From positions 434,001 through 498,000 of the forward strand of contig NZ_VVIW01000003.1 in the NCBI RefSeq assembly GCF_011682045.1: a stretch of 64,000 nt of DNA. The letters run 5' to 3'. The notes beneath the pieces were generated by a model. That model did not search any database. It was given only the letters and a program-made list of their open reading frames with translations, and was not told the DNA's origin. This DNA is from Massilia aquatica (GTDB lineage: Bacteria > Pseudomonadota > Gammaproteobacteria > Burkholderiales > Burkholderiaceae_D). Both the position numbers and the translations under genes were made by a program. Below, in pieces: positions 1 to 64,000 of this stretch (its first letter is position 1; each line of letters begins with the position of its first letter).

Positions 1-183
1 GCAGGTTTCCAGGATCGCACGGCGCTCGACGGCGGGAAGGATATCAATAACGCTGAGAAGGGCAACAGCTGCGCCAAGACGGCCACCAGCGGCTTTGATC
101 TGCTCGGCAAAGCCGCCGGAGATTGATGCAGGGCGTGCGGTTGCGGGTATTTCGCTGGTGCTGGTCGTGCTGTTGATGGTCAT
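1..183 (-). CDS. Partial phage early protein, leftward, unknown function
   Basis: The reading frame starts at an ATG at 183 and is open to the window edge, so only the first 61 residues are seen. A GAGG Shine-Dalgarno-like stretch lies just upstream (about 190-194 on the minus strand). The start is Ser/Thr-rich (MTINSTTSTSEIPATARP), followed by a likely helical Ala/Gly/Leu segment; no family is recognised. It lies downstream of the repressor gene on the same strand and has its own promoter-like sequence at 214-242, so it is probably the first gene of a leftward early operon whose remainder is outside the window. Confidence 0.6.
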   Translation of the reverse strand, partial: MTINSTTSTSEIPATARPASISGGFAEQIKAAGGRLGAAVALLSVIDILPAVERRAILETC

Positions 184-213
184 GTTCGCCTCAGGTCGGT
201 TGGACTGAGACTA

Positions 214-242
214 ACTATACGCAAGAAAAACTAGCTAAACAA
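214..242 (-). promoter_or_regulatory. Predicted sigma70 promoter for the leftward early operon
   Basis: On the minus strand TTGTTT (242-237) is followed after exactly 17 bases by TATAGT (219-214), a good match to -35/-10 hexamers, and points into the gene starting at 183. The spacer contains CTAG, part of an inverted repeat AAAAACTAGC (226-235) / GCTAGTTTTT (261-270). That repeat could be an operator or, because it overlaps the repressor stop codon and ends in a T run on the minus strand, a weak terminator of the repressor gene. Confidence 0.55.
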
Positions 243-261
243 GAGTTTTTGGTATTTTTCG

Positions 262-690
262 CTAGTTTTTTTTATTTTCGTCTTCGTCCATCCATCCGCC
301 AAACGCTCTCAGGGCGGCTATAACAAGATCTCTGTGGGCTTTGCTTTCGATACGATCAAACGCCGCTCCGACTTTGACCGCTTCATCCGAGAGCCCGGCT
401 CGCGCTGGTGCTTGGCTATTCTTAGCGGCATTCTCTAGCTCCGTTAGAAGTCCTTTCATTGAAAGGGAGAAGTCTAGTTGGTGACCAGGGCCATAAGTTA
501 GAAATTCAGGGAATGTTTGCAGTGCATCGGCAACCGCTTGCAGCCGTGACCGCTTAGGAGCAGTGCCGCCTTCTTTCTCCCACTGTTGAACGGTCTGCCA
601 CGCTGAGACGCCGACCTTTTCCGCCAACTCTTTCATTGACATACCGAGTTCTTCACGGCGCTGCTTTATTCGAGTGTGTATTGTATCCAT
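262..690 (-). CDS. Phage CI-type repressor, XRE-family HTH protein
   Basis: 142 residues. Residues about 5-60 form an XRE/Cro-C1 helix-turn-helix (RIKQRREELGMSMKELAEKV followed by WQTVQQWEKEG), the DNA-binding fold of lambda-type repressors. The C-terminal half is a short helical, charged region with no visible LexA/S24 autocleavage Ser-Lys module, so induction by RecA-driven self-cleavage is not evident. An AGGA ribosome site precedes the ATG at 690. It is transcribed divergently from the Cro-like gene at 770 across a 79-bp region rich in CTAG half-sites, the standard lysogeny switch layout. Confidence 0.85.
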   Translation of the reverse strand: MDTIHTRIKQRREELGMSMKELAEKVGVSAWQTVQQWEKEGGTAPKRSRLQAVADALQTFPEFLTYGPGHQLDFSLSMKGLLTELENAAKNSQAPARAGLSDEAVKVGAAFDRIESKAHRDLVIAALRAFGGWMDEDENKKN

Positions 691-769
691 GTCGTGATCC
701 TACACTAGATTAATAGGTGGTGCACGCAAAATACTAGCCGATGCTGGAAATTCTAGTATAGAATGGGGC
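691..769. promoter_or_regulatory. Divergent lysogeny switch region with CTAG operators
   Basis: This 79-bp space separates the repressor and Cro-like genes. It holds the inverted repeat ATACTAG (731-737) / CTAGTAT (753-759) with a 15-bp spacer, and a third CTAG half-site in TACACTAG (701-708). A TATAGA -10-like hexamer at 757-762 overlaps the right half-site and lies only 7 bases from the Cro-like ATG at 770, so that transcript could be leaderless. A TATTAA -10-like box at 711-716 (minus strand) could serve the repressor. No strong -35 box is visible on either side. Confidence 0.6.
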
Positions 770-1000
770 ATGAACGGAATCGACAAAACTATCGCGTACT
801 TCGGCGGCCTTGCATCCGCTGCTCGGGCCCTCGGAGTTGGGCGTTACCAAGTTGTTCAGTCGTGGCGAGCTGTCAACCGTGTTCCGGCTGAGCACTGCAC
901 GCGAATCGAAGAACTGACTGGCGGGGAAATCCGCTGCGAAGAACTCAACGATCGGGTTGACTGGGCAGTAGTTAGAAACTCGCACTCGCGCCCCACCTAA
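770..1000 (+). CDS. Cro-like regulator, YdaS-family HTH protein
   Basis: 76 residues. The N-terminal half resembles the YdaS/Cro-like phage regulators (YFGGLASAARALGV, then QVVQSWRAVNRVP and HCTRIEELTGG), a compact helix-turn-helix that competes with the lysogenic repressor and turns on the lytic programme. It is the first gene of the rightward early operon and diverges from the repressor at 690. There is almost no leader between the predicted -10 box and the ATG. The assignment to the class is good; which operators it binds is inference. Confidence 0.75.
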   Translation: MNGIDKTIAYFGGLASAARALGVGRYQVVQSWRAVNRVPAEHCTRIEELTGGEIRCEELNDRVDWAVVRNSHSRPT

Positions 1001-1081
1001 TCCCACTGCGAAAAATATAGCCAACGCCACCGCTCATACGGCGGCGCGAGGCCCCTTTACGCCTAAATTTTGGAGATCAGC

Positions 1082-1189
1082 ATGAAAACCCTCATCAAAC
1101 GCACCGTCATCCAACTGTACTGCCGCGAGCTGATCAAGGGCTCGACGGTCATCCGCGCGTTCAATCGCCTCAACCTGTGGGGCGTGTAA
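1082..1189 (+). CDS. Small basic phage protein, 35 residues
   Basis: A short gene preceded by a clear GGAG ribosome site (TTGGAGATCAGC before the ATG). The product (MKTLIKRTVIQLYCRELI and onward to NLWGV) is basic and predicted helical. It ends 3 bases before the next start, so the two are probably translationally coupled. No family is recognised; position in the early operon suggests a small regulatory or accessory role. Confidence 0.55.
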   Translation: MKTLIKRTVIQLYCRELIKGSTVIRAFNRLNLWGV

Positions 1190-1192
1190 AAA

Positions 1193-1417
1193 ATGGAAGA
1201 CATCAAAATTGGAAATGATGTCTCTGTCGGCGTAGCCGACTATGACACCGTGGCGCTCGACATTCTTGATGCGATTGGTGGTGATGGTGAGCAGATCGAA
1301 GGGGGCGTGTATCTCTTCCTCTCCACTGCCCATGCGACCAAGCTTGCCAATGCCATTTTGACGATGGTGAAAGTCGCAAATGATGCGGACAGCAAGGTGG
1401 AGATTCCAGGTGACTGA
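1193..1417 (+). CDS. Small acidic phage early protein, unknown
   Basis: 74 residues, acidic, with a likely alpha/beta pattern (DVSVGVADYDTVALDILDAI; HATKLANAILTMVKVAN). There is no good ribosome site of its own; the stop of the preceding 35-residue gene is 3 bases upstream, suggesting coupling. Its end overlaps the GTG start of the ParB-like gene at 1410 by 8 bases. Function unknown. Confidence 0.6.
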   Translation: MEDIKIGNDVSVGVADYDTVALDILDAIGGDGEQIEGGVYLFLSTAHATKLANAILTMVKVANDADSKVEIPGD

Positions 1418-2444
1418 GCTGCAAATTGACGACGAACTCAAGGCATGGATTGACCCCCTGTCGGCCGACGAATATTCGATGCTTGAGGCCTCGATTCTGC
1501 AAGAGGGATGCCGCGACCCGCTGGTCGTGTGGGGTAACTATTTGCTGGATGGGCACAACCGCTATGCAATCTGCCAGCAGCATGGCATCTCCTTCCAGAC
1601 CTACGAGAAGACTGGTCTTCTAACCAAGGCCGACGTCAAGATCTGGATGATCGAGAACCAGCTCGGCAAGCGCAACGCCACCGACTACGTGCGGGCAGCA
1701 CTTGCGCTGAAATTGAAGCCGCTACTGGAGCAGCGCGCGAAAGATCGCATGATGGCCGGCAGGCCAGACCCTGTGCAGAATTCTGCACAGGGTGTCGGCA
1801 AGACGCGTGACGTGATAGCCAAAGCGGCTGGCGTCTCCCACGATACCGTGCGAAAAGTGGAGCAGATAGAAGCCAGCGCCACGCCTGAAGTGAAGGCTGC
1901 GGTACGGGCCGGCGAGATATCGATCAATGCAGCGGCCAAGACGCTGCCGCCGTCGAATAAGACCGCGCCACCTGGCGCTGCTGAGCGTGCAAACAGTTCC
2001 GATGGACCGCCACCGGTGCCCACCGATGCCGGAATCCCGACATCGCAGCCCGCCCCGTCCACCAATGGCGGCTCGACCGAGCCAGAGCCGGACGAGCTCG
2101 CCCTTAACGGCGGGCTTGACGGCCTGGTCGACGACACGCCCGACTTCATCGAGCTGCTGCGCGCCGAAGAAGAAAAGGTGCGCCTGCTGACCGAGCAGGT
2201 TGCAACCCTGACGTCCGAGATTGAGCGTCTACGCACTGCCGATCACGCCGCTGAGGCGGAGAGCTGGCACTACAAATTCGACCAACTCTCGAATCGGAAC
2301 CGCGATCTGCAAGGCAAGGTTGTGACTTCGCAGGAAGAGGCAGACAGCTATAAAAACGAGCTGACTAAGATTCAGAAAATGATGGGCCTGAAAACTATCT
2401 GGGATATCAAGCCAGCGCTGGCCGCTAAAGGGAATGCGCGATGA
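1410..2444 (+). CDS. Phage ParB/Srx-domain protein with C-terminal coiled coil
   Basis: 344 residues from a GTG at 1410, chosen because GGTGGAG lies about 8 bases upstream; an in-frame ATG at 1380 is less likely. Residues about 20-60 resemble the ParB N-terminal (ParB/sulfiredoxin) fold with the signature LLDGHNRYAIC, a nucleotide-binding motif. A helix-turn-helix-like region follows (KTRDVIAKAAGVSHDTVRKV, about residues 129-148), then a Pro/Ser/Thr linker and a coiled coil (about 245-330) rich in Leu, Glu and Arg. Its stop overlaps the helicase start (ATGA), marking one operon. Likely a DNA-binding early regulator; the actual role is not known. Confidence 0.75.
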   Translation: MTELQIDDELKAWIDPLSADEYSMLEASILQEGCRDPLVVWGNYLLDGHNRYAICQQHGISFQTYEKTGLLTKADVKIWMIENQLGKRNATDYVRAALALKLKPLLEQRAKDRMMAGRPDPVQNSAQGVGKTRDVIAKAAGVSHDTVRKVEQIEASATPEVKAAVRAGEISINAAAKTLPPSNKTAPPGAAERANSSDGPPPVPTDAGIPTSQPAPSTNGGSTEPEPDELALNGGLDGLVDDTPDFIELLRAEEEKVRLLTEQVATLTSEIERLRTADHAAEAESWHYKFDQLSNRNRDLQGKVVTSQEEADSYKNELTKIQKMMGLKTIWDIKPALAAKGNAR

Positions 2445-3994
2445 GCAAACAGTTAAAACTCCGGGAATACCAGACTGGCAGTGTAGAGGCCCTGCGCGCG
2501 CGCATTCGCGAAGGGATCCGCGTGCTGATCTTGTCCATTCCAACTGGCGGCGGCAAGACTGTAATCGCCACCCACCTGGCTATCGAATGCTTGTCCAAGC
2601 CTGGCAAGCGCGTGCTATTCGTCGCGGACCGCATAGCACTGATTGAACAGACAAGCACGACTTTTGATCTGTACGGTATTCCCCATGGCGTCATCCAAGG
2701 TAACCATTGGCGCACCAAACCATGGGAGCGCGTCCAAGTGGCGAGCATCCAGACCATCGAGAAGCGTGGCTGGCCAGATGCCGACTTGATTATCGTCGAC
2801 GAATGCCACACCGTCCACAAGACCGTTGCCGAGCGAATAGCGCACCTGAAGGTCAGCGCCGATGAGCGGGAGCGCAAAGCGATAGTAATTGGATTGAGCG
2901 CGACCCCCATTACAAGGGGGCTGGGAATTTCCTATGAAGCTGTCGTCACCACTATCACAACTAACGAACTGATCCGCGGGCTCGTCGAGACGGATGGTGC
3001 GCGCTCGCCTTACTTGACGCAATACCGTATCTATGCAGCCTCTGAGCCTGATATGTCCGGCGCCAAAACTCTCGGGGGCGAATGGACAGACAAGGCGGCT
3101 GCCGAGCGCTCAATGCCAATCGTCGGGGATTGCGTCGAGGAATATCTCCGTCATGCGCCCGGCAAGAAGTTCATCGCTTTCGGCTGCAATGTCGCGCACT
3201 GCGAGGAATTGCAGCGTCAGTTCGAACAGGCCGGCGTGGTGACTTCGATGTACACCTACAAAACCGATGACGAATCTCGGGCAGCAATGGTGGAGGAGTT
3301 TCGCAAGCCAGATAGCTACATCCGGGGGCTGATCAGTGTCAGCGCCTTGAGTAAGGGTTTCGATGTGAGCGACGTGGAAGTCATCATCATGGCGCGCCCG
3401 CTGAAATCCAGCTTGGCCGAGCACATTCAGATCCTGGGGCGCGGCCTGCGCATCCACCCCGGCAAGGCCGAATGCATCGTGCTGGACCATAGCGGCAACT
3501 GCATGCGCTTTTGGGCCGAGATGAACGAGTTCTTCGAGAGCGGCGTCAAGGAGCTGGACGACGGCAAGAAGAAGGCGAAACCGAAGTCCCTGCCGAAGCC
3601 GGAAAAGGAGCCCGTAAAGTGCCCCGGTTGCGCTCACGTTCACATGCCTATGCCAAGCTGCCCGGCGTGCGGTCACGCCTACAAAGTCACGCGCTCGTTT
3701 GAGCACCAGCCAGGTCTCCTGGCCGAGGTTGCGCCAGCAAAGGGCGGCAATAAGAAGGTAGCGACTACTTTTGAGGACAAGGCCGAGTTCTTCACTGGGC
3801 TGCGTTTCATCGCCGAGTCGAACAAATGGAATCCCGGCTGGGCGTCGCACAAGTTTAAGGAAAAATTCGGCGATTGGCCGGATTCGACGATCAAAGCGAT
3901 GCCCTCTGCGGAGCCTAGCAAAAAGGTGCGGGGCTGGGTCACTTCACGCCGCATCGCCGAAAATCACGCCAAGAAGAAGGCTGTGAGCGCATGA
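2441..3994 (+). CDS. Phage SF2 DNA helicase with C-terminal zinc ribbon
   Basis: 517 residues. Superfamily 2 motifs are clear: Walker A PTGGGKT (34-40), DECH (120-123), SAT (153-155) and motif VI QILGRGLR (330-337), so it should be an ATP-driven DNA translocase or helicase of the Res/RecG-like type. A four-Cys zinc ribbon (CPGC 394-397 and CPAC 407-410) follows the two RecA-like lobes; a basic tail (about 415-517) may bind DNA. It overlaps both neighbours by 4 bases (ATGA), linking it to the ParB-like protein upstream and the Toprim protein downstream: a replication module. No nuclease domain is visible. Confidence 0.85.
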   Translation: MSKQLKLREYQTGSVEALRARIREGIRVLILSIPTGGGKTVIATHLAIECLSKPGKRVLFVADRIALIEQTSTTFDLYGIPHGVIQGNHWRTKPWERVQVASIQTIEKRGWPDADLIIVDECHTVHKTVAERIAHLKVSADERERKAIVIGLSATPITRGLGISYEAVVTTITTNELIRGLVETDGARSPYLTQYRIYAASEPDMSGAKTLGGEWTDKAAAERSMPIVGDCVEEYLRHAPGKKFIAFGCNVAHCEELQRQFEQAGVVTSMYTYKTDDESRAAMVEEFRKPDSYIRGLISVSALSKGFDVSDVEVIIMARPLKSSLAEHIQILGRGLRIHPGKAECIVLDHSGNCMRFWAEMNEFFESGVKELDDGKKKAKPKSLPKPEKEPVKCPGCAHVHMPMPSCPACGHAYKVTRSFEHQPGLLAEVAPAKGGNKKVATTFEDKAEFFTGLRFIAESNKWNPGWASHKFKEKFGDWPDSTIKAMPSAEPSKKVRGWVTSRRIAENHAKKKAVSA

Positions 3995-4950
3995 GCGACT
4001 TCCTGCAATTCGTCCAGGCGAACGGCATCATCGTGCCGGACAATTTCACGTCTGGCCGCTGGATTCGGTGCAAGACCGAGAGCCACCCGCGCAAGAAGAA
4101 CGGCAGCATCAAGCTGGCCGACGATGGCCTGGTCGGCTGGTGCCAGGATTACGCCGTGCACGCTGAGCCGGTGATGTGGCGCGCCAGCGATGAAGCGGCC
4201 GCGCTCGCCGCACCGATCGACCGGGCCGCGATCGCACGCCGCCAGGCCGAACGCCATGCCGCGCTGATTAAGGCGCGAGACGGCGCGCGCGCTTACTACG
4301 CCGCATGCGCGCCGCTGCGCGACAGCCACCCGTACTTGGTGAGCAAAGGCCTCGGCGTGGCCGGCTGCGTTGGACTGCGAGTCGATCACAAAGGCTGGCT
4401 GGTCGTTCCGATGCTCTACAACGGCAAGATCCTCAGCGTGCAGCGCATTTCGCCAGAAGGCGAGAAGAAGTTCCACTTCGGCGCCACCACGAAGTGCGCC
4501 TACTACACCATCGAGCGGCCTAGCGCCGTCGTCACGGTCCTGGTCGAGGGCTTCGCCACCGGTCTGACCATCTACCAAGCTATCCCGAACTGCCGTGTTG
4601 TCGTCGCCTTCAACGCCGGAAATCTTCCCGTCGTCGCTGAGCGCATGGACCGGTTCGGCATGGGCGTTGTATGTGCGGACAACGACCTGGAGACAGCTGC
4701 ACGCATCGGCCGCAACCCTGGCCTCGATGCTGCGCACGCCGCCGCCGAGCTGCTGGGCGTGGGCGTCGCAGCGCCGGCCTGCAACGGCACTGACTGGAAC
4801 GATTACGCCATGGAGCAGATGGAGCTGGCGCTGGAAGGCCAGGCATACAGCTTCGCCCGCAAGCGCACGGTGCTCCAGGTGCAGGCGAGCGTGTTCGCCG
4901 ATATCAAGCTGAAGGTAATGCGGGAAGCGCGGCTGCTGCGCGCGAAGTAG
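3991..4950 (+). CDS. Phage Toprim-domain primase-like protein
   Basis: 319 residues. The C-terminal half has a Toprim domain: LVEGFATGL with Glu186, and VVCADND with Asp230 and Asp232, the metal-binding acidic residues of DnaG-type primases. The N-terminal region (Cys27, Cys51) resembles the zinc-finger or P4-alpha-type front end but lacks a full CHC2 zinc site. The central part (HPYLVSKGLG, then LVVPMLYNGK) is typical of phage Toprim primases that feed an RNA primer to replication. It starts by ATGA overlap with the helicase. A helicase domain fused to the primase, as in P4 alpha, is absent and is instead the separate upstream gene. Confidence 0.8.
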   Translation: MSDFLQFVQANGIIVPDNFTSGRWIRCKTESHPRKKNGSIKLADDGLVGWCQDYAVHAEPVMWRASDEAAALAAPIDRAAIARRQAERHAALIKARDGARAYYAACAPLRDSHPYLVSKGLGVAGCVGLRVDHKGWLVVPMLYNGKILSVQRISPEGEKKFHFGATTKCAYYTIERPSAVVTVLVEGFATGLTIYQAIPNCRVVVAFNAGNLPVVAERMDRFGMGVVCADNDLETAARIGRNPGLDAAHAAAELLGVGVAAPACNGTDWNDYAMEQMELALEGQAYSFARKRTVLQVQASVFADIKLKVMREARLLRAK

Positions 4951-5007
4951 GGCAAGCAGCCCGTATCCGACTTCGTGCGAATTTCGTTCGAAGCCGAATG
5001 CGGTACC

Positions 5008-5030
5008 AACCGGACGAAGTTCGTCCGGTT
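5008..5030. repeat. Perfect 23-bp palindrome (11-bp arms, 1-bp centre)
   Basis: AACCGGACGAA (5008-5018) is followed after one base by its exact reverse complement TTCGTCCGGTT (5020-5030). No T run follows on either strand, so a terminator is unlikely. The symmetry fits a dimeric DNA-binding protein site. A looser TTCG/CGAA-rich symmetrical stretch lies immediately upstream (about 4971-4993). Confidence 0.75.
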
Positions 5031-5380
5031 GCCAGGTGGAGCGGACGACACCTCAAAAAACGTGCAAGCGCCTGAATCGGCCCACACCGCAAAAAGACCG
5101 ACCGCACCGTCGAACACCAGGGCACAGCACGAACAAGGCGCAGAGGGGGCCTTGCCGAGGCCTGAGAGCACAGGCCGGAGCGAACAGAGGTACAGAGTTG
5201 GAATGCTTGGCTCGTTTGGCAGGCGCATTCACCAGAGTGCGTCAATCGAAAGAGCGAGGGGGCGGCCTGGGCGAGCCGTAGCGGAACTGACCATCCGTGA
5301 ATACGTCACTTTCGATACAAGTTTTTGCTGATTTTGCTCGGGGGCCAGGAACACCTAACCCTCATACATACCGACTGCGG

Positions 5381-5400
5381 AGGGGTTCCAACCAACCCCT
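5381..5400 (+). repeat. Short perfect hairpin upstream of the accessory operon
   Basis: AGGGGTT (5381-5387), a six-base loop, then AACCCCT (5394-5400). It sits about 30 bases before the ATG at 5431 and has no T run on the plus strand, so it may be an RNA structure in the 5-prime leader rather than a terminator. Confidence 0.5.
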
Positions 5401-5430
5401 CTAAATGACAACTATGGCCGAGAGAAATGC

Positions 5431-5637
5431 ATGACAAAAAGCGAGCGCCCGATACCGGCAAAGATTGAGCAGCGCCTGATGGATTTACTGAAAATGAAGG
5501 AGTTCGATATGCAAGAAGTGAACTGGTGCCACGCAACGTACTGGTCCCGGCGCGATGACTGGCACGCGATCCTGGTGGCGTGCCACAACGCCGCGCTGGC
5601 CCGGACGGCAGCCGAAACCGTCGACGTGCGCCCATGA
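5431..5637 (+). CDS. Small phage protein, unknown (68 residues)
   Basis: 68 residues, mixed alpha-helical, with a Trp/Cys/His-containing centre (VNWCHATYWSRRDDWHAIL). The start is preceded by a purine-rich GAGAGA stretch and overlaps the stop of a possible nine-codon leader. Its stop overlaps the next start by ATGA. No family is recognised. Confidence 0.6.
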   Translation: MTKSERPIPAKIEQRLMDLLKMKEFDMQEVNWCHATYWSRRDDWHAILVACHNAALARTAAETVDVRP

Positions 5638-6122
5638 GCAAGCGCCCGACACTCACGCTGCGCTGGCCCGTCAAGACGCCGCCGGTGCCCGACATCGTCT
5701 TCGTTGACGTAACCGAGGACAGCGCGCCGCCGGCGCTCAAGCCAATTCGTGTCGCAACTCTGCCACCGGTGGAGCACGTCACGGTGGAGGAAGAGCACCG
5801 CGTAAACGTCCTGCGGTTGCTGGAAGGATGGGCGGCCTGGATCAGAACTGACGAGCCGCTTGCCGAAGGCGTGCCACGGCAAAGCATGGGCGCCCCTGAT
5901 GCACGCATTCACGGCGTCGAGGACATGGAAATCGAGGCAAATAAGCACTCGGTGCGCGTGGTGCACACGGCGGTATGGGAATTGGACGTTGTCGAGCGTG
6001 AAGCCGTGCTGATGCACTACAGGCTCAAACGACGTGGCGTCTGGCGCGCCGACTTCGCCAAGGTGTTCGATCAGGCGGTCGACAGTTTGTACGAATTTCT
6101 CAAGGACCGCGTGGCCTGTTAG
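5634..6122 (+). CDS. Phage protein with sigma70 region 4-like C-terminus, possible late regulator
   Basis: 162 residues. The start at 5634 is chosen because it overlaps the upstream stop (ATGA). The first 60 residues are Pro/Val-rich. The last 70 contain a helical pattern (VVHTAVWELDVVEREAVLMH, then a basic stretch and FAKVFDQAVDSLYEFL) that resembles the HTH of RNA polymerase sigma region 4 and of phage late-transcription activators such as RinA-like proteins. Its place before the structural genes would fit such a role, but this is inference from pattern only. Confidence 0.6.
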   Translation: MSKRPTLTLRWPVKTPPVPDIVFVDVTEDSAPPALKPIRVATLPPVEHVTVEEEHRVNVLRLLEGWAAWIRTDEPLAEGVPRQSMGAPDARIHGVEDMEIEANKHSVRVVHTAVWELDVVEREAVLMHYRLKRRGVWRADFAKVFDQAVDSLYEFLKDRVAC

Positions 6123-6189
6123 GCCTTGGACGTTCGGATTTTTCAGCATAGCGAGGCGGCGCATTCCGTCTAAAAATGGGGAGAAAAAA

Positions 6190-7059
6190 ATGGGTCAAAT
6201 GAACGAGTCGGCGCAAGCCAATCAGCGCAGCGAGAAGCCAGCAGTTTCGCTCAAGGTCATGAAAGAGCGCGGCATGCCGGGCGTGTCCACGGTAAAGAGC
6301 TGGGGCGTCGATCCGCGGCTGGTGCAGTTCGAGCCCGGCTTCAATCGGCCGATCAACCGCGAGCACGTCGAGTCGATCAAGAGCGCGCTGCGGGCCGGGT
6401 ACGAGCTGGACGACATCAAGGTCCGGATCGAGGACGGCGTCATCATTGCCGTCGACGGACATCACCGGGTCACCGCCGCAGTCGAGTGGCTGGCCGAGCC
6501 TGGGGTGCGCGAACCCGATGGCGGCTTCCAGCTGGGCGCCAAGCAGTTCCGTGGTGGTGATGCGGAACGCGTCATTCACCTGATCACCAGCTCGCAGGGC
6601 CTGGGCCTGACGCCGCTGGAGCGCTCAGCGCAGTATCGCAAGCTGGTCGGCTGGGGCTGGACGCCGGCGGCGATCGCAGAGGCGGTAGGGCGGTCGGTTC
6701 AGAACGTCAGCGATGCCCTGGTTCTGGCCGACGCAAACAGCGACGTGAAACAGGCCGTGACGGAAAAGCAGATCAGCGCCAGCAATGCCGCAAAGATCGT
6801 ACGCCAGAGTGGCGGGCGCGCCGGCGCCGTGATCGCTGAGCACGTCGAGGCCGCGCGCCTCCAGGGCAAGGCAAAGGCCACGGCCAAGCAGATCGCCGGG
6901 GGCACGCCGAAAGACTTGGTCTCTGCAATACGCCGAGAAATTGATAGCGGCGGTACTTTCCGGGCAGAAGAGCTGTGCCCAAGTTTCGCGGACCTGATCA
7001 CCTACCTGCGCGGCACGGCGTCCACAGCGATGCCCACCCAGATGCAGCAACCGCAGTAA
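6190..7059 (+). CDS. Second phage ParB-like protein
   Basis: 289 residues from the ATG at 6190, chosen for its GGGGAG ribosome site seven bases upstream. Residues about 45-125 form a ParB/Srx-type domain (FNRPINREHVESIKSAL, then GVIIAVDGHHRVTAAVEWL), and about 135-195 a KorB/ParB-type helix-turn-helix (GLTPLERSAQYRKLV; TPAAIAEAVGRSVQNVSDAL). This is the fold used for DNA partition and for phage gene regulation. No ParA ATPase is seen nearby, so a regulatory rather than segregation role is likely. It is distinct in sequence from the ParB-like protein at 1410. Confidence 0.8.
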   Translation: MGQMNESAQANQRSEKPAVSLKVMKERGMPGVSTVKSWGVDPRLVQFEPGFNRPINREHVESIKSALRAGYELDDIKVRIEDGVIIAVDGHHRVTAAVEWLAEPGVREPDGGFQLGAKQFRGGDAERVIHLITSSQGLGLTPLERSAQYRKLVGWGWTPAAIAEAVGRSVQNVSDALVLADANSDVKQAVTEKQISASNAAKIVRQSGGRAGAVIAEHVEAARLQGKAKATAKQIAGGTPKDLVSAIRREIDSGGTFRAEELCPSFADLITYLRGTASTAMPTQMQQPQ

Positions 7060-7103
7060 CGCGCCAGCCGCCCCGCGATCCGGGCGGCACAACGAAAGCA
7101 CAT

Positions 7104-7622
7104 ATGGAAATCATGTTTTTTGTTCTGGCGCTCGCGCTCGTGTTCGGCGCTATCGCCTACTTCATCCTCTGGCGCCGCGCGCGTTCGGGCGCCAAGAAAG
7201 AACCTGCGCCTAAGTTTCCGCCAGCTCCAACCCAGCCGCCCAGCCCACGCGCAGAACCCCAACTGCGTAGCGTGGCAGCACCACCGCTGAACAACGCTCT
7301 ATACCCAGGGCACGTACCGCCTCGGACTATTCCGCAGCCTCGACCGGCACCGCCTGCGCCATCCAAGCCGTCACGCTCATCTACCGATACCACTTCCCCT
7401 GCCGACATGTACTCACCGAGTCCCGCGCCTGCATCTTCCTGGAATGAGCGCTCAAGTTATCAGGGTAGAGGCGGCACGTTCGACGGTGGCGGCGCCTCGG
7501 GCGACTGGTCCAGCACCCCAAGTTCGTCGTGCTCGTCATCGTCATCGTCGTCCGATAGCTCCAGCTCCTCAAGCTCATCCAGCTCGTCTGATAGCGGCGG
7601 CAGCTGCTCCAGCTCAGATTAA
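7104..7622 (+). CDS. Single-pass membrane protein with Pro-rich linker and polyserine tail
   Basis: 172 residues from the ATG at 7104; an ATG at 7113 is an alternative. A transmembrane helix spans about residues 4-22 (FFVLALALVFGAIAYFILW), followed by RRAR as a cytoplasmic anchor signal. Residues 30-95 are Pro-rich, and the last 45 are dominated by Ser with scattered Cys, Asp and Gly. The low-complexity tail is encoded by mixed TCG/TCA/AGC/TCC codons. The family is unknown; other phage genomes carry similar Ser-tailed membrane proteins. Confidence 0.6.
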   Translation: MEIMFFVLALALVFGAIAYFILWRRARSGAKKEPAPKFPPAPTQPPSPRAEPQLRSVAAPPLNNALYPGHVPPRTIPQPRPAPPAPSKPSRSSTDTTSPADMYSPSPAPASSWNERSSYQGRGGTFDGGGASGDWSSTPSSSCSSSSSSSDSSSSSSSSSSSDSGGSCSSSD

Positions 7623-7632
7623 GCCCGGCCCC

Positions 7633-7655
7633 GCTGCGCACCGGATATGCGCAGC
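7633..7655 (+). repeat. Perfect 8-bp hairpin between phage genes
   Basis: GCTGCGCA (7633-7640), a seven-base loop, then TGCGCAGC (7648-7655). It lies just after the stop of the polyserine membrane protein and ahead of the AAGGAG site of the next gene. There is no T run, so it may protect or separate mRNA segments rather than terminate. Confidence 0.5.
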
Positions 7656-7673
7656 ACCTCAAGGAGCACAGCC

Positions 7674-7910
7674 ATGCTGAACACACCGACGAAATTGACC
7701 TGCAATACCTGCGCGCACAAGGGCTTCAGCATCATTTTTGCGATATTCGACCCATCGTTGCAGCAGTGCTACCGGCCCGGCCGAAAAATCGACTTGGTGA
7801 CGGGCGAGCCAGAGGACGCCTGGTGCAATCTTGAGAGGCGGGCTGATTGCCGGTGCGGCCCAGCCGGCCGCTTCCACAGCGACGCACAGAAGGAGGATGC
7901 GCCATGCTGA
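7674..7910 (+). CDS. Small Cys-rich phage protein
   Basis: 78 residues from the ATG at 7674, preceded by a strong AAGGAG. Seven Cys residues, including CNTC near the N-terminus and CRC near the C-terminus, suggest a metal-binding knuckle. The end overlaps the next start. No family is recognised. Confidence 0.6.
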   Translation: MLNTPTKLTCNTCAHKGFSIIFAIFDPSLQQCYRPGRKIDLVTGEPEDAWCNLERRADCRCGPAGRFHSDAQKEDAPC

Positions 7911-8053
7911 ACGAAATCGAAGTCCTCACTGCCCTGGCCCTGACCATCGTGGCCGGCATCTTCATCGGCGGTCTGGTGCTTTCGCTTGCCGCCATTGCCG
8001 GCGCGTCAAAAGAAAGCGCCGCCCGGCGCGAGTACAAACGGAGGCGCCTGTGA
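7904..8053 (+). CDS. Small single-pass membrane protein (49 residues)
   Basis: 49 residues with a strong AGGAGG site at 7891-7896. A transmembrane helix occupies about residues 8-30 (TALALTIVAGIFIGGLVLSL), followed by a short basic tail (RREYKRRRL). It overlaps the preceding gene by 7 bases and the following one by GTGA. Function unknown. Confidence 0.6.
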   Translation: MLNEIEVLTALALTIVAGIFIGGLVLSLAAIAGASKESAARREYKRRRL

Positions 8054-8145
8054 GCCCGTACGAGCTGATTGCCATCGCATTCTGGCTAGGCGTCTGGTGT
8101 GGCGCATACGTCATGGCATCCATCCTGCGCGGGAGGAAGAAATGA
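8050..8145 (+). CDS. Very small membrane protein (31 residues)
   Basis: 31 residues starting at a GTG that overlaps the previous stop (GTGA), with GGAGG about 6 bases upstream. Nearly the whole chain is one hydrophobic helix (LIAIAFWLGVWCGAYVMASI) ending in RGRKK. It is followed by ATGA overlap with the NinX-like gene. Tight spacing and a good ribosome site support a real gene. Confidence 0.55.
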   Translation: MSPYELIAIAFWLGVWCGAYVMASILRGRKK

Positions 8146-8510
8146 GCGCGCGGCCAAGAACCGCGGTTGCCGACCTGGCCGGCGCCGAGCTGGATTACTG
8201 GGTGGCGCGCGCACGCGGCACGCCGGCCGAGCACCTGTACATCGAGATCGTGCCGCGCACCGATATCCGCATCTGCGTCGATGTGTCCGGCGCGATCCCG
8301 GCGCGCTTTGACCCGTCCACGAGCTGGGCGGTCGGCGGGCCGCTGCTGGATACAGAGATTGCCGCCGAGTTTAAGGCCCTGTCCGACGCGGAATGGCAAT
8401 GCGAGGACGTCATGACAGCAGCCACGGGGCGCGGGCCAACGCACCTCATCGCCGCCATGCGCGCCTACGTGGCCAGCGTGTACGGCGCCACCATCGAGGC
8501 CACGCCATGA
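8142..8510 (+). CDS. NinX-like (DUF2591) phage protein
   Basis: 122 residues. The opening DLAGAELDYWVARARG is characteristic of the DUF2591/NinX family found in the nin-type accessory region of lambdoid phages; the biochemical role of the family is not established. The chain continues with SWAVGGPLLD and a C-terminal helix (IAAMRAYVASVYG), matching the usual family length. GGGAGGAAG precedes the start, which overlaps the preceding stop. Confidence 0.7.
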   Translation: MSARPRTAVADLAGAELDYWVARARGTPAEHLYIEIVPRTDIRICVDVSGAIPARFDPSTSWAVGGPLLDTEIAAEFKALSDAEWQCEDVMTAATGRGPTHLIAAMRAYVASVYGATIEATP

Positions 8511-9163
8511 GCGAGCGCCCAATCACGCCGGCCGAGTACTTCGCCGTGCTCAATGCGCCTGCCCGCCGCAACCCCGAGCGCAGCTGGGCGAAGCCGCAGG
8601 AGCGATACCGCGATCCGGCCTTGAGTGTCAAGTTCGAGCGCGAGCAGAAGGGAAAAATAAACCGCTGCAATTCGGCAATTTCCTTGGTGGAGTATGGTAA
8701 GGTGGGAGGGTCTTCTACAGGAGAAACTATGCTTCTCACCGCCAAACTCGGCTTTCCCTCTGTCGCTGGTCTTCGTCGAGTTCGCCGGGATGAAGTGCGC
8801 GCCCCAACGTTCGTCAAGCCCGATGGGCTCGACCTTTGCTTGTCCTGCTGGAAGGAGTGGATGAGCCGAGACGACACCGACCTGGGCATCAAGAACCAGT
8901 CCACCCTGCGCGGCGAAGGTGATGGGTACGGCACCGTTGACACCTCGCAGATGCGCCGGGACAACGAGATAGCTGAGGCGACCGATGCCATGGTGCGCAG
9001 CCTCAAGAGCTCACACCAGTGGGCGATGCGGCGCAAGTGCGGCATCACACGCGGCAACGTCTGGAACTTCCATCAGCTGGACTATGTGGCTGAAGCGCAG
9101 GATGCGTGTGTCGAGCTGGAAAAGAAGTTGCGCACGAACATTGCAACCCGGTTACTTTGGTGA
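8507..9163 (+). CDS. Phage protein of possible late-antiterminator type, with internal start
   Basis: 218 residues if translation begins at 8507 (ATGA overlap with the NinX-like gene). A second in-frame ATG at 8729 has an excellent CAGGAG site and would give a 144-residue protein; the first 74 residues look less ordered and partly AT-rich. The C-terminal part (ATDAMVRSLKSSHQWAMRRK, then VWNFHQLDYVAEAQDACVEL) recalls phage proteins placed at the late regulator (Q-like/DUF1133) position. A hairpin with a T run follows immediately. The function is unproven. Confidence 0.5.
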   Translation: MSERPITPAEYFAVLNAPARRNPERSWAKPQERYRDPALSVKFEREQKGKINRCNSAISLVEYGKVGGSSTGETMLLTAKLGFPSVAGLRRVRRDEVRAPTFVKPDGLDLCLSCWKEWMSRDDTDLGIKNQSTLRGEGDGYGTVDTSQMRRDNEIAEATDAMVRSLKSSHQWAMRRKCGITRGNVWNFHQLDYVAEAQDACVELEKKLRTNIATRLLW

Positions 9164-9182
9164 TAGAGTTACGGCACTGGCT

Positions 9183-9210
9183 GTTTCTCCTATGGGGAAA
9201 CGGCTTTTTT
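9183..9210 (+). terminator. Rho-independent terminator after the accessory operon
   Basis: GTTTCTCC (9183-9190) pairs with GGGGAAAC (9194-9201), including one G-T wobble, around a three-base loop, and is followed by GGC and six Ts (9205-9210). It begins 20 bases after the stop codon at 9163. Confidence 0.7.
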
Positions 9211-9424
9211 GCTTGGCGCCCCAAGACGAATGATGACTGCAAGCCGCGCTTCAATGCGCACCAGCACCGGATCAATAACCCGAGCAGAAGTCATTCGTGT
9301 TGGGGGAATAGCCTACCGGGCGCCCGTGAACGCCCCTTTCAGGATTAGCTATCCGCCAGAGGGAAACTCCACCGGCCACCAACAACCCTACCGCCTACCT
9401 TGCAGATAGCATGGAGGCACAGAG

Positions 9425-9454
9425 AAGCCCGCACCGAAAGGTAGCGGGCTTTTT
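9425..9454 (+). terminator. Rho-independent terminator with GAAA tetraloop
   Basis: AAGCCCGC (9425-9432) pairs with GCGGGCTT (9444-9451); an inner ACC/GGT stem encloses a GAAA tetraloop, and a T run follows to 9454. This is a strong terminator and would separate the early/accessory transcript from the packaging and structural genes. Confidence 0.8.
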
Positions 9455-9592
9455 GCGTTCAGAGTTTGCAGGGCCGGCTTTGTCCGGCACGAGTCAGCGG
9501 AAACACCGAGCCATGACCTGCACTGGCCGGCAAGCTGTAAAGCCCCGATTTCGCTGACTCACCCGAATTTACATTGCTCCGCCGAGGTCACC

Positions 9593-9754
9593 ATGACGCA
9601 GACCACCAAGCCCGACAAGCGCCAGGTGCGCGCATACATGGCCCGGCGCACGTACGCTGAACCTGACGACCCGCCGCCCACGATCGAGGAGATACGCCGC
9701 ATCTTGGGCTGGGGCCTGGTCCCGCATAACGACGACGCGAACGAGCAGCCATGA
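9593..9754 (+). CDS. Small phage protein, 53 residues
   Basis: 53 residues with a GAGGTC ribosome site. It is basic at the start (KPDKRQVRAYMARRTYA), then acidic/Pro-rich, and contains a short helical motif (TIEEIRRILGWGLVP) typical of a small DNA-associated protein. The stop overlaps the next start (ATGA). Family unknown. Confidence 0.6.
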   Translation: MTQTTKPDKRQVRAYMARRTYAEPDDPPPTIEEIRRILGWGLVPHNDDANEQP

Positions 9755-9909
9755 CCACCGCACACGAGCGCACCTGGCTGATGATCGCCATTCAGCTGGC
9801 CACGCTGCAGAACGACATCGCCCAGGCCGCGCGCCACTCGGTAGGCATGGGCGCCATGAGCAACAGCCGGGTGCCACCTGCACATGCAGGCATCGCCCGG
9901 ATCGCCTGA
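9751..9909 (+). CDS. Small phage protein, 52 residues
   Basis: 52 residues, starting by ATGA overlap with the preceding gene. Mostly one amphipathic helix (WLMIAIQLATLQNDIAQAAR) followed by a Gly/Ala-rich end. No family is recognised; it is translationally coupled to its upstream neighbour. Confidence 0.5.
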   Translation: MTTAHERTWLMIAIQLATLQNDIAQAARHSVGMGAMSNSRVPPAHAGIARIA

Positions 9910-10061
9910 TACAGCGCGCCATCGCACTCCAGCGGCGCGAATCGCAATAGCGGGTGCAGTCACCGACGAACCATGACTACGGTCTCCCACCGCAGCGGAT
10001 CGCGGCTAATCGCGTAGAGCGGGCGGTGACACTACCAAGAACCAACGAAGGGAAAGCCGCT

Positions 10062-10430
10062 ATGGCAGCACGACCCAAGACAGTTTGTCGTAAGGTGGCA
10101 TGCGGCGCATTGCTCGATACGCCAGGCTACTGTGCCAGACACGCCAAGCTAAAGGTAGGCTGGAATCGCTCACACGGTGACAAGAGCAGTGCAGAGCGCG
10201 GATATGGCTGGGAATGGCAGAAGCTACGTTCACGCATCCTGAGCCGCGACGTGGGCCTGTGCAAGATTAAGCGGCCGGGCTGTACCTTCGTCGCCCGTGA
10301 GGTCGATCACATCATAGGCAAGGAGCAAGCTCGCAGCCGAGGATGGACCGACGAGCAGATCGACGCGGAAAGCAACCTTCAGTCGGCCTGCACTCGCTGC
10401 CATACGGCAAAGACGCAGGAGGAAGGATAG
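10062..10430 (+). CDS. HNH endonuclease adjacent to the terminase genes
   Basis: 122 residues from the ATG at 10062 (AAGGGA upstream). An N-terminal Cys cluster (CRKVACGALLDTPGYCARH) is followed by the HNH core: a first His in EVDHIIGKEQ, an Asn in ESNLQSAC and a final His in CTRCHTAKT, together with paired Cys that hold zinc. HNH proteins next to terS/terL in HK97-type phages assist the terminase in cos cleavage and packaging. It lies just upstream of the cos-like G-run and the small terminase gene. Confidence 0.85.
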   Translation: MAARPKTVCRKVACGALLDTPGYCARHAKLKVGWNRSHGDKSSAERGYGWEWQKLRSRILSRDVGLCKIKRPGCTFVAREVDHIIGKEQARSRGWTDEQIDAESNLQSACTRCHTAKTQEEG

Positions 10431-10555
10431 CAATGCGCGCATTCGGCACGGAGGGGGGGCGGTCAAAAGTCCGGACGGAAAGCTCTCTAGACCGACTGTT
10501 TCATTCAATTTTCACATCCACAATTCAAACTTTCAAAATTTCCACGGAGTAACCA
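10431..10555. other. Candidate cos region with G-run
   Basis: Between the HNH nuclease and the small terminase gene is a run of seven Gs (10453-10459) followed by CGGTCAAAAGT. A G-rich block followed by GGTCAAA at this exact position is a recurrent feature of cos-type HK97-like phages, so this may be the packaging cut site. The remaining 70 bases are AT-rich. This is inference; the cut position cannot be read from the sequence alone. Confidence 0.4.
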
Positions 10556-10954
10556 ATGCCGAAGCCCCGCACGCCTTCGAATATCCTCGAGGCACGGGGA
10601 GCGTTCGCCCACAATCCGGATCGCCAGCGCGAAGATTTTGAATCCGGCGCCTTCGATAAAGCGGCGCCGGCGTATTTCAATGACGCCCAGGTCGCAGTGT
10701 GGGATGAAATGGTCGGCCTGTTGCCGGAATCCGTATTGCAATCAACCGACCGCATGGCCGTTGAGTTGACGTCGCGCCTGGTCGCCCGCTTCCGCGCGCT
10801 CGACGATGGCGATGTGACGATGGCACAAGCGGCGCAGATTCGAACCGCGCTGGCCTCGCTTGGCATGACCCCGGCCGACCGGTCGCGTGTGTCGTCCAAA
10901 AAAGCCCCCAAAGTCAATCCGTTCCTGGCGTTGGTGGGGCAGAAGAAAGCCTGA
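10556..10954 (+). CDS. terS: Terminase small subunit (P27-like)
   Basis: 132 residues with GGAG before the ATG. Pattern and position fit the phage P27-type small terminase: an N-terminal Pro/Asn-rich start, then helices (FNDAQVAVWDEMVGLLPESV; DRMAVELTSRLVARFRAL) and a C-terminal segment ending NPFLALVGQKKA. Small terminases recognise phage DNA at cos/pac and recruit the large subunit. The stop is one base from the start of the large subunit. Confidence 0.8.
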   Translation: MPKPRTPSNILEARGAFAHNPDRQREDFESGAFDKAAPAYFNDAQVAVWDEMVGLLPESVLQSTDRMAVELTSRLVARFRALDDGDVTMAQAAQIRTALASLGMTPADRSRVSSKKAPKVNPFLALVGQKKA

Positions 10955-10955
10955 C

Positions 10956-12638
10956 GTGTCCGCCGATTATGTCGGCACCGCGCTGGAGTACGCGAAGGCG
11001 GTCACCCGAGGCGATGTCATTGCGTGCAAATGGGTCAGACTCGCGTGCAAGCGCCACCTCAACGACCTGAAGGCGGCTAAGAAGCGCGGCGCCAAGTTCT
11101 ATTTCGACGAGGATGCCGGTAACAAGGTCTGCCAGTTCCTCTCGCTGATGCCGCACACCAAAGGCAAGTGGGCCCGGCAGCGCGAGCTGATCGTGCTGCA
11201 ACCGTGGCAGTGTTTCGCGTTCTGCGTGCTGTTCGGCTGGAAGCAGTCGAAGGACGGGCGCCGGCGTTTCCGCAAAGCCTATTTCGCCGTGCCGCGAAAG
11301 AACGGGAAGTCGATCATCGGCTCGGGCATCGGGCTCTACATGTTCGCGGCCGACGGCGAGTTTGGCGCCGAAGTCTATTCGGGTGCGACGACAGAGCGCC
11401 AGGCATGGGAGGTATTCCGGCCTGCCAAGCAGATGCTCGAGCGCACGCCAGAACTGCGCGACGCTTTCGGCGCTGAGGTGTGGGCCAAGGCGTTGGTCAA
11501 TCCCGAGGACGGATCACGTTTTGAACCGGTTATCGGCAAGCCGGGTGACGGTTCGAGCCCATCGTGCGCCATTGTGGATGAGTACCATGAGCATGACACC
11601 AGCGACCTGGTCGACACGATGGAAACAGGCATGGGGTCGCGTGAGCAGCCCCTGATGCTGATGATCACGACTGCCGGCTTCAACATCGCCGGCCCGTGCT
11701 TCGATCAGGAGTCGGACGCAAAGAAGATGCTCGAAGGTGTACTCGACAATGACGAATTGTTCGTACTAATTTACACCATCGACGATTCCGACAAGTGGGA
11801 TGATCCGGCTTCGCTGTACAAGGCAAACCCGAATATGGGCGTGTCGGTTGATATCGACTTCCTGCTCAGCCAGCAACGCCAGGCGGTGCAGAGTGCCTCG
11901 AAGCAGACGCGATTCAAGACGAAGCACCTGAACATCTGGTGCTCGGCCAAAGCGGCGTGGCTCAATCTGCTGGAGTGGGACAAGTGCACGGATCGCACGC
12001 TGCGCCCGGAGCAGTTCAAGGGTGATAAGTGCTACCTCACGCTCGACCTGGCACACCGGTCAGACGTGTGCGTGATCATGCTGATGTTCGTGAAAGAGAT
12101 CGCAGGCAAGCAGCACTTCTACCTGTTCGGCAGTTACTACTTGCCCGAGAACGCGATCGAGAACGACACCAAGAATTGCAGCGCCTACCGCAAGTGGGTA
12201 ATCGAGGGGTTCCTGCAACAGCACGACGGTGCCGAAATTGACTTCGATCTGATCGAGGAAGACACGCTGGCCATGATCGCGGAGTACGGACCGGAGGAAG
12301 TCGTATTCGATCCGTACCGCGCCGCGCAGCTGGAGCAGCGATTGACGAAGCAGGGCATCAACGCGGTGGAGCTGGGGCAGACGGTAAAGAACCTGTCGTT
12401 GCCGATGAAAGAGTTTGAAAGTGCAGTGAAAGCCGGCCGCGTGCACCACGACGGCAACCCGGTGCTGACCTGGATGGCTTCGAATGTGGTTGCCAAGCTG
12501 GACGCAAAAGACAACATCTACCCTCGCAAGGAAAAACCCGAGCAGAAGATCGACGGGATTGTCGCGGGGATCATGGGCGTAGCGCGCGCGATGAGCGGCG
12601 AGACGAACGAAATTTTGCAAGGTTTTGTGGATATCTAA
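10956..12638 (+). CDS. terL: Terminase large subunit
   Basis: 560 residues from a GTG at 10956, one base after the terS stop; an ATG at 10887 lies inside terS and is unlikely. The ATPase half has Walker A VPRKNGKS (112-119) and Walker B CAIVDE (204-209), the motor that pumps DNA into the prohead. The C-terminal RNase H-like nuclease has the acidic positions in LTLDLAHRSD and VVFDPYRAAQ. It overall matches the phage Terminase_1/HK97-type large subunit. Confidence 0.9.
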   Translation: MSADYVGTALEYAKAVTRGDVIACKWVRLACKRHLNDLKAAKKRGAKFYFDEDAGNKVCQFLSLMPHTKGKWARQRELIVLQPWQCFAFCVLFGWKQSKDGRRRFRKAYFAVPRKNGKSIIGSGIGLYMFAADGEFGAEVYSGATTERQAWEVFRPAKQMLERTPELRDAFGAEVWAKALVNPEDGSRFEPVIGKPGDGSSPSCAIVDEYHEHDTSDLVDTMETGMGSREQPLMLMITTAGFNIAGPCFDQESDAKKMLEGVLDNDELFVLIYTIDDSDKWDDPASLYKANPNMGVSVDIDFLLSQQRQAVQSASKQTRFKTKHLNIWCSAKAAWLNLLEWDKCTDRTLRPEQFKGDKCYLTLDLAHRSDVCVIMLMFVKEIAGKQHFYLFGSYYLPENAIENDTKNCSAYRKWVIEGFLQQHDGAEIDFDLIEEDTLAMIAEYGPEEVVFDPYRAAQLEQRLTKQGINAVELGQTVKNLSLPMKEFESAVKAGRVHHDGNPVLTWMASNVVAKLDAKDNIYPRKEKPEQKIDGIVAGIMGVARAMSGETNEILQGFVDI

Positions 12639-13895
12639 ATGAAAATATTTGATGCGATTGCCGCCATGTTTACCGGGTGGCAGGCATCGTCACGTCCAGA
12701 GATTTCGAACGTGAGCTACAGCGACGCCGTGATGGATGCATTCGGCGTCTCTGCGGCCGGCACCACGGTATCCGCCACTTCCGCCATGCGCGTGTCGGCT
12801 GTGGCCGCCTGCGTTGCCAAGATCAGCGGTGCGATCGTCAGCATGCCGATCCATGAGTACTCGATGGATGGCGGCGAGATCCCGGCCATCCTCCCGCGCA
12901 GCGACCTGTGGTATCTGCTCAACGAGCAGCCCAGCCCGCAATTTACTGCGGCGTCGATGTGGGAAGGCGCCAGCATGTCGCAACTGCTGCGCGGCGACGC
13001 CTTCGGCCTTATCAAGTGGCGCGCCAATGGCAGGCCCCGCGAGATACTGCCGCTGCCATGGGGGTGCGTGTCACCGATTCGCACCATCGCCGGAGGTGTT
13101 CGCTACTACGTCAACATGCCTTCGCATGGCATTTCCACCTGGTTCGAACCGTCCGACATCCTGCATTTCCCCGGCATGGGCTTTGATGACACGATCATGC
13201 GGTCGATGTCGGTGATCCAGTTTGGCGCGCGCAATGCAATCGGCAATGCCCTGGCCATGGATGAGTACAGCGGGAAGTTCTTCGAGAACGGCGCTCACCC
13301 TTCGATGATCCTGCAAAGCACTGGCAAGATGAGTCCAAGTCAGATTGCAGACCTTCAGCAAGCCTTCGCGCGCAAGTACGCCGGCCTGAGGAACGCGCAC
13401 GCTGTGCCGCTGGTGCTGACCGAAGGGCTGACGGCCAACCAGATGAATATTTCAGCCGAGGACTGCCAGCTGCTTGACGCCCGCAGATTCCAAGTTCTCG
13501 ATGTGGCGCGCGCATTTGGCGTGCCGGGCTTCATGATCAACGAGTCGACCGGCGCGACATCGTGGGGATCTGGCATCGAATCGATTGGCCGCGCTTTTGT
13601 TCAGTACACCTTGCAGACCTGGCTGAAAAAAATCGAGCAGGAGCTCAACCGCAAGCTGTACCCGCGCAACACCGGCCGCTTCCTTGAATTCCACCGTGAA
13701 GCGCTTTACGAGGGCGATATTGGCGCGCAGGGCGCCTTCTACCGGCTGGCGCTGGGCGGGCCTGGTGCCGGCGACGCCTTCATGACGTTAAACGAAGTGC
13801 GTCGCCGGCAGCGATTGCCGCCAGTGGACGGCGGCAATGAGCTCTACCGCGCGCCGCGCGATCAACCCCAACCTGCTCCGAAAGGTGTCGAATGA
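12639..13895 (+). CDS. Portal protein, HK97 family
   Basis: 418 residues, starting directly after the terL stop. Sequence features of the HK97-type portal include the N-terminal VSAVAACVAKISGAI helix, LLRGDAFGLIKW, and the conserved DILHFPGMGFD. Twelve copies form the ring at the capsid vertex through which DNA enters and leaves. The C-terminal tail (DGGNELYRAPRDQPQPAP) is disordered-looking. Its stop overlaps the protease start. Confidence 0.9.
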   Translation: MKIFDAIAAMFTGWQASSRPEISNVSYSDAVMDAFGVSAAGTTVSATSAMRVSAVAACVAKISGAIVSMPIHEYSMDGGEIPAILPRSDLWYLLNEQPSPQFTAASMWEGASMSQLLRGDAFGLIKWRANGRPREILPLPWGCVSPIRTIAGGVRYYVNMPSHGISTWFEPSDILHFPGMGFDDTIMRSMSVIQFGARNAIGNALAMDEYSGKFFENGAHPSMILQSTGKMSPSQIADLQQAFARKYAGLRNAHAVPLVLTEGLTANQMNISAEDCQLLDARRFQVLDVARAFGVPGFMINESTGATSWGSGIESIGRAFVQYTLQTWLKKIEQELNRKLYPRNTGRFLEFHREALYEGDIGAQGAFYRLALGGPGAGDAFMTLNEVRRRQRLPPVDGGNELYRAPRDQPQPAPKGVE

Positions 13896-14617
13896 CCTAC
13901 CTTATGAAACTCTGCGTTGATAACGCCGCATCCTCGACGGTGAAGCAATCAATCTTTGTATCGAACAGCACCGGCCAGACGCTCTATATCCGGGGCGTCA
14001 TCGCCGCGAACTTCGACGCGAATGCGGCCGATGTGATCGCCAGCCTGGATCAGGCCGATCCAGAGCAGGTGCTCAATATTCGATTCAACACTCCAGGAGG
14101 CGATGTCTTCCAGGGCAAGGAGATCGCTGCGGCCATCAGGAACTATCCTGGCGCGACCATCGGCCACATCGACAGCCTGTGCGCCAGCGCCGGCACCAGC
14201 ATTGCCCTTGCATGCGACGAGGTCGAGATGAGCAAGGGCGCCTTTTTCATGATCCACAACGCGCAGGCAATGGCGTTCGGCGACAAGACCGATCTGCGCG
14301 ATCAGGCCGACCTGGTCGAAAAGATTGAACTCTCGATCGTGGACGACTACACCGAGAAGACCGGCAAGCCTGCCGACGAGGTGATCGCAATGATGGAAGA
14401 GGAAACGTGGATGGACGCCGACGAGGCGTTGTCCCACGGCTTCATCGACCGCATCGCTGGTGCCACGGCCAAGGCTTCGAACGCCTGGAACCTGGCCGCC
14501 TATTCGAACGCGCCCGCAGCACTCGCCCCGCGGGCGCCATCGGTGACCCCTCCGCCTACGCAGCGGTCGATGTCCCAGGCAAACGCCAACCGCCTCGCAC
14601 TGATTCAAGCCCTGTAA
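13892..14617 (+). CDS. Head maturation protease, ClpP-like
   Basis: 241 residues. It shows the ClpP-type fold of phage prohead proteases: NTPGGDVFQG (67-75), nucleophile Ser99 in CASAGTSIA, and His122 in MIHNAQAMAFG. It cleaves capsid and scaffold components during maturation. The C-terminal 50 residues (Ala/Pro-rich) are a likely linker or a remnant of scaffold. It starts by ATGA overlap with the portal gene; a hairpin with eight Ts separates it from the capsid gene. Confidence 0.9.
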   Translation: MTYLMKLCVDNAASSTVKQSIFVSNSTGQTLYIRGVIAANFDANAADVIASLDQADPEQVLNIRFNTPGGDVFQGKEIAAAIRNYPGATIGHIDSLCASAGTSIALACDEVEMSKGAFFMIHNAQAMAFGDKTDLRDQADLVEKIELSIVDDYTEKTGKPADEVIAMMEEETWMDADEALSHGFIDRIAGATAKASNAWNLAAYSNAPAALAPRAPSVTPPPTQRSMSQANANRLALIQAL

Positions 14618-14662
14618 CGCTTCTCGCGTACGCCCGCCGAGGTCGGTCCACCTCACCCAATC

Positions 14663-14689
14663 GGGGGCCAATGTGGCTCCCTTTTTTTT
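14663..14689 (+). terminator. Terminator-like hairpin before the major capsid gene
   Basis: GGGGGCCA (14663-14670) pairs with TGGCTCCC (14674-14681), one G-T wobble, around a three-base loop, and eight Ts follow (14682-14689). It lies 11 bases upstream of the capsid start, so the ribosome site must sit in the short AAAG stretch after it. It probably acts as an attenuator or mRNA 3-prime end within the structural operon. Confidence 0.75.
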
Positions 14690-14700
14690 GAAAGAAACAC

Positions 14701-15897
14701 ATGGTCACTATCGAAGCCCTGCGCGAGAAGATTGCAAACCTCGCTACCCAAGCCAATCACCTGCTCGCCGAGAAGGGTGATCAAGTCTGGACCAAAGACG
14801 ACCAGAAGAAATTCGACAACCTGACGGACGAAATCGCGTCAACCAAGGGCCAGGTCCGCAACATCGAAAAAATGCGCGAGCTGGAAGCCGACCAGTATTT
14901 CAAGGAAAACGGCCCAACCAACAAGGCCGAGCCTGGTGTAACAGTCGACGCTCTGGTCGCCGTCGCCCTGTACATGCGCAACGGCACCAACGTCACGGCC
15001 GAGCAAGCCGTCGCAATCCGCAACGCGATGTCGACCACGACCCCGGCCGAGGGCGGTTACACCGTGCCGGCCGAGATCGCCACGATGGTGATCGAAAGGC
15101 TCAAGGCGTTCGGCGGTATGCGCGAGGTGGCCACGATCATTTCGACCACCGGTGGCAATCCGCTGAATTACCCGACGTCGGATGGCACTGGTGAGGTTGG
15201 CGAAATCGTTGGCGAGAACGCGCCAGCGACCGGTGGCGATGTCACGTTCGGCACGGTCGGGCTGCCGGTGTTCAAGTATTCGTCCAAGAAAATTGCACTG
15301 CCGCTGGAGCTGATCCAGGACAGCGCCATCGACGTCATCGCCCTGGTTGTGAACCGCCTGGCGATGCGCATCGCACGCATCCAGAATACCCACTTCACCA
15401 TTGGCCCAGGCACGACCGCTCCAGACGGCGTGATCACCCGCGCCGGCATTGGCAAGATTGGTTCGACGGGCCAGACTGTCACGATCACTTACGACGACAC
15501 CATCGACCTCAAGCACGCGGTCAACCGCGCATACCGCGCCAGCGCTGCGTACATGATGAACGATCTGAGCGTTGCCACCGTGTCGAAGCTGAAGGACACG
15601 ACCAACCGCCCGATCTGGACGCCGGCGATCACCGCCAGCGCCCCTGATCTGTTGAACGGCCACCCTGTCGCGATCAACGACGATGTCCCGGTCATGGCGG
15701 CAAACGCGAAATCGATCGCGTTTGGCGACTTCTCGCAGTACACCATTCGCGATGTGGCGGGCAGCACGGTCCTCCGCCGCTTCGACGACTCGGCGTTTGC
15801 CTTGAACGGCCAGGTTGGCTTCTGCGGCTGGCAGCGCTCCGGCGGCAACCTGCTCGAGCCGGCCGCCGTCAAGGTCTACCAGAACTCGGCCACCTAA
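14701..15897 (+). CDS. Major capsid protein, HK97 gp5-like
   Basis: 398 residues. The first ~80 form a charged coiled-coil delta domain (IEALREKIANLATQANHLLA; IEKMRELEADQYF) that acts as built-in scaffold and is usually removed by the prohead protease. The rest matches the HK97 fold pattern: VPAEIATMVIERLKAFGGMR, PLELIQDSAID for the core helix, and LLNGHPVAINDDVP near the C-terminus. It forms the icosahedral shell. The position after the ClpP-like protease is standard. Confidence 0.9.
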   Translation: MVTIEALREKIANLATQANHLLAEKGDQVWTKDDQKKFDNLTDEIASTKGQVRNIEKMRELEADQYFKENGPTNKAEPGVTVDALVAVALYMRNGTNVTAEQAVAIRNAMSTTTPAEGGYTVPAEIATMVIERLKAFGGMREVATIISTTGGNPLNYPTSDGTGEVGEIVGENAPATGGDVTFGTVGLPVFKYSSKKIALPLELIQDSAIDVIALVVNRLAMRIARIQNTHFTIGPGTTAPDGVITRAGIGKIGSTGQTVTITYDDTIDLKHAVNRAYRASAAYMMNDLSVATVSKLKDTTNRPIWTPAITASAPDLLNGHPVAINDDVPVMAANAKSIAFGDFSQYTIRDVAGSTVLRRFDDSAFALNGQVGFCGWQRSGGNLLEPAAVKVYQNSAT

Positions 15898-15904
15898 CTC
15901 ACGC

Positions 15905-15927
15905 GCGGCGAGCATCAAGCTCGCCGC
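15905..15927 (+). repeat. 9-bp perfect hairpin after the capsid gene
   Basis: GCGGCGAGC (15905-15913), a five-base loop, then GCTCGCCGC (15919-15927), eight bases after the capsid stop. No T run follows; such a structure can block 3-prime exonucleases and stabilise the abundant capsid mRNA. Confidence 0.6.
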
Positions 15928-15951
15928 ATCCTCACCTCAAGAAAGAATCTC

Positions 15952-16131
15952 ATGGCAAAAGTAACAAAGGCGCCCGAAGGCGCTGTGAAAGTCCGCGTGC
16001 TGGTGGGCTGCACGCTGGGTCATTGCGATGACGTGGTCGAGGTTGCGGCTGACGATCTGCCCGGCCTGGCCGGCGTGGTCGACGCCGATCCCGCTGCCGT
16101 CGCGTACGCCGAATCCATCAAGAAAGCCTAA
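15952..16131 (+). CDS. Small phage head-region protein, 59 residues
   Basis: 59 residues with a purine-rich AAGAAAG site. The chain (VKVRVLVGCTLGHCDDVVEV; DLPGLAGVVDADPAAVAYA) looks like a small beta-rich fold. Genes of this size at this position, just after the capsid, often encode head accessory or decoration components. No family is assigned with confidence. Confidence 0.6.
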   Translation: MAKVTKAPEGAVKVRVLVGCTLGHCDDVVEVAADDLPGLAGVVDADPAAVAYAESIKKA

Positions 16132-16134
16132 CCT

Positions 16135-17793
16135 ATGACCATCCGCCTACTCTGCGCCTACGCGAGCTACCCGGCGAACGCTCTCGCAGTGTTCGACGCC
16201 GCCACTGAGGCCGGCCTGGTAGCCGCAAAGATGGCGAGCACCGATTTGACGGGCGGTGCGATCTATATCGCAAAGTATCCGAACTCCGGCTTGCCTTTGA
16301 CGGGCGAGCCCATCACTCGTACCGAAGCGCTATACCGTTTCTGGGGCATTTGCGGTACCGGTGGCGTGCTGTGCCCTGCTGGCAACCAATCTCCCAGCAA
16401 TTTCACGAGCAGCATGAAATTCGAGGTAGAGGCGCCGTTCTATGCGGTGCGGCTGCTGCGGATCAATCGTTCAGGCGCAAACGTGCTGGACGCGCAGAAG
16501 GCCCTCATCGGCGTGACTGGATCGAACGCGACAGACACGTCATACGGACTGACGGCGAGCCAGAACCTCACCGTGCCGGTGATCAATGGCGTCCCCTATC
16601 CGCAACTCGCGCCCGCTGGAACTGCAAACGGCTTTCAGCCGGTTGTTTGGCCCGGTCGGGAGGTTGCCAGCCTGACCAACACGACCACTACCGCAACGAT
16701 GACCACGAAGCTGCCGCACGGCCTCATCACCGGCGCCACGGTCACAGTTCGCAATGCCGACCTGCCGGCCTACAACGTGACGAACACCCCAGTCATCGTG
16801 ACCAGCACAACGGCATTCACCTACGCCATGGGCGCAGATCCTGGCGCAGCTGCGGCGGCGGTCGGCAGCTACACGGCCAGTATGGTGGGCGTGCTGCGAC
16901 CCAATGTCGACCAGACGTACGCGATGTCGGAGAAGTCGTATGTCAAGAGCGTGCCTCGCCTCGACGGCAGCGGCCGACCTTTGCTGCTCATTCGGCTGCA
17001 CTGCAACGGCGCCGTGTATCCATTTCCGTTTCACACGATGTCTGCACTGGCCCGCACCCCGTCAGCGGCACTGCGCGGCCGCACATACCAGATGGGGTAT
17101 GCATTGAGCGATGCCGTGGCAACGCCGAACACGTTGATGGGCCTGGCTGGGGAATTGCTGGACGTGTACCCAGTTGTGTCGCATTCAGTCCCGGTGTTGA
17201 GTCTTTGGCATGCCAACGATTCGACCGGCCAGAACGACGCGATCGTCGCCGACAAGATTTCAAGCTGGATGCACCGTGCATGTTTGACGCTGTCGACTCC
17301 GCAAAAGCCGATCGCATTTTCCAATTTCTGCGCAAGTTCACAGACGTCGATGACCTACTGGAACCAGGTAAAAGCGGCTTTGGCAGCAGGCGCTCCGCCG
17401 CCGTCCATCCTTGTGGTGGGCTGCGACAGCGTGAACGACGGCGTGAACACCGATGGAACGGTGGCAGCCGCGTTCGGGCTGGCCGCCGATGTGATGAGCG
17501 TCTGCAAAAGGTATGGCATCCCGAAGCCGGTCATGCACCCACGCATGCCGCTCAATACCTTGAACGCGGCGCAATACGCACTGAAGGTTGCGCAGGACAT
17601 CGAGCTGGCGAAAGTTGCCGCCGCCTTCGGGATCGACTGGATGCCGCTTCCTGTCCTGGGTGATGGGGCGAACCCGGAGCGCTGGAACACGGCCTACAAC
17701 CATTTAGGTGACGGCTACCACCCGAACGAACTGTGCATTGAAACCGTTTTGTCCACGTACGCCGCTGCGTACATCGCTTCGCGGTATTTGTAA
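16135..17793 (+). CDS. SGNH-hydrolase-like virion protein
   Basis: 552 residues. The C-terminal ~210 show SGNH/GDSL-type landmarks: a Ser in HANDSTGQND (359-368), GCDSVNDG (429-436) resembling the GxND block, and GDGYHPN (525-531) with the Asp/His pair of block V. The centre (about 180-250) contains a phage tail-associated beta domain (TTKLPHGLITGATVTV; TSTTAFTYAMGADPG). SGNH enzymes remove acyl groups from sugars or lipids, so the protein may trim surface polysaccharide. It is unusual in lying between the capsid and connector genes rather than with the tail fibres. Catalysis is inferred from motifs only. Confidence 0.6.
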   Translation: MTIRLLCAYASYPANALAVFDAATEAGLVAAKMASTDLTGGAIYIAKYPNSGLPLTGEPITRTEALYRFWGICGTGGVLCPAGNQSPSNFTSSMKFEVEAPFYAVRLLRINRSGANVLDAQKALIGVTGSNATDTSYGLTASQNLTVPVINGVPYPQLAPAGTANGFQPVVWPGREVASLTNTTTTATMTTKLPHGLITGATVTVRNADLPAYNVTNTPVIVTSTTAFTYAMGADPGAAAAAVGSYTASMVGVLRPNVDQTYAMSEKSYVKSVPRLDGSGRPLLLIRLHCNGAVYPFPFHTMSALARTPSAALRGRTYQMGYALSDAVATPNTLMGLAGELLDVYPVVSHSVPVLSLWHANDSTGQNDAIVADKISSWMHRACLTLSTPQKPIAFSNFCASSQTSMTYWNQVKAALAAGAPPPSILVVGCDSVNDGVNTDGTVAAAFGLAADVMSVCKRYGIPKPVMHPRMPLNTLNAAQYALKVAQDIELAKVAAAFGIDWMPLPVLGDGANPERWNTAYNHLGDGYHPNELCIETVLSTYAAAYIASRYL

Positions 17794-17798
17794 AAGCC

Positions 17799-18359
17799 AT
17801 GACCTCACGACAAATCACCCCGCCGGCCGCGATGGCGGTTTCGCTGGAAGCCGCAAAGCTCCAGCTGCGCGAGACGTCGACCGATCTGGACACGTCGATC
17901 GAACTGTGGCTTAAGGGCATCACGCTGGAATGTGAGCACCAGATCGGCCGCGCGCTGATCAAGCAGACCTGGCAAGCCACGCTGCCGGCCTTTGACGACG
18001 CTATCCGGCTGGAAGGCGCGCCGCTGATCGCCGTGCAGAGCGTCAGCTACTACGACGCCGACAACGTGCTCCAGATCCTGGCGCCGGAAGCCTACTACGT
18101 CGATGCTGTGACCGAGCCCGGTTACATCGTAGCGGCCGCCGGCGCGGGCTGGCCAGCCACGTACACACGCCGCAACGCCGTGGTGGTCGAATACACCTGC
18201 GGCTACGGCGAGACCGAGGACAAGGTGCCCGAGAGCATCAAGCTGTACATCCTGGCGCGCCTGTCCGAACAGTTCGACCCGGCGACGCGCGAGTTCAAGG
18301 AAACATCGCAGTCCGTGTATGTCAACCGGCTGCTGGACCGCTACCGGGTGTACGCATGA
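17799..18359 (+). CDS. Head-tail connector protein (phiE125 gp8/HK97 gp6-like)
   Basis: 186 residues. The pattern of helices (MAVSLEAAKLQLRETSTDLD; ELWLKGITLECEHQIGRALI) followed by beta segments (VQSVSYYDADNVLQIL) and a C-terminal helix (SIKLYILARLSEQFD) is that of the gp6/phiE125 gp8 adaptor that forms a ring below the portal. The stop overlaps the next start (ATGA). Confidence 0.8.
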   Translation: MTSRQITPPAAMAVSLEAAKLQLRETSTDLDTSIELWLKGITLECEHQIGRALIKQTWQATLPAFDDAIRLEGAPLIAVQSVSYYDADNVLQILAPEAYYVDAVTEPGYIVAAAGAGWPATYTRRNAVVVEYTCGYGETEDKVPESIKLYILARLSEQFDPATREFKETSQSVYVNRLLDRYRVYA

Positions 18360-18688
18360 GCGCCTTCGCGCAGACCCTGCGCCACCTGGTGACGATTCAG
18401 CAGCGCGGGCCGGCGCAGGACGCGGCCGGCGAGCCGCTGCCGGACGCCTGGGCCGACTGGCCGCCCAAGGTGTGGGCAGACATTCGATTCACGGGCGGGC
18501 TGGAAACGATCAAGGCAGGCGCTGTTACCCCGACCGCGCAAGCGTCGATTCGTATGCGCCAGCGCGCCGGGCTGACCACCAGCATGCGCGTGCTCTACGA
18601 AGGCAAATTCTACGAGGTGCGCGCCGTGCTGCCCGACATGAAAAACCGTTCTTTTGTTGACCTGGTTGCGGAGGTGGTAGGTGCTTAA
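18356..18688 (+). CDS. Head closure protein (head-tail adaptor)
   Basis: 110 residues. LRHLVTIQQRG near the start, WPPKVWADIRF in the middle and TTSMRVLYEGKFYEVRAVLP near the end are the signature of the SPP1 gp16/HK97 gp7 head-tail adaptor family, which plugs the filled capsid and binds the tail. It overlaps both neighbours. Confidence 0.85.
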   Translation: MSAFAQTLRHLVTIQQRGPAQDAAGEPLPDAWADWPPKVWADIRFTGGLETIKAGAVTPTAQASIRMRQRAGLTTSMRVLYEGKFYEVRAVLPDMKNRSFVDLVAEVVGA

Positions 18689-19106
18689 ATTTGACACAGC
18701 AGCGTTTCAAGACGCGATCGCCAAGGCCACGAATCAGATCGCCGAGGCCGTCGACGAGTCCAGCCTGCGTGCCGCCGGGTTCGCCGGCGCCGAGGTGTTC
18801 CGCGACGAGGCAAAGCGCAACGCTGCCGCTCACCGTAAGACCGGCGTGTTGGAGAAGAGCATCATCATCAAGCGCGTGGAAGAGGGCTCCGATGGCAACA
18901 AACGCCAGGAGTACGTGGTGACGGTCCGCAGTGGTGCGTACGGCGCCAAGGGCGACGCCTTCTATTGGCGCTTCCTGGAGTTCGGCACGGCCAGCACGCC
19001 GGCGTCTCCCTTCATGCGCCCAGCGTACGAGAGCAAGAAGCAGGAGGCCGCTGCCGTGATGGCGGCGACGCTCTCCGAAGCTATCGGCAGGAAGCTGCGC
19101 AAATGA
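18681..19106 (+). CDS. HK97 gp10-family neck/tail protein
   Basis: 141 residues from a GTG at 18681 with GGAGGT a few bases upstream; it overlaps the preceding gene by 8 bases. KTGVLEKSIIIKRV, the central YVVTVRSGAYGAKGDAFYW, and FLEFGTASTPASPFMRPAYE are the hallmark of the HK97 gp10 family, needed to join head and tail. The stop overlaps the next start. Confidence 0.85.
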   Translation: MLKFDTAAFQDAIAKATNQIAEAVDESSLRAAGFAGAEVFRDEAKRNAAAHRKTGVLEKSIIIKRVEEGSDGNKRQEYVVTVRSGAYGAKGDAFYWRFLEFGTASTPASPFMRPAYESKKQEAAAVMAATLSEAIGRKLRK

Positions 19107-19453
19107 TCCTCGAAGCCACGATCTTCAACGCCCTGCATGAACTGGTCGACAACAGGGTTTTCCCGGACTTCGCGCCGGAGGGCACGCCACGGCCATATAT
19201 CACGTACCAGGCCGTTGGCGGCAATCCCATCAACATGATCGACGGCACAGTCCCGGACAAGGAATTGACGCGCGTGCAGGTCAACGTGTGGGCCGGCACG
19301 CGCTTGGAAGCATCCGGCCTGGGCAAGCAGGTCGAGAACACTTTGCGCGACGTGGCGGCGCTGCAAACCACCGTGCTAACCGGCAGGATGGCAACCTTTG
19401 ATGAAGCCACCAAACTGCGCGGGACGATGCAGGACTTCGAATTTTTCTTCTGA
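19103..19453 (+). CDS. Tail completion/terminator protein (DUF3168-like)
   Basis: 116 residues beginning by ATGA overlap. The profile (IFNALHELVDNRVFPDFAPE; RPYITYQAVGG; LTRVQVNVWAGT) matches the DUF3168-type tail terminator, which caps the tail tube at the head-proximal end and fixes its length. It is the last gene of the connector set before the tail tube gene. Confidence 0.75.
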   Translation: MILEATIFNALHELVDNRVFPDFAPEGTPRPYITYQAVGGNPINMIDGTVPDKELTRVQVNVWAGTRLEASGLGKQVENTLRDVAALQTTVLTGRMATFDEATKLRGTMQDFEFFF

Positions 19454-19471
19454 CCCGACTCTTTTTTCCAT

Positions 19472-19509
19472 GCCCGTTTCGGGCGAACCACCGGCCCGCC
19501 TCGCGCGGG
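19472..19509 (+). repeat. Two small hairpins before the tail tube gene
   Basis: GCCCG/CGGGC around TTT (19472-19484) and CCCGC/GCGGG around five bases (19495-19509), the second followed by TTTCTTATTT. They are weak as terminators but echo the hairpins near the other highly expressed virion genes. Confidence 0.45.
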
Positions 19510-19537
19510 TTTCTTATTTCCCGAAAGGAAAACACAA

Positions 19538-20182
19538 ATGGCACTTTCTCTTCCAACCGGCACGCTCTACGCGCTGGCCACCGTCTACGCAGCCGCAGTT
19601 CCCGTTACCGCCGGCACCAACGCGACCGAAACCGTTCTGTCTGCAACAAACACGCTCGCCGCCGGCGACTACGTCGAATACACCGGCAGCTGGAGCCGCG
19701 CAACCAACCGCGTGTTCCGCGTCAAGGCTGCGACTGGCACCACCGTCACCCTGGAAGGCCTCGACACCACGTCGACGTCGCTGTTCCCTGCGGGCGGCGC
19801 AACGGGCTCGCTGCGCAAGATCACCACCTGGGTACCAATCGCGCAAATGATCAGCTGCGAGCCATCGGGCGGCGAGCCGAAATACGCCACCGTCAACCTG
19901 CTGGACGTCGAGAACGAAATCAGCCTCCCGGACGGCTACAGCGCGCAGACCTTGGCAATGTCGATCGCAGACGATCCGAACCTGCCGCACCACGCTGCGC
20001 TCAAAAGCGCGGCCGAACTGCGCAAGATTGCCGCAATCAAGGCGGAGCTGCCCGCCGGCAGCAAGATCCTTTACAACGGCTATATCAGCTTCGACGAATC
20101 GCCTTCGATGACAAAGGGCCAGGTGATGGCCGTCAAAGCCGGCTCGGCCTTGCAAGGGCGCCCAGTTCGCTACTCCGCGTAA
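19538..20182 (+). CDS. Major tail tube protein
   Basis: 214 residues. The start MALSLPTGTLYALATVY is typical of a siphovirus tube protein, with a beta-rich centre (AGDYVEYTGSWSRATNRVF; TGTTVTLEGLDTTST). The last part (ELPAGSKILYNGYISFDESP) carries the conserved end of phage tail tube families. It polymerises on the tape measure protein to make the tail tube. Tandem terminators follow at once, as expected for a very highly expressed gene. Confidence 0.8.
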   Translation: MALSLPTGTLYALATVYAAAVPVTAGTNATETVLSATNTLAAGDYVEYTGSWSRATNRVFRVKAATGTTVTLEGLDTTSTSLFPAGGATGSLRKITTWVPIAQMISCEPSGGEPKYATVNLLDVENEISLPDGYSAQTLAMSIADDPNLPHHAALKSAAELRKIAAIKAELPAGSKILYNGYISFDESPSMTKGQVMAVKAGSALQGRPVRYSA

Positions 20183-20210
20183 TTCCACCCCCATCCAGTT
20201 GTGTCTCCTG

Positions 20211-20232
20211 ACCCGCATGTGCGGGTTTTTTT
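20211..20232 (+). terminator. Terminator 1 after the tail tube gene
   Basis: ACCCGC (20211-20216), a four-base loop, GCGGGT (20221-20226) and a T run to 20232. First of a tandem pair 28 bases after the tail tube stop. Confidence 0.75.
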
Positions 20233-20235
20233 ATG

Positions 20236-20264
20236 CCGGCGGCTTGATCACCGCCGGTCTTTTT
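20236..20264 (+). terminator. Terminator 2 after the tail tube gene
   Basis: CCGGCGG (20236-20242) pairs with CCGCCGG (20251-20257) and is followed by TCTTTTT. It stands directly behind the first terminator, leaving only 17 bases before the tail chaperone start. Confidence 0.7.
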
Positions 20265-20281
20265 CTCTCTGAAAGCAAAAA

Positions 20282-20629
20282 ATGACCAAGACCATCGCAA
20301 AACCAAAACGCTCCCTCGACGTATCGCCAACCTTCAAGGCCGCAGTGACCATTCCCCGCGCGGGCAGCGACTCGTTCGACATCGAGTTCGTTTTCAAGCA
20401 CCGCACCAAGGCCGAATTGAAAGAATTCTCGGATGCGGTTGCGTCTGGCGCCGGCGACGAAGATGCGAAAGACAGCGATGTGCTGCTCGACATCGCCAGC
20501 GGCTGGGACCTGGACGAACCTTTCGACGCCGACTCGCTCGAAAAGCTCACGCAGCGCTTCATGGGCTCGACCCAGGCTGTGCTCAGCGCCTACTTCTTCG
20601 AACTGTCGGGTGCGCGCGCAAAAAACTGA
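20282..20629 (+). CDS. Tail assembly chaperone, gpG-like (0-frame product)
   Basis: 115 residues: VSPTFKAAVTIPRAG, then a beta/alpha core (FDIEFVFKHRTKAELKEFSD) and a helical end. It occupies the lambda G position and should bind the tape measure protein during tail assembly. The gene ends in GCA AAA AAC TGA; the heptamer A-AAA-AAC at 20620-20626 is a canonical -1 slippery site right before the stop, so a fraction of ribosomes should continue in the -1 frame into the next gene to give a G-T-type fusion ending at 20940. Confidence 0.8.
   Translation: MTKTIAKPKRSLDVSPTFKAAVTIPRAGSDSFDIEFVFKHRTKAELKEFSDAVASGAGDEDAKDSDVLLDIASGWDLDEPFDADSLEKLTQRFMGSTQAVLSAYFFELSGARAKN
20620..20626 (+). promoter_or_regulatory. 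Programmed -1 ribosomal frameshift site (A AAA AAC)
   Basis: The heptamer is in the correct phase (gcA AAA AAC TGA) immediately before the chaperone stop. Slipping back one base makes the next codons CTG ATC GCG and runs in frame, with no stop, into the reading frame at 20647. This reproduces the lambda G/GT arrangement. No downstream pseudoknot was worked out. Confidence 0.8.
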
Positions 20630-20646
20630 TCGCGCTTGCAGAGTCC

Positions 20647-20940
20647 ATGTATCGAAAGACCCCGTCGGCCGAAGAACTGGAGGCGGCGTGTCTGACGAAA
20701 GAGGACTTTGCAGGCGAGGAAGTAGACCCCTGGCCCGACAACATGCCGGCGCTGCTGCTGTTTCAGTACATGCGAACGCAGTGGCGAACTGGCGCCAATG
20801 GGCCGTGCGGCCTCGATTACATGGTCATGCACCACAGGATGGCCCGCATGGACCTGTCACCCGACGAATACGACCAGCTCGAGGCGGATATCCAGACGAT
20901 GGAAGTCGCCGCGCTCAACTGCATTTACGCAGATAGTTAG
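20647..20940 (+). CDS. DUF1799-like protein, T-part of the tail chaperone
   Basis: 97 residues counted from the ATG at 20647, which has only a weak ribosome site; the frame is open upstream to the slippery site, so the main product may be the G-T fusion of about 219 residues. The sequence (SAEELEAACLTKEDFAGEEV; then WPDNMPALLLFQYMRTQWR) matches DUF1799, the usual partner after the chaperone in such phages. An ending of MEVAALNCIYADS and an immediate hairpin close the unit before the tape measure gene. Confidence 0.75.
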   Translation: MYRKTPSAEELEAACLTKEDFAGEEVDPWPDNMPALLLFQYMRTQWRTGANGPCGLDYMVMHHRMARMDLSPDEYDQLEADIQTMEVAALNCIYADS

Positions 20941-20964
20941 CCGCCTTCGGGTGGCATTTTTTTT
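20940..20964 (+). terminator. Terminator-like hairpin before the tape measure gene
   Basis: GCCGCC (20940-20945), a TTCG tetraloop, GGTGGC (20950-20955) and eight Ts (20957-20964). The stem starts on the last base of the DUF1799 stop codon. The UUCG loop makes it very stable. Confidence 0.8.
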
Positions 20965-20975
20965 AGGCCAGGCCA

Positions 20976-23900
20976 ATGTCAGAAACCACGAACAACGCGA
21001 CAATCAAGGTCGCCGTCGACGCCGAGGGTGTTGAGGTAGGCCTGCGCAAGATTGATGACGCCGCAGCCAAAACCGGGCGCAATCTTGATAGCCTGGGGAA
21101 GAGCGACAGCGCGTTCGCCAAAATCGGGGCAGGTGGCGATGCGGCCGCTGCCCGCGTGCAGGTCGCAGCCAAGACGCTCGCTGAATCCGTTGCGGCGACG
21201 CAGGCAGCGATGGCGGAGGGTGGCAAGGCCAGCGCCGCCTACTACGCTTCGATCGCCAATTCCAAGGGCGCGCCGGAGGCGATGAAGCCGTTACTCGCGC
21301 AGATCGACGCGCTGACCGCTGCGGAGAAGACCCGCGCCCAGACATTTTCCACCGGCCTGGAGCAAACCAAGAGCCTGTTCGCGATCGCCGGCGCTGCCGC
21401 TACAACCGCGCAACAGCAGATCGCGGCCATGCGACTCGACTCTGACCAGCTGGTGGTGCCGGATGAGGCTATCCAGAGCCTGAAGGACTGGCGTGAGGCG
21501 GCAGCTTACGCCGTCGGTACGGCGGTCGGTGGCGGGATCGCTATTGCCAAGACCGCCTTCCAGGAAGTCACCGAATTCATCAAAACCAGACTGATCATCG
21601 CCGGGACTGCTGCCGCGATCGGCATTTCAGCTGCCGTCCTTGGGGCCACGTATGCGGCTTACAAGACGATCGACTTCGCGGCAGGGCTGCTCACTGGCGA
21701 GAGCTACAAGAGCGCCAATATCGACGCCCTGGTTGCTGCCAACAAGGAAGTGGTCGACCTGCAAAAGAATTTCCGTTTGAGTGCGAACGAGGCGTCCGGA
21801 TTGGCCGCAGCCCTGGCTGGGCTCGGCGTTGCCAAAGGCGATTACATCGAGACCTTCCGCGAGGCGGGAACCGCGATCAAGTCGAACAAGGATGAGCTTG
21901 ACGCGCTCGGGGTCAAGTACAAGGATGCCGCCGGCAACCTGCTGCCGATGCGGGATGTCCTGGTCAACGTTCAGACCGAGCTGTCGAAATATACGGAGGG
22001 CCTCGAGCGCAATGCTGTCGCGTCGGCACTGGGCTTCGGCTCATCTGAAAAGATCGACGCTGCCCTGAGTGTGACTGCGGAAAAGCTGGCCGCCGTGACC
22101 GAACGCCAGCGCGAGTATGGGCTGCTGATCAGCGGAACCCAGCAGGCCGAGATGGGGCGCTATGCCTCCGTCATGGCCGAATTCAACGTCGAGCTGGATA
22201 ACACGTCACAGGGGTTCAAGCGTGCGATTGCCGACAACATCATGCCGGCGCTCACCAATCTGGCTGATTTCTTCAAAGAAGGCTGGCCATCAGTCGTCCA
22301 GGGATTTCGGGGTGGGATGGCTGCGTTCACCAGCCTGTTCTACGGACTGAAGACCGTCGTCGACATCGTCGTTGAATCCGTCAAGGCCACGTTTGACGTC
22401 GTCATTCAGGGATTCGGAGGGGCCGTCAAGGTATTCGGCAATCTGATCAAGGGAGACTTTCGTGCTGCGGCAGCCAGCCTTGTGGAGATCTGGGACGGCG
22501 CCATGGCTCGGTTTGGCAAGGCCGGTGACAAGATGGTCGACTATGCGCGCGCCAACGTTTCGGCCATCAAGCTGGCTTGGGGGCAAAAACTTTTCCCGGA
22601 CGAGTTGCAGCCGCGGCTGCCAGAACTAAAGAGCGCGGACCAGGCCAAGGACGCGATCAAAAAGGCTGCTGACATCAATGAGCAGGCCGCCGCGTACAAA
22701 AAGCTGTCGGCCGTCACGGCTGACCACATTGCCTTACTACAGGCAGAGGCGACCGCTGGCGCTAAACTTAGCGAAGGCCAACGGCTGGCCTTTGAGTTTA
22801 CACGTGAACTCGCCGCCGGAAAATCGAAGCTGACCGACGAGCAGAAGAGAGAGCGTACTGCGCAGATCGAAACTCAAATCGCTCTTGAAAAGACGATCGA
22901 GAAAAATGCAGAAAGCCAGAAAGCCGGAACGTCTGCATCGACTGCAGCATCTGCTGCTGCCAGCAAACAGGCAAGTGAATATGCGAATCTCGGCCAGGCT
23001 ATTCAGTCAAAAATTGCGGCCAACACCTTAGAGCTGGCCACAAGCACGGCCACGTCCGAAAGCCAGAAGCTCGGGATCAAGCTGGACTTGGAACTCAAGT
23101 CCGGCAAGCTCAAGCTCACGGATGCCCAGATCGCCTCCACAAAAGCATCGCTGGCCGAGCTGGCGGTGACCGAGCGGAAAATGAAGCTCCAGACCGCTGA
23201 GAAGGGCGTCGCAGAATACATTACGCAGAATACGCTTGCGCGCGTGGCTTTTGCTGCAACCCTTGCTTCCGAATATGAGCTGTACGGTCAAGTAAGTGAC
23301 GCACGCGACCTGGCTGCGGTGGGCCTGCGTGTCGAAGCCGAACTCCAGAAAAAACTGGCCGATCTGCGGAAGGCCGATCTGCCGATCTCCGAAAAGATGA
23401 TCGAGCAAATGCGCGAGTCTGCGAAAGCGCGTGCGATCGACGAACGGGCCACGCTCGCGCAGACGAAGGCGCTGGGCTATGCCGCTCAGCTCCATGACGA
23501 AAATATCCGCTTTGCCGCCGAGTCGATCACCGACGAGCGCACCCGCGCGGCTGAGTTGCTGGAAATTGACGCCGGGAAGTGGCGCGCGCGGATCGCGCTG
23601 GCCCAAGAAGGAACCGAATCGCAGAAGCTGCTCCAGCAGGAATTCGACACTTGGTACAAAAACCAGTCGGGCAAAGCGGCCATGGACGAATGGCGCAAGT
23701 CCGTCCAGCAGTACGACGACATTTTCCGTACTGGCTTTGCCGACATGCTGAACAACGGCCAGGATGGCTGGAAGTCGTTCACAAAATCACTGGTCACCAC
23801 GTTCAAGACCTCGGTTGCGGACCAGATTTACAAGATGTTCATCAAACCGATCGTGGTCCAGGTCATCGGCAACGTCGTTGGCGGGAATGGCGGCGCCGGC

Positions 23901-26459
23901 GGCATCATGGGGCTCTTCAGCTCGTCAGGTGGCGGCGCAGGTGGTGCAGGCGGCGGGAGCCAATACGTTGGCCTGGCCCAAAGCGCATCGAACGCATACG
24001 AGGCAATTGAAAAGGGCTTTACCGGCATGTCCTCCCAAATGGGGAACATGATCAGTACAGTGGGCGACTACTTCGGCTCATCGAACATTTCCGCTTTCGG
24101 CAACGGTATGTCGATGGGAACCGGTAATGCCGCCAATGCCGCCAATGCCTATAACGGCGCAGGCATGACCAGCACGGGCACATCGTTGAACGCTGGTGCC
24201 ACTGCTGGCAGCGCCGCAACCATCGCCATGGCATGGCTTGCTGCCGCGCAGATCGGGCGCAAGATCGGCAATTGGATTTCGGACGGATACTCCGTGCGAA
24301 GCGGCAGCAACGGCAACGGGTTTGTAAATTTCACGACCTTGCAGAGCTCGGTCCCGATCTTGGGCGGGATTGTCGGGGGGTTGATCAATCGCGCGTTCGG
24401 CCGCCGGCAAAAAGAAACAACCGGATCGACCCTGAACGGCACCTTCGCCGCAGACGGCGGATTCGCTGGCCAGACAGATTCGACCTGGCGCCAGAAAGGC
24501 GGCTGGTTCAGGAGCGATAAATCCGGCACCGACACCATGGCCGTCAACGACACGAGCGCCAAAGAATTCGCAAGCGCCTACTCGTCGATCAAACTGGCCG
24601 CCGCCGACTTCGCCACGGTGCTTGGCATCAACGCCGAGTCGATCGCCACGCGCACCCAGAAGATCAGCATCGCCATCACAAAGGACGAAGAGGCGACAAA
24701 AAAGGCGATTACCGACTTCTTCGTGGGCGTCGGCAACCAGATCGCGCTAGAGCTGGTGCCGTCGTTGGGTGAATTTACGAAGGGTACGGAGACGGCAAGT
24801 GAGACGCTGCAGCGTGTCGCTGGCGAGTATGCATTTATCGATGCCGCCCTTGCGGCTGTGGGTGACACGTTCGGCGCAGTGGGCGTCGGCTCGATCAAGG
24901 CGCGCGAGTACCTGTTGGAGCTGTCGGGCGGGATGGATGCGTTCGGTAAGGACGTAGCCTACTTCTCGCAAAACTATCTCACCGAAGCGGAACGGCTGGC
25001 GCCAGTTGCGAAGGCCGTTGAGGCCGCATTTGCTGACCTCCAGGTTGCAGCGCCCAAGACGCGCGCGGAATTCAAGGCTCTGGTGATGGGCCTTGACCTG
25101 ACCAGCACGAATGGTGCGAAAACCTACGCCGGCCTGATGAATATTCAGGAGGCCTTCGCGCAGCTGAACCCAGCACTTGAGGAAGCGGCGACAAAGGTTC
25201 GTTCTGCCGCTGATATCGAGAAGGAACGCGCCGGCCTACAAGATCAGTTCGACCAGCTGGCCCTGACACCGGAGGCGTACCGCAAGAAGCAGTTGGATAA
25301 GCAGCGCCTTGATACGGATGTCAGTAATCGGGACCTGTTCGACAACGTGCAGTATGGGATCGCTGCCGATGCGGCAAACGCTGCGAAGAAGGCGGCGGCC
25401 GACACCCTGGCCGCGACGAATAAGGGCTATCAAGATCAGATCGACGCTTTCGAAAAGGTGGGCAAGAAGGCCGCAGAGGTGCGCGACCTGGAAATCGCAG
25501 GGATGGACGCCACCACGGTCAAGCTGTACGACAAGCTCAAGGCCTACCAGGCCACCGCCACGGCCGCAGCTCTCGCGGAACAAGCGGCAGAGAAGCTCAA
25601 ATCGGTCAACAGCAGCTACGAAGATCGGATTTTTGAATTCAAAAAGCCTGACATGGTTCCGGCCAAGGTCCGCGAGCGCGAGATCGCCGGCATGGACGCG
25701 ACCACGGTCAGGCTGTACGACGAACTCAAGGCGCTCGAAGCGGCGAAGGTGGCAAAGGACGCCTTTGACCGCATCGAAGCCGAGCGCGCGGCCGCCGCCA
25801 AGCGCGACCAGGAGGAGCTGGCGCGCGAACAGGCGCGCGTGGCAGAGGAAGCCACACGCGCTGCCGAGCAGATCAAATCTGCCTGGCAGTCGGTCACAGA
25901 TTCGATCTTCGACGAGGTGGCGCGCATTCGCGGCATGGTATCTGGCAATGCCGCCCAATCGCTTGCGAGCGTGCAGACGGAATTCGCCATCAAGAACGCC
26001 CAGGCGCAGGCCGGCAACCAGGACGCGGCAAAGCTGCTGCCGTCCATCTCGCAAAAGCTGATCGAGCTGGCCGAGGCCAACGCCACATCGCTGATCGACT
26101 TGCAGCGCATTCGCGCGCGCACAGCGGCCAGCCTCGACGCAACCGGCGCCATCCTGGCCGCGCGCTTCGGGCTGACGCTGCCGAGCTTGGCTGTGGGCAC
26201 CAACTACCTGCCGGCGGACATGATGATCCAGGCGCACCAGGGCGAGCGCGTGATCCCGGCCGCCGACAACCGCGCACTGATGCAGATGATCAACCGGCCA
26301 GCGCCGGCCGACACGTCGGGCGCGGCGCAGCAGCAGGCCAGCAACGAGATGGCCGGCCTGCGCGCCGAGGTGCGCTCGATCGCCATCAGCAATGCGGCCA
26401 TGGCAGGCATGCTCAAACGCGTCATCAAGGACGACAAACTGCAAACGGAGGAAGCATGA
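20976..26459 (+). CDS. Tail tape measure protein
   Basis: 1,827 residues, the longest gene in the window and one that fixes tail length. The N-terminal part (1-200) is Ala-rich and helical; a hydrophobic segment lies at about 205-229 (RLIIAGTAAAIGISAAVLGA); long charged coiled coils follow. A lambda-gpH-type C-terminal core (GFADMLNNGQDGWKSFTKSL) is at about 910-930, with a Gly-rich stretch behind it. Near 1,500-1,590 a 63-residue unit is repeated in tandem (EIAGMDATTVKLYD and EIAGMDATTVRLYD). The last 100 residues end in a coiled coil (RAEVRSIAISNAAMAGMLKR). No lytic domain was recognised. Confidence 0.9.
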   Translation: MSETTNNATIKVAVDAEGVEVGLRKIDDAAAKTGRNLDSLGKSDSAFAKIGAGGDAAAARVQVAAKTLAESVAATQAAMAEGGKASAAYYASIANSKGAPEAMKPLLAQIDALTAAEKTRAQTFSTGLEQTKSLFAIAGAAATTAQQQIAAMRLDSDQLVVPDEAIQSLKDWREAAAYAVGTAVGGGIAIAKTAFQEVTEFIKTRLIIAGTAAAIGISAAVLGATYAAYKTIDFAAGLLTGESYKSANIDALVAANKEVVDLQKNFRLSANEASGLAAALAGLGVAKGDYIETFREAGTAIKSNKDELDALGVKYKDAAGNLLPMRDVLVNVQTELSKYTEGLERNAVASALGFGSSEKIDAALSVTAEKLAAVTERQREYGLLISGTQQAEMGRYASVMAEFNVELDNTSQGFKRAIADNIMPALTNLADFFKEGWPSVVQGFRGGMAAFTSLFYGLKTVVDIVVESVKATFDVVIQGFGGAVKVFGNLIKGDFRAAAASLVEIWDGAMARFGKAGDKMVDYARANVSAIKLAWGQKLFPDELQPRLPELKSADQAKDAIKKAADINEQAAAYKKLSAVTADHIALLQAEATAGAKLSEGQRLAFEFTRELAAGKSKLTDEQKRERTAQIETQIALEKTIEKNAESQKAGTSASTAASAAASKQASEYANLGQAIQSKIAANTLELATSTATSESQKLGIKLDLELKSGKLKLTDAQIASTKASLAELAVTERKMKLQTAEKGVAEYITQNTLARVAFAATLASEYELYGQVSDARDLAAVGLRVEAELQKKLADLRKADLPISEKMIEQMRESAKARAIDERATLAQTKALGYAAQLHDENIRFAAESITDERTRAAELLEIDAGKWRARIALAQEGTESQKLLQQEFDTWYKNQSGKAAMDEWRKSVQQYDDIFRTGFADMLNNGQDGWKSFTKSLVTTFKTSVADQIYKMFIKPIVVQVIGNVVGGNGGAGGIMGLFSSSGGGAGGAGGGSQYVGLAQSASNAYEAIEKGFTGMSSQMGNMISTVGDYFGSSNISAFGNGMSMGTGNAANAANAYNGAGMTSTGTSLNAGATAGSAATIAMAWLAAAQIGRKIGNWISDGYSVRSGSNGNGFVNFTTLQSSVPILGGIVGGLINRAFGRRQKETTGSTLNGTFAADGGFAGQTDSTWRQKGGWFRSDKSGTDTMAVNDTSAKEFASAYSSIKLAAADFATVLGINAESIATRTQKISIAITKDEEATKKAITDFFVGVGNQIALELVPSLGEFTKGTETASETLQRVAGEYAFIDAALAAVGDTFGAVGVGSIKAREYLLELSGGMDAFGKDVAYFSQNYLTEAERLAPVAKAVEAAFADLQVAAPKTRAEFKALVMGLDLTSTNGAKTYAGLMNIQEAFAQLNPALEEAATKVRSAADIEKERAGLQDQFDQLALTPEAYRKKQLDKQRLDTDVSNRDLFDNVQYGIAADAANAAKKAAADTLAATNKGYQDQIDAFEKVGKKAAEVRDLEIAGMDATTVKLYDKLKAYQATATAAALAEQAAEKLKSVNSSYEDRIFEFKKPDMVPAKVREREIAGMDATTVRLYDELKALEAAKVAKDAFDRIEAERAAAAKRDQEELAREQARVAEEATRAAEQIKSAWQSVTDSIFDEVARIRGMVSGNAAQSLASVQTEFAIKNAQAQAGNQDAAKLLPSISQKLIELAEANATSLIDLQRIRARTAASLDATGAILAARFGLTLPSLAVGTNYLPADMMIQAHQGERVIPAADNRALMQMINRPAPADTSGAAQQQASNEMAGLRAEVRSIAISNAAMAGMLKRVIKDDKLQTEEA

Positions 26460-27376
26460 GCGGCATGAAGGTCATCAAGCCAACGACGATCACCACGGCG
26501 ATGCTGACCAGCAGCACGGTGCCCGAGCCTCACCCGGAGTCCGGAGAAAGCCTGTGGGTTTCAGGCACCACATACGGGGTCGGCGCTATGGTGATCCGGA
26601 CAACAACCCACATGAGATACGAACGGACAGTCGCCGGGACATCAACAATCGTGCCCGAAAACGACCTGACGAACTGGATCGAGGCCGGGCCGACGCTGCG
26701 GTGGGCCATGTTCGACAGGAAGATCGGCACGGCTACCACCGCCGCGACGGCAATCACGGTCGTCACGCGCCCCGGCAGCATCTCCGGGCTGGGCATGTTA
26801 GAACTCGTCGGCCGGCAGGTAGCGGTAACGCTTAAGGACGCGCCTGGCGGCACCACGGTCTACAGCCGCACGGTCAACCTGGACGGCACGCAGATCACCA
26901 GCGTGTACGAATGGTTCTTCCTCGACTTCGAACAACTCTCGGACTTTGTGCTCACCGACCTGCCGCAGCATTACGCCGCGTGCGAGCTGACGGTGACGAT
27001 CACGAGTACGAAGCCGGTTTCGGTCGGCGTGCTCCAGGTGGGCCAGGTGATAGCGGTGGGCAGTGCGCAAAAGGGCGCCACCGTCGGCATCATCGACTAC
27101 AGCAAAAAGGAGAAGGACCGCTTCGGCAATTGGGATGTGGTCGCCGGCCTGTTCAGCAAGCGCGGCAATCTCCAGGTGCTCACTCCGGCCGGCGAGTTCA
27201 ACAGAATTTTCCGGTCGCTGGCGGGCCTGCGGACGATACCGTGCATTTACATCGGGGCGGATCAAGTCGGCTTCGAACCGCTGATTTTTTACGGCTTTTT
27301 CAAAGACTTTTCCATGGTGATCCCGTACAGCAAGTACCACCTCTGCAACCTTGAAATCGAAGGACTCTCCCAATGA
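26456..27376 (+). CDS. Phage tail-tip protein with CBM5/12-like carbohydrate-binding segment
   Basis: 306 residues, starting by ATGA overlap with the tape measure gene. Residues about 31-80 (LWVSGTTYGVGAMVIR, then NWIEAGPTLRWAMFD) have the Trp/Tyr/Val spacing of small chitin-binding-type modules seen in phage tail proteins. A beta-rich middle and YSKKEKDRFGNWDVVAG follow. It lies between tape measure and fibre, so it is probably a baseplate or distal-tail protein that touches the cell surface. Confidence 0.65.
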   Translation: MSGMKVIKPTTITTAMLTSSTVPEPHPESGESLWVSGTTYGVGAMVIRTTTHMRYERTVAGTSTIVPENDLTNWIEAGPTLRWAMFDRKIGTATTAATAITVVTRPGSISGLGMLELVGRQVAVTLKDAPGGTTVYSRTVNLDGTQITSVYEWFFLDFEQLSDFVLTDLPQHYAACELTVTITSTKPVSVGVLQVGQVIAVGSAQKGATVGIIDYSKKEKDRFGNWDVVAGLFSKRGNLQVLTPAGEFNRIFRSLAGLRTIPCIYIGADQVGFEPLIFYGFFKDFSMVIPYSKYHLCNLEIEGLSQ

Positions 27377-28311
27377 CAATTACTGCAATTCCCCCGCTTG
27401 ACCGGTTGTCGCCAACGTTCCGCGCGGACACCGACACCTATTTCGCCAGCCGCATTCCCACGCTCACCGTCGAGCTGAACACCTTGGCCGACGACCTGAC
27501 GATCAAACAGGGCCTGGCCAGCGCCGCCGCCATCGCTGCGAACAACGACAAGATCACCACGGCCGGTTTAAAGGACACCGCACAACTGGCGGCCGATGCA
27601 GCTGCAAGTTATCGGACCCAAGCAAAAGGCTGGGCAGATGCCGCAGCGGATAGTGCAAAAACTATCGGCATCACAGCGGCTTTCTCGGATGTGAATCCAA
27701 TTGTAAAGAATGCTGCGGATAATTCAAAAACCGGCAGATTTGATTTGAGTTTTATTTCACCATCAACCCAGCCCGTTATTCAGTGGCCTAATAAGAGCGG
27801 AAAGATGGCCTTAATCGGTGATGGTGGCCTCGCCTTTTTAGGCGAAGTAACATTGGCTGCGCCCGCTGCTGCAATTGATTTTCTTACCATTTTCAATACC
27901 CCGGCGCATGACCGATTTTTAATAACTGTGCATTATGCAAAGGCTGTAACCGACTTTGTTCCTGCGGCATTGCGATTTGCAGTAGGGGGCGTTGTAGAGA
28001 CAGGTAATGTATACGGTATTGCCGCCCTGACAGGCTCGCAGACTAGTGGCAGTAACACCCTTTGGCCATTGGGTCCAACTGGGACTAATAACCCTAAAGA
28101 CTACGAAATTACAGTTTATGATAAAAACCGCACATTAAGTTCATCGGGTTGTACCTGGCTTCATTTATACGGTACTGGCACTCAAATGTTCACCGGGAGT
28201 TTTAATCCTCCGAATCCAAACCCGATCAGCGGCTTTAGAATAGTTACCATAAATAATACCAACATCGCAGCGGGTGCAATTGTCCGCGTGTATGGATATG
28301 CAAAATCATAA
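27373..28311 (+). CDS. Tail fibre/receptor-binding protein
   Basis: 312 residues. The N-terminal 100 (LSPTFRADTDTYFASRIPTL; LAADAAASYRTQAKGWADAA) are the helical/Ala-rich shaft region common to fibres that begin by attaching to the tail. From about base 27,600 on, the codons turn AT-rich (TTT, ATT, AAT, TTA) unlike the phage around it, and the protein becomes Asn/Thr/Gly-rich, a typical adhesin tip. The change points to an exchanged receptor-binding module. Function is inferred from position and composition. Confidence 0.7.
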   Translation: MTITAIPPLDRLSPTFRADTDTYFASRIPTLTVELNTLADDLTIKQGLASAAAIAANNDKITTAGLKDTAQLAADAAASYRTQAKGWADAAADSAKTIGITAAFSDVNPIVKNAADNSKTGRFDLSFISPSTQPVIQWPNKSGKMALIGDGGLAFLGEVTLAAPAAAIDFLTIFNTPAHDRFLITVHYAKAVTDFVPAALRFAVGGVVETGNVYGIAALTGSQTSGSNTLWPLGPTGTNNPKDYEITVYDKNRTLSSSGCTWLHLYGTGTQMFTGSFNPPNPNPISGFRIVTINNTNIAAGAIVRVYGYAKS

Positions 28312-28321
28312 AGGAATATAC

Positions 28322-28675
28322 ATGAGCATAGTTTATTGGGACGATGAGACGCAATCTCAACAAGAGCGCGACATGACGCCGGAAGAATTGGCGCAGCGTG
28401 AACTGGATATTGCAGCAGCCGCCGTGCCGCGCGTGCCGGAATCCGTGCCGATGTTGAATGCCCGGCTTGCGCTGATTGTCGCCGGGCACATGGTCAAGGT
28501 GAAGGCTTACGTCGACGGGATGACGGGCATCGAGGGCGAACAGGCACGCGCATATCTCGAATACGCGCAGAACGTCCGGCGCGACCACTGGCTGGTCGAA
28601 GGCATCCGGCAGGTGCTGGGCCTGACGCCGGCCGATATCGACCAGTTGTTCATCACCGCCGCGACGATCGCCTGA
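28322..28675 (+). CDS. Putative tail fibre assembly/chaperone protein
   Basis: 117 residues from the ATG at 28322 with AAGGA upstream. The second half (PMLNARLALIVAGHMVKVKA; then VRRDHWLVEGIRQVLGLTPA) is a helical pattern widely found in the small protein directly after a fibre gene, often annotated as fibre assembly or chaperone. The acidic N-terminus (VYWDDETQSQQERDMTPEEL) may interact with the fibre. Confidence 0.6.
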   Translation: MSIVYWDDETQSQQERDMTPEELAQRELDIAAAAVPRVPESVPMLNARLALIVAGHMVKVKAYVDGMTGIEGEQARAYLEYAQNVRRDHWLVEGIRQVLGLTPADIDQLFITAATIA

Positions 28676-28695
28676 TCGTGTGCGCTCCACCACTG

Positions 28696-28717
28696 GCCAC
28701 CTTCGGGTGGCTTTTTT
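28696..28717 (+). terminator. Terminator after the tail genes
   Basis: GCCACC (28696-28701), TTCG tetraloop, GGTGGC (28706-28711), then six Ts. It has the same design as the hairpin at 20940 and separates the tail genes from the lysis cassette. Confidence 0.8.
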
Positions 28718-28731
28718 ATTGAAAGAACCAC

Positions 28732-29055
28732 ATGGAACCGTCTACCCCACGCCCCGACATGATCGACACGAAACTACCCCTCACATGGCTGATCAGCACA
28801 GCCGGCGCCATCTGCCTTGCCCTCGCCGGCTTCGCCGTCACCAGTTCCAGCAACACGGATAAGACGCAGGCAAAGCTCGACCTGCTGCGCGTCGACCAGG
28901 CCACGCTGATCCTCAACATCGCCAAGCTGGAAAAGCGAGTCGATGACCGTGACACTCGCACCGATGCGCTCAAGGAAATGCAGTACTCCATGCAGCGCAT
29001 CATCGACGGCCAGGGCATCCGGCTGGAATCGCTCGAGCGGGGCCAGCGCAAATGA
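28732..29055 (+). CDS. Membrane-anchored coiled-coil protein at the start of the lysis cassette
   Basis: 107 residues. One transmembrane helix (about 16-36, PLTWLISTAGAICLALAGFA) is followed by a coiled coil (about 42-105, KAQAKLDLLRVDQATLILNI-like heptads ending in IIDGQGIRLESLERGQRK). Located immediately before the holin with an ATGA overlap, it may be a holin partner, antiholin or spanin-like regulator, but no such activity can be read from the sequence. Confidence 0.6.
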   Translation: MEPSTPRPDMIDTKLPLTWLISTAGAICLALAGFAVTSSSNTDKTQAKLDLLRVDQATLILNIAKLEKRVDDRDTRTDALKEMQYSMQRIIDGQGIRLESLERGQRK

Positions 29056-29273
29056 CCCTAATCGAAGACTGGCGCGCCGTGCTCGCCAAGGCCTGGAGCC
29101 TGAAATTCAACGCCGCTGCCGGCCTGCTGGGCGCCGCCGAGGTGTATATCGCGCTGGTGCAGCCGGTCGGCGTTCCCAATGGCGTATTCGCCGGCATCGG
29201 GGCCTTGGTCTCGACGCTGGCATTTGGCGCGCGCTTGCTCGCGCAGAAAGAAATCCATGGCAACGACACTTAA
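29052..29273 (+). CDS. Holin
   Basis: 73 residues with two hydrophobic helices (AAAGLLGAAEVYIALVQ and AGIGALVSTLAFGARLLAQ) and a short charged tail (QKEIHGNDT). Length, topology and position directly upstream of a lysozyme identify a small class II-type holin that permeabilises or depolarises the inner membrane at the lysis time. It overlaps the preceding gene and the endolysin. Confidence 0.75.
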   Translation: MTLIEDWRAVLAKAWSLKFNAAAGLLGAAEVYIALVQPVGVPNGVFAGIGALVSTLAFGARLLAQKEIHGNDT

Positions 29274-29712
29274 ACAGCGGGCCGGCTGGCTGGCGATCGC
29301 GGCCGTCTTCGTCGGCGGCTTCGAGGGCCTGCGCCAAGCAGCCTACCTGGACCCGGTCGGCATCCCGACGATCTGCTTCGGGGAGACCAAGGGCGTGCGT
29401 CTGGGTCAGCGCGCGACGCTCGCGCAGTGCGATGCGATGCTGGCGGCCTCGCTCCAGCTGGCGAACCATGCCGTGGACGACTGCATCCGCGCGCCGCTGC
29501 CCGACTACCGGCGCGCCGCGCTGGTCAGCTTCACCTACAACGTGGGCCAGGCCAGTCTGTGCGGCTCCACGCTGGCGCGCAAGCTGAACGCGGGCGACGT
29601 GGCAGGTGGCTGCGACGAGCTGCTGCGCTGGACGCTCGCCAAGGGCATCCGGCTGCCGGGCCTGGTGAAGCGGCGCGCCATCGAGCGCAACATGTGTCTG
29701 GGGGTCGTGTGA
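29257..29712 (+). CDS. SAR endolysin, GH24 phage lysozyme
   Basis: 151 residues from the ATG at 29257. The weakly hydrophobic, uncleaved N-terminal helix (LAIAAVFVGG) followed by the catalytic triad Glu23, Asp32 and Thr38 in the exact E-8-D-5-T spacing of T4-type lysozymes marks a signal-arrest-release enzyme like P21 R. It cuts peptidoglycan after the membrane is depolarised and the helix leaves the bilayer. It overlaps the holin by 17 bases and the Rz gene by GTGA. Confidence 0.9.
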   Translation: MATTLKQRAGWLAIAAVFVGGFEGLRQAAYLDPVGIPTICFGETKGVRLGQRATLAQCDAMLAASLQLANHAVDDCIRAPLPDYRRAALVSFTYNVGQASLCGSTLARKLNAGDVAGGCDELLRWTLAKGIRLPGLVKRRAIERNMCLGVV

Positions 29713-30104
29713 GCGCCCTGGGCACGCTGGCCGCCGGCGTCACAGGCGGCATCTGGAAGGTCATCGCCGTCGTGCTGCTGGCCGCCCTGCTGGTGGTGAG
29801 CGCGTGGGCGGGCGGCAGCTGGTTCCTGGCGGCGCGCGACCGAGACGCCGCCCGCGCCGAGCTGTCCGCCGAGCGCAGCGCCAACGCGGAACTGCGCGCC
29901 GGGATCCAGTTGCAGAACGGCGCAATCGAGGCGGCCGGTACCGCCAAGCTGCTGGCCGAGGCGCGTGGCCAGGCCGCCCAGCAGCAGGCCGCCGCCACTG
30001 GCCGGCGCTTCGATGCCGCGCTGGCCAAGGTCGCCGGCGCGCGCGCCACCACCTGCGACGAGGCCATGCCGACCGTCGACCTGATCTTGGAGTCCGTGCG
30101 ATGA
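29709..30104 (+). CDS. Rz-like inner-membrane spanin
   Basis: 131 residues from a GTG overlapping the endolysin stop. A transmembrane helix (about 15-38, WKVIAVVLLAALLVVSAWAG) is followed by a long periplasmic coiled coil (AELSAERSANAELRAGIQLQ). It pairs with the lipoprotein Rz1 to fuse the inner and outer membranes in the last step of lysis. Confidence 0.8.
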   Translation: MSALGTLAAGVTGGIWKVIAVVLLAALLVVSAWAGGSWFLAARDRDAARAELSAERSANAELRAGIQLQNGAIEAAGTAKLLAEARGQAAQQQAAATGRRFDAALAKVAGARATTCDEAMPTVDLILESVR

Positions 30105-30370
30105 CCGCCCGCCGCATGCTGTGGGCGTGCGCCCTGCTGGCGGTACTGCTGCTGGCCGCCTGCGCTGGCCGGGCGCCGGTTGTGCAAGAGGTCAAGGTGC
30201 CAGTGTACCGGCCGTGCGTCACTGGCGCGCTCGAGCGACCGGCGTTCGCTGTACGCGGCCTGGCGCCCGATGCCAGTGACGGTGAGAAGGTGCTCGCCTT
30301 GGCGCGCGACCTCCCGTTGCACCTCAAGTACGAGGCGCAGCTGGAAGCCGTGATCGCGGGGTGCTTGTGA
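30101..30370 (+). CDS. Rz1-like outer-membrane lipoprotein spanin
   Basis: 89 residues. A lipoprotein signal ends in LLLAAC with the lipidated Cys21; the mature part has the Pro/Val-rich stretch VVQEVKVPVYRPC and a helical end. It follows Rz by ATGA overlap rather than being nested inside it, the separated type of spanin pair. Confidence 0.8.
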   Translation: MTARRMLWACALLAVLLLAACAGRAPVVQEVKVPVYRPCVTGALERPAFAVRGLAPDASDGEKVLALARDLPLHLKYEAQLEAVIAGCL

Positions 30371-30507
30371 GCGACGAGGCCGGGCCGCTGATTTTGGAGA
30401 TGCACCGGATCGACGGTCCGGACAAGTCACCCATGCAGATGGTCAGCGCCGAGCTGCTAGCGCACTACCGGTGCTGCAAGGCCGGGCTGGTGGCGCTTGC
30501 CGAATGA
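30367..30507 (+). CDS. Small phage protein after the spanins, 46 residues
   Basis: 46 residues from a GTG that overlaps the Rz1 stop (GTGA). The chain is acidic with a central Met-rich helix (DGPDKSPMQMVSAELLAHYR). No family is recognised; it is the last GC-rich phage gene before the AT-rich cargo segment. Confidence 0.5.
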   Translation: MSDEAGPLILEMHRIDGPDKSPMQMVSAELLAHYRCCKAGLVALAE

Positions 30508-30805
30508 CCAGATGTTAGTCCTGCTTGCTTGGGGCACGAGCACTCGGCATGCTTATCGCATTTACCGCGTCGGGAGAATTCCGACTGGATCGACAAGGGT
30601 ACTCGCAATACTGAGCGCGAGCAAGCGTAAAATTTGTTCGATTGCTTTTGATGCAGCATCTGTAGCTTCCGTCCTTCGAGAAGATAAAATTTTTGGCCTC
30701 GTAGTGTGCTCGTTAGACTGTGATTGCGCGACTGCTGTATATTGTTTGTAATTGCATCTACGGATACGTCCACCGTAGAATATTAATCTTATGGGAGAGT
30801 TTTCG
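30508..30805. other. AT-rich junction at the start of the cargo segment
   Basis: Composition drops sharply here compared with the lysis genes. One frame (30512-30751, about 79 residues, starting MLVLLAWGTSTRHAYR) is open but lacks a ribosome site and has an odd Ser/Ala/Cys composition, so it is not called a gene. A TATTAAT box at 30779-30785 could be the -10 element of the promoter for the gene at 30806. Confidence 0.4.
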
Positions 30806-31054
30806 ATGATCAAAATGCGCGTCGATTATCTTGGGTATGTTATCTATGTGGATGCCGTGCTAGGTGTAGATAAAAAATTCTGTGCTGGAGCTCAAGTGGC
30901 TGGTCCGACTGGATTTATTGGCTTCACAGATCTTGGGATTTTTGCGACCGATACTGAAGCGATAGAGTGTACGACGCGTTGGGTAAAAAAATGGATCGAC
31001 AGCGGTGTCGCTGATAAGGCTTTAGCTGAGGCGTTTTCAAAACTAAGCTTTTAA
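30806..31054 (+). CDS. Small AT-rich cargo gene, unknown (82 residues)
   Basis: 82 residues from the ATG at 30806, chosen because GGGAG lies eight bases upstream; an ATG at 30791 is the alternative. The protein (VDYLGYVIYVDAVLGVDKKF; then GFTDLGIFATDTEAIE) looks like a compact alpha/beta fold. Codon choice (TTT, GAT, TTA) is unlike the phage structural genes. It lies directly before the diguanylate cyclase and is probably part of the same acquired segment. Function unknown. Confidence 0.6.
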   Translation: MIKMRVDYLGYVIYVDAVLGVDKKFCAGAQVAGPTGFIGFTDLGIFATDTEAIECTTRWVKKWIDSGVADKALAEAFSKLSF

Positions 31055-31204
31055 CTATATTTGTCGAATAGCGGTCTTGCGCCTACAGACATAGTGCGTA
31101 AAAGGCAGATACTATATGGGAAAACCTCGATTTTGCAACCTCCTGCCTTTAGCATGTCGGTATTGCAGGTGAAGCTTTCAAATCTAACCTTTTTCTTGGT
31201 ATTT

Positions 31205-32812
31205 ATGATAAAGACGCTTGCCGGAATTGGGACGCTCAGGTCTCGCCTAACGACAGTGGTGGTTTTTTTGGTACTGCTAGCGGCCGCATTAGTCGCCTAT
31301 GTTTCTTTGCAGCTTGGAGAGCGGCAGATGCGTGCAGTAGTTGGCGATCAACAGGTTGCGTTGTTATCCAGTGCAGCGTCGTATATTGACGAGGACCTTG
31401 CGTCGAAAAAAACTCTTATGATGTCGATAGGTGAGCAATTGAGTCTGGGAGATTACAGAGCACCGTCGGCGATCCAGCAATTCCTCGAAGTTCACGCTAG
31501 TTTACGTGATGAGTTTTTCAATGTGATCGCCCTTGATGCAAACGGTAATCTTATTGCAAATCTTAATGACAGGCGTTCCATTGGTCTGTCTAATTTTAGC
31601 AAGCGAGACTATTTTATCGATACAGTGAACAACCGCGAAGGTGTGATATCTGCGCCGTTTCGGAGTGCGTTATCAAAGAAACCTGTGGTCGTGGTAACTG
31701 AGCCTGTATTCGATGTCAATGGGAAACTGCTGTACATTATAGGCGGAGCCATTGATCTGCAAAGGCCCCGTTTTTTTGGACAACTCGCGGTGCTGAAATC
31801 TGGTCAGAGTGGGTATCTGTTTATGCTCACGAAACAAGGTATTGTCATTCACCACCCTGACCAACAGAGAATTCTAATGAATGTCACACAAGAGGCGGGG
31901 GGCGCCGTTCCGTCAACGTTAGCAGCGATGAATGGTTTTGAAGGGTGGGTCGAAGGAAGGTCGAAAAAGGGGGTTAATTCACTAATTGCTTACAAGCGAC
32001 TCTTTCGGACAGATTGGATAATTGGGTCAGTTTACCCTGTTGAAGAAGCATTCGCTCCACTTATCGATATGCGTCGGAAAGCCCTATTAGCATCCGGTGG
32101 GGTGGCAATCGTTGCCGGTTTGTTGGGTTGGCTTGCTATTATGCGGTTGTTGCTTCCGTTAGGCGCATTGCGCAGGCACGTTGCGGATATATCTGGTGGA
32201 AGTATTAACATAAAAGTTTTTGATGTCATCCGTCGAGACGAATTCGGTGAATTAAGTAGGGCATTTTTTTTGCTTTCTCTACAACGACGAGAGGTGGAGG
32301 AAGAGCTGGTCAGACTTACGCGCACCGACGCATTGACTGGTCTATATAATCGACGTATGTTTGAAGAATCGATGGTAATGGCTTTAGCGCGGGCGCGTCG
32401 AAATAAGCAATATATTGCGTTAGCGTATCTCGATATCGACCATTTTAAAAGTATAAATGATTCCTATGGCCACGGAACAGGTGACCAAGTATTAATTGAA
32501 TTTGCGAGGCGAATTAAGCTTGCGGTTCGCACCACCGATACAGTAGTCAGGTTAGCGGGCGACGAGTTTGTAGTAATTTTCGAAAACCTGGCCGACGACA
32601 CTGAGATCCCAGAGTTGGCAAGGAAAATTCTTGCCAGTATCGAGCCTGCGTTCGTTCTCGGCTGCCTCAGCTTTGCTGTCACCACGAGTATCGGCATCGC
32701 CATCAATGCCAACGGCTATAGTAGTGTGGGCGCGTTGATGGAGGCGTCCGACAGTGCGCTCTATGAAGCCAAGCGAAAAGGTAGAAATGGCTTTGCACTG
32801 CATCGTTGCTAG
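31205..32812 (+). CDS. Prophage-borne membrane diguanylate cyclase (dCACHE-HAMP-GGDEF, AGDEF active site)
   Basis: 535 residues from the ATG at 31205; upstream in-frame starts exist (TTG 31061, ATG 31154) but this one places the first transmembrane helix (14-36) at the N-terminus. A periplasmic dCACHE-type sensor covers about 40-280 (SLGDYRAPSAIQQFLEVHAS; KRDYFIDT; SGYLFMLTKQGIVIHHP), then a second helix (294-318), HAMP (about 316-370) and a GGDEF domain (372-535) with LTRTDALTGLYNRR, DIDHFKSIND and AGDEF at 451-455. The inhibitory site RTTD (442-445) is intact at the standard five-residue distance. It should make cyclic di-GMP from GTP in response to an external ligand. AGDEF replaces GGDEF; AGDEF cyclases with activity are known (Vibrio cholerae VCA0965). 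AT-rich codons mark it as cargo. Confidence 0.88.
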   Translation: MIKTLAGIGTLRSRLTTVVVFLVLLAAALVAYVSLQLGERQMRAVVGDQQVALLSSAASYIDEDLASKKTLMMSIGEQLSLGDYRAPSAIQQFLEVHASLRDEFFNVIALDANGNLIANLNDRRSIGLSNFSKRDYFIDTVNNREGVISAPFRSALSKKPVVVVTEPVFDVNGKLLYIIGGAIDLQRPRFFGQLAVLKSGQSGYLFMLTKQGIVIHHPDQQRILMNVTQEAGGAVPSTLAAMNGFEGWVEGRSKKGVNSLIAYKRLFRTDWIIGSVYPVEEAFAPLIDMRRKALLASGGVAIVAGLLGWLAIMRLLLPLGALRRHVADISGGSINIKVFDVIRRDEFGELSRAFFLLSLQRREVEEELVRLTRTDALTGLYNRRMFEESMVMALARARRNKQYIALAYLDIDHFKSINDSYGHGTGDQVLIEFARRIKLAVRTTDTVVRLAGDEFVVIFENLADDTEIPELARKILASIEPAFVLGCLSFAVTTSIGIAINANGYSSVGALMEASDSALYEAKRKGRNGFALHRC

Positions 32813-32976
32813 AGACTTTCCGCTCCGCTAACTTACGCGTGTTAGTTGTAGCTGGGTTCATGGGGCCGCAAATCGTCGCATCAACGTCGCATATTGAAGT
32901 CTGGTCCCGTTGTAACACGTTGGTTAGCCTTGAAAAAATCGCCTACCAACTCCTTGCGGAAAAGTAGTCCATGATT
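32813..32976. other. Intergenic stretch between the cyclase and the integrase
   Basis: 164 bases separating two convergent genes. No terminator with a clear T run was found on either strand. Nothing else is recognised. Confidence 0.4.
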
Positions 32977-34185
32977 TCAAAGTCCTAATGTCGAAGAAAG
33001 CTTGCAGAATTCCGCCCAGTCGCGCATGAGTAACACACGCTTGTCGATCAGCGTCCCACGTCTGTAGGCGGCCTCGACCTTGTCCGGCAGCTTGTGCGCA
33101 AGCGCATGCTCACAAACCTCACGCGGATACGAGTTGCCCACGGCTTCCGCGCACCAGTCGCGAAACGTCGACCGAAAACCGTGAACAGTGATGTCGTCGC
33201 GCTTCAAGCGCCGTAGCACTGCTGTGAGGCTCATGTCGGATAACGGACGATCTTCTCGCTGACCAGGAAACAGAAAGCTCCCGGAGCGCTCCACCGCGCG
33301 GAGTAGGGTGACGGCATCAGGGGCAAGCGGTACCTGGTGCTCCACCTCGGCCTTCATCCGTGAAGCTGGAATCGTCCACAGCGCAGCTTCGAAATTAATT
33401 TCATCCCACGTTGCGCCCCGGACTTCGCCTGAGCGTGCCGCAGTCAAAATCGCGAACTCCAAGGCTCGTGCACCGACGCCTGCGCTGCCGCGCAAGGTCT
33501 GCATGAAGTCCCCGATTTCGCGCCATGGCAGGGCCGCATGGTGATCGACCTTTGCGATCTTCGCTGGTGCTGCAAGCAAGTTATCCAAATGCCCGCGCCA
33601 ACGCGCCGGATTTTCCCCTGCGCGGAAATTGCTTACGGTGGCCCAGTCAAGGATGCTTTCGATTCGGCCCCGCAGCCGTGTTGCCGTCTCCGTCTTAGAG
33701 TGCCAGATGGGGGTGAGGACTTTAACGACCAGGGCAGTGTCAATATCGGCCACGGGCAGCGCACCGATTATCGGGCCAGCGTACGTGTCAATCGTGCTTT
33801 CCCATTGCGCCGCATGCTTGGCATTCTTCCAGCCGGACCGGTGCGTCGTGATATAGGCTGTAGCACACTGACCGAATGTCATCGCCTTCGCACGTTCGAG
33901 GTCATCAGCGAGCTTGCCAGCGACGCGGGCGGCGAGTGGATCTTGACCAGCAAGCAGGACGATGCGGCAATCCCTTGCTTTGGCACGAGCCTCGGCTAAA
34001 GTGACGGTATGAGTCGCCCCCAAGCCCATCTCCCGCCGCTTCCCGCCGAACGTGAAACGAAATATCCAGCTCTTTGTTAGCGATGCCGATATCTGCAAGT
34101 ACAGACCGGCACCATCGCTATAATAGCCAGGCACTTTCATTTTACTCACGCCCAAGGGGGTAAGCTTTTCCACCGTTCTCGCCAT
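32977..34185 (-). CDS. int: Prophage tyrosine integrase, P4 type
   Basis: 402 residues. An N-terminal DUF4102 arm-binding domain (about 1-90, SDGAGLYLQISASLTKSWIF) is followed by a core-binding domain and a catalytic domain with Arg251 (TAARSGEVRG), His335-x-x-Arg338 (HGFRSTFRDW), His364 and the nucleophile Tyr374. It inserts and removes the phage DNA. Its 5-prime end faces the right prophage boundary, so the attachment site is expected just to the right of 34185. Two TACCCACC repeats lie right upstream. Confidence 0.93.
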   Translation of the reverse strand: MARTVEKLTPLGVSKMKVPGYYSDGAGLYLQISASLTKSWIFRFTFGGKRREMGLGATHTVTLAEARAKARDCRIVLLAGQDPLAARVAGKLADDLERAKAMTFGQCATAYITTHRSGWKNAKHAAQWESTIDTYAGPIIGALPVADIDTALVVKVLTPIWHSKTETATRLRGRIESILDWATVSNFRAGENPARWRGHLDNLLAAPAKIAKVDHHAALPWREIGDFMQTLRGSAGVGARALEFAILTAARSGEVRGATWDEINFEAALWTIPASRMKAEVEHQVPLAPDAVTLLRAVERSGSFLFPGQREDRPLSDMSLTAVLRRLKRDDITVHGFRSTFRDWCAEAVGNSYPREVCEHALAHKLPDKVEAAYRRGTLIDKRVLLMRDWAEFCKLSSTLGL

Positions 34186-34189
34186 TTTC

Positions 34190-34299
34190 TACCCACCATT
34201 GTACCCACCGTCGATACGTGGATTGTACCGCATGCATGTGAACAATGACGAACAAATTTATGCCCTACGCCCCGAGAGTTCATAGGAGAACGAACAAAT
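34190..34299. repeat. Paired direct repeats upstream of int (candidate att arm sites)
   Basis: TACCCACC occurs twice 12 bases apart (34190, 34202), and ACGAACAAAT twice 42 bases apart (34248, 34290). Tyrosine integrases of this class bind repeated arm sites beside their core site. The core crossover cannot be identified without the left prophage end. Confidence 0.5.
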
Positions 34300-34354
34300 A
34301 AGAACAATTTTGAATAAAAAATAGGCGGACCGTCTCTCCGCCAGAAAACAAAAG

Positions 34355-34379
34355 AAAGCCACCCTAGGGTGGCTTTTTT
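34355..34379. terminator. Bidirectional terminator-like palindrome
   Basis: A 22-bp perfect palindrome, AAAGCCACCC followed by TAGGGTGGCTTT (34355-34376), flanked by T run on the plus strand and A-rich sequence on the other side, as in terminators that work both ways. It may shield the host genes from prophage transcription. Confidence 0.7.
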
Positions 34380-34401
34380 GTTTCCTGGCGGATAGAAGAA
34401 G

Positions 34402-34493
34402 AGCCCCTTCGGGCTCTTCGGCGGGGATTCGAAGGGCTGGGCGTACTCGCCCAGCCCTCTCCGAATCGTCCATCTGTCACCGCTGCGCGGTGG
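34402..34493. repeat. Cluster of strong GC hairpins
   Basis: Three perfect or near-perfect stems in a row: 34402-34423 approximately (nine-base arms around CTTC), GGGCTGGGCG/CGCCCAGCCC (34434-34443 and 34448-34457) with outer GATTCG/CGAATC extension, and CACCGC/GCGGTG (34479-34493). The density of structure suggests a REP-like element or structured RNA upstream of the NADAR gene. Confidence 0.5.
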
Positions 34494-34594
34494 CGCGCCG
34501 GAGGCGCCGGGCGCTGTGCGCGGCGAGTACTCCCCGACTCGTTCACCCTGTCCGTTCCCAGTTATCGGCACAAAAGGAAAGCGAAAGAAAACCC

Positions 34595-35293
34595 ATGGCA
34601 ACCAGACCAATCTTCACTCCCTCACTATCCGGCAACCTGCTGGTCCAAACCCACCACATTGATTTCCAATGGTTCCCCGGCATATCAAAAAGCCAAGCCC
34701 AGAAGTCAATTACCTCATTACACGCCGCAGCCGGTTCACAACTCGGCGTCGACAAGGTCCTGGAAGTCTCCAGCAAATCCGCAAATGACCTCGGCGTCCA
34801 GCTCAGCGCATTCAACCTCATGATGACCAAGCACGGCCGAGAATTCAGCCTCGAGTGCGCGTTCCAGTCCAGCAAAGTATTCGAACAAGGCGGCCCGTTC
34901 ATCGACTTGCTGGATGCAACGTCAATCGACGCCAAACGTGATCCCCGGCTCGACCAGCACGGACGTCTCACCAAATTCAGTTTTTTCGGTGAGGACTGGG
35001 AGCTGGAACCACGCACCGCTTTCTACGACTGGTTATATGTGAACGCGCTGCACAAGCACCCTGAACTGGCAAAAGAAGTACTAACGTATGCCGCTTTTTC
35101 CGACATCGCATTCAATCCCAAGCGCTCGGTCAACTGTCAGGCGTACGCTGCTGCGCTGTACGTATCGCTCCATGAGCGCGGCCTGCTCAATGACGACATG
35201 CTGATGAATCAATCGCAGTACCTCAATGCGATCAATACCGGTGAAGTCAGCAACGCGCACGAAAATACAGGTGGTCAAGCACGCCTGGTATAA
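34595..35293 (+). CDS. Orphan DarT1-associated NADAR-family antitoxin homologue
   Basis: 232 residues from the ATG at 34595. The start (PIFTPSLSGNLLVQTHHIDF then QWFPGISKSQAQKSI) and the core (SAFNLMMTKHGREFSLECAF, QSSKVFEQGGP, LEPRTAFYDWLYVNALHKHP, NPKRSVNCQAYAAALYVSLH) match what I know of the NADAR antitoxin of DarT1-NADAR systems. Such proteins strip ADP-ribose from guanosine in DNA and protect against the DarT1 toxin. The toxin gene normally follows at once, but here only ~60 bases separate it from a convergent zeta-toxin-like gene and no DarT fold is visible. It may be a scavenged antitoxin or an anti-phage safeguard. Confidence 0.72.
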   Translation: MATRPIFTPSLSGNLLVQTHHIDFQWFPGISKSQAQKSITSLHAAAGSQLGVDKVLEVSSKSANDLGVQLSAFNLMMTKHGREFSLECAFQSSKVFEQGGPFIDLLDATSIDAKRDPRLDQHGRLTKFSFFGEDWELEPRTAFYDWLYVNALHKHPELAKEVLTYAAFSDIAFNPKRSVNCQAYAAALYVSLHERGLLNDDMLMNQSQYLNAINTGEVSNAHENTGGQARLV

Positions 35294-35353
35294 ACCTTTT
35301 ACTTGCGCCGATGGCCGCCAAGTGCCCAGCCGGTGGCGCCGTCTTCAACGCCG

Positions 35354-36241
35354 CTACCGCTTGTACACCTGTACCGCATCCACACTCCTGGCCCGTTCAA
35401 CTGCTTCAACACTGGCCGGCAGTCCCGCATAAGCTGCGTCGTGCACTGCCTGCGGAACAAACCGCCCCATTCCCTCTTGCGATTTCTGGATTTCATACCG
35501 CATCAGCAGTTGCAGGGTGCTCCATTCGCTGTTGACTGCCATGACTCTGAGCGTAACGTGATAGCCGGCCTGGCGCAGCCTTGTGGTCAGCGCTACCAGC
35601 GATTCCGCGTTTTTTGAGGTTTGGTCGATAATCAGGTTACGCCGGCCGTCCATCGCGTCGATGGCCAGGCGCTTGGCCCATTTCGAGGCATCGCGATGTG
35701 TCAAACTGGCCGCTTCGCGGTCGTTCTCGCGCATGAGTTCAAAGTACTGCGGGTGACTCAAGCGCAGCTCGTTGGGGTCGACAAGGACATAGCCGCCTTG
35801 CGTGGCCAATTCCCGTTTTGCATCGGCGGTCAGGTTCCCTTTCCCTGATCCGGGCTGGCCGCCGGTGATGATCGCCCTGGGTTGTTGCTGCGGCTCGACG
35901 CTCGAAAGATGATCTCTTGCAATGAGCGCATAGAGCCGGTCGTGTTCCGCCTGGTCGAGCTCATAAGGCGGTGCGGTGGCGGCGCTCGCCGTCGCCTTGC
36001 ATGCACGCAGAACCGGCCCGTAAGTAGCGTTGATGTCGGCGATGGCGGCCTGGTGCTCGAGGTCCAGGGCCCTTGCCAGCGCCAGCAGGGAACGCTTTTC
36101 GTTTTCCCATTGCGCGATCTGCCGCAGGTCCGGGATCGCCTTCTGCTCCTCTTTGTACGCAAGCTGTGAGTAATAGCTGATCAAGAGGTGTAGCCTGCCC
36201 TCGGCAATGTCGTATTTCACCCGTTTTTCGCTCTGCTCCAT
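35354..36241 (-). CDS. Zeta-toxin-family kinase with N-terminal extension
   Basis: 295 residues. The C-terminal ~170 are a zeta-toxin P-loop kinase: Walker A GGQPGSGKG (127-135), VLVDPNELRLSHP (152-164), THRDASKWAKRL (181-192) and LIIDQTS (203-209). Zeta toxins phosphorylate UDP-N-acetylglucosamine and poison cell-wall synthesis. The first ~115 residues are a charged helical extension (YYSQLAYKEEQKAIPDLRQI) with no separate epsilon antitoxin gene nearby. Single-chain zeta proteins with an N-terminal inhibitory domain (EzeT of E. coli) are known, so this could be self-neutralised. It is convergent with the NADAR gene. Confidence 0.75.
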   Translation of the reverse strand: MEQSEKRVKYDIAEGRLHLLISYYSQLAYKEEQKAIPDLRQIAQWENEKRSLLALARALDLEHQAAIADINATYGPVLRACKATASAATAPPYELDQAEHDRLYALIARDHLSSVEPQQQPRAIITGGQPGSGKGNLTADAKRELATQGGYVLVDPNELRLSHPQYFELMRENDREAASLTHRDASKWAKRLAIDAMDGRRNLIIDQTSKNAESLVALTTRLRQAGYHVTLRVMAVNSEWSTLQLLMRYEIQKSQEGMGRFVPQAVHDAAYAGLPASVEAVERARSVDAVQVYKR

Positions 36242-36387
36242 GATCGTTCCTTGTAGTATGGGCGCCGCTGAAGATATGCCAGTTTCTAATTTTACAATAA
36301 TTCAGGCTTGCATTATTCTTGCCATGATCGGCGCCGCAGGAAGCCGGCGTCATGTCGCACACGGACACTGCCTTTAAGAGAGACTCA

Positions 36388-37392
36388 ATGAAACTCGACG
36401 CACATTCTTACGAGCAATGCTTCAAAGGGTTCTTCCTGATCGACTGTGTGGTCAGGAAAAAAGATATCTTGTATTTTGTGGTCGAACAAATTTACAACGA
36501 GGAAACGGACGACCCGCCGAAGCGCAAGTTGCGAACGAGGGTTATCTCCTGCATTGATCGTCCGGAGATACAACCGTGGGGCCGGTCCGACCTGGGTGGA
36601 ATGGACCGTCTGAAAGCGGGCGTGTCGCTTCACCCCAAAGAACAATTCGTTGGGGTCTCCCTGAATGACCATGTGTATGTGGTTGGTGCTGGGGAGCGGG
36701 GATTGGAAGACGATATAAAAGGCTCCGACTCGCGGCAACTCCGGGAAGCGAATGCGGCGCCGGAAGCATATCTGACGCGCGGTGGCATCCATAAATTGCG
36801 TACCATTGCGGGCGAAGTGTACGGCTGCGGCTCAGGCCGTACCGTCATCACCCGCAAGGGTGCCAATGAGTGGTTCTATCACACGCAATTACCCAAGGAT
36901 AAACACTTTCTCGATCCGACGGGCTTCCACGATATTGATGGATTTTCGGGCACCGATATCTATGCCGCTGGCGGGCATGGCGATCTCTGGCATTACGATG
37001 GACAAGAATGGAAGCATCTGCCTTTTCCAAGCAAAATGTCACTGGAAAGTATCTGCTGCGCGGGCGACGGCCAGGTGTATATCGGTGCTGACGGGGGAAC
37101 CGTCTACCGCGGCCGGGCCGAGCGCTGGGAGCGCATTCATCGCGGAGACCTCACCTTATCCTACCGCGATATGGTCTGGCATGATGGCAAAGTGTGGGCC
37201 ACCAACGACTACGGTGTATGGGTGATAGAAAATGGCAAGCTCAAAGGCGCAAAAGTGCCTGACAGCGTGCGCATTTGCTCTGGTCATTTATCGGTCGGTG
37301 ACGGCGTGATGCTGTTGGCGGGAGTGTATGGCGCAGCGCTGCACGATGGGAAGGACTGGCAGATCATCATTGATTACAACGATCTGCAATAA
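36388..37392 (+). CDS. Hypothetical protein with repeated beta-propeller-like blades
   Basis: 334 residues from the ATG at 36388 (AGAGAG upstream; an ATG at 36352 has none). Repeated short motifs such as VYGCGSGRTVITR, DIYAAGGHGDLWHYDGQEW, QVYIGADGGTVYR and KVWATNDYGVWVIENGK suggest 5-7 blades of a beta-propeller, a ligand-binding scaffold. No signal peptide, so it should be cytoplasmic. It lies downstream of the NADAR/zeta pair and may belong to the same accessory block, but no role is assigned. Confidence 0.6.
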   Translation: MKLDAHSYEQCFKGFFLIDCVVRKKDILYFVVEQIYNEETDDPPKRKLRTRVISCIDRPEIQPWGRSDLGGMDRLKAGVSLHPKEQFVGVSLNDHVYVVGAGERGLEDDIKGSDSRQLREANAAPEAYLTRGGIHKLRTIAGEVYGCGSGRTVITRKGANEWFYHTQLPKDKHFLDPTGFHDIDGFSGTDIYAAGGHGDLWHYDGQEWKHLPFPSKMSLESICCAGDGQVYIGADGGTVYRGRAERWERIHRGDLTLSYRDMVWHDGKVWATNDYGVWVIENGKLKGAKVPDSVRICSGHLSVGDGVMLLAGVYGAALHDGKDWQIIIDYNDLQ

Positions 37393-37482
37393 GGCCTGCC
37401 AATTGGTCACCGGTCGAGCGCCGCAATGCTGCAGGACCGGGCCGATGACCGATTCGATTGACGCAAACCCGCGCCGCCGGAA

Positions 37483-38124
37483 TCAGGAGCGCTTCAACTG
37501 CCCGATCACGCTGGCCACCTTGGTGGTAATCATATCCACCGCCGGCCCATTCGCGCCATGCGGAATAATCACATCGGCATAGCGCTTGGTCGGCTCGATG
37601 AATTGCTTGTGCATCGGGCGCACCGTGTCCAGATACTGGCCGACGACGCTTTCCACCGAGCGAGCGCGTTCGGTAATATCGCGCTGCATGCGGCGGATAA
37701 AGCGGATGTCGGAAGCGGTGTCGACGAAGATCTTCAGCGACATCATGTCGCGCAAATCCGCGTCATACAAGGCAAACAGGCCTTCGATCACAATGACCGG
37801 GGCTGGCTTGACCGGAATGGTCCTGTCGGAGCGGTTGTCGATCGTGAAGTCGTACTCCGGCATGGCAATCGCTTCGCCATTGCACAAGGCCTGGACATGC
37901 TGTACCAGCAATGGCCAGTCGAAGGCCTGCGGATGGTCGTAATTCTGCTGGCGCCGGATTTCAGGGGTAAGGTGGGTTTGGTCGCAGTAGTAATCGTCCT
38001 GCATCACGACCGACACCATATCGGCGCCGAAGGAAGCCAGCACTTGCTGGGACACGGTTGACTTGCCACTGCCGCTTCCGCCAGCAACACCAATCACAAA
38101 GGGAGGGGAGGAAATCTTATTCAT
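37483..38124 (-). CDS. udk: Uridine kinase
   Basis: 213 residues. Walker A GGSGSGKS (15-22), QDDYYCDQTHLTPEIRRQQN (about 42-61) with the nucleoside-binding Asp, NYDHPQAFDW, and VIEGLFALYD are the standard Udk motifs. The enzyme phosphorylates uridine and cytidine in pyrimidine salvage. A typical single-copy chromosomal gene, marking the window as host DNA from here on. Confidence 0.93.
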   Translation of the reverse strand: MNKISSPPFVIGVAGGSGSGKSTVSQQVLASFGADMVSVVMQDDYYCDQTHLTPEIRRQQNYDHPQAFDWPLLVQHVQALCNGEAIAMPEYDFTIDNRSDRTIPVKPAPVIVIEGLFALYDADLRDMMSLKIFVDTASDIRFIRRMQRDITERARSVESVVGQYLDTVRPMHKQFIEPTKRYADVIIPHGANGPAVDMITTKVASVIGQLKRS

Positions 38125-38197
38125 GCCGAATGATACCGGAAGCGCGGCCGCGCGGACAGGGAGCCGCTCGGGCGGGCCGCGCTTGCGTGGGCAGAAT

Positions 38198-38632
38198 CTA
38201 CTTCGGTGGGGCTGGCGCGGCGGGTGGTGCCGCGAGCTGGGGCATGGGAATGGTGATGATGATCGGCGCAGGCTGCGCCAGCGGCGGTGATGGCGGCTTC
38301 TCCGTCATTTTCAACACGGTGAACAGGGCGCCAATGCTGGCGAGGTTGACCGCGATCACCCACTTGACGATGTCCGTCATGCCTTTGTGCATTTCGGCGC
38401 GCATTTTTTCCAACTCTGCGCGCACCTCCTCGCGATGCCTGGCCATCTCGCCGCGCAGTTCCACGAACTCGGCGCGCAGATCGGCGAAGTTGGCGCGCAG
38501 CTCCGCGAAGGCAGTGCGCAGCTCGGCGAAGCCGGTCTTGATGCTCGTGTCGAAGTTCGCCAGGCGCGCGTCGACCTTCGCTTCGCTGGCAACCAGCTTG
38601 GCGTCGATTTCCGGGCGGGTGAGGTCAGTCAT
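38198..38632 (-). CDS. Coiled-coil membrane protein, DUF1640-like architecture
   Basis: 144 residues. Residues ~10-80 are a long coiled coil with near-perfect repeats of the ELRTAFAELRANFADLRAEF type (Leu/Arg/Phe every 7 and 11 positions). A transmembrane helix lies at about 88-107 (IVKWVIAVNLASIGALFTVL), and a Pro-rich tail ends the protein (AQPAPIIITIPMPQLAAPP). This layout resembles the small DUF1640/CCDC90-type proteins. Function unknown. Confidence 0.7.
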   Translation of the reverse strand: MTDLTRPEIDAKLVASEAKVDARLANFDTSIKTGFAELRTAFAELRANFADLRAEFVELRGEMARHREEVRAELEKMRAEMHKGMTDIVKWVIAVNLASIGALFTVLKMTEKPPSPPLAQPAPIIITIPMPQLAAPPAAPAPPK

Positions 38633-38828
38633 GCGCTAATCATCAGGATAGCCGGCGTCATTGTCAACCGCGTTCATCAAGCTTTGGCGCCGATCCGAAT
38701 CCGTTCATTTTTCCACCGAATGGTTTTAAAAATATTCCCATCGGTGTTAAAGAAGTCACAAATTAAGCACTGTGAATTAACTTTCTGATAAGATACCTGC
38801 TCCTATCATGTTATCAAAAAGGTCTCTC

Positions 38829-39368
38829 ATGTTCATGAAATTGGCGAGTTGCGCCGCCCTCACACTATGCGCCCTGACCGCGAATGCGGCCGATCAGACG
38901 TATGAATGGTCCTTCCAGGGCTTTACTGAAAAATACAGCGATGTTTTTGATCCTGACGCCAAGATCTCGGGACAGTTCGTCGTCAACGATCTGAATCAGG
39001 ACGGGAATTTCGATCTGACCGAACTGAAATCCTTCACCTACGACACACTTGCCCATGTGCCGTGTGCGAATGTAGGGAATATCACCTGCGCTGTGTCGAC
39101 GTTTTCGTATAACCCCGCCGGTGCTTTGTCGTTTAACTACGATCTCAGGGAAACTGGCAACTCTTCCGGGACGCATTTCTTTATCAACACGGGCGCGAAC
39201 TGGGGCAATGCGTCCTGGACGGCAACAGATGGACGAGACTTTGGACACTATTGGTCGCCCGAGACCGTCATGACGGTGACCGCAGTGCCTGAACCGCACA
39301 GCTACCTCATGCTCGGCGCGGGCCTGTTGGCGCTGGCCGGGTTCACCCGGCGCCGCAACCGCAAGTAA
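38829..39368 (+). CDS. PEP-CTERM sorting domain protein
   Basis: 179 residues from the ATG at 38829 (AAGG upstream); an ATG at 38808 is possible. A signal peptide (LASCAALTLCALTANA) precedes the mature protein, and the C-terminus has the full sorting signal: VPEPHSYLMLGAGLLALAGF followed by TRRRNRK. Such proteins are handed to the exosortase EpsH/XrtA system and are exported to the surface or extracellular matrix. The exosortase gene is not in this window. The middle (GQFVVNDLNQDGNFDLTELK) contains an Asp-rich loop. No enzyme domain is seen. Confidence 0.88.
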   Translation: MFMKLASCAALTLCALTANAADQTYEWSFQGFTEKYSDVFDPDAKISGQFVVNDLNQDGNFDLTELKSFTYDTLAHVPCANVGNITCAVSTFSYNPAGALSFNYDLRETGNSSGTHFFINTGANWGNASWTATDGRDFGHYWSPETVMTVTAVPEPHSYLMLGAGLLALAGFTRRRNRK

Positions 39369-39377
39369 GCTTCACCG

Positions 39378-39551
39378 ATGACGGCGACTGAGCCTGTGCC
39401 TGCCTGGCCCGCAGATAAGTACCTGCGGGCGCTATTGACGAATCCCGGCCCGCGTTTTAGTCTCACCAAGCGACCGATGCGCGCTCTGGCGGCGTCGTTC
39501 GTCTCGCAGCAATCGCTGCCGGTGTTCAACTTTCGGGAGGGCACGCAATGA
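39378..39551 (+). CDS. Possible small protein overlapping the VOC gene
   Basis: 57 residues; the stop overlaps the next start (ATGA) and a GGGAGG ribosome site for that gene lies within its end. It has no ribosome site of its own and begins 9 bases after the PEP-CTERM stop. A hairpin (GCCCGCAG/CTGCGGGC, 39407-39414 and 39423-39430) lies within it. It may be a remnant or a translational leader rather than an independent gene. Confidence 0.35.
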   Translation: MTATEPVPAWPADKYLRALLTNPGPRFSLTKRPMRALAASFVSQQSLPVFNFREGTQ

Positions 39552-40033
39552 CCAGCAAGAACACGATCTGCCTGTGGTACGACGGCGACGCTGTCGACGC
39601 CGCAAACTTTTACGCAGAAACATTCCCCGACAGCGCAGTCCAGGCTGTGCACCGCGCACCGGGCGACTATCCGGATGGCAAACAAGGCGACGTCCTCACG
39701 GTCGAATTCACCGTGGCCGGCATCGCCTGCCTCGGGCTGAACGGCGGCCCGCATTTCAAGCACAACGAATCCTTCTCGTTCATGATCGCCACCGACGACC
39801 AGGAAGAAACCGACCGCCTGTGGAACGCCATCGTCGGCAATGGCGGCCAGGAAAGCGAATGCGGCTGGTGCAAGGACCGCTGGGGATTGTCCTGGCAGAT
39901 CGCACCGCGCGCGCTCACCGCCGCCGTATTTGGCCCCGATCCGGCCGCCGCCAAGCGCGCGTTCGATGCGATGATGACGATGAAAAAAATCGATATCGCC
40001 ACCATCGAACGGGCCGCGCTCGGCCACAATTGA
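39548..40033 (+). CDS. VOC-family protein (PhnB/3-demethylubiquinone methyltransferase-like)
   Basis: 161 residues. CLWYDGDAVDAANFYAETFP, CLGLNGGPHFKHNESFSFMI and WCKDRWGLSWQIAPRAL are the signature stretches of the PhnB-type vicinal-oxygen-chelate proteins, often annotated as 3-demethylubiquinone-9 3-methyltransferase-like. Members bind small ligands or metals in a paired beta-alpha-beta fold; the precise substrate is not established for this subgroup. Confidence 0.85.
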   Translation: MTSKNTICLWYDGDAVDAANFYAETFPDSAVQAVHRAPGDYPDGKQGDVLTVEFTVAGIACLGLNGGPHFKHNESFSFMIATDDQEETDRLWNAIVGNGGQESECGWCKDRWGLSWQIAPRALTAAVFGPDPAAAKRAFDAMMTMKKIDIATIERAALGHN

Positions 40034-40036
40034 CGC

Positions 40037-41167
40037 TTAAACGAAGGCGGTGCGCGGCGAAGGCGACGTCTTGGCCGACTGCAACATGCGGCCCAGGGGA
40101 ACTTCGACGCAGCGGTAAAACAGCGCGCCCGCCAGCAGGCTTGCCGCCCACGCCGCCAGCATGCCCAGCGCCTGGTAATGCGGCGCGGGCGGCACGAAGC
40201 GGGCAAACGCCGCATTGACCAGCAGGCAGACCGGGAAGTGGATCAGGAATACCGAATAGGAAATCTGCGCCAGGCGATTGACGGCCGACATGCCCCAGTA
40301 TGAGGTCGATGCAATGCGCGCGCGGCCGAACAGGAACAGGATGCACGTCACCACCAGCGCCACCGCAATGCGCAGGCGGAAGTCGAGCACCAGCGCGGCC
40401 AGGGTCGGCACCAGGATCATCGCCACCAGCAGTGCGACTGCGCGCGGCCGCCGTTTCGGATCGCTCGCCAGCCACGCCATGATGCCCAGTCCGTAGCTGC
40501 CAAAGAAGTACGGCGCCCATTCGTCCCAGTCGGGATCGCGGTTGAAGTACAGCAAGGACGTGCTGACCCCGATCACCACCACGGCAGGCATCAGCCAGCG
40601 CCGTAGCGCGCTGCCGGAAAAGCGTCCGCACAGCCAGACCAGCAAGGCTGCCACGGCGTACAACTGGAAATCGATGGCCACATACCACGCCCCCGCCGAC
40701 AGGGAGTCGTAGCCGAGCACGCCCTGCAGCAGCAGCGCATGCGCGGCCAGCTGCATGAAATCGGGCGGGGCGGAGATGGAGTCATGCGTCATCCAGCGGT
40801 TGGCCAGGGCCGAGGCGGCAACCGCGCACAGCATCGCCACCATAAACGGCGGCACCAGCTTGGCATAGCGCCGCCACACGGTTCCCAGCGGATTGATCGC
40901 GCCGGGCTGGCCTTGCGGGAACAGGGATTTGGCGACGAGAAAGCCACCGATCACCAGGAAGACTTGCACCGCGATGCGCGCGAAGGAACCGAGCCAATCG
41001 ATCACGTCGGGCATCAGGGGCCGCGCATAGTCGGCCATGGGGCCGTAAAAGGCCAGGTGATGCAGCACGATCAATTGCGCCGCGATGACTTTTAACAGAT
41101 TGATGAGTCCAAACTGCGGCGGGGCAGTTGTCTTGGCCCCCGGTACTTTTTCTACAACGACAGCCAT
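40037..41167 (-). CDS. Acyltransferase 3 family membrane protein (OafA/YrhL-like)
   Basis: 376 residues from the ATG at 41167, which has GGAAGAGG upstream (an ATG at 41224 is less likely). It has about ten transmembrane helices, with the family hallmark INLLKVIAAQLIVLHHLAFY near the N-terminus (the paired His), QVFLVIGGFLVAKSL and ISYSVFLIHFPVCLL. These enzymes transfer acyl groups, usually acetyl, to exported polysaccharides or glycolipids at the inner membrane. Confidence 0.88.
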   Translation of the reverse strand: MAVVVEKVPGAKTTAPPQFGLINLLKVIAAQLIVLHHLAFYGPMADYARPLMPDVIDWLGSFARIAVQVFLVIGGFLVAKSLFPQGQPGAINPLGTVWRRYAKLVPPFMVAMLCAVAASALANRWMTHDSISAPPDFMQLAAHALLLQGVLGYDSLSAGAWYVAIDFQLYAVAALLVWLCGRFSGSALRRWLMPAVVVIGVSTSLLYFNRDPDWDEWAPYFFGSYGLGIMAWLASDPKRRPRAVALLVAMILVPTLAALVLDFRLRIAVALVVTCILFLFGRARIASTSYWGMSAVNRLAQISYSVFLIHFPVCLLVNAAFARFVPPAPHYQALGMLAAWAASLLAGALFYRCVEVPLGRMLQSAKTSPSPRTAFV

Positions 41168-41331
41168 CCAAACCTCTTCCAATAGCGCGACCGCGCACCT
41201 TGCGCAACGGCCGATACCAACCATCCATGTGCGACGGTTGATGATAACAATTTGCCATCATAGCGTATGCGGTCGGAATATGGCGCATGGATGAGTTACC
41301 GGATGTTACGCGGCGCCCGTCCGGCGTGCCG

Positions 41332-41793
41332 TCAATAGGGGCTGGCGGCGGGGTTTCCCGCGGCGCTCGTCCAGATATCGTCGGGCAGCGCGCGGTCGCG
41401 CTGGCACACCCGGTCGTGGTCGGGATAGGTGATCGTGTCGAGCGCAGCCCGGGTGCCGACCACCAGGCAGCGGGTGGGCGCGGCGCTGCGGTTCCACAAA
41501 CAATGGCCCACCGCAACGCCCGCGCGAAAGGTCGCCGCGTCGCCCGGCTGGAGGAGGGTTTCGGCCTCGCCTTCGACCAGGGTCACCTGGCCTTCCAGCA
41601 CGTACACCATTTCATCCTCGGCGCTGTGCCAGTGCTTGATGGATAAACGCGTGCCCGGTTGCAGCACCTCCACGAAGGCGCCGAACTGCGTCAATCCGCC
41701 AGCCTCCGAAATCCAGAGCGCCAGGTTCGGCCCGGCCTGTCCCTCGGCGCTGCCTTCCTCCTTGATGAAGCCATCCGGCGTGAGCGCAGTCAT
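41332..41793 (-). CDS. Cupin-domain protein
   Basis: 153 residues with AAGGAG upstream. The cupin barrel motifs are visible: KHWHSAEDEMVYVLEGQVTL (metal-binding His/His/Glu) and the later GVAVGHCLWN. It is probably a small ligand-binding or enzyme protein of the type seen beside sugar metabolism genes. Substrate not assigned. Confidence 0.82.
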   Translation of the reverse strand: MTALTPDGFIKEEGSAEGQAGPNLALWISEAGGLTQFGAFVEVLQPGTRLSIKHWHSAEDEMVYVLEGQVTLVEGEAETLLQPGDAATFRAGVAVGHCLWNRSAAPTRCLVVGTRAALDTITYPDHDRVCQRDRALPDDIWTSAAGNPAASPY

Positions 41794-41937
41794 GCGGGTA
41801 CTCCTTTTAATCAGTGATGAAACGGTGGATCATCCTCGACAGCGGGCGCGATGCGGCGCGCGCAGGGCTTGATTCTACGCCCGGTGGGGCAGGCGGCGGC
41901 AAGCTTGCAGCCCGTGTTCTGTTAGACTCTGTCGCCC

Positions 41938-42210
41938 ATGCAAGCGATGGACCGCGACTATTGGCGCCTGTGGTCACTTGACGAGATCGTCGCTGATAAT
42001 GACCTGCCAGCCGATGCAGGGGTCCTGTTTTCGGACTATTGCATGGACTGCTACGGCTTGCGCCTCAAATGTATCGATGACATGGTATCCGAGGCGTGGG
42101 CCGATGGTTTCGACGCCCGCCCACCGATTCGCGTGGCCGCCAGCCTGGCTGAGTTTCTCAACACCTACATGGAAAATCCGCATGCCGTCCTTGACTTTCC
42201 CGCGCGCTGA
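41938..42210 (+). CDS. Small protein resembling the C-terminal half of SUKH/Smi1-Knr4 immunity proteins
   Basis: 90 residues. FSDYCMDCYGLRLK and VAASLAEFLNTYMENP recall the last part of SUKH-fold proteins, often toxin immunity proteins, but the N-terminal half of the fold is missing and no toxin gene is adjacent. Starts at 41938 or 41947; neither has a strong ribosome site. Confidence 0.5.
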   Translation: MQAMDRDYWRLWSLDEIVADNDLPADAGVLFSDYCMDCYGLRLKCIDDMVSEAWADGFDARPPIRVAASLAEFLNTYMENPHAVLDFPAR

Positions 42211-42240
42211 TCCGGGCTGGCGCTTGTGCAAGCGCCAGCC

Positions 42241-42732
42241 ATGAAGCGCCCCATCCTGGCCGCTGTCCTGATTCTTGCGATCGGCGCCGGCGGGGCGCTG
42301 GCCTTGCCGTATGTCTGGCTGCCCACCGGCACCTCCACCGTCAGCCTGTGGTGGGCTGCCGACACCTTCAAGCAGTGTTCGCGCGAGGCCCCGCAAGGGG
42401 GAGAACCGTATTGGCTGCCGACCGGCCAGCAGATTTTCGATCTCGAATTACGCCTGTGGGCCTTGATGCGCGACCGTGATGCCCGTGGCTTGCGGGCGCC
42501 GCGCAAATTCCAGCAATTCCAGCGCCAGTACATTGGCTTTACGCGCAACGGCGAGCGCCTGATTTACGCGAATGTCTACCCGCAGGACGACTACGGCTGG
42601 GAAGCCTGGACGCTGTTCAACAAGCCAGTGCTGATCTGCGACGGCGGCAATTTCTTTTGGGGCATCGTGTACAACCCCGCCACCGGCAAGTATGAAGAGC
42701 CCAGTTTCAACGGCCCAAGATCCCCGGAATAA
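42241..42732 (+). CDS. Exported or membrane-anchored protein, unknown
   Basis: 163 residues from the ATG at 42241. A hydrophobic N-terminal segment (PILAAVLILAIGAGGALALP) acts as signal peptide or anchor. The mature part has conserved-looking Trp/Tyr residues (YVWLPTGTSTVSLWWAADTF; YANVYPQDDYGWEAWTLFNK; DGGNFFWGIVYNPATGKY). No family is recognised. Confidence 0.6.
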   Translation: MKRPILAAVLILAIGAGGALALPYVWLPTGTSTVSLWWAADTFKQCSREAPQGGEPYWLPTGQQIFDLELRLWALMRDRDARGLRAPRKFQQFQRQYIGFTRNGERLIYANVYPQDDYGWEAWTLFNKPVLICDGGNFFWGIVYNPATGKYEEPSFNGPRSPE

Positions 42733-42744
42733 GGCCGGCCCGGT

Positions 42745-43122
42745 TCAGGCGCTCACGTTAACCAGGAAATCGGCCACGCTGCCTTTTTTCATGATCAGGC
42801 TTGACGCGGCCGCATACGGATCGAAGCGGCGTTCCAGGCCGGCTTGCAGCGGCATGCAGACGCTGATCCGCTCGCCGTCGACCATCACCGAGGCATCGGC
42901 GACATCGACCAGATACTGCGAGATGAAGGCGCCGACCAGCCCGACGAAAAAGCCCAGGTCCCCGGGCTCGACCACCTGCGCTTGCACCCACTGGCTGAAC
43001 GGCACCCGCAGCGCCTCCAGGTCGAGCGGCTCGCCCGGCGCCTGCAGGCCGGTCTGGGGCAGCACCGCATCGAGCATCGGACGGGCTTCTTCGAGAACTT
43101 TGTACAGATCCATGTTTGCCAT
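42745..43122 (-). CDS. Small acidic protein, unknown
   Basis: 125 residues counted from the ATG at 43122; an ATG at 43113 is also possible. The protein (VLEEARPMLDAVLPQTGLQA; EPGDLGFFVGLVGAFISQYL; KKGSVADFLVNVSA) appears to be a mostly alpha fold without a signal peptide. No family is recognised. Confidence 0.55.
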   Translation of the reverse strand: MANMDLYKVLEEARPMLDAVLPQTGLQAPGEPLDLEALRVPFSQWVQAQVVEPGDLGFFVGLVGAFISQYLVDVADASVMVDGERISVCMPLQAGLERRFDPYAAASSLIMKKGSVADFLVNVSA

Positions 43123-43205
43123 GTGAGAGTGGGAGCGGGCCGACATCATACCATCGGCACGGCGCCGCGCAGAACCCTGCCACCCGGCCACGGCGCCGGC
43201 CGAAA

Positions 43206-43259
43206 CGGTAAAACACCGGCGTGATTACCGATTGCGGCGCATCAACGCACGTGTATGAT
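43206..43259 (+). promoter_or_regulatory. Operator-like inverted repeat and promoter of the first OmpA lipoprotein gene
   Basis: CGGTAA (43206-43211), 13 bases, TTACCG (43225-43230), then TTGCGG (-35, 43232-43237), 16 bases, TATGAT (-10, 43254-43259). The same layout, with the same 13-base spacer and 16-base promoter spacing, occurs upstream of the second copy (44397-44453). Distance from repeat to start codon is about 105 bases in both. Confidence 0.6.
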
Positions 43260-43335
43260 TGGCTTGCTTTTATGAAATTGTTGCAATTCCCCCCTGCATC
43301 GTCAGGCCGATCCTTCTCTATTTCGACTGCCCGCC

Positions 43336-44385
43336 ATGAATAAACACATGAACCTCCTTTGCTTGTCGCTCCCGCTCGCCTTTGCCATCGCCGGATGCAA
43401 GCCGAAAGAAGCTGTGCCGCCGCCGGCACCGGTAGTCAGCGCCCCGGCCCCGGCGCCGCCGTCCGTAGCGGCTCCCGCGCCCGCAACGCCGCCGCCGGTC
43501 GCCGCCGGCGATCCCGCCGATGTCGATCTCGACAAGCTCGCCGTCATTGACAAGCCGATGCCGCCGTTCCCGTTTGTCGATTATCCGGAGAATATCGTCA
43601 AGGAGAAGCAGACCACCAAGGCCTCCGATTTCGACCAGCTGCACGTGATTGTGGGTAACAAGATCGTGGCCGTCGAAGGACGCTTCCGGACGATTGGCTT
43701 CGAACTGGCCGACGCCGGCATTTCGCGCTTCCAGGCCCAGCGCGATTACGCCAGGGCGGCCACCGACATGGGCGGCGTCAAGGTAAACGCCAGCATGCCG
43801 AAGGATGACGCGTTCCAGAAGGTCAGCGGCACCTACAACGACGCCATGCGCGAGAAGCTGAATTATTCCGGAGAAAATTACAGCTACGAGAGCTACTATT
43901 TCCCCACCCCGGGTGGGCGCAAATGGATGCTGATCATGGTCAGCCAAGAACGGGCGCGCATCACCTCCATCGAAGAAAAACAAACCGCCTCGGTGGTCAG
44001 GATGGTCACCGCCGCCGTCATGAAATCGGAACTCGACACCAAAGGCCATGTCGCGCTGTACATCAACTTCGATACCGACAAGGCCGCCATCCGCCCGGAC
44101 GGCAAGCCGGCGGTCGATGAAATCGCCGCGCTGATGAAGAAGGAAACGGCGCTGCGCCTGTCGATCGAAGGGCACACCGACAATGTCGGCGACAAGGCCC
44201 GCAACCTGGCCTTGTCGCGCGAGCGGGCGCAGGCGGTGGTGCAGGCCCTGGTGGGCGACGGCATCGACGGCTCGCGCCTGAGCGCCGCCGGGCACGGGTC
44301 CGATAAACCGCTCACCGACAACGCCAGCGAAGAAGGCCGCGCGAAGAACCGCCGCGTCGAGCTGGTCAAGGTCGTCAAAGGCTGA
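43336..44385 (+). CDS. OmpA-family outer-membrane lipoprotein (first of a pair)
   Basis: 349 residues. Lipoprotein signal ending FAIAGC (Cys21), then a Pro/Ala-rich linker (25-60), a unique middle domain (about 75-230) and a C-terminal OmpA-like peptidoglycan-binding domain (about 235-349): YINFDTDKAAIRPDGKPAVD, then the conserved IEGHTDNVGD and LSRERAQAVVQALV. It anchors the outer membrane to the wall. The adjacent gene at 44530 is a close paralogue with a shared promoter design. Confidence 0.88.
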   Translation: MNKHMNLLCLSLPLAFAIAGCKPKEAVPPPAPVVSAPAPAPPSVAAPAPATPPPVAAGDPADVDLDKLAVIDKPMPPFPFVDYPENIVKEKQTTKASDFDQLHVIVGNKIVAVEGRFRTIGFELADAGISRFQAQRDYARAATDMGGVKVNASMPKDDAFQKVSGTYNDAMREKLNYSGENYSYESYYFPTPGGRKWMLIMVSQERARITSIEEKQTASVVRMVTAAVMKSELDTKGHVALYINFDTDKAAIRPDGKPAVDEIAALMKKETALRLSIEGHTDNVGDKARNLALSRERAQAVVQALVGDGIDGSRLSAAGHGSDKPLTDNASEEGRAKNRRVELVKVVKG

Positions 44386-44396
44386 GCGCAAGCCTG

Positions 44397-44453
44397 AACC
44401 GGTAAAACGCCGCCGCGATTACCGGTTGAGATACATCATCCACATGCGATGAT
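44397..44453 (+). promoter_or_regulatory. Operator-like inverted repeat and promoter of the second OmpA lipoprotein gene
   Basis: AACCGGTAA (44397-44405), 13 bases, TTACCGGTT (44419-44427), a perfect nine-base inverted repeat; TTGAGA (44426-44431) and GATGAT (44448-44453) at 16-base spacing overlap and follow it. It matches the arrangement upstream of the first copy, so the duplication included the control region. Confidence 0.6.
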
Positions 44454-44529
44454 GAACTTGTTTTTATGTAATCGTCGTACCTGATCCTGCAGCGCCAGGC
44501 CGAACTCATTCTTATTTCAGATCACTGCC

Positions 44530-45610
44530 ATGACCAAACAACGTAACGCTGCCCTTTGCCTGTCGATCTCGCTGGCCCTTGCCCTTGCCGCGTGCAAACC
44601 GAAAACGCCGCCCGCCCCGGCCGAAGCACCGGTGGCCAGCGCGCCGGTCGCGGTGGCGCCGCCAGCGCCAGCGGCGGCGGCCCCGACGCCCGCCGCCGCC
44701 AGCGCCAGCGGCGGCGGCCCCGACGCCCGCCGCCGCCGATGCCATCGCCGACCTCGATAAAATCGCGATCATGGCCAAGCCGCTGCCGCCGTTCCCGTTC
44801 ATCGATTATCCGGACACCGTGCCCGAGAAGCGCCAGCGCACCGAAGAATCGGACTTCGACCAGTTGCACGTTTTGGTTGGCAACAAGGTGCACACCATCG
44901 AAGGGCGTTTCCGCAAGTCGGTGTTCGATTTGTCGGACGCCAAGATTTCGCGGTTCCAGGCCCAGCGCGATTATTCCAAGGCGGCCCAGGAGCTGGGCGG
45001 GGTCAAGGTCAATACCGTCAATCCCGACGAGGATGCGTTCGACAAGGCCAATGACGGCAAAGGCTATGAGCTGCGCAAGAAACTGGACTACCCGGGTGCG
45101 AGCTACAGCTACGAAACCTATTTCCTGCCGACCCCGACCGGTCGCAAATGGCTGGTGCTGATGGTCAGCGACAGCAGTGTGCGCATGCATGCCATCGAAG
45201 AAAAGCAAACCGGATCGTCGGTGAAAATGGTGACCGCCGCCGCCATGCAGTCTGAGCTCGAGAGCAAGGGCCACATTGCGCTGTACATCAATTTCGACAC
45301 CGACAAGGCTGCCATTCGCCCGGACGGCAAGCCGGCGGTCGACGAAATCGCCGCGCTGATGAAGAAGCAGACCGCGCTGCACCTGTCGGTCGAAGGCCAC
45401 ACCGACAACGTCGGCGACCCGGCCCGCAACAAGGCCTTGTCGCGCGAGCGCGCGCAGGCGGTGGTGCAAGCGCTGGTTGGCGACGGCATCGACGGCGCGC
45501 GCCTCGTCGCCGCCGGGCACGGCTCGGAAAAGCCGCTCACCGACAACAACAGCGACGAGTCGCGCGCGAAGAACCGCCGTGTCGAGCTGGTCAAGGTGGT
45601 CAAGGGATAA
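44530..45610 (+). pseudogene. OmpA-family lipoprotein (second of the pair), frameshifted by a 37-bp tandem duplication
   Basis: The signal and lipobox (LALAAC) and the first ~60 residues are read from 44530, but that frame stops at 44760. The rest of the protein is intact in the +1 frame to 45610: DYPDTVPEKRQRTEESDFDQ, YINFDTDKAAIRPDGKPAVD and VEGHTDNVGD. The break is caused by a perfect 37-bp repeat (44661-44697 and 44698-44734); deleting one copy rejoins the frames exactly. Overall it is a close paralogue of the gene at 43336. It may be phase-variable, recently inactivated or an assembly error. Confidence 0.85.
44661..44734 (+). repeat. Perfect 37-bp tandem duplication inside the second OmpA gene
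   Basis: Two identical 37-bp copies (44661-44697, 44698-44734) of a GC-rich segment that codes for part of the Ala/Pro linker. Because 37 is not a multiple of three, it shifts the downstream frame by +1. Slippage or recombination could remove it and restore the gene. Confidence 0.9.
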
Positions 45611-45611
45611 G

Positions 45612-46220
45612 ATGCAGCTTATTTCTTACGACGCCTTCGAGGACTGGGCCAGCCGCCAGAGCCCGCTCCTGTGCGAGCGGGCGTTTTTTAACGACGCCGC
45701 TGCCTTCGATGAAGAACCGGTGCACTTCCACCAGGGCGACCTGGAGACCGATACGCTGATGGTCGCGCCGGTCACGGTCATCGACGGCAACCTGACCGTG
45801 CGCAAGATCGACTACGCGTACGACACCGGCCTGCTGGTCGTTTCCGGCAACGTCGTCTGCCAGCACCTGGGGCGGATGAATATCGATGTCGTCATCGGCG
45901 GCGAGCTGCAGGCAAAAACGCTGTGCCTGAACACCCTCAACGATTACAGCCTGTTCGTCGGCGGCGACCTGCATGCCGACTTTCTCTCGGAGCATGGCGC
46001 GCAGGTCGACGTGCGCGGCAAGATCGTCTGTCCCACCGTGCTGTCGCTGATGAACGAGATTGTGGCCCACGGCGGCGTGCAGGGCCGCTTCATCCATGCC
46101 GTGCGCGGCCGCAACGTCGGCCAGGTGCTCATTGATGCGGTCTTGACGCCGGAAGGCTACCTCGACGAAGAAAAACTGGAGGCCTGCGTGCTCGGCGGCG
46201 CCTCGCCTCTCAAATCCTGA
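45612..46220 (+). CDS. Beta-helix-like cytoplasmic protein, unknown
   Basis: 202 residues from the ATG at 45612 with AAGGGA upstream, one base after the end of the OmpA pseudogene. From residue ~60 on the chain has regular short beta turns (VTVIDGNLTVRKID; GLLVVSGNVVCQHLG; VVIGGELQAKTLC; SLFVGGDLHADFLS; VDVRGKIVCPTVL), as in parallel beta-helix or bactofilin-like folds. It has no signal peptide. It is probably cotranscribed with the OmpA pair. Confidence 0.6.
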   Translation: MQLISYDAFEDWASRQSPLLCERAFFNDAAAFDEEPVHFHQGDLETDTLMVAPVTVIDGNLTVRKIDYAYDTGLLVVSGNVVCQHLGRMNIDVVIGGELQAKTLCLNTLNDYSLFVGGDLHADFLSEHGAQVDVRGKIVCPTVLSLMNEIVAHGGVQGRFIHAVRGRNVGQVLIDAVLTPEGYLDEEKLEACVLGGASPLKS

Positions 46221-46228
46221 ACCACTAT

Positions 46229-46552
46229 ATGCCGACCTTTTTTTCGCATGATTTTCCGCAATTCATCATCTCGTTAGACCTGATGCAAGCGGTGGCGCAG
46301 CCGGGCATCGTGCTTGCCGGCGCCACCCTGGGGGAACTGCTGCAAGAGCTTGAAACTACCCGGAATATCCGCGTCGTTGCGGAGCCCGACTCGCCCAAGT
46401 ACTTCCGCTATCACAACCCGGCAAGCGACCCGCAGTTTTACCCGGTGGATGTCCACATCCTTCGCGAGGGCATGACCATCTGCCCCAGACAGGACTTGTC
46501 GTTTGCGCTGCTGCCAGGCGACAAGGTGGAGGCTGGCGTCCTGGCTTGCTAG
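46229..46552 (+). CDS. Small protein, possibly beta-grasp (ThiS/MoaD-like)
   Basis: 107 residues, 8 bases after the preceding stop. The pattern GATLGELLQELETTRNIRVV, DVHILREGMTICP and LPGDKVEAGVLAC resembles the beta-grasp fold of small sulfur carriers and ubiquitin-like proteins, but the C-terminal Gly-Gly is absent. The assignment is uncertain. Confidence 0.5.
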   Translation: MPTFFSHDFPQFIISLDLMQAVAQPGIVLAGATLGELLQELETTRNIRVVAEPDSPKYFRYHNPASDPQFYPVDVHILREGMTICPRQDLSFALLPGDKVEAGVLAC

Positions 46553-46685
46553 CGCTGCACAGTATCTCAGGCATCAACTGTGTCACGCCCGTAACGCGTG
46601 GCGCAAAGTGCGCCGCTGGGCTACCGTATCGGTGAACCGACGGCGCCGGATGGTCCGCGCCGTCGCACTTTTCGGGAGCTGTTTC

Positions 46686-47450
46686 ATGATACGTACGCAT
46701 CTTTCCATGACGATGGCAGCGCTGCTGCTGTCGCTATCGCCGGCCTGGGCGCAAGAAAAAGTCGCCCCGCCGCAAGCGCCGCCCGGCGCTGACAAGGCGC
46801 CCAAGACGCGCGCCCTCGAAGCCGGCGCCAAACTCTTACAAAGCAACAGCCCGGTGGCCGGTTTCGATATCTACCTGGTCGGCTTTCATCCCATGAAGGA
46901 CCATCCCGAGCACCAGATGGAAGCGCACCACTACTGCCACCAGATGAACGAAGATTTCGCCCAGTGCGTGCTATTCGACAGCAACACCAGAAAAGCCAAT
47001 ATGCACGGCGTCGAGTACATTATTTCCGAGACCCTGTTCGAGACCTTGCCCGCCGAAGAAAAGAAATTCTGGCATCCGCACAACGGCGAAATCCTCAGCG
47101 GCCAGCTGATGGCGCCCGGCATCCCCAAGGTGGCCGAAAAAGCCCTTATGAAAACCAAGATGAACAGCTACGGGAAAACCTGGCACGTCTGGAACACCGG
47201 CCACATGGGCCAGCCCAACGACAGATTGCCGATGGGCCCACCGATGCTGGCCTGGTCCTTCAGCCGCGACGGCGAAGCGCAGCCCGGTCTGGTCGAACAG
47301 CGCGACCGCCGCATGAAGCTCGACACCGCCGCAACGCGCAAGGACCGTGCCGACCTGAGCAACATGGCCCGGCCGCAATCGGGCGTGGACGACCTCAAGG
47401 GCAAGTTCGCCCGCCCCACGCGCGACATCCCCGGCGTGACCAACAAATAG
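46686..47450 (+). CDS. Secreted DUF1264/OBAP-family protein
   Basis: 254 residues from the ATG at 46686 with GGGAGC upstream. A signal peptide (MTMAALLLSLSPAWAQ) is followed by the family core: VGFHPMKDHPEHQMEAHHYC, HQMNEDFAQCVLFD, HGVEYIISETLFETLP, KKFWHPHNGEILSGQL and KTWHVWNTG. This is DUF1264, the family of plant oil-body-associated proteins, also found in fungi and bacteria. Its molecular role is unknown; the His-rich core suggests metal or lipid binding. Here it is exported, unlike the plant forms. Confidence 0.85.
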   Translation: MIRTHLSMTMAALLLSLSPAWAQEKVAPPQAPPGADKAPKTRALEAGAKLLQSNSPVAGFDIYLVGFHPMKDHPEHQMEAHHYCHQMNEDFAQCVLFDSNTRKANMHGVEYIISETLFETLPAEEKKFWHPHNGEILSGQLMAPGIPKVAEKALMKTKMNSYGKTWHVWNTGHMGQPNDRLPMGPPMLAWSFSRDGEAQPGLVEQRDRRMKLDTAATRKDRADLSNMARPQSGVDDLKGKFARPTRDIPGVTNK

Positions 47451-47630
47451 CCGCGCCGCGCCGCAGGCCGTATGCGCGGCGGGTGGGGGCCGGACATCTC
47501 CTACATGCATTGGGCAAGTAGGCCGATGGGCTCGGGTGGGGCAGGGCGCTACGATACGTCTCACTGGCTGCGCGCCTCGTGAAAAACGCGCGCCGCTTTT
47601 ATCCACCGCATCATGCAAAGGAGCTGCGAC

Positions 47631-48098
47631 ATGAACAAACTTCCTCTGGTAAAGAATGTAGCGTGTATCTTGCTGGCAGCAATGTCGCTGGCGGCGTGCA
47701 AGAACGATGGGGCCGGCCCGGGCGCCGGCAGCGACGCTGCGCCATCGGCCAACGTGGCTGGTAGCGGGGCTGGCAACACCACCACGGGCGCGACCGGCGG
47801 CACGGCGACCTCGACCACGGCAGGCAATGACAGCGGCGCTGCGACCACGCCCGGCGTCACTGGCGGCAACAGCGCAACCGGCACCAGCGGGGCGGCCGGC
47901 AGCACCGCCACCGGCGATAGCGGTGGGGCGACGGGCGTCACCGGAACAGGCACGGCCGGTACAGGCACGGCCGGTACAGGCATGACCGGGTCGACTGGCA
48001 CGACCTCGATGACCGGCAGCGACGGCGCAGCCGGGGCCAACAGCACCGACACCGGTACCCGAGGCACGGCCGGCACCACGCGCCCGCCGGGCCAGTAG
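47631..48098 (+). CDS. Low-complexity Gly/Thr/Ala lipoprotein
   Basis: 155 residues from the ATG at 47631, preceded by AAGGAG. The signal ends in LAAC (Cys23). The rest is almost entirely Gly, Thr, Ala and Ser, with short tandem units such as GTGTAGTGTAGTG. Such flexible surface lipoproteins have no known fold; the composition suggests a stalk or matrix component. Confidence 0.7.
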   Translation: MNKLPLVKNVACILLAAMSLAACKNDGAGPGAGSDAAPSANVAGSGAGNTTTGATGGTATSTTAGNDSGAATTPGVTGGNSATGTSGAAGSTATGDSGGATGVTGTGTAGTGTAGTGMTGSTGTTSMTGSDGAAGANSTDTGTRGTAGTTRPPGQ

Positions 48099-48109
48099 CA
48101 AGCGGCCAC

Positions 48110-49312
48110 TCAGGCCGGCGTCCAGCGCAAGCTGAGCGCCCAGAACAGCGCGGCCAGCGCACTCACCCCGGCCCCGAGCCAGCACACGCCGCTCCAGCCG
48201 GCGGCCGCATACATGGCGGTGGCCGCCAGCGCACCGGCGCCGCTGCCGACCGCGTAGAACAGCATGTAGCAACCCACCAGGCGGCTGTGCGCGTCCGGGC
48301 GGCTGCGGAAAATCATGCTCTGGTTGAGTACCTGGATCGCCTGCGCGCCGATATCGAGCAGCACGATGCCCAGCCCCAGCAGCCAGAGCGAGCGATGCAG
48401 CATGCCGAGCGGCAGCCAGGCCAGCACCAGCAGTCCCAGCGCGATGCCGGTGGCGCGCTGTCCCAGGCCGCGGTCGGCCCAGCCGCCCGCCTTGCCGGCC
48501 GCCAGCGCCCCGGCCACGCCCACCAGGCCGAAGGCGCCGATGGCGGTGTGCGACAGCGCATGCGGCGCCGCGCTCAGCGGCAGCACCAGCGCGCTCCAGA
48601 ACATGCTGAACGCCGCAAACATCAGCATGGCGATCACGCCCCGGATCTGCAGCATCCGTTCCCGCCGCAGCAAGTGAAGCATCGACAGCAGCAGATCTCC
48701 GTACGACAGGTCGGATCGCGCGCGCGCCTGCGCCGGCAGGGCCGTCCACAGCAGCGCCGCCAGCGCCAGCATGGCGGCCGCCGACAGCACGTACACCCAG
48801 CGCCAGCCGGCCGCGTCGGCCACCAGTCCGGCCAGCACGCGCGCCAGCAGCAGGCCGATGACGACGCCGCCTTGCGCCGCACCGACCACGCGCCCGTGCT
48901 CGGTGGCATCGGCGGCGCTGGCGGCGCTGGCGATCAAGCCCTGCGTCATGGCGGTGCCGAGCAGGCCGACCGCCAGCATGCCGGCCAGCAGCAGCGGCGT
49001 CTGGCGCGCCAGCGCCACGCACCCCAGCGCCAGCGCCAGCAGGAGCGCCTGCACCAGCATCAGGCGGCGCCGGTCGAGCCGGTCACCGAGCGGCACCAGC
49101 AGCAGCAAGGCCAGGATGCTGCCGGCCTGGGTGGCCGTGATCACGCCGCCGACGGCCGCCGGGCTGATCGCGAAGTCGGCCGCGAGCGAACCGAGCAGGG
49201 GCTGGGCGTAGTACACATTGGCGACGCTCAGGCCGCTGCCACAGGCAAACAGCGCGACCAGCCGGGGCGGCACGCGCGGCGCCGCAGCGGCGCCGGAAAA
49301 GGTTTCCATCAT
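48110..49312 (-). CDS. MFS transporter, drug/sugar efflux type
   Basis: 400 residues with 12 predicted helices. The MFS motif A loop appears as GDRLDRRRLMLVQ after helix 2 (VITATQAGSILALLLLVPLG), and VNEWRWVYVL-type loop residues as AGWRWVYVLSAAAML. It is an inner-membrane proton-coupled exporter. It diverges from the HxlR regulator at 49410 across a 97-bp region with palindromes, so its expression is probably controlled by that protein. Confidence 0.88.
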   Translation of the reverse strand: MMETFSGAAAAPRVPPRLVALFACGSGLSVANVYYAQPLLGSLAADFAISPAAVGGVITATQAGSILALLLLVPLGDRLDRRRLMLVQALLLALALGCVALARQTPLLLAGMLAVGLLGTAMTQGLIASAASAADATEHGRVVGAAQGGVVIGLLLARVLAGLVADAAGWRWVYVLSAAAMLALAALLWTALPAQARARSDLSYGDLLLSMLHLLRRERMLQIRGVIAMLMFAAFSMFWSALVLPLSAAPHALSHTAIGAFGLVGVAGALAAGKAGGWADRGLGQRATGIALGLLVLAWLPLGMLHRSLWLLGLGIVLLDIGAQAIQVLNQSMIFRSRPDAHSRLVGCYMLFYAVGSGAGALAATAMYAAAGWSGVCWLGAGVSALAALFWALSLRWTPA

Positions 49313-49409
49313 CGTTATCCTAAACTAGTTTCAAATTAAAACTGCTTGAAGTGTAGAGAGTCTGGTTTTAAAATGCAACCAGTTAACTGAAAGAAGGGAA
49401 TCCGCAACG
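49313..49409. promoter_or_regulatory. Divergent promoter region with palindromic operators
   Basis: AT-rich space between the MFS and HxlR genes. It contains the perfect palindrome AAACTAGTTT (49322-49331) and the inverted repeat CTGGTT (49362-49367) / AACCAG (49377-49382), likely sites for the HxlR-type regulator. Confidence 0.5.
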
Positions 49410-49865
49410 ATGGCCAAACGTAAAAGCATGAAAGGCGACGCCTGCCCGGTGGCGCGCTCGCTCGATGCGATCGGCGAGCGCTGGTGCCTGCTGGTGGTGC
49501 GCGACGCCTTCGACGGCGCGCGCCGCTTCGGCGACTTCCAGCGCCGCCTCGGGGTGGCGCGCAACATCCTGGCCGACCGCCTGCGCCTGCTGGTCGAGCA
49601 GGGCGTGCTGGCGGTGCAGCCGGCGGCCGACGGCACGGCCTACCAGGAATACGTCCTCACCGCCAAAGGCGAGAGCCTGTTTCCTGTCATCGTGGCGCTG
49701 CGCCAGTGGGGCGAACGGCAACTGTTCGCCGAGGGCGAAGCGCACTCGCAGCTGGTCGACAGGCAAGGCGGACAGCCCCTGGCGCCTTTGCTGCCGCGCG
49801 CCGCCGACGGCCGCCTGCTGGCGAGCGCCGACACGCTCGTCAACAAGCTGGCGGACATCCCCTGA
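49410..49865 (+). CDS. HxlR-family winged-helix regulator
   Basis: 151 residues. ACPVARSLDAIGERWCLLVV near the N-terminus (with the conserved Cys), FGDFQRRLGVARNILADRL and GESLFPVIVALRQWG are the HxlR signature. Cys-containing members sense electrophiles or oxidants and often control an adjacent transporter; the divergent MFS gene fits this. Confidence 0.9.
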   Translation: MAKRKSMKGDACPVARSLDAIGERWCLLVVRDAFDGARRFGDFQRRLGVARNILADRLRLLVEQGVLAVQPAADGTAYQEYVLTAKGESLFPVIVALRQWGERQLFAEGEAHSQLVDRQGGQPLAPLLPRAADGRLLASADTLVNKLADIP

Positions 49866-50020
49866 CAGGAGGTGCTGTCACCCTGTTCAGGCTGCTAGCT
49901 AGCAATGGTTTGATTGAGCGATATCAAGCCCGCAACAGCCTCGAAAAGTAACCTTGGCATATGTCAGGCGCCCCGGCGCCGCCAGCGCCAGCTTGTTGAT
50001 ACCGTCGCAAAGGAAGAGCC

Positions 50021-50095
50021 ATGAAACCGACCTCCCATCCCGTCGTTCCCGCCGCAGCCCGCCGCCAATCCGCCCTGTGGAGCCTGGCGCAATGA
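50021..50095 (+). CDS. Short leader-type open frame coupled to the PAAR gene
   Basis: 24 residues (MKPTSHPVVPAAARRQSALW and four more) with a strong AAAGGAAG site. Its stop overlaps the PAAR start (ATGA), which lacks its own ribosome site, so it probably drives translation of that gene. Confidence 0.45.
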   Translation: MKPTSHPVVPAAARRQSALWSLAQ

Positions 50096-50625
50096 GGCGC
50101 TACACCATCACCCTGGGCGCCACCACCAGCGCCGGCGGAAAGGTGGTCTCTGCCAGCGGCAGCGGCTGCATCAACGGCGTGCCCGTCGCACTCGAGGGCG
50201 ACCTGGTCGCTTGTCCCGCATGCAAGGCGACCGGGCGCATCATGTGCGTCGGCCCGCGTATCCCCGAAATGTCCAACGGCAAGCACGTCGCGCTCGAAAA
50301 CGATCTGTGCAGCTGCCGCTGCTCGCCCTCGCCCAAGCTGCTGCCGGTGCAGATGATGCGCAGCCAGGTGCTCAAGGATACCGGGCGCGCCCTGTCCGAC
50401 AGCGACAGCCGGCCAGCGCGCGCCGCGCGTCACGCCCCGTGCGGACCGAGCTTCAACGAGCGCTTCGTGCTGCTCGACGAAGAAACGGGCGATCCGCTGG
50501 TGCACAAGGAATATGCGGTGGTGCGCGCCAGCGGCCAGCTCGAATTCGGCACCTCCGACCGCAACGGCTACACCCACCTGCTGTCGACCACGGCCATGGC
50601 CGAATCGGTCGAATTGTTCGTCTAG
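50092..50625 (+). CDS. PAAR-domain type VI secretion spike protein with C-terminal beta extension
   Basis: 177 residues from the ATG at 50092. The PAAR fold is seen in GSGCINGVPVALEGDLVACP, with CPACKATG and a CSCRCSP cluster that hold the tip metal. The last ~60 residues (ERFVLLDEETGDPLVHKEYA; GTSDRNGYTHLLST) form a small transthyretin-like beta module that usually adapts effectors. PAAR proteins sharpen the T6SS spike and carry a toxin. The next gene (50634) is the likely cargo. Confidence 0.85.
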   Translation: MRRYTITLGATTSAGGKVVSASGSGCINGVPVALEGDLVACPACKATGRIMCVGPRIPEMSNGKHVALENDLCSCRCSPSPKLLPVQMMRSQVLKDTGRALSDSDSRPARAARHAPCGPSFNERFVLLDEETGDPLVHKEYAVVRASGQLEFGTSDRNGYTHLLSTTAMAESVELFV

Positions 50626-50633
50626 GAAGCGGC

Positions 50634-51269
50634 ATGGGCGCCACCCTCATTTCGCCGTCCGGCGCCGTCCTGCACCACCGCGCGCGCCTGAGCACCACGC
50701 CGGCCGAGGAGGCCGAAGCCAAGACAGTGCGCATCCGCCTGGAAAAAGCCTGCCGGCTTGAAGAAAACCGGGTCTACCTCACGCAGCCCAACATCCGGGC
50801 GTTCCTGCGCGCGATGTGCCACTGCCTGGGCGGCGGCGTTGACTTTCTCGACGGCGCCATTCGCGGCCGGCGCAACGATCCGTGGCGCTTCACCGATTTT
50901 TCCACCCATCCCGGTCCGGGCCACAACGGCACCTGTACCGCAGCCGGCCTGTACCGCATCACGCGCGAAGTATGGCAAGAGGTCGGCGCGCGCATGGACC
51001 TCACCGACTTTTGCGCGGAGACGCAGGAACTGATCGCGGTCGACGTGCTGCGCGAACTGGGCGTGCTGGGAAAAATCCAGGCCGGCGATATCGATGCCAG
51101 CCTTGCCGCGGCAGCCGCCATCTGGCCGGGGCTGCCCAAGACGCCGTCCAGCCAGGCGCGCTTTGCGGTGCCCGACGTGGCCTACCAGAGTTTCGTGCAA
51201 AAGTATGGCGAATGCGGCGGCACCGTCCAGGCGCCGCCGGAACACGGGTTGACGCCACCGCGCCGCTAG
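50634..51269 (+). CDS. Lambda-R/GH104-like lysozyme-fold T6SS cargo, catalytic Glu missing
   Basis: 211 residues, AGGAAG site, 8 bases after the PAAR stop. It aligns by eye with lambda endolysin R: IRAFLRAMCHCLGGGVDFLD, FTDFSTHPG, AAGLYRITREVWQE, MDLTDFCAETQELIAVDVLR, ELGVLGKIQAGDI, and IWPGLP near the end with GGTV. These enzymes are lytic transglycosylases. In R the catalytic Glu lies in WSEG after the first helix; the equivalent stretch here is CHCLGG, without Glu. It could be inactive, use another acid, or bind peptidoglycan. No immunity gene is obvious next to it. Confidence 0.75.
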   Translation: MGATLISPSGAVLHHRARLSTTPAEEAEAKTVRIRLEKACRLEENRVYLTQPNIRAFLRAMCHCLGGGVDFLDGAIRGRRNDPWRFTDFSTHPGPGHNGTCTAAGLYRITREVWQEVGARMDLTDFCAETQELIAVDVLRELGVLGKIQAGDIDASLAAAAAIWPGLPKTPSSQARFAVPDVAYQSFVQKYGECGGTVQAPPEHGLTPPRR

Positions 51270-51286
51270 GGCGGCGGGCGGCTGGC

Positions 51287-52225
51287 CTATTTTACTGCGC
51301 CGCCCTGGCGTTGCTGCCATTCCAGCCCCGGACGCGCCACCCGGAATTGCAGCAACTGTCCATTCTCCACCTCGGTCACATACGCGGTGCGCCCGTCCGG
51401 GCCGCCGAAGCTGATATTGCTCGGCTTCTTGCCGGGCAGGGCGATTTCGGCCAGGGTTTTCCCGTCCGGCGACAGCTTGACCACCGTGCCCTTGCCGATG
51501 CGCGTGACGTACAGGTTGCCGTCGACATCGACCCGCATCCCGTCCAGTCCGTGATCGGTAAAGCTGGCGATGCGGCGCTTGCCGCCGAGCGTGCCGTCGG
51601 GCGCGATGGTGAATGCCCAGACCACGCGCTGCACGCTCTCGTTGACGTACAGGGTGCGCCCGTCCGGGCTGACGTCGATGCCGTTGGCGGTCCCGAGCTG
51701 GTCGGCCGCAAGCGTCACTTTACCGTCGCGCTCGATGCGCCACACGCGCCCGGTGTTCTTCTTCCAGTCCGGGTCGCTCGCATAGATGACCCCGGCGGCC
51801 GTGATGGCCAGGTCGTTCGGCTGGCTCATGGCGGCCTCGCGCGCATGGATGGCGATGGCGCCGCTGGCCGGATCGATGCGGTAAATCGTGTGTTCGACGT
51901 AATCGGCCACGTACATCGCGCCGTCGGGTCCGAAGCGGATGCCGTTGGCAATGCTGGTGCCGGGCAGGGTCGCGAACACCTCGGCCGCGCCGTCCGGCTT
52001 GACCTTGCCGATGGTTTGCTGGCGCCCAAAATTGACCGCGTACACATTCCCGGCCGCATCCACGGCCGGGCCTTCCACGCCCGCGGTAAACGACTTGGGC
52101 GCGGTCAGGGCGCTGGCCACGTGCAAGCGTTCCAGGGTGGCCGGCGGCGCGCCGGCGGCCACTGCGGGTCCCGCCTGGCAGGCGGCAAAGGCCAGCGCGC
52201 ACGCCAGCCGGGTCGAGGTCATCAT
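51287..52225 (-). CDS. Periplasmic SMP-30/gluconolactonase-like beta-propeller
   Basis: 312 residues. A signal peptide (LACALAFAACQAGPAVAAG) precedes a six-bladed propeller with NGIRFGPDGAMYVADYVEHT, QPNDLAITAAGVIYASD, NGIDVSPDGRTLYVNES and DGMRVDVDGNLYVTRIG. SMP-30-type proteins hydrolyse sugar lactones with a bound divalent metal; the Asn/Asp positions are present. The specific substrate is unknown. Confidence 0.83.
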   Translation of the reverse strand: MMTSTRLACALAFAACQAGPAVAAGAPPATLERLHVASALTAPKSFTAGVEGPAVDAAGNVYAVNFGRQQTIGKVKPDGAAEVFATLPGTSIANGIRFGPDGAMYVADYVEHTIYRIDPASGAIAIHAREAAMSQPNDLAITAAGVIYASDPDWKKNTGRVWRIERDGKVTLAADQLGTANGIDVSPDGRTLYVNESVQRVVWAFTIAPDGTLGGKRRIASFTDHGLDGMRVDVDGNLYVTRIGKGTVVKLSPDGKTLAEIALPGKKPSNISFGGPDGRTAYVTEVENGQLLQFRVARPGLEWQQRQGGAVK

Positions 52226-52306
52226 GCAAACTCCGTTCGGGGAAATTGCCGGTCATCCGGCCGCCACCAGTGTACTTGATGATGAGGTAAGCTTCGTGTT
52301 TTGATA

Positions 52307-54592
52307 ATGCTGAGCCAGGTGACAAGTTTGAACCGACAATACACGAAACCGCTGCTGATCGCGGCAGTCATCGGCGCCATCGGCGTCTGCGCCGCGGGCG
52401 GCGTGTGGTACGCCCTGCACAGCGGCGCCCAGCCGTCAGTGGACAGGGTGGCGGCCATGGTCGGCATCAAACCGCGCCCGACCGTGCTGGGCTGGCCGGT
52501 CAGCATCGGCAGCGTGGCCGGCAACGGCAGCGCCGGCTTTGCCGACGGCCGCGCGGCGCAGGCGCGTTTTTCCGACCCCTTCGGCATGGTGATCGACCGC
52601 GACGGCAACCTGTTCGTGGCCGACGCCGGCGACAACAACCGCATCCGCAGAATCACGCCCGAGGGCGTGGTCTCGACCCTGGCCGGCGGCAAGGAAGGCT
52701 TTGCCGACGGCAACGGCGGCGCCGCCGCGTTCCACACGCCGTCCGGCATGGCCATCGACGCCGCCGGCAACCTGTATGTGGCCGACACCGGCAACAACGC
52801 GATTCGCAAAGTGACCCCGCAAGGCGTGGTCAGCACCTTGGCTGGCGGCGGCGTGCCGGGCTACCTGGACGGCAAGGCCGACCTCGCCATGTTCAACGGG
52901 CCGGTTGGCGTGGCGGTCGATCAGGCCGGCGTGGTGTACGTAGCCGACACCTACAACGACCGCATCCGCGCCATCGGGACCGACGGCATGGTGCGCACCA
53001 TCGCCGGCAGCACGCCCGGCTACGTGGACGGTCCGGCAGGGGCCGCGCTGTTCGACACGCCGACCTCGGTCGTGGTCGATGCCAAAGGCAACCTGTACGT
53101 GGCCGACACCAGCAACGGCGCGGTGCGCAAACTGGCGCCGGACGGCCAGGTCAGCACTGTGGCGATTGCGCCCGAAGGCGCCGAAAAACCGCTGCTGCGG
53201 CGCCCGGTCGCGCTGGCGCTCACGCATGACGGCTTTCTGTACGTGGGCGACATCTGGCGCGGGCGCATCCTGCAGCTCAGTCCCGACGGCGTGTTGCAGG
53301 GCCTGACCGGAATCGGGGTCGATATCGAGGTCGGCGACGCCCAGGCGGTGCGCTTGAGCCGGCCCAGCGCGATCGCCATCGACCGCGCCGGCGGGCTGTA
53401 TGTGAGCGACGCGGTCAGGCGCACCGTGCACCGGGTCGCGCCGCGCGGCGACGGCGCCAGCGCGGTGCTGGCGCCCAGGGCGGCGCCGGTCGCCACGGCT
53501 GCCGCGCCGGCCGGTGAAATCGGCGCTGTGCCGGTTGCCGCCACGGCTGCCGCGCCGGCTACCGCCTCGGCTACCTTGCCGGTTCCTGTGCCCGCGTCCC
53601 AGGCGGCTGCGAGCGGGAATTTTCCGTGGCCGTTCAAGCCGCAGCACCAGCGCCACGAAGTGGTTGGCACCATCGGCGAAGTGCGCGGCAGCTACAACGG
53701 CGAAAGCCGCCACCACTTCCACAGCGGCCTCGACGTGCAGGCCGACATGGGCGTGCCGGTGCTGGCGGTGGCCGACGAAAAGGTCAGCAGCCCCGTGTCC
53801 AACTGGGCATTCGGGGAAGTGGGCGAAGGCATGAGCATCGACAGCATGGCCTACATCCACATGCGGGTCGGGCGTACGGGGAAGGACGCGCCGCTCGACC
53901 CGGCGCGCTTCATCATGCTCGATAACGAGAAAGGCAAGCCGGCGCGCATGCGCGTGCGGCGCGGCACGCGTTTCCACGTCGGCGACGCGCTGGGCACGGT
54001 CAACCGCATGTACCACGTGCACCTGGTGTACCAGCCGGGCGGGGTGGAAGCCAATCCGATGGTGCTGCCGTTCACCGGTTTCAGCGACCAGGTGGCGCCG
54101 CGCATCGACAAGATCCAGCTGGTGGACGCGGCCGGCACTGCGCTGGCGCGCAAGCCGGGCAAGCGCGTGGTGGTGGCGCGTGGCGCCGGGCCGCTGGGCA
54201 TCGTGGTCGACGCCTACGACCAGGCCGACGGCAACGCCGCGCGCCGCAAGCTCGGTTTGTACAAGGTGGGTTACCAGGTCTTGCAGGCGGACGGCACGCC
54301 GGTGGCGGGCTTCGGCAAGCCGCTGGTCAACATCGAATTCAACAAGCTGCCGCCGGACCCGGAAAGCGTCAAGCTGGCGTATGCCGACAACAGCGGCATC
54401 ACCGTGTATGGCAGCGCGACGACGCGCTTCCTGTACGTGGTGACCAACACCGTGCGCGACGGCGTGGCGAAAAGCGGTGGCTGGGACCCGGCCGCGCTGG
54501 CGCCGGGCGACTACGTGATCCGCATCTTCGCGGCCGACTATGCCGGCAACGAAGCGTTGAGCGGACGCGAGCTGCCGATCACGGTGGAATAA
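52307..54592 (+). CDS. NHL-propeller/M23-peptidase fusion protein
   Basis: 761 residues. An N-terminal transmembrane segment (LLIAAVIGAIGVCAAGG) anchors it. Residues ~80-380 hold NHL repeats (FGMVIDRDGNLFVADAGDNN; FHTPSGMAIDAAGNLYVADT; and others). After a Pro/Ala linker, residues ~450-600 resemble an M23 metallopeptidase: HSGLDV (His472, Asp476) and HxH at 570/572 (YHVHLVY). The remaining 150 residues are beta-rich (RIDKIQLVDAAGTALARKPG). M23 enzymes cut peptide crosslinks in peptidoglycan. NHL domains bind proteins or carbohydrates, so the combination may be a cell-wall-localised hydrolase. Confidence 0.75.
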   Translation: MLSQVTSLNRQYTKPLLIAAVIGAIGVCAAGGVWYALHSGAQPSVDRVAAMVGIKPRPTVLGWPVSIGSVAGNGSAGFADGRAAQARFSDPFGMVIDRDGNLFVADAGDNNRIRRITPEGVVSTLAGGKEGFADGNGGAAAFHTPSGMAIDAAGNLYVADTGNNAIRKVTPQGVVSTLAGGGVPGYLDGKADLAMFNGPVGVAVDQAGVVYVADTYNDRIRAIGTDGMVRTIAGSTPGYVDGPAGAALFDTPTSVVVDAKGNLYVADTSNGAVRKLAPDGQVSTVAIAPEGAEKPLLRRPVALALTHDGFLYVGDIWRGRILQLSPDGVLQGLTGIGVDIEVGDAQAVRLSRPSAIAIDRAGGLYVSDAVRRTVHRVAPRGDGASAVLAPRAAPVATAAAPAGEIGAVPVAATAAAPATASATLPVPVPASQAAASGNFPWPFKPQHQRHEVVGTIGEVRGSYNGESRHHFHSGLDVQADMGVPVLAVADEKVSSPVSNWAFGEVGEGMSIDSMAYIHMRVGRTGKDAPLDPARFIMLDNEKGKPARMRVRRGTRFHVGDALGTVNRMYHVHLVYQPGGVEANPMVLPFTGFSDQVAPRIDKIQLVDAAGTALARKPGKRVVVARGAGPLGIVVDAYDQADGNAARRKLGLYKVGYQVLQADGTPVAGFGKPLVNIEFNKLPPDPESVKLAYADNSGITVYGSATTRFLYVVTNTVRDGVAKSGGWDPAALAPGDYVIRIFAADYAGNEALSGRELPITVE

Positions 54593-54612
54593 GGGGAGGG
54601 CCCCGCCTTGCG

Positions 54613-55275
54613 TCAGGCCTGGATGGGGGCCGCACGCTTGCGGCGGCGCGCCAGCAAGCCCAGCATGCCCATGCCAGTGAGGAACATGGCATAGGTTTCC
54701 GGTTCCGGCACGGCGCTGACCAGCTTGTCCGTATTGCTGAAGCTGGTGAAGGTGCCGGCGGGCGCCATGAACTGCGCCTGCTGGCCGCCATCGCAGCAGC
54801 CCTCGAAGCCGTAGATGGTCAGGGTGTGGTTGCCCGCGCCCAGGTTGACTGCCGCGTTGAAATACTGCGACGTATTGTTGTACTGGCCGGCCCACCACAT
54901 ATCGTGGCTTTTGACGTCCAGCGCCACATCGTTGAGGAACAGCGCGCCGCCATGGCCGAAATCGACGCCTGCGCGGAACTGCCACAGGCCGGCGGCCGCT
55001 TGCGTCACGCCGAAGTTGATGGTTGACTTCAGGGCAAAGTTACTGTTGCCGCCGAACAGGCTGGCGTGGGTGATGTTGTTATACGACTCGACGCTGGTCC
55101 TGGTGTAGCTTGTGCCCTGCAGCGACGCGTTGACGGCGCTCTGGTAGGCGCCGGCGTCCGACAGCATGCCCGATGGCGTGGCGGAAGCCGATTCGATCGT
55201 GATCGTGCTGGCGCAGACGCTACCGGCGACGGCGAGGGTCGCGGTAGCCAAGACCCATGAGAGATTCTTTTTCAT
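54613..55275 (-). CDS. CCXG-family PEP-CTERM protein
   Basis: 220 residues from the ATG at 55275 (AGGAAA upstream). Signal peptide (SWVLATATLAVAGSVCAST), a beta-rich domain with the diagnostic GFEGCCDGGQQAQF, and the sorting signal VPEPETYAMFLTGMGMLGLL followed by ARRRKRA. The CCXG motif gives its name to a subgroup of exosortase-sorted proteins. A second PEP-CTERM protein lies at 38829. Confidence 0.88.
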   Translation of the reverse strand: MKKNLSWVLATATLAVAGSVCASTITIESASATPSGMLSDAGAYQSAVNASLQGTSYTRTSVESYNNITHASLFGGNSNFALKSTINFGVTQAAAGLWQFRAGVDFGHGGALFLNDVALDVKSHDMWWAGQYNNTSQYFNAAVNLGAGNHTLTIYGFEGCCDGGQQAQFMAPAGTFTSFSNTDKLVSAVPEPETYAMFLTGMGMLGLLARRRKRAAPIQA

Positions 55276-55633
55276 ATATTTTCCTGGACGAGGACCGTGC
55301 GCGCGCAACGGCGGCGCGGTCGGGATGAAAGAAGGTTTCGCTCCGCACGAGCGTCCAAGGCGTGCGATGGACGGTCAGTCTGGGTGCTGGCGCTGAATCA
55401 CGGTGCAGCGGATGGTTATCGGATGCACGAACAGTAGCCAAAGAGTAACATGAATTCACATGCGCCAACTTTATTCCTCAGCGCTGTCCGCCTTTTACAA
55501 CATCCAGTTCCTACCCCGTCGTCAAAATGACGACAACCGGGGTCAGAGCTTTCATTAGCAACAAAAACGTTGCTAATTAAAGCTCTGACCCCGGTTGTAG
55601 GCGGTTTTGGGGCGGGGGTAGGAGTTTTGGACG
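55276..55633. other. 358-bp intergenic region with a long inverted repeat
   Basis: Contains the leader of the CCXG gene, an AT-rich part without a gene, and a large hairpin at 55533-55598. No other feature is seen. The hairpin lies just downstream of dadA (55634, minus strand). Confidence 0.6.
55533..55598. repeat. Long inverted repeat (29-bp stem with one mismatch)
   Basis: A 20-bp arm (55533-55552) pairs with 55579-55598; after one mismatch a 9-bp arm (55554-55562) pairs with 55569-55577, enclosing a six-base loop. The arms contain GGGGTCAGAGCTTT and its complement. Similar GGGGTCAGAGC elements are dispersed in related genomes as REP-like sequences. Only one copy is present in this window. 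Confidence 0.85.
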
Positions 55634-56923
55634 TCAGGCGTTGGCGAGGTCGAGGCGGGTGTCGCTGCCGCGGCCGTGGTAGCGCCCGGCCGAGAGGTCG
55701 TCGAAGCGGATCGCCGGACGCTTGGCCGACATCAGGTCGGCCAGCATCTGCGCCGAGCCGCATGACATGGTCCAGCCCAAAGTGCCGTGGCCGGTGTTGA
55801 GGAACAGGTTGCCCAGCGCGGTGCGGCCGACGATCGGGGTGCCGTCCGGCGTCATGGGACGCAGCCCGGTCCAGAACGAGGCGCGCGCGCTGTCGCCGGC
55901 GCCCGGGAACAGGTCGTTGACAACCATCTCGAGCGTGGCGCGGCGGCGTGGATTGAGACGCTGGTCGAAGCCGGCAATCTCGGCCATGCCGCCAACGCGG
56001 ATGCGGTCGTCGAAACGGGTCACGGCAATCTTGTAGCTTTCGTCCAGAATGGTCGAGACCGGCGCCTTGCTGGCGTCGGTGATCGGTACGGTGATCGAGT
56101 AACCTTTCATCGGGTACACGGGAATGTCGACGATGGACTTGAGCAGGGCGGTGGAGTGCGCACCGAGCGCAACCACGTAGGCGTCGGCTTGCACCAGTTC
56201 ATCGCCGCAGTGCACGCCGGCAATCGCATTGCCGCTGAGCGCCAGGCGGTCGATGGCGACGTTGTAGCGAAAGCGCACGCCCAGCGCTTCGGCCATGGCG
56301 GCCAGGCGCGTGGTGAACAGCTGGCAGTCGCCGGTCTCGTCATTGGGCAGGCGCAGCGCGCCGACCAGCTTGTCCTTGACCAGGGCCAGCGCCGGCTCGG
56401 CATTGCCAAGCTGGTCGCGCGTGAGCAGTTCGTAGGGCACGCCGGAATCCTGCAGTACCTTGATGTCTTTTTCGGCGCTGGCGAACTGTTGTTCGGTGCG
56501 GAACAGCTGCATGGTGCCGCGCTGCCGGCTTTCGTAGCTGATGCCGGCTTCTTCGCGCAGGGTCTTGAAGCAGTCGCGGCTGTACTCGGCCAGGCGCACC
56601 ATGCGTTCCTTGTTCACCGCGTAACGGTCGGCGGTGCAGTTGCGCAGCATGTCCCACATCCATTTGAGCTGGAAGGTGGTGCCGTCGGGCGTGATCGAGA
56701 GCGGCGCGTGGCGCTGCAGCATCCATTTCACCGCTTTCAGGGGAATCCCGGGCGCGGCCCAGGGCGAGGCGTAGCCGGGCGAAATCTGGCCGGCGTTGGC
56801 GAAGCTGGTTTCCAGCGCGGGACCGGGCTGGCGGTCGAGCACGGTGACGTCGTGGCCGGCTTTGGCCAGGTAGTAAGCCGTGGTCACGCCGATAACGCCG
56901 CTGCCCAAAATGACGACACGCAT
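55634..56923 (-). CDS. dadA: D-amino acid dehydrogenase
   Basis: 429 residues. FAD-binding [17 protein letters not shown] (7-23), [32 protein letters not shown], and [20 protein letters not shown] with [15 protein letters not shown] near the C-terminus are typical DadA. It oxidises D-alanine and other D-amino acids to ketoacids and feeds electrons to the respiratory chain. It diverges from an Lrp-type regulator at 57027, the usual dadA control arrangement. Confidence 0.95.
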
Positions 56924-57026
56924 GGTCTCTCCGGAAGAATAAATGTGGATGCAAGAATTTCCGCTATATTATTGGGTTTCAACCAGTCCTTGTTCACGTA
57001 TAACTGCACTTATTTAGTGGAATTTC
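56924..57026. promoter_or_regulatory. Divergent dadA/Lrp promoter region
   Basis: 103 AT-rich bases between dadA and the Lrp-type gene. TATATTATTG (56972-56981) and TTGTTC/TATAAC-like boxes suggest promoters in both directions; Lrp-type proteins bind such AT-rich, bent DNA. No precise operator could be defined. Confidence 0.4.
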
Positions 57027-57530
57027 ATGCGCATCGTTAAAGAATCGACCCGCAGTCTCGACAAGCTGGACCGCCACATCCTGCGCATCCTGCAACTCGA
57101 AGGCCGCATTTCGATGAAGGACCTGGGCGAGCGGGTCGGTTTGTCGGTGACGCCCTGCATCGAGCGCGTCAAGCGCATGGAGCGCGACGGCGTCATCAGC
57201 GGCTATTACGCGCGCGTCGATCCGGCCGCGCTGGGCGCAAAGTTGCTGGTGTTTGTGGAAATTACCCTGAACCAGAAGTCGGCCTCGGCTTTTGAACAGT
57301 TCCGGCGCGAGGTGCTGCGCATTCCCGAGGTGCAGGAATGCCATCTGGTGTCGGGCGACTTCGATTACCTGATCAAGGCGCGCATCCACGAGATGGCGGA
57401 GTACCGCAAGCTGCTCGGCGACATGCTGCTGCAGCTGCCGGGCGCGGCCCAGTCGAAGAGCTATGTGGTGATGGAGGAGATCAAGGAGACCCTGGTGCTG
57501 TCGACCGAGGCGCTCCTCTCGCAGGCTTGA
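57027..57530 (+). CDS. Lrp/AsnC-family regulator, probable dadA activator
   Basis: 167 residues. N-terminal HTH (LDKLDRHILRILQLEGRISM; LGERVGLSVTPCIERVKRME) and C-terminal RAM ligand-binding domain (LLVFVEITLNQKS; VQECHLVSGDFDYLIKARI). In beta- and gammaproteobacteria the gene next to dadA encodes such a regulator that responds to alanine or leucine. The divergent position strongly suggests this job. Confidence 0.92.
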   Translation: MRIVKESTRSLDKLDRHILRILQLEGRISMKDLGERVGLSVTPCIERVKRMERDGVISGYYARVDPAALGAKLLVFVEITLNQKSASAFEQFRREVLRIPEVQECHLVSGDFDYLIKARIHEMAEYRKLLGDMLLQLPGAAQSKSYVVMEEIKETLVLSTEALLSQA

Positions 57531-57567
57531 TGCGGCCTTCACTGAACCGAACTGAACTTAACTTAAC

Positions 57568-58425
57568 TTAACGCAAGGCCTGGAAGCGCCCCGCCTCGAA
57601 GTCGGCAATGGCAACCTGGATTTCTTCCTTCGTGTTCATCACGAACGGTCCGTGCGACACCACCGGCTCGTTGATCGGCGTGGCGTGGCCGAAGATCAGC
57701 AGCGCATCGGTCTCGGCGGTGATCGTGAGCGCGACGCCTTCGTCGCTCAGTTCGGCCAGGTGGAAGGCGTCGGCGCGGTCGCCATTCACCTCCACGGTGC
57801 CGCGCACCACGTACAGGAACACATTGCGCGCGCGCAGGTCGGGTACGTGCAACTGGGCGCCGGCGCGCATCGCCACGGTGCTCATGAACACACCGGTGAG
57901 CGACTGCACCGGGCCTGTGTGACCGTCCCATTCGCCGGCGATCAGGTGCAGGTCGGCCTTGCCGCCATCGAGCTGCACGGTCGGAATATCGCTTTGCTGC
58001 AGCCCGGCATAGGCCGGCGCCGTCATCTTCAGGCGTCCCGGCAGGTTGATCCACAGTTGCAGGATTTCGAGCTGGCCGCCCTGCTCGCGAAAGGCCGGCG
58101 GCGAGACTTCGGCATGCACGATGCCGCTGCCGGCCGTCATCCATTGCACGCCGCCGGCGCCGATGACGCTTTCGTGGCCGGCGCTATCTTTGTGCATCAG
58201 GCTGCCGTCGATAATGAACGTCACGGTTTCGAAGCCGCGGTGCGGATGCGGTCCGAACGGCAAGCCGCGGTTGCCGGGCGGGTAGTGCTGCGGACCATGG
58301 TGATTGAGGAACAGGAACGGGTCGATCTGCTCGGCGTACGGGCCGGGCAGCGGGCGCTGGGTCAACAGGTCGCCAATGTCGTCGCGCTGCGCGGGGTGCA
58401 GGCGCTTGATGCTCTTTTCGCTCAT
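57568..58425 (-). CDS. Pirin-family protein
   Basis: 285 residues. The pirin bicupin is clear: FLFLNHHGPQHYPPGNRGLP, GPHPHRGFETVTFIIDGSLM with the metal-binding His residues, GGVQWMTAGSGIVHAEVSPP, and LEILQLWINLP. Pirins bind iron or act as quercetinase-like enzymes. The start has a usual ribosome site upstream (AAGGAG). Confidence 0.93.
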   Translation of the reverse strand: MSEKSIKRLHPAQRDDIGDLLTQRPLPGPYAEQIDPFLFLNHHGPQHYPPGNRGLPFGPHPHRGFETVTFIIDGSLMHKDSAGHESVIGAGGVQWMTAGSGIVHAEVSPPAFREQGGQLEILQLWINLPGRLKMTAPAYAGLQQSDIPTVQLDGGKADLHLIAGEWDGHTGPVQSLTGVFMSTVAMRAGAQLHVPDLRARNVFLYVVRGTVEVNGDRADAFHLAELSDEGVALTITAETDALLIFGHATPINEPVVSHGPFVMNTKEEIQVAIADFEAGRFQALR

Positions 58426-58574
58426 GGGCGAACTCCTTGGATGGGTGGTGTCGTCCGTTACGATACCCGAAGCGCGGCGCGTGCGTCGGCCTGCACGATT
58501 GCGAAAACTTTATGCCCCGGTTTGCTGTCCTAGAGGGACGCCACCGCTCTGGTGGACACCACAAGGAGGCAATA

Positions 58575-58862
58575 ATGGCAACAATGAACGCACCTGCAAA
58601 CGAACGCCGCCACATTCCAGAACGGCGCAACGCCGGCAGCATCTTGCACGCAACGCACTTTTCGGCCCTCGACTGGGTCGCGATGGTGCTGATGATTATC
58701 GGCGGCATCAACTGGGGTCTGGTCGGGGCCCTTCATGTCGACCTGGTGGCCGCGCTGTTCGGCGATGGCACCACCTGGTCGCGCCTGGTATATACGGTGG
58801 TTGGCATCGCGGCGCTGTATGGTATTTACTTGCTGAGCAAGATGGCCGCGCGCAGCCGCTAG
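58575..58862 (+). CDS. DUF378 membrane protein
   Basis: 95 residues from the ATG at 58575, AGGAGG upstream. LDWVAMVLMIIGGINWGLVG, then a second helix (RLVYTVVGIAALYGIYLLSK), is the signature of DUF378, a two-helix membrane protein of unknown role. The charged N-terminal 25 residues are cytoplasmic. Confidence 0.88.
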   Translation: MATMNAPANERRHIPERRNAGSILHATHFSALDWVAMVLMIIGGINWGLVGALHVDLVAALFGDGTTWSRLVYTVVGIAALYGIYLLSKMAARSR

Positions 58863-58932
58863 ACCGCTGCGCCGCACGGCTGGCGGTGATAGACTTTGAC
58901 GTTCATCAAACACCACGTCCGGGATTGTCACC

Positions 58933-60438
58933 ATGCGTCATTCGTTCGTCATCGCCAGCCTGCTGTGCTGCCTGGGCAGCGCCGCCAGCGCCGCTCCCCC
59001 GCCACCGGGGGATGCGGCCTTGCGCGCGGCCGCCCATGCGGCGGCGACCTATCGCACCGAGCTGATCAACAGCCTGGGCAAGATGGTCAGTTTCAATACG
59101 GTGGCCGACAAGGCGGTGCCGTTCGAGCGCAATGCGCAGCATCTCGGTTTCAAGCAGTACCTCAAGGCCGAGGCCGAGCGGCTCGGACTCGATTACACCG
59201 ACCACGGCTATGTGATGGTGATCGGCCTGGGCAGCGGCACTGAGCGGGTCGGCATCATCACGCATGGCGATATCCAGCCGGTCGATCCGTCCAAGTGGAA
59301 AAAGTCGCCGTTCGAGCTGGACAAGACCAGCGAGGCCGGGCGCCTGATCGGGCGCGGCACCGAGGACGACAAGGGGCCGATCGCGACCGCCATGTACGCG
59401 ATGAAGGCGATCAAGGACAGCAAGCTGGCGCTGTCGAAACGGCTGGAACTGTATATCTACATGGCCGAGGAATCGGACTGGGGGCCGCTGACCGAGTTTC
59501 TCAAGACGCACCAGGCGCCCCAGGTGAATATCACCCTCGACGCCGAGTATCCGGTGGTGACGGCCGAGAAGGGCTACGGCACCATCAGCGTGACGGTGCC
59601 CGCACAGCCGTCCGCCGCGCCGGACACGGCCTCGCTGAGCGCCTTCGGCGGCGGCTTTTTCGGCAGCCAGATTCCGGAAGACGCCAGCGCCACCATCGAC
59701 AACGTCACGCCCGAGCTCGAAGCGCGCATCCGCCAGCGCGCCACCGCCCAGGGCGGCATGCGCTACACCTTCACCCGCCAGGGCCAGCAGTTGCTGGTCA
59801 AGGCGCAGGGACTGGCGGCGCACTCGTCCAAGCCGGAAGACGGCGTCAACGCCATCAGCATGCTGGCCGATGCGCTCAGCGTGCAGGCGTGGCCGAACAG
59901 CACGGCCGGCGCCATGGTCAATTTTCTCAACGACCTGATCGGGACCAGCATGTATGGCGACAAGTTCGGCGCCATCGCTTACCGCGATAAATTCATGGGC
60001 CCGCTGACGGTGGCGCCGACCGTCATCAAGCAGGGCGAGGCCGGCATCTCGCTGCATGTGAATCTGCGCCGCCCGCAAGGCAAGACCACCGAACAGCTCA
60101 CGCGCGAGGTGAACGCGGCGCTGGCGCAGTGGCAGGCGCAGCGCGTCGCGCTGGCCGATGTGAAGGTGGAGATCACCGAACCGTGGCTGCAGAAAAGCGC
60201 GCCGCAGGTGCCGACCTTGCTGTCGGTGTTTTCCTACTACACCGGGATCAAGAATCCGCGTCCGGTCTCGATCGGCGGCGGCACCAATTCGCGCCTGTTT
60301 CCGAACGCGGTCAGCTTCGGTCCGGCCATGCCGGGCACGGTGTACTCGGGCCACTCGGAGCACGAGTTCATCACCGTCAAGCAATTGATGCTGAACCTGC
60401 AGATGTACACGGCCGTCATGGTCGAGCTCGCAAAATAG
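58933..60438 (+). CDS. Secreted M20-family metallodipeptidase
   Basis: 501 residues. A signal peptide (FVIASLLCCLGSAASAA) leads to the M20 fold: THGDIQPVDPSKW (metal His and Asp), GRGTEDDKGPIATAMYAMKA (bridging Asp), AEESDWG (catalytic Glu), LDAEYPVV and GHSEHEF (last metal His). It matches the dipeptidase/PepV group with a dimerisation insert. It cleaves dipeptides or N-acylated amino acids, here in the periplasm. Confidence 0.88.
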   Translation: MRHSFVIASLLCCLGSAASAAPPPPGDAALRAAAHAAATYRTELINSLGKMVSFNTVADKAVPFERNAQHLGFKQYLKAEAERLGLDYTDHGYVMVIGLGSGTERVGIITHGDIQPVDPSKWKKSPFELDKTSEAGRLIGRGTEDDKGPIATAMYAMKAIKDSKLALSKRLELYIYMAEESDWGPLTEFLKTHQAPQVNITLDAEYPVVTAEKGYGTISVTVPAQPSAAPDTASLSAFGGGFFGSQIPEDASATIDNVTPELEARIRQRATAQGGMRYTFTRQGQQLLVKAQGLAAHSSKPEDGVNAISMLADALSVQAWPNSTAGAMVNFLNDLIGTSMYGDKFGAIAYRDKFMGPLTVAPTVIKQGEAGISLHVNLRRPQGKTTEQLTREVNAALAQWQAQRVALADVKVEITEPWLQKSAPQVPTLLSVFSYYTGIKNPRPVSIGGGTNSRLFPNAVSFGPAMPGTVYSGHSEHEFITVKQLMLNLQMYTAVMVELAK

Positions 60439-60837
60439 ACACGCGCGCCGGCGCGGCGCGAGGCGACGCGCATGCGCCGCCGCGCCTCGCCGGCCGCGCA
60501 TCTCCCCGTGTCCGGTTCGATCGCACCCGTAAAAACACCGATCCGTGATGTAGGTGACAGCCTACTTAATGTAACCAGTTTCTCCGCTCAATCGTCAGTC
60601 CGGCGACGTCTCCCTCTGGCGCGTAACACCGCTTTGGCGCGGCTGAAATACAGCCGGTTACAAGCCATTTTCCTCTAGAAATCTTGCCTCGCCTACGCGT
60701 GAAAATACGCAAAATTGGCGTGCTAGCATCCATTCCCTGTCCGCGATCGACGGCGTTTTTGCGGCATGGCGCCGCCCACGCGCAGCCTGAAAAGGACCAG
60801 CGGCCACGGCCGTTTCGGCCCACGACAAGGAACATCG
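60439..60837. other. 399-bp intergenic region
   Basis: No gene is supported. GC-rich hairpin-forming sequence follows the M20 gene: CGAGGCG (60459-60465) is complemented by CGCCTCG further on (about 60483-60489). The central part is less GC-rich (about 60,530-60,720) and may hold the promoter for the GH2 gene. AAGGA lies directly before its ATG at 60838. Confidence 0.45.
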
Positions 60838-62625
60838 ATGAGTCAATTCGAATACCCGCGCCCCCAGCTCGTGCGCGAGCAATGGATCAGCCTGAACGGC
60901 CCGTGGAAATTCATGTTCGACGACGGGCGGCGCTGCCGCATGCCCGATGGCGCGACCGCATGGACGCACCAGATCGAGGTGCCGTTCGCGCCCGAAGCGC
61001 GCGCCAGCGGCCTGGGCGATACCGGCTTTCACTCGGTGTGCTGGTACGAGCGCAGCTTCCAGCTCACGCCGCACAGCGGGCGCACCATCCTGCATTTTGG
61101 CGCGGTCGACTACCGCGCCCGGGTCTGGGTCAACCAGCACCTGGTGGCCGAGCACGAGGGCGGGCACACGCCGTTCTCGGCCGACATCAGCGGCGTACTC
61201 GAGGAGGAGGGCGCGCAGCTCGTGACCGTGTACGTCGAGGACGATCCGCACGACCTGGCCAAGCCGCGCGGCAAGCAGGACTGGCTGCTCGAAGCGCACT
61301 CGATCTGGTATCCGCGCACCACCGGCATCTGGCAGACGGTGTGGATCGAACAGGTCGCCTCGACCTACATCCAGAGCTTGCGCTGGACGCCGATCTTCGA
61401 AACCTACGAAATCGGTTGCGAAATCTTTGCCACCGGCGACATCACCGAAGAACTGTTCGTCGAAGTCAAGATCTGGCACGGCGACAACCTGCTGGCGGAC
61501 GACCACTACAAGCTGCTCGGCCACGAGGCCAACCGCAAGATTTCCCTGTCCGACCCCGGCATCGACGATTCGCGCAACGAACTGCTGTGGAGCCCCGAGC
61601 GGCCCACCCTGCTCAATGCCGAGGTGACCCTGCACCACCGTGGCCAGGTGCTCGACGTGGTGCGTTCCTACACGGCGCTGCGCTCGGTGGCGATCAACCG
61701 CGACCGCTTCATGCTCAACGGGCGCGCCTACGCGCTGCGGCTGGTGCTCGACCAGGGCTACTGGCCCGAGTCGCTGCTGACGGCGCCCTCCGACCTGGCC
61801 CTGAAACGCGATGTCGAGCTGGCCAGGGCGATGGGCTTTAACGGCGTGCGCAAGCACCAGAAAATCGAAGACCCGCGCTACCTGTACTGGGCCGACCGGC
61901 TGGGCCTGCTGGTGTGGGAAGAAATGCCCTCGGCCTACCGTTTCAGTCCCAAGGCCATCACGCGCATGGTGCGCGAATGGACCGAGGCCATCGAGCGCGA
62001 CTACAGCCACCCGTGCATCATCGTCTGGGTCGCCTTCAACGAATCGTGGGGCGTGCCGAACCTGACCCTCACGCAAGCCCACCGCAACGCGGTCGAGGCC
62101 CTGTACCACCTGACCCGCACGCTCGACGCCACGCGCCCGGTGATCGGCAACGATGGCTGGGAAGCCTCGGCCACCGACATCCTCGGCATCCACGACTACG
62201 ACTGCAGTCCCGAGCGGCTGGCGGCGCGCTACACCACCAGCGAGCCGACCCGCACCCTGTTCGACCAGCGCCGCCCGGGCGGACGCATCCTCACCCTGGA
62301 CGGCTTTCCGCACCGCGGCCAGCCGATCGTGCTGACCGAGTTCGGCGGCATCGCTTTTGATAAGCACGGCGCCGGCGAGCGTACCTGGGGCTATTCGCGC
62401 GCCCGCACCGAAGACAGTTTCCTCGACCTGTACCGGCGCCTGCTCACGGTGGTCAATACCACGACCATGTTCAGCGGCTTTTGCTACACCCAGTTCAGCG
62501 ACACCTTCCAGGAAGCGAACGGCCTGCTGTGCGCCGACCGCACGCCCAAGGTCCCGCTCGAACTGATCCGCGCGGCCACGCGCAACGACCACGAGAAGGA
62601 GGATTGCTATCCGGGATTTTCCTGA
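60838..62625 (+). CDS. Glycoside hydrolase family 2 protein (beta-galactosidase/glucuronidase-like)
   Basis: 595 residues from the ATG at 60838 with AAGGA upstream. The sugar-binding N-terminal domain ([42 protein letters not shown]), an immunoglobulin-like domain and the catalytic barrel follow, with the acid/base Glu402 in FNESWG and the nucleophile Glu501 in LTEFGG. No signal peptide, so it acts in the cytoplasm. The sugar removed is not determined. Confidence 0.92.
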
Positions 62626-62721
62626 CCAGCCGCCTTCCTCACCCGCGCACGACGACGCTGCGGGTTCGCAGGAGACCACACAGCCAACCACATACGCCCG
62701 GGACGGGCGAAAGGAGATCAC

Positions 62722-64000
62722 ATGTCGACCATCATCGTTTTTTGCCACCTGCGCTGGGACTTTGTTTACCAGCGGCCGCAGCAGTTGTTATCGCGGCTGG
62801 CGCACCATTTCCGCATCCTCTTTGTGGAGGAGCCCGTTCACGACGATGGCGACAGCTTCATGGAACAATCGAGTCCGGTCCCGAATGTGACCGTGTTGCG
62901 GCCGCACACGCCGGTGCATGCGCCGGGTTTCCACGACGACCAGATCCGCCTGCTGCAACCGCTGCTGGCCGGCCTGGCGCCGCCCGGCGAGCGGCCCATC
63001 GTCTGGTTCTATACGCCGATGGCCCTGCCGCTGCTGCAAGAGCTGCACGCGGGCCTGGTGGTGTACGACTGCATGGACGAGCTGGCGGCGTTCAAGAATC
63101 CGCCGCGCCAGCTCCTGCAGCGCGAAACAGCCCTGCTGAACCTGGCCGACCTGGTGTTTGCCGGCGGACCGAGCCTGTACCAGGCCAAGCGCGAGCGCCA
63201 TCCGAACGCGCATTGCTTTCCCAGCAGCGTGGACGTGCGCCACTTCGAGCGCGCGCTCGGGCGCGACCGTGGTCATCCGCTCCAGGCCGGCATCGGCGCG
63301 CCGCGCCTGGGCTTTTACGGCGTGATCGACGAGCGCTTCGACGCCGCCCTGATCGGCGCGCTGGCCGATGCGCATCCCGACTGGCAACTGGTGATGGTGG
63401 GGCCGGTCATGAAGATCGACCCGGCCAGCCTGCCGCAGCGCCCGAACATCCACTACCTGGGGCAGCAATCGTACCAGGCGCTGCCGGGCCTGCTGGCCGG
63501 GTGGGATGTGTGCCTGCTCCCGTTCGCCCTGAATGAGGCCACCCGCTTCATCAGTCCGACCAAGGTGCTCGAATACATGGCCGCCGAGCTGCCGATCGTC
63601 AGCACCGGCATTGCCGACGTGGCCCGGCCGTATGGCCATGTGGTGGCGATCGCGCGCGACGCCGGCGACTTCATCGCGGCGTGCGAAGCGGCCCTGGCGA
63701 TGACGCCGGAACGGCGCGCCGCGATGTGCGCCACCATGCGCAATATCGTGGCCGCCACCTCGTGGGACGTCACCGTGGACGCGATGCGGCGCCTGCTGGC
63801 CGAGACCACGCCGGGACGCAGCACGGCGCGCTTCAGCGGCGCCGGCTATGCGGGCGCCGGCTATGCGGGCGCCGGCTATGCGGGCGCCGGCGCGGGGACT
63901 GGCAGCGGCAGCGGCAGCGGCAGCGGCGCCACTGTCAACCCGCTGCGCTCGCAGACCGGCGCGCAGAAGGTGCAGACCGTCATCGTCGGCGCCGGTCCGA
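62722..64000 (+). CDS. Glycosyltransferase, probably fused to an FAD enzyme (partial)
   Basis: The frame starts at an ATG with AAAGGAG upstream and is open for 426 codons to the window edge. Residues 1-370 look like a GT-B glycosyltransferase: CHLRWDFVYQRPQQLLSRLA, VVYDCMDELAAFKNPP, GFYGVIDERFD, MVGPVMKIDP, and SPTKVLEYMAAELPIVSTGI (donor-binding). A linker of three GAGYA-type repeats and a GSGSGSGSG stretch follows (63838-63924). The last residues are KVQTVIVGAGP, which starts a Rossmann FAD/NAD-binding motif, so a flavoenzyme domain, perhaps UDP-galactopyranose mutase, may follow off the edge. Such a fusion would combine sugar-nucleotide ring contraction with transfer. Confidence 0.72.
   Translation, partial: MSTIIVFCHLRWDFVYQRPQQLLSRLAHHFRILFVEEPVHDDGDSFMEQSSPVPNVTVLRPHTPVHAPGFHDDQIRLLQPLLAGLAPPGERPIVWFYTPMALPLLQELHAGLVVYDCMDELAAFKNPPRQLLQRETALLNLADLVFAGGPSLYQAKRERHPNAHCFPSSVDVRHFERALGRDRGHPLQAGIGAPRLGFYGVIDERFDAALIGALADAHPDWQLVMVGPVMKIDPASLPQRPNIHYLGQQSYQALPGLLAGWDVCLLPFALNEATRFISPTKVLEYMAAELPIVSTGIADVARPYGHVVAIARDAGDFIAACEAALAMTPERRAAMCATMRNIVAATSWDVTVDAMRRLLAETTPGRSTARFSGAGYAGAGYAGAGYAGAGAGTGSGSGSGSGATVNPLRSQTGAQKVQTVIVGAGP
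63838..63924 (+). repeat. Tandem coding repeats in the interdomain linker
   Basis: Three perfect copies of a 15-bp unit (63838-63852, 63853-63867, 63868-63882) coding GAGYA, a fourth partial copy, and four copies of the 6-bp GGCAGC unit (63901-63924) coding GS. Both keep the frame whatever the copy number. Confidence 0.9.

Follow-up and report, generated by a model that had tools for sequence, protein, structure and literature searches.

Diguanylate cyclases travel on several kinds of mobile DNA: they occur on ICEs, phages, and plasmids, and one borne on an island acts in new hosts, according to the available text of PMC10672970. Among temperate siphoviruses, Bordetella phage LK3 and related phages have a gene annotated as a cyclase. 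Lysogens of LK3 formed more biofilm (two strains 2-4 times more), an effect that the accessible part of the study does not tie to the cyclase by deletion (PMC8471281). For Shewanella SfPat, the available sections report changed expression of a phosphodiesterase gene and describe no phage-encoded cyclase (PMC12440353). The MASE2-GGDEF gene of the Klebsiella phage ST846-OXA48phi9.1 was not counted as a phage cyclase because it is the terminal gene of the record and possibly host flank; in the same prophage set, a different prophage is inserted after such a MASE2-GGDEF gene (available text of PMC7371120). Our literature searches joining GGDEF, auxiliary metabolic gene, and phage found nothing, and the only match for exact phrases on phage- or prophage-encoded cyclases concerns peptides acting on YfiN.

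As far as the accessible sections of PMC3974145 go, VCA0965 of Vibrio cholerae makes c-di-GMP with the active-site (A-site) sequence AGDEF, and most other substitutions at the first A-site position abolished its effect on motility. Tolerance at this glycine therefore depends on context.

Here, we analyze a 64,000-nucleotide stretch of Massilia aquatica DNA, hereafter the window, which we located in the host assembly (contig NZ_VVIW01000003.1; G000:C33:434001-498000). It contains a prophage region with an AT-rich cargo block that encodes a putative membrane-bound sensor cyclase with an AGDEF site. An earlier note on this DNA, made from the sequence, had proposed that a temperate phage thereby alters host c-di-GMP in response to an external ligand.

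Prophage boundaries and gene content

Empty sites, where the element is absent and the flanks are joined directly, occur in three congeneric relatives (G003, G009, and G008); by blastn, the left-flank match up to approximately window position -4440 runs straight into a match from 34330. Together with the att sequences (Table 1), these sites set both ends of the prophage, at approximately -4452 and 34343, giving a size of ~38.8 kb. ARAGORN places the tRNA-Ser(GGA) gene at L061 15457-15547. Gene order had suggested an att site to the left of the integrase, but the empty-site alignments put attR to its right. The att cores enclose the cyclase gene, which is thus prophage-encoded, as the earlier note had claimed. 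That note would have given up its reading had the gene been found at this place in strains lacking the prophage. The comparison was run across species, the family genome set holding one genome per species, and the empty-site stretches of the three relatives have no match to the cyclase, the integrase, or the lysozyme, so at this level the reading was not refuted. In a fourth relative, G007, a fragment of the integrase end (residues 307-394, 97%) adjoins the copy of the right flank, and the rest of the fetched contig has no cyclase match. Related elements may therefore have used the region earlier.

Table 1. Features of the prophage and its cargo (window positions; negative values lie to the left of the window)
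Feature	Position	Strand	Basis or remark
attL core	~-4466 to -4453		3' end of tRNA-Ser(GGA) gene; att sequences
Prophage, window part	1..34343	.	Starts ~4.45 kb left of the window, ends at attR core
Packaging, head, and tail genes	10556..26459	+	PHROGs matches
Lysis genes	29052..30370	+	73-aa protein, lysozyme, Rz/Rz1-like region
73-aa protein	First of the lysis genes in 29052..30370	+	Called holin-like from its position
Lysozyme	29179-29712	+	Phage_lysozyme 1.1e-39; phrog_7 endolysin 1.1e-53
Rz/Rz1-like region	29710-30370	+	Position and weak similarity (Rz-like spanin models, E 0.096-0.12)
Last conserved small phage ORF before cargo	30370..30507	+	tblastn, 75-84% aa in L123, L124, and L130
AT-rich cargo block	30509..32812	+	GC 0.469
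87-aa protein	30791..31054	+	Function not assigned by profile; homologue beside integrase in G016 prophage
Predicted membrane diguanylate cyclase	31208..32812	+	Pfam, family alignment, model, and motif reading
Predicted cyclase parts (residues from ATG 31208)	TM1 ~10-35; dCache ~42-275; TM2 ~285-308; HAMP ~312-354; GGDEF ~374-528	+	GGDEF domain with AGDEF and RTTD I-site
Tyrosine integrase	32977..34185	-	Arm-DNA-bind_3, Phage_int_M, Phage_integrase; 5' end towards attR
attR core CCGTCTCTCCGCCA	34330..34343	+	14 bases identical to tRNA-Ser 3' end at attL

The prophage looks structurally complete, judged by its head, tail, lysis, replication, and regulator genes. PHROGs matches comprise both terminase subunits, portal, protease, major head, adaptor, tail terminator, major tail, and tape measure proteins, accompanied by a Rha/antirepressor-like gene, KilA-N, an HTH regulator, a helicase, and a Toprim protein. 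The order of the lysis genes is common to related prophages. Rfam, run on the whole window at gathering thresholds, returned no match.

The block between the lysis genes and the integrase had been described beforehand as AT-rich and unlike the phage around it, and its GC content is indeed well apart from that of the remaining prophage (0.602) and of the examined flanks (0.639). Its left edge had also been placed correctly, because the ORF that ends just before it is conserved in three related prophages (Table 1). The 87-aa cargo protein had no match in Pfam, NCBIfam, PHROGs, or PADLOC (E up to 0.01) or in phage records, and nothing was confirmed in viral contigs, where the search reaches close relatives only. 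One other genome among 392 carries a homologue (54%), next to an integrase. The predicted fold of four strands followed by two helices comes from a two-sequence alignment, with five models ranging from pLDDT 79 to 50, and the structural search gave nothing with an E-value of 0.001 or lower.

Promoter-like matches on the + strand (30714-30743 and 31034-31061, 9/12 each) lie ahead of the two cargo genes, and the region 30300-34400 holds nine such matches versus 3.2 (sd 1.8) in shuffles. By eye, no clear ribosome-binding site precedes ATG 31208, and no + strand terminator-like site was found between 32812 and 32977. The cyclase gene is extra relative to the 30 related-prophage stretches examined, lies inside the prophage limits, and deviates in base composition, all features of a moron, to whose definition an own promoter and terminator also belong.

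Domain architecture and active site of the cyclase

The ORF at 31061-32812 (+) is open and yields 583 aa from its mechanically assigned TTG start. This start is probably too early. The nearest homologue starts MIKTFASIGSLKARITVVVVFLVLLAA, which aligns with the window from ATG 31208, a better candidate that gives 534 aa. Pfam searches with the 583-aa ORF identified GGDEF (PF00990; residues 422-576, 2.2e-46, above cut-off), dCache_1 (PF02743; residues 90-323, 1.5e-21, 77.5 bits versus a cut-off of 45), and HAMP (PF00672; residues 360-402, 3.2e-5, 24.6 bits, marginally short of the cut-off of 25); TIGR00254 also matched above its cut-off (2e-41). The previously noted dCache-HAMP-GGDEF order is thereby borne out, with HAMP at that borderline score. 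Hydrophobic 19-residue windows start at 7-20 and 291-303, on either side of the sensor. Two weaker hydrophobic peaks also lie within the GGDEF domain.

The motif stretch RTTD-TVVRL-AGDEF (RTTDTVVRLAGDEF) begins at residue 441 of the protein counted from ATG 31208. The canonical GG(D/E)EF signature is absent, AGDEF standing in its place, and the inhibitory site (I-site) lies five residues ahead of the A-site, which agrees with the intact, correctly spaced RTTD reported in the earlier note.

An AlphaFold2 model built from 21 sequences (mean pLDDT 80.8) begins with a long N-terminal helix and the sensor region; another long helix leads into the HAMP region, which is poorly modeled (pLDDT <50 at residues 316-342), and a GGDEF fold follows. 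Among the first 50 PDB matches listed by Foldseek, the sensor resembles the dCache structures of Mlp24 and Mlp37 (TM-score by target up to 0.85), ligand-binding domains that were solved with amino acids, and the cyclase domain resembles YfiN at 1.3-1.4 A as well as WspR and PleD. Ranked by E-value, this set is headed by multi-domain chains with low TM-scores. The likeness of the modeled sensor to amino acid sensors provides a lead on the predicted ligand.

The window copy departs at a single position (L436I) from the 69 columns that are invariant in the other 33 sequences. D409, D411, N417, D418, G451, D452, E453, F454, and K522, which we take to be catalytic positions, and R441/D444, presumably the I-site, all occupy columns that do not vary among 21 homologues. 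Compared with the nearest homologue, the window copy differs by 0.26, 0.19, and 0.63 at the first, second, and third codon positions, respectively. These patterns point to a protein whose function was maintained for most of its past; they span the chromosomal time before capture and therefore are no proof of selection inside the phage. In a rough simulation, an unselected frame stayed open by chance in 3 of 2000 trials. Because of this family-wide conservation, the invariant positions, and the active AGDEF enzyme VCA0965, we consider it probable that the protein is catalytically active and makes c-di-GMP. The AGDEF site lowers this claim without removing it, one AGDEF cyclase being active in the available account of PMC3974145. 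The earlier note had called activity plausible and AGDEF cyclases documented; the prediction gains from the conservation of AGDEF across the chromosomal family, and VCA0965 is one documented case (same source, in the part available).

Phylogeny and origin of the cyclase gene

Full-length relatives reside on Oxalobacteraceae chromosomes, a family name taken from a named homologue. With E 1e-120 as the threshold, 8 of the 17 genomes from the genus carry one, and with E 1e-150 so do 34 of the 392 from the family; both counts take in the window's own genome, and the 392 are a sample of a larger group. The motif was read in 35 loci, which become 33 other homologues once the window itself and L038 (the same gene as L017) are subtracted; the host paralogue was already present as L002, and weaker matches in G173, G379, G365, and G143 were left out. 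The A-site reads AGDEF in 31 of these homologues and SGDEF in the remaining 2. AGDEF is thus the usual state of this chromosomal family as sampled, which rules out decay as its explanation and illustrates that such a site can be the conserved condition of an entire cyclase family.

Six of the seven other genus loci share both flanks with L010 (L016 differs) and therefore represent one syntenic chromosomal gene. The flanks of the window gene recur neither at any of the 29 homologous loci compared nor at L017. The nearest homologue of the window gene is the Massilia eurypsychrophila gene L017 (68% aa identity), with which it groups as sister at 100/99 support in a maximum-likelihood tree of 34 rows, apart from the host paralogue. 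The end branch of the window copy measures 0.39 and is among eight long end branches that the tree program lists as less surely placed; the joins it warns about exclude the window copy. GC3 is 0.466 in the window copy versus 0.731 in its sister, and together with 68% identity this indicates that the gene is no fresh copy of any sampled host gene. A recent duplication of the host paralogue at C16 is ruled out by 62% identity and the tree position. Tree, flanks, and GC3 therefore indicate lateral acquisition from outside the sampled genus lineage.

Cargo slot in related prophages

A search with the tail gene recovered related prophages in 8 of the 392 genomes, own included, with 10 matches in all, and the 87-aa protein led to one more; integrase-related stretches were fetched for 20 of 46 other matches, several of them ended by contig ends. 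Among 10 related-prophage loci, L122 stops short of the lysis genes, and neither L128 nor L129 has a lysis-gene match. Past the lysis genes, an AT-rich stretch follows in two cases: in G002 (L121) it encodes HATPase-like and DUF4325 proteins, and in G016 (L130) it is accompanied by an IS66 remnant and by the homologue of the 87-aa protein, which adjoins another integrase. L123-L126 have sequence of ordinary GC there. A lysozyme homologue occurs in 4 of the 20 stretches 3' of related integrases. The slot between lysozyme and integrase is occupied by a TIR protein beside a PADLOC PDC-S19 match in L133, by two RHS-repeat proteins and DUF4272 in L135, by a 390-aa protein with no Pfam match in L139, and by HipA_2 and DUF3037 proteins matching PADLOC PDC-M66A and PDC-M66B in L142. 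PADLOC, which covered part of the cargo proteins, gave no match for the three scanned proteins of L135 and L139, for three L121 cargo proteins, or for the window cyclase (E up to 0.01). These varied contents therefore mark the place between lysis genes and integrase as a cargo slot of changing content in at least some related prophages, with candidate defense genes, as predicted by PADLOC, in two of the four lysozyme-bearing cases.

Discussion

We favor, with a probability of about 0.7, the reading that this temperate phage carries as cargo a sensor diguanylate cyclase, intact and bacterial in origin, which would give its lysogen an extra c-di-GMP input on motility or attachment. A temperate siphovirus-like phage would have picked up the bacterial gene and carried it between its lysis genes and integrase. 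If expressed in the lysogen, the protein would be placed in the inner membrane, where its periplasmic dCache domain may bind a small molecule. The signal would travel through HAMP to the cyclase domain, whose AGDEF site would make c-di-GMP until the product occupied the RTTD inhibitory site. The lysogen would thus gain an additional, differently tuned input, and the prophage cyclase may alter how its host moves or sticks, perhaps to the benefit of the phage. Of the 66 host genome matches to the cyclase protein, 62, counting the gene itself, extend to its GGDEF part; any effect is therefore likely to be local or conditional, not that of a global switch. The interpretation put forward in the earlier note stands in part: prophage location, absence in three relatives, and plausible activity favor it, but the cyclase that was to be sought at the same locus of related prophages is missing from all 30 stretches inspected, several of which are short or ended by contig ends.

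That same absence suits a somewhat unlikely alternative, in which the gene is a passenger captured by chance through imprecise excision or recombination, useless to the phage, and persisting because the capture is recent. Among the prophage stretches and records searched, the cyclase occurs in one prophage only, and the host already has some 60 other GGDEF matches. Phage records contain no relative covering 80% of the protein: the 131 that match it all stay below 60% identity, no single place in any of them spans more than 80% of the protein length, and some resemble host contigs. Seven PHROG families match the GGDEF part, and nothing was confirmed in viral contigs, a search that reaches close relatives only. 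However, the distance from the nearest homologue in both identity and GC3 speaks against a fresh copy of a sampled host gene, the frame is still open with 1 of 69 invariant positions changed, and other accessory genes occupy the same slot in some relatives.

Degenerate GGDEF proteins can act as c-di-GMP receptors. Accordingly, the AGDEF protein, if functional, could be a catalytically dead regulator that binds c-di-GMP or interacts with other proteins through its intact I-site, an option that the available text of PMC3974145 sets against activity for VCA0965. The replacement of the first A-site glycine next to an intact I-site speaks for this option. We nevertheless regard this as unlikely, as the remaining presumed catalytic positions are invariant in 21 homologues, AGDEF prevails in 31 of 33 others, and VCA0965 demonstrates that this site is compatible with activity (PMC3974145, as far as available).

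The presence of candidate defense genes in the slot of L133 and L142, whose integrases are related to that of the window, makes a further reading worth stating. Raised c-di-GMP might alter flagella, pili, or surface polymer and block competitor phages, the cyclase filling a defense slot. We hold such a superinfection barrier to be quite unlikely; the cyclase itself has no PADLOC match, nor do the scanned L135/L139 proteins and the three L121 cargo proteins, and L135 also contains two RHS-repeat proteins. In a broader version, which we regard as a long shot, the slot would serve both defense and conversion, with a ligand-gated cyclase answering a periplasmic signal by raising c-di-GMP, reshaping the host surface, excluding phages, and promoting attachment. 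If this were true, a second-messenger output instead of a toxin or nuclease would be the working part of a phage-borne exclusion device.

Finally, that the gene is chromosomal and simply adjoins the prophage is extremely improbable even though its family is mainly chromosomal, because the empty sites of three relatives join across the whole element, the att cores enclose the gene, and neither 29 homologous loci nor L017 share its flanks.

Returning to the favored cargo reading, we have fixed where the prophage begins and ends, which sites are empty, what the nearest relative of the cyclase is, and which slot holds it; a single deletion in a single lysogen would therefore be informative. The variable slot is also marked for mining in related prophages.

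In its domain order by alignment, its AGDEF, and its I-site, the window cyclase equals the chromosomal Oxalobacteraceae enzymes represented by L017. The latter is chromosomal, directly following a cluster whose translations, read by eye, resemble phenylacetate or acyl-CoA metabolism, whereas the window copy is AT-rich prophage cargo. VCA0965 likewise combines AGDEF with an RxxD I-site, a likeness drawn by motif and not by alignment, and the accessible description of it mentions no phage (PMC3974145). Bordetella LK3 and CN1 share with the window prophage a cyclase gene in a temperate siphovirus (available text of PMC8471281). However, the CN1 cyclase is a 152-aa protein that matches GGDEF only in part and in which no sensor domain was found, and its gene lies beside an antirestriction gene among phage genes instead of between lysis genes and integrase. 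DgcX of Escherichia coli O104:H4 is, like the window protein, a membrane-sensor cyclase with an I-site that travels with prophages. It differs in lying adjacent to lambdoid prophages, hitchhiking by specialized transduction, and in its intact GG(D/E)EF; the function of its N-terminal membrane sensor is left undefined in the accessible sections (PMC4287979). Dgc137 of Vibrio alginolyticus, also a mobile-element cyclase, alters biofilm and motility but is borne on an island, not a phage (PMC10672970, in its available part). Temperate-phage cyclases are thus already published; what is particular here is a full dCache-HAMP-AGDEF sensor within proven prophage limits, in a cargo slot.

Cargo of related prophages

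The slot between the lysis genes and the integrase, which in the window prophage holds the membrane diguanylate cyclase, carries other content in some related prophages (see table). The TIR protein (TIR_2, DUF3298) is AT-rich, and together with its DUF3644 neighbor, which matches the PADLOC candidate defense model PDC-S19, it is bordered by the lysozyme on one side and the integrase on the other. The HipA_2/DUF3037 gene pair, which matches the PADLOC candidates PDC-M66A/B, lies a short distance past the lysis genes of its prophage. The two RHS-repeat proteins and the DUF4272 protein likewise occupy the lysozyme-integrase interval. Assignment of the HATPase-like protein is weak (E 0.0023, below the cut-off), and a PADLOC search of this protein and its DUF4325 partner returned zero matches.

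Cargo of related prophages and its coordinates
Prophage	Content	Locus	Position
G131, related integrase	TIR protein (TIR_2, DUF3298) + DUF3644 protein	L133	3693-5916
G008	HipA_2 kinase-like gene + DUF3037 gene	L142	5075-6735
G016, related integrase	Two RHS-repeat proteins + DUF4272 protein	L135	148-6433
G002	HATPase-like protein + STAS-like DUF4325 protein	L121	4449-5814

Host paralogue and right flank

At G000:C16:88657-90959, M. aquatica also carries a chromosomal paralogue of the prophage cyclase (62%), adjoined by a second GGDEF match within a 220-aa open frame.

Just past attR, outside the prophage, lie homologues of a DarT1-associated NADAR antitoxin (34490-35293; E 6e-90) and a zeta toxin (35354-36241, minus strand). 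Neither was matched in the stretch fetched from the empty-site relative G003; the zeta toxin homologue is present (82%) at the corresponding place in another, G009. On the right side of the tRNA-Ser insertion site, a palindromic GC-rich stretch (34330-34522), for which an Rfam search gave no match, is kept in several relatives and matches additional places within the genus. In the same-genus relative G007, a fragment 97% identical to residues 307-394 of the window integrase (L077 9611-9874) directly adjoins that genome's copy of the window right flank. This fragment is possibly a scar left by an earlier related element.
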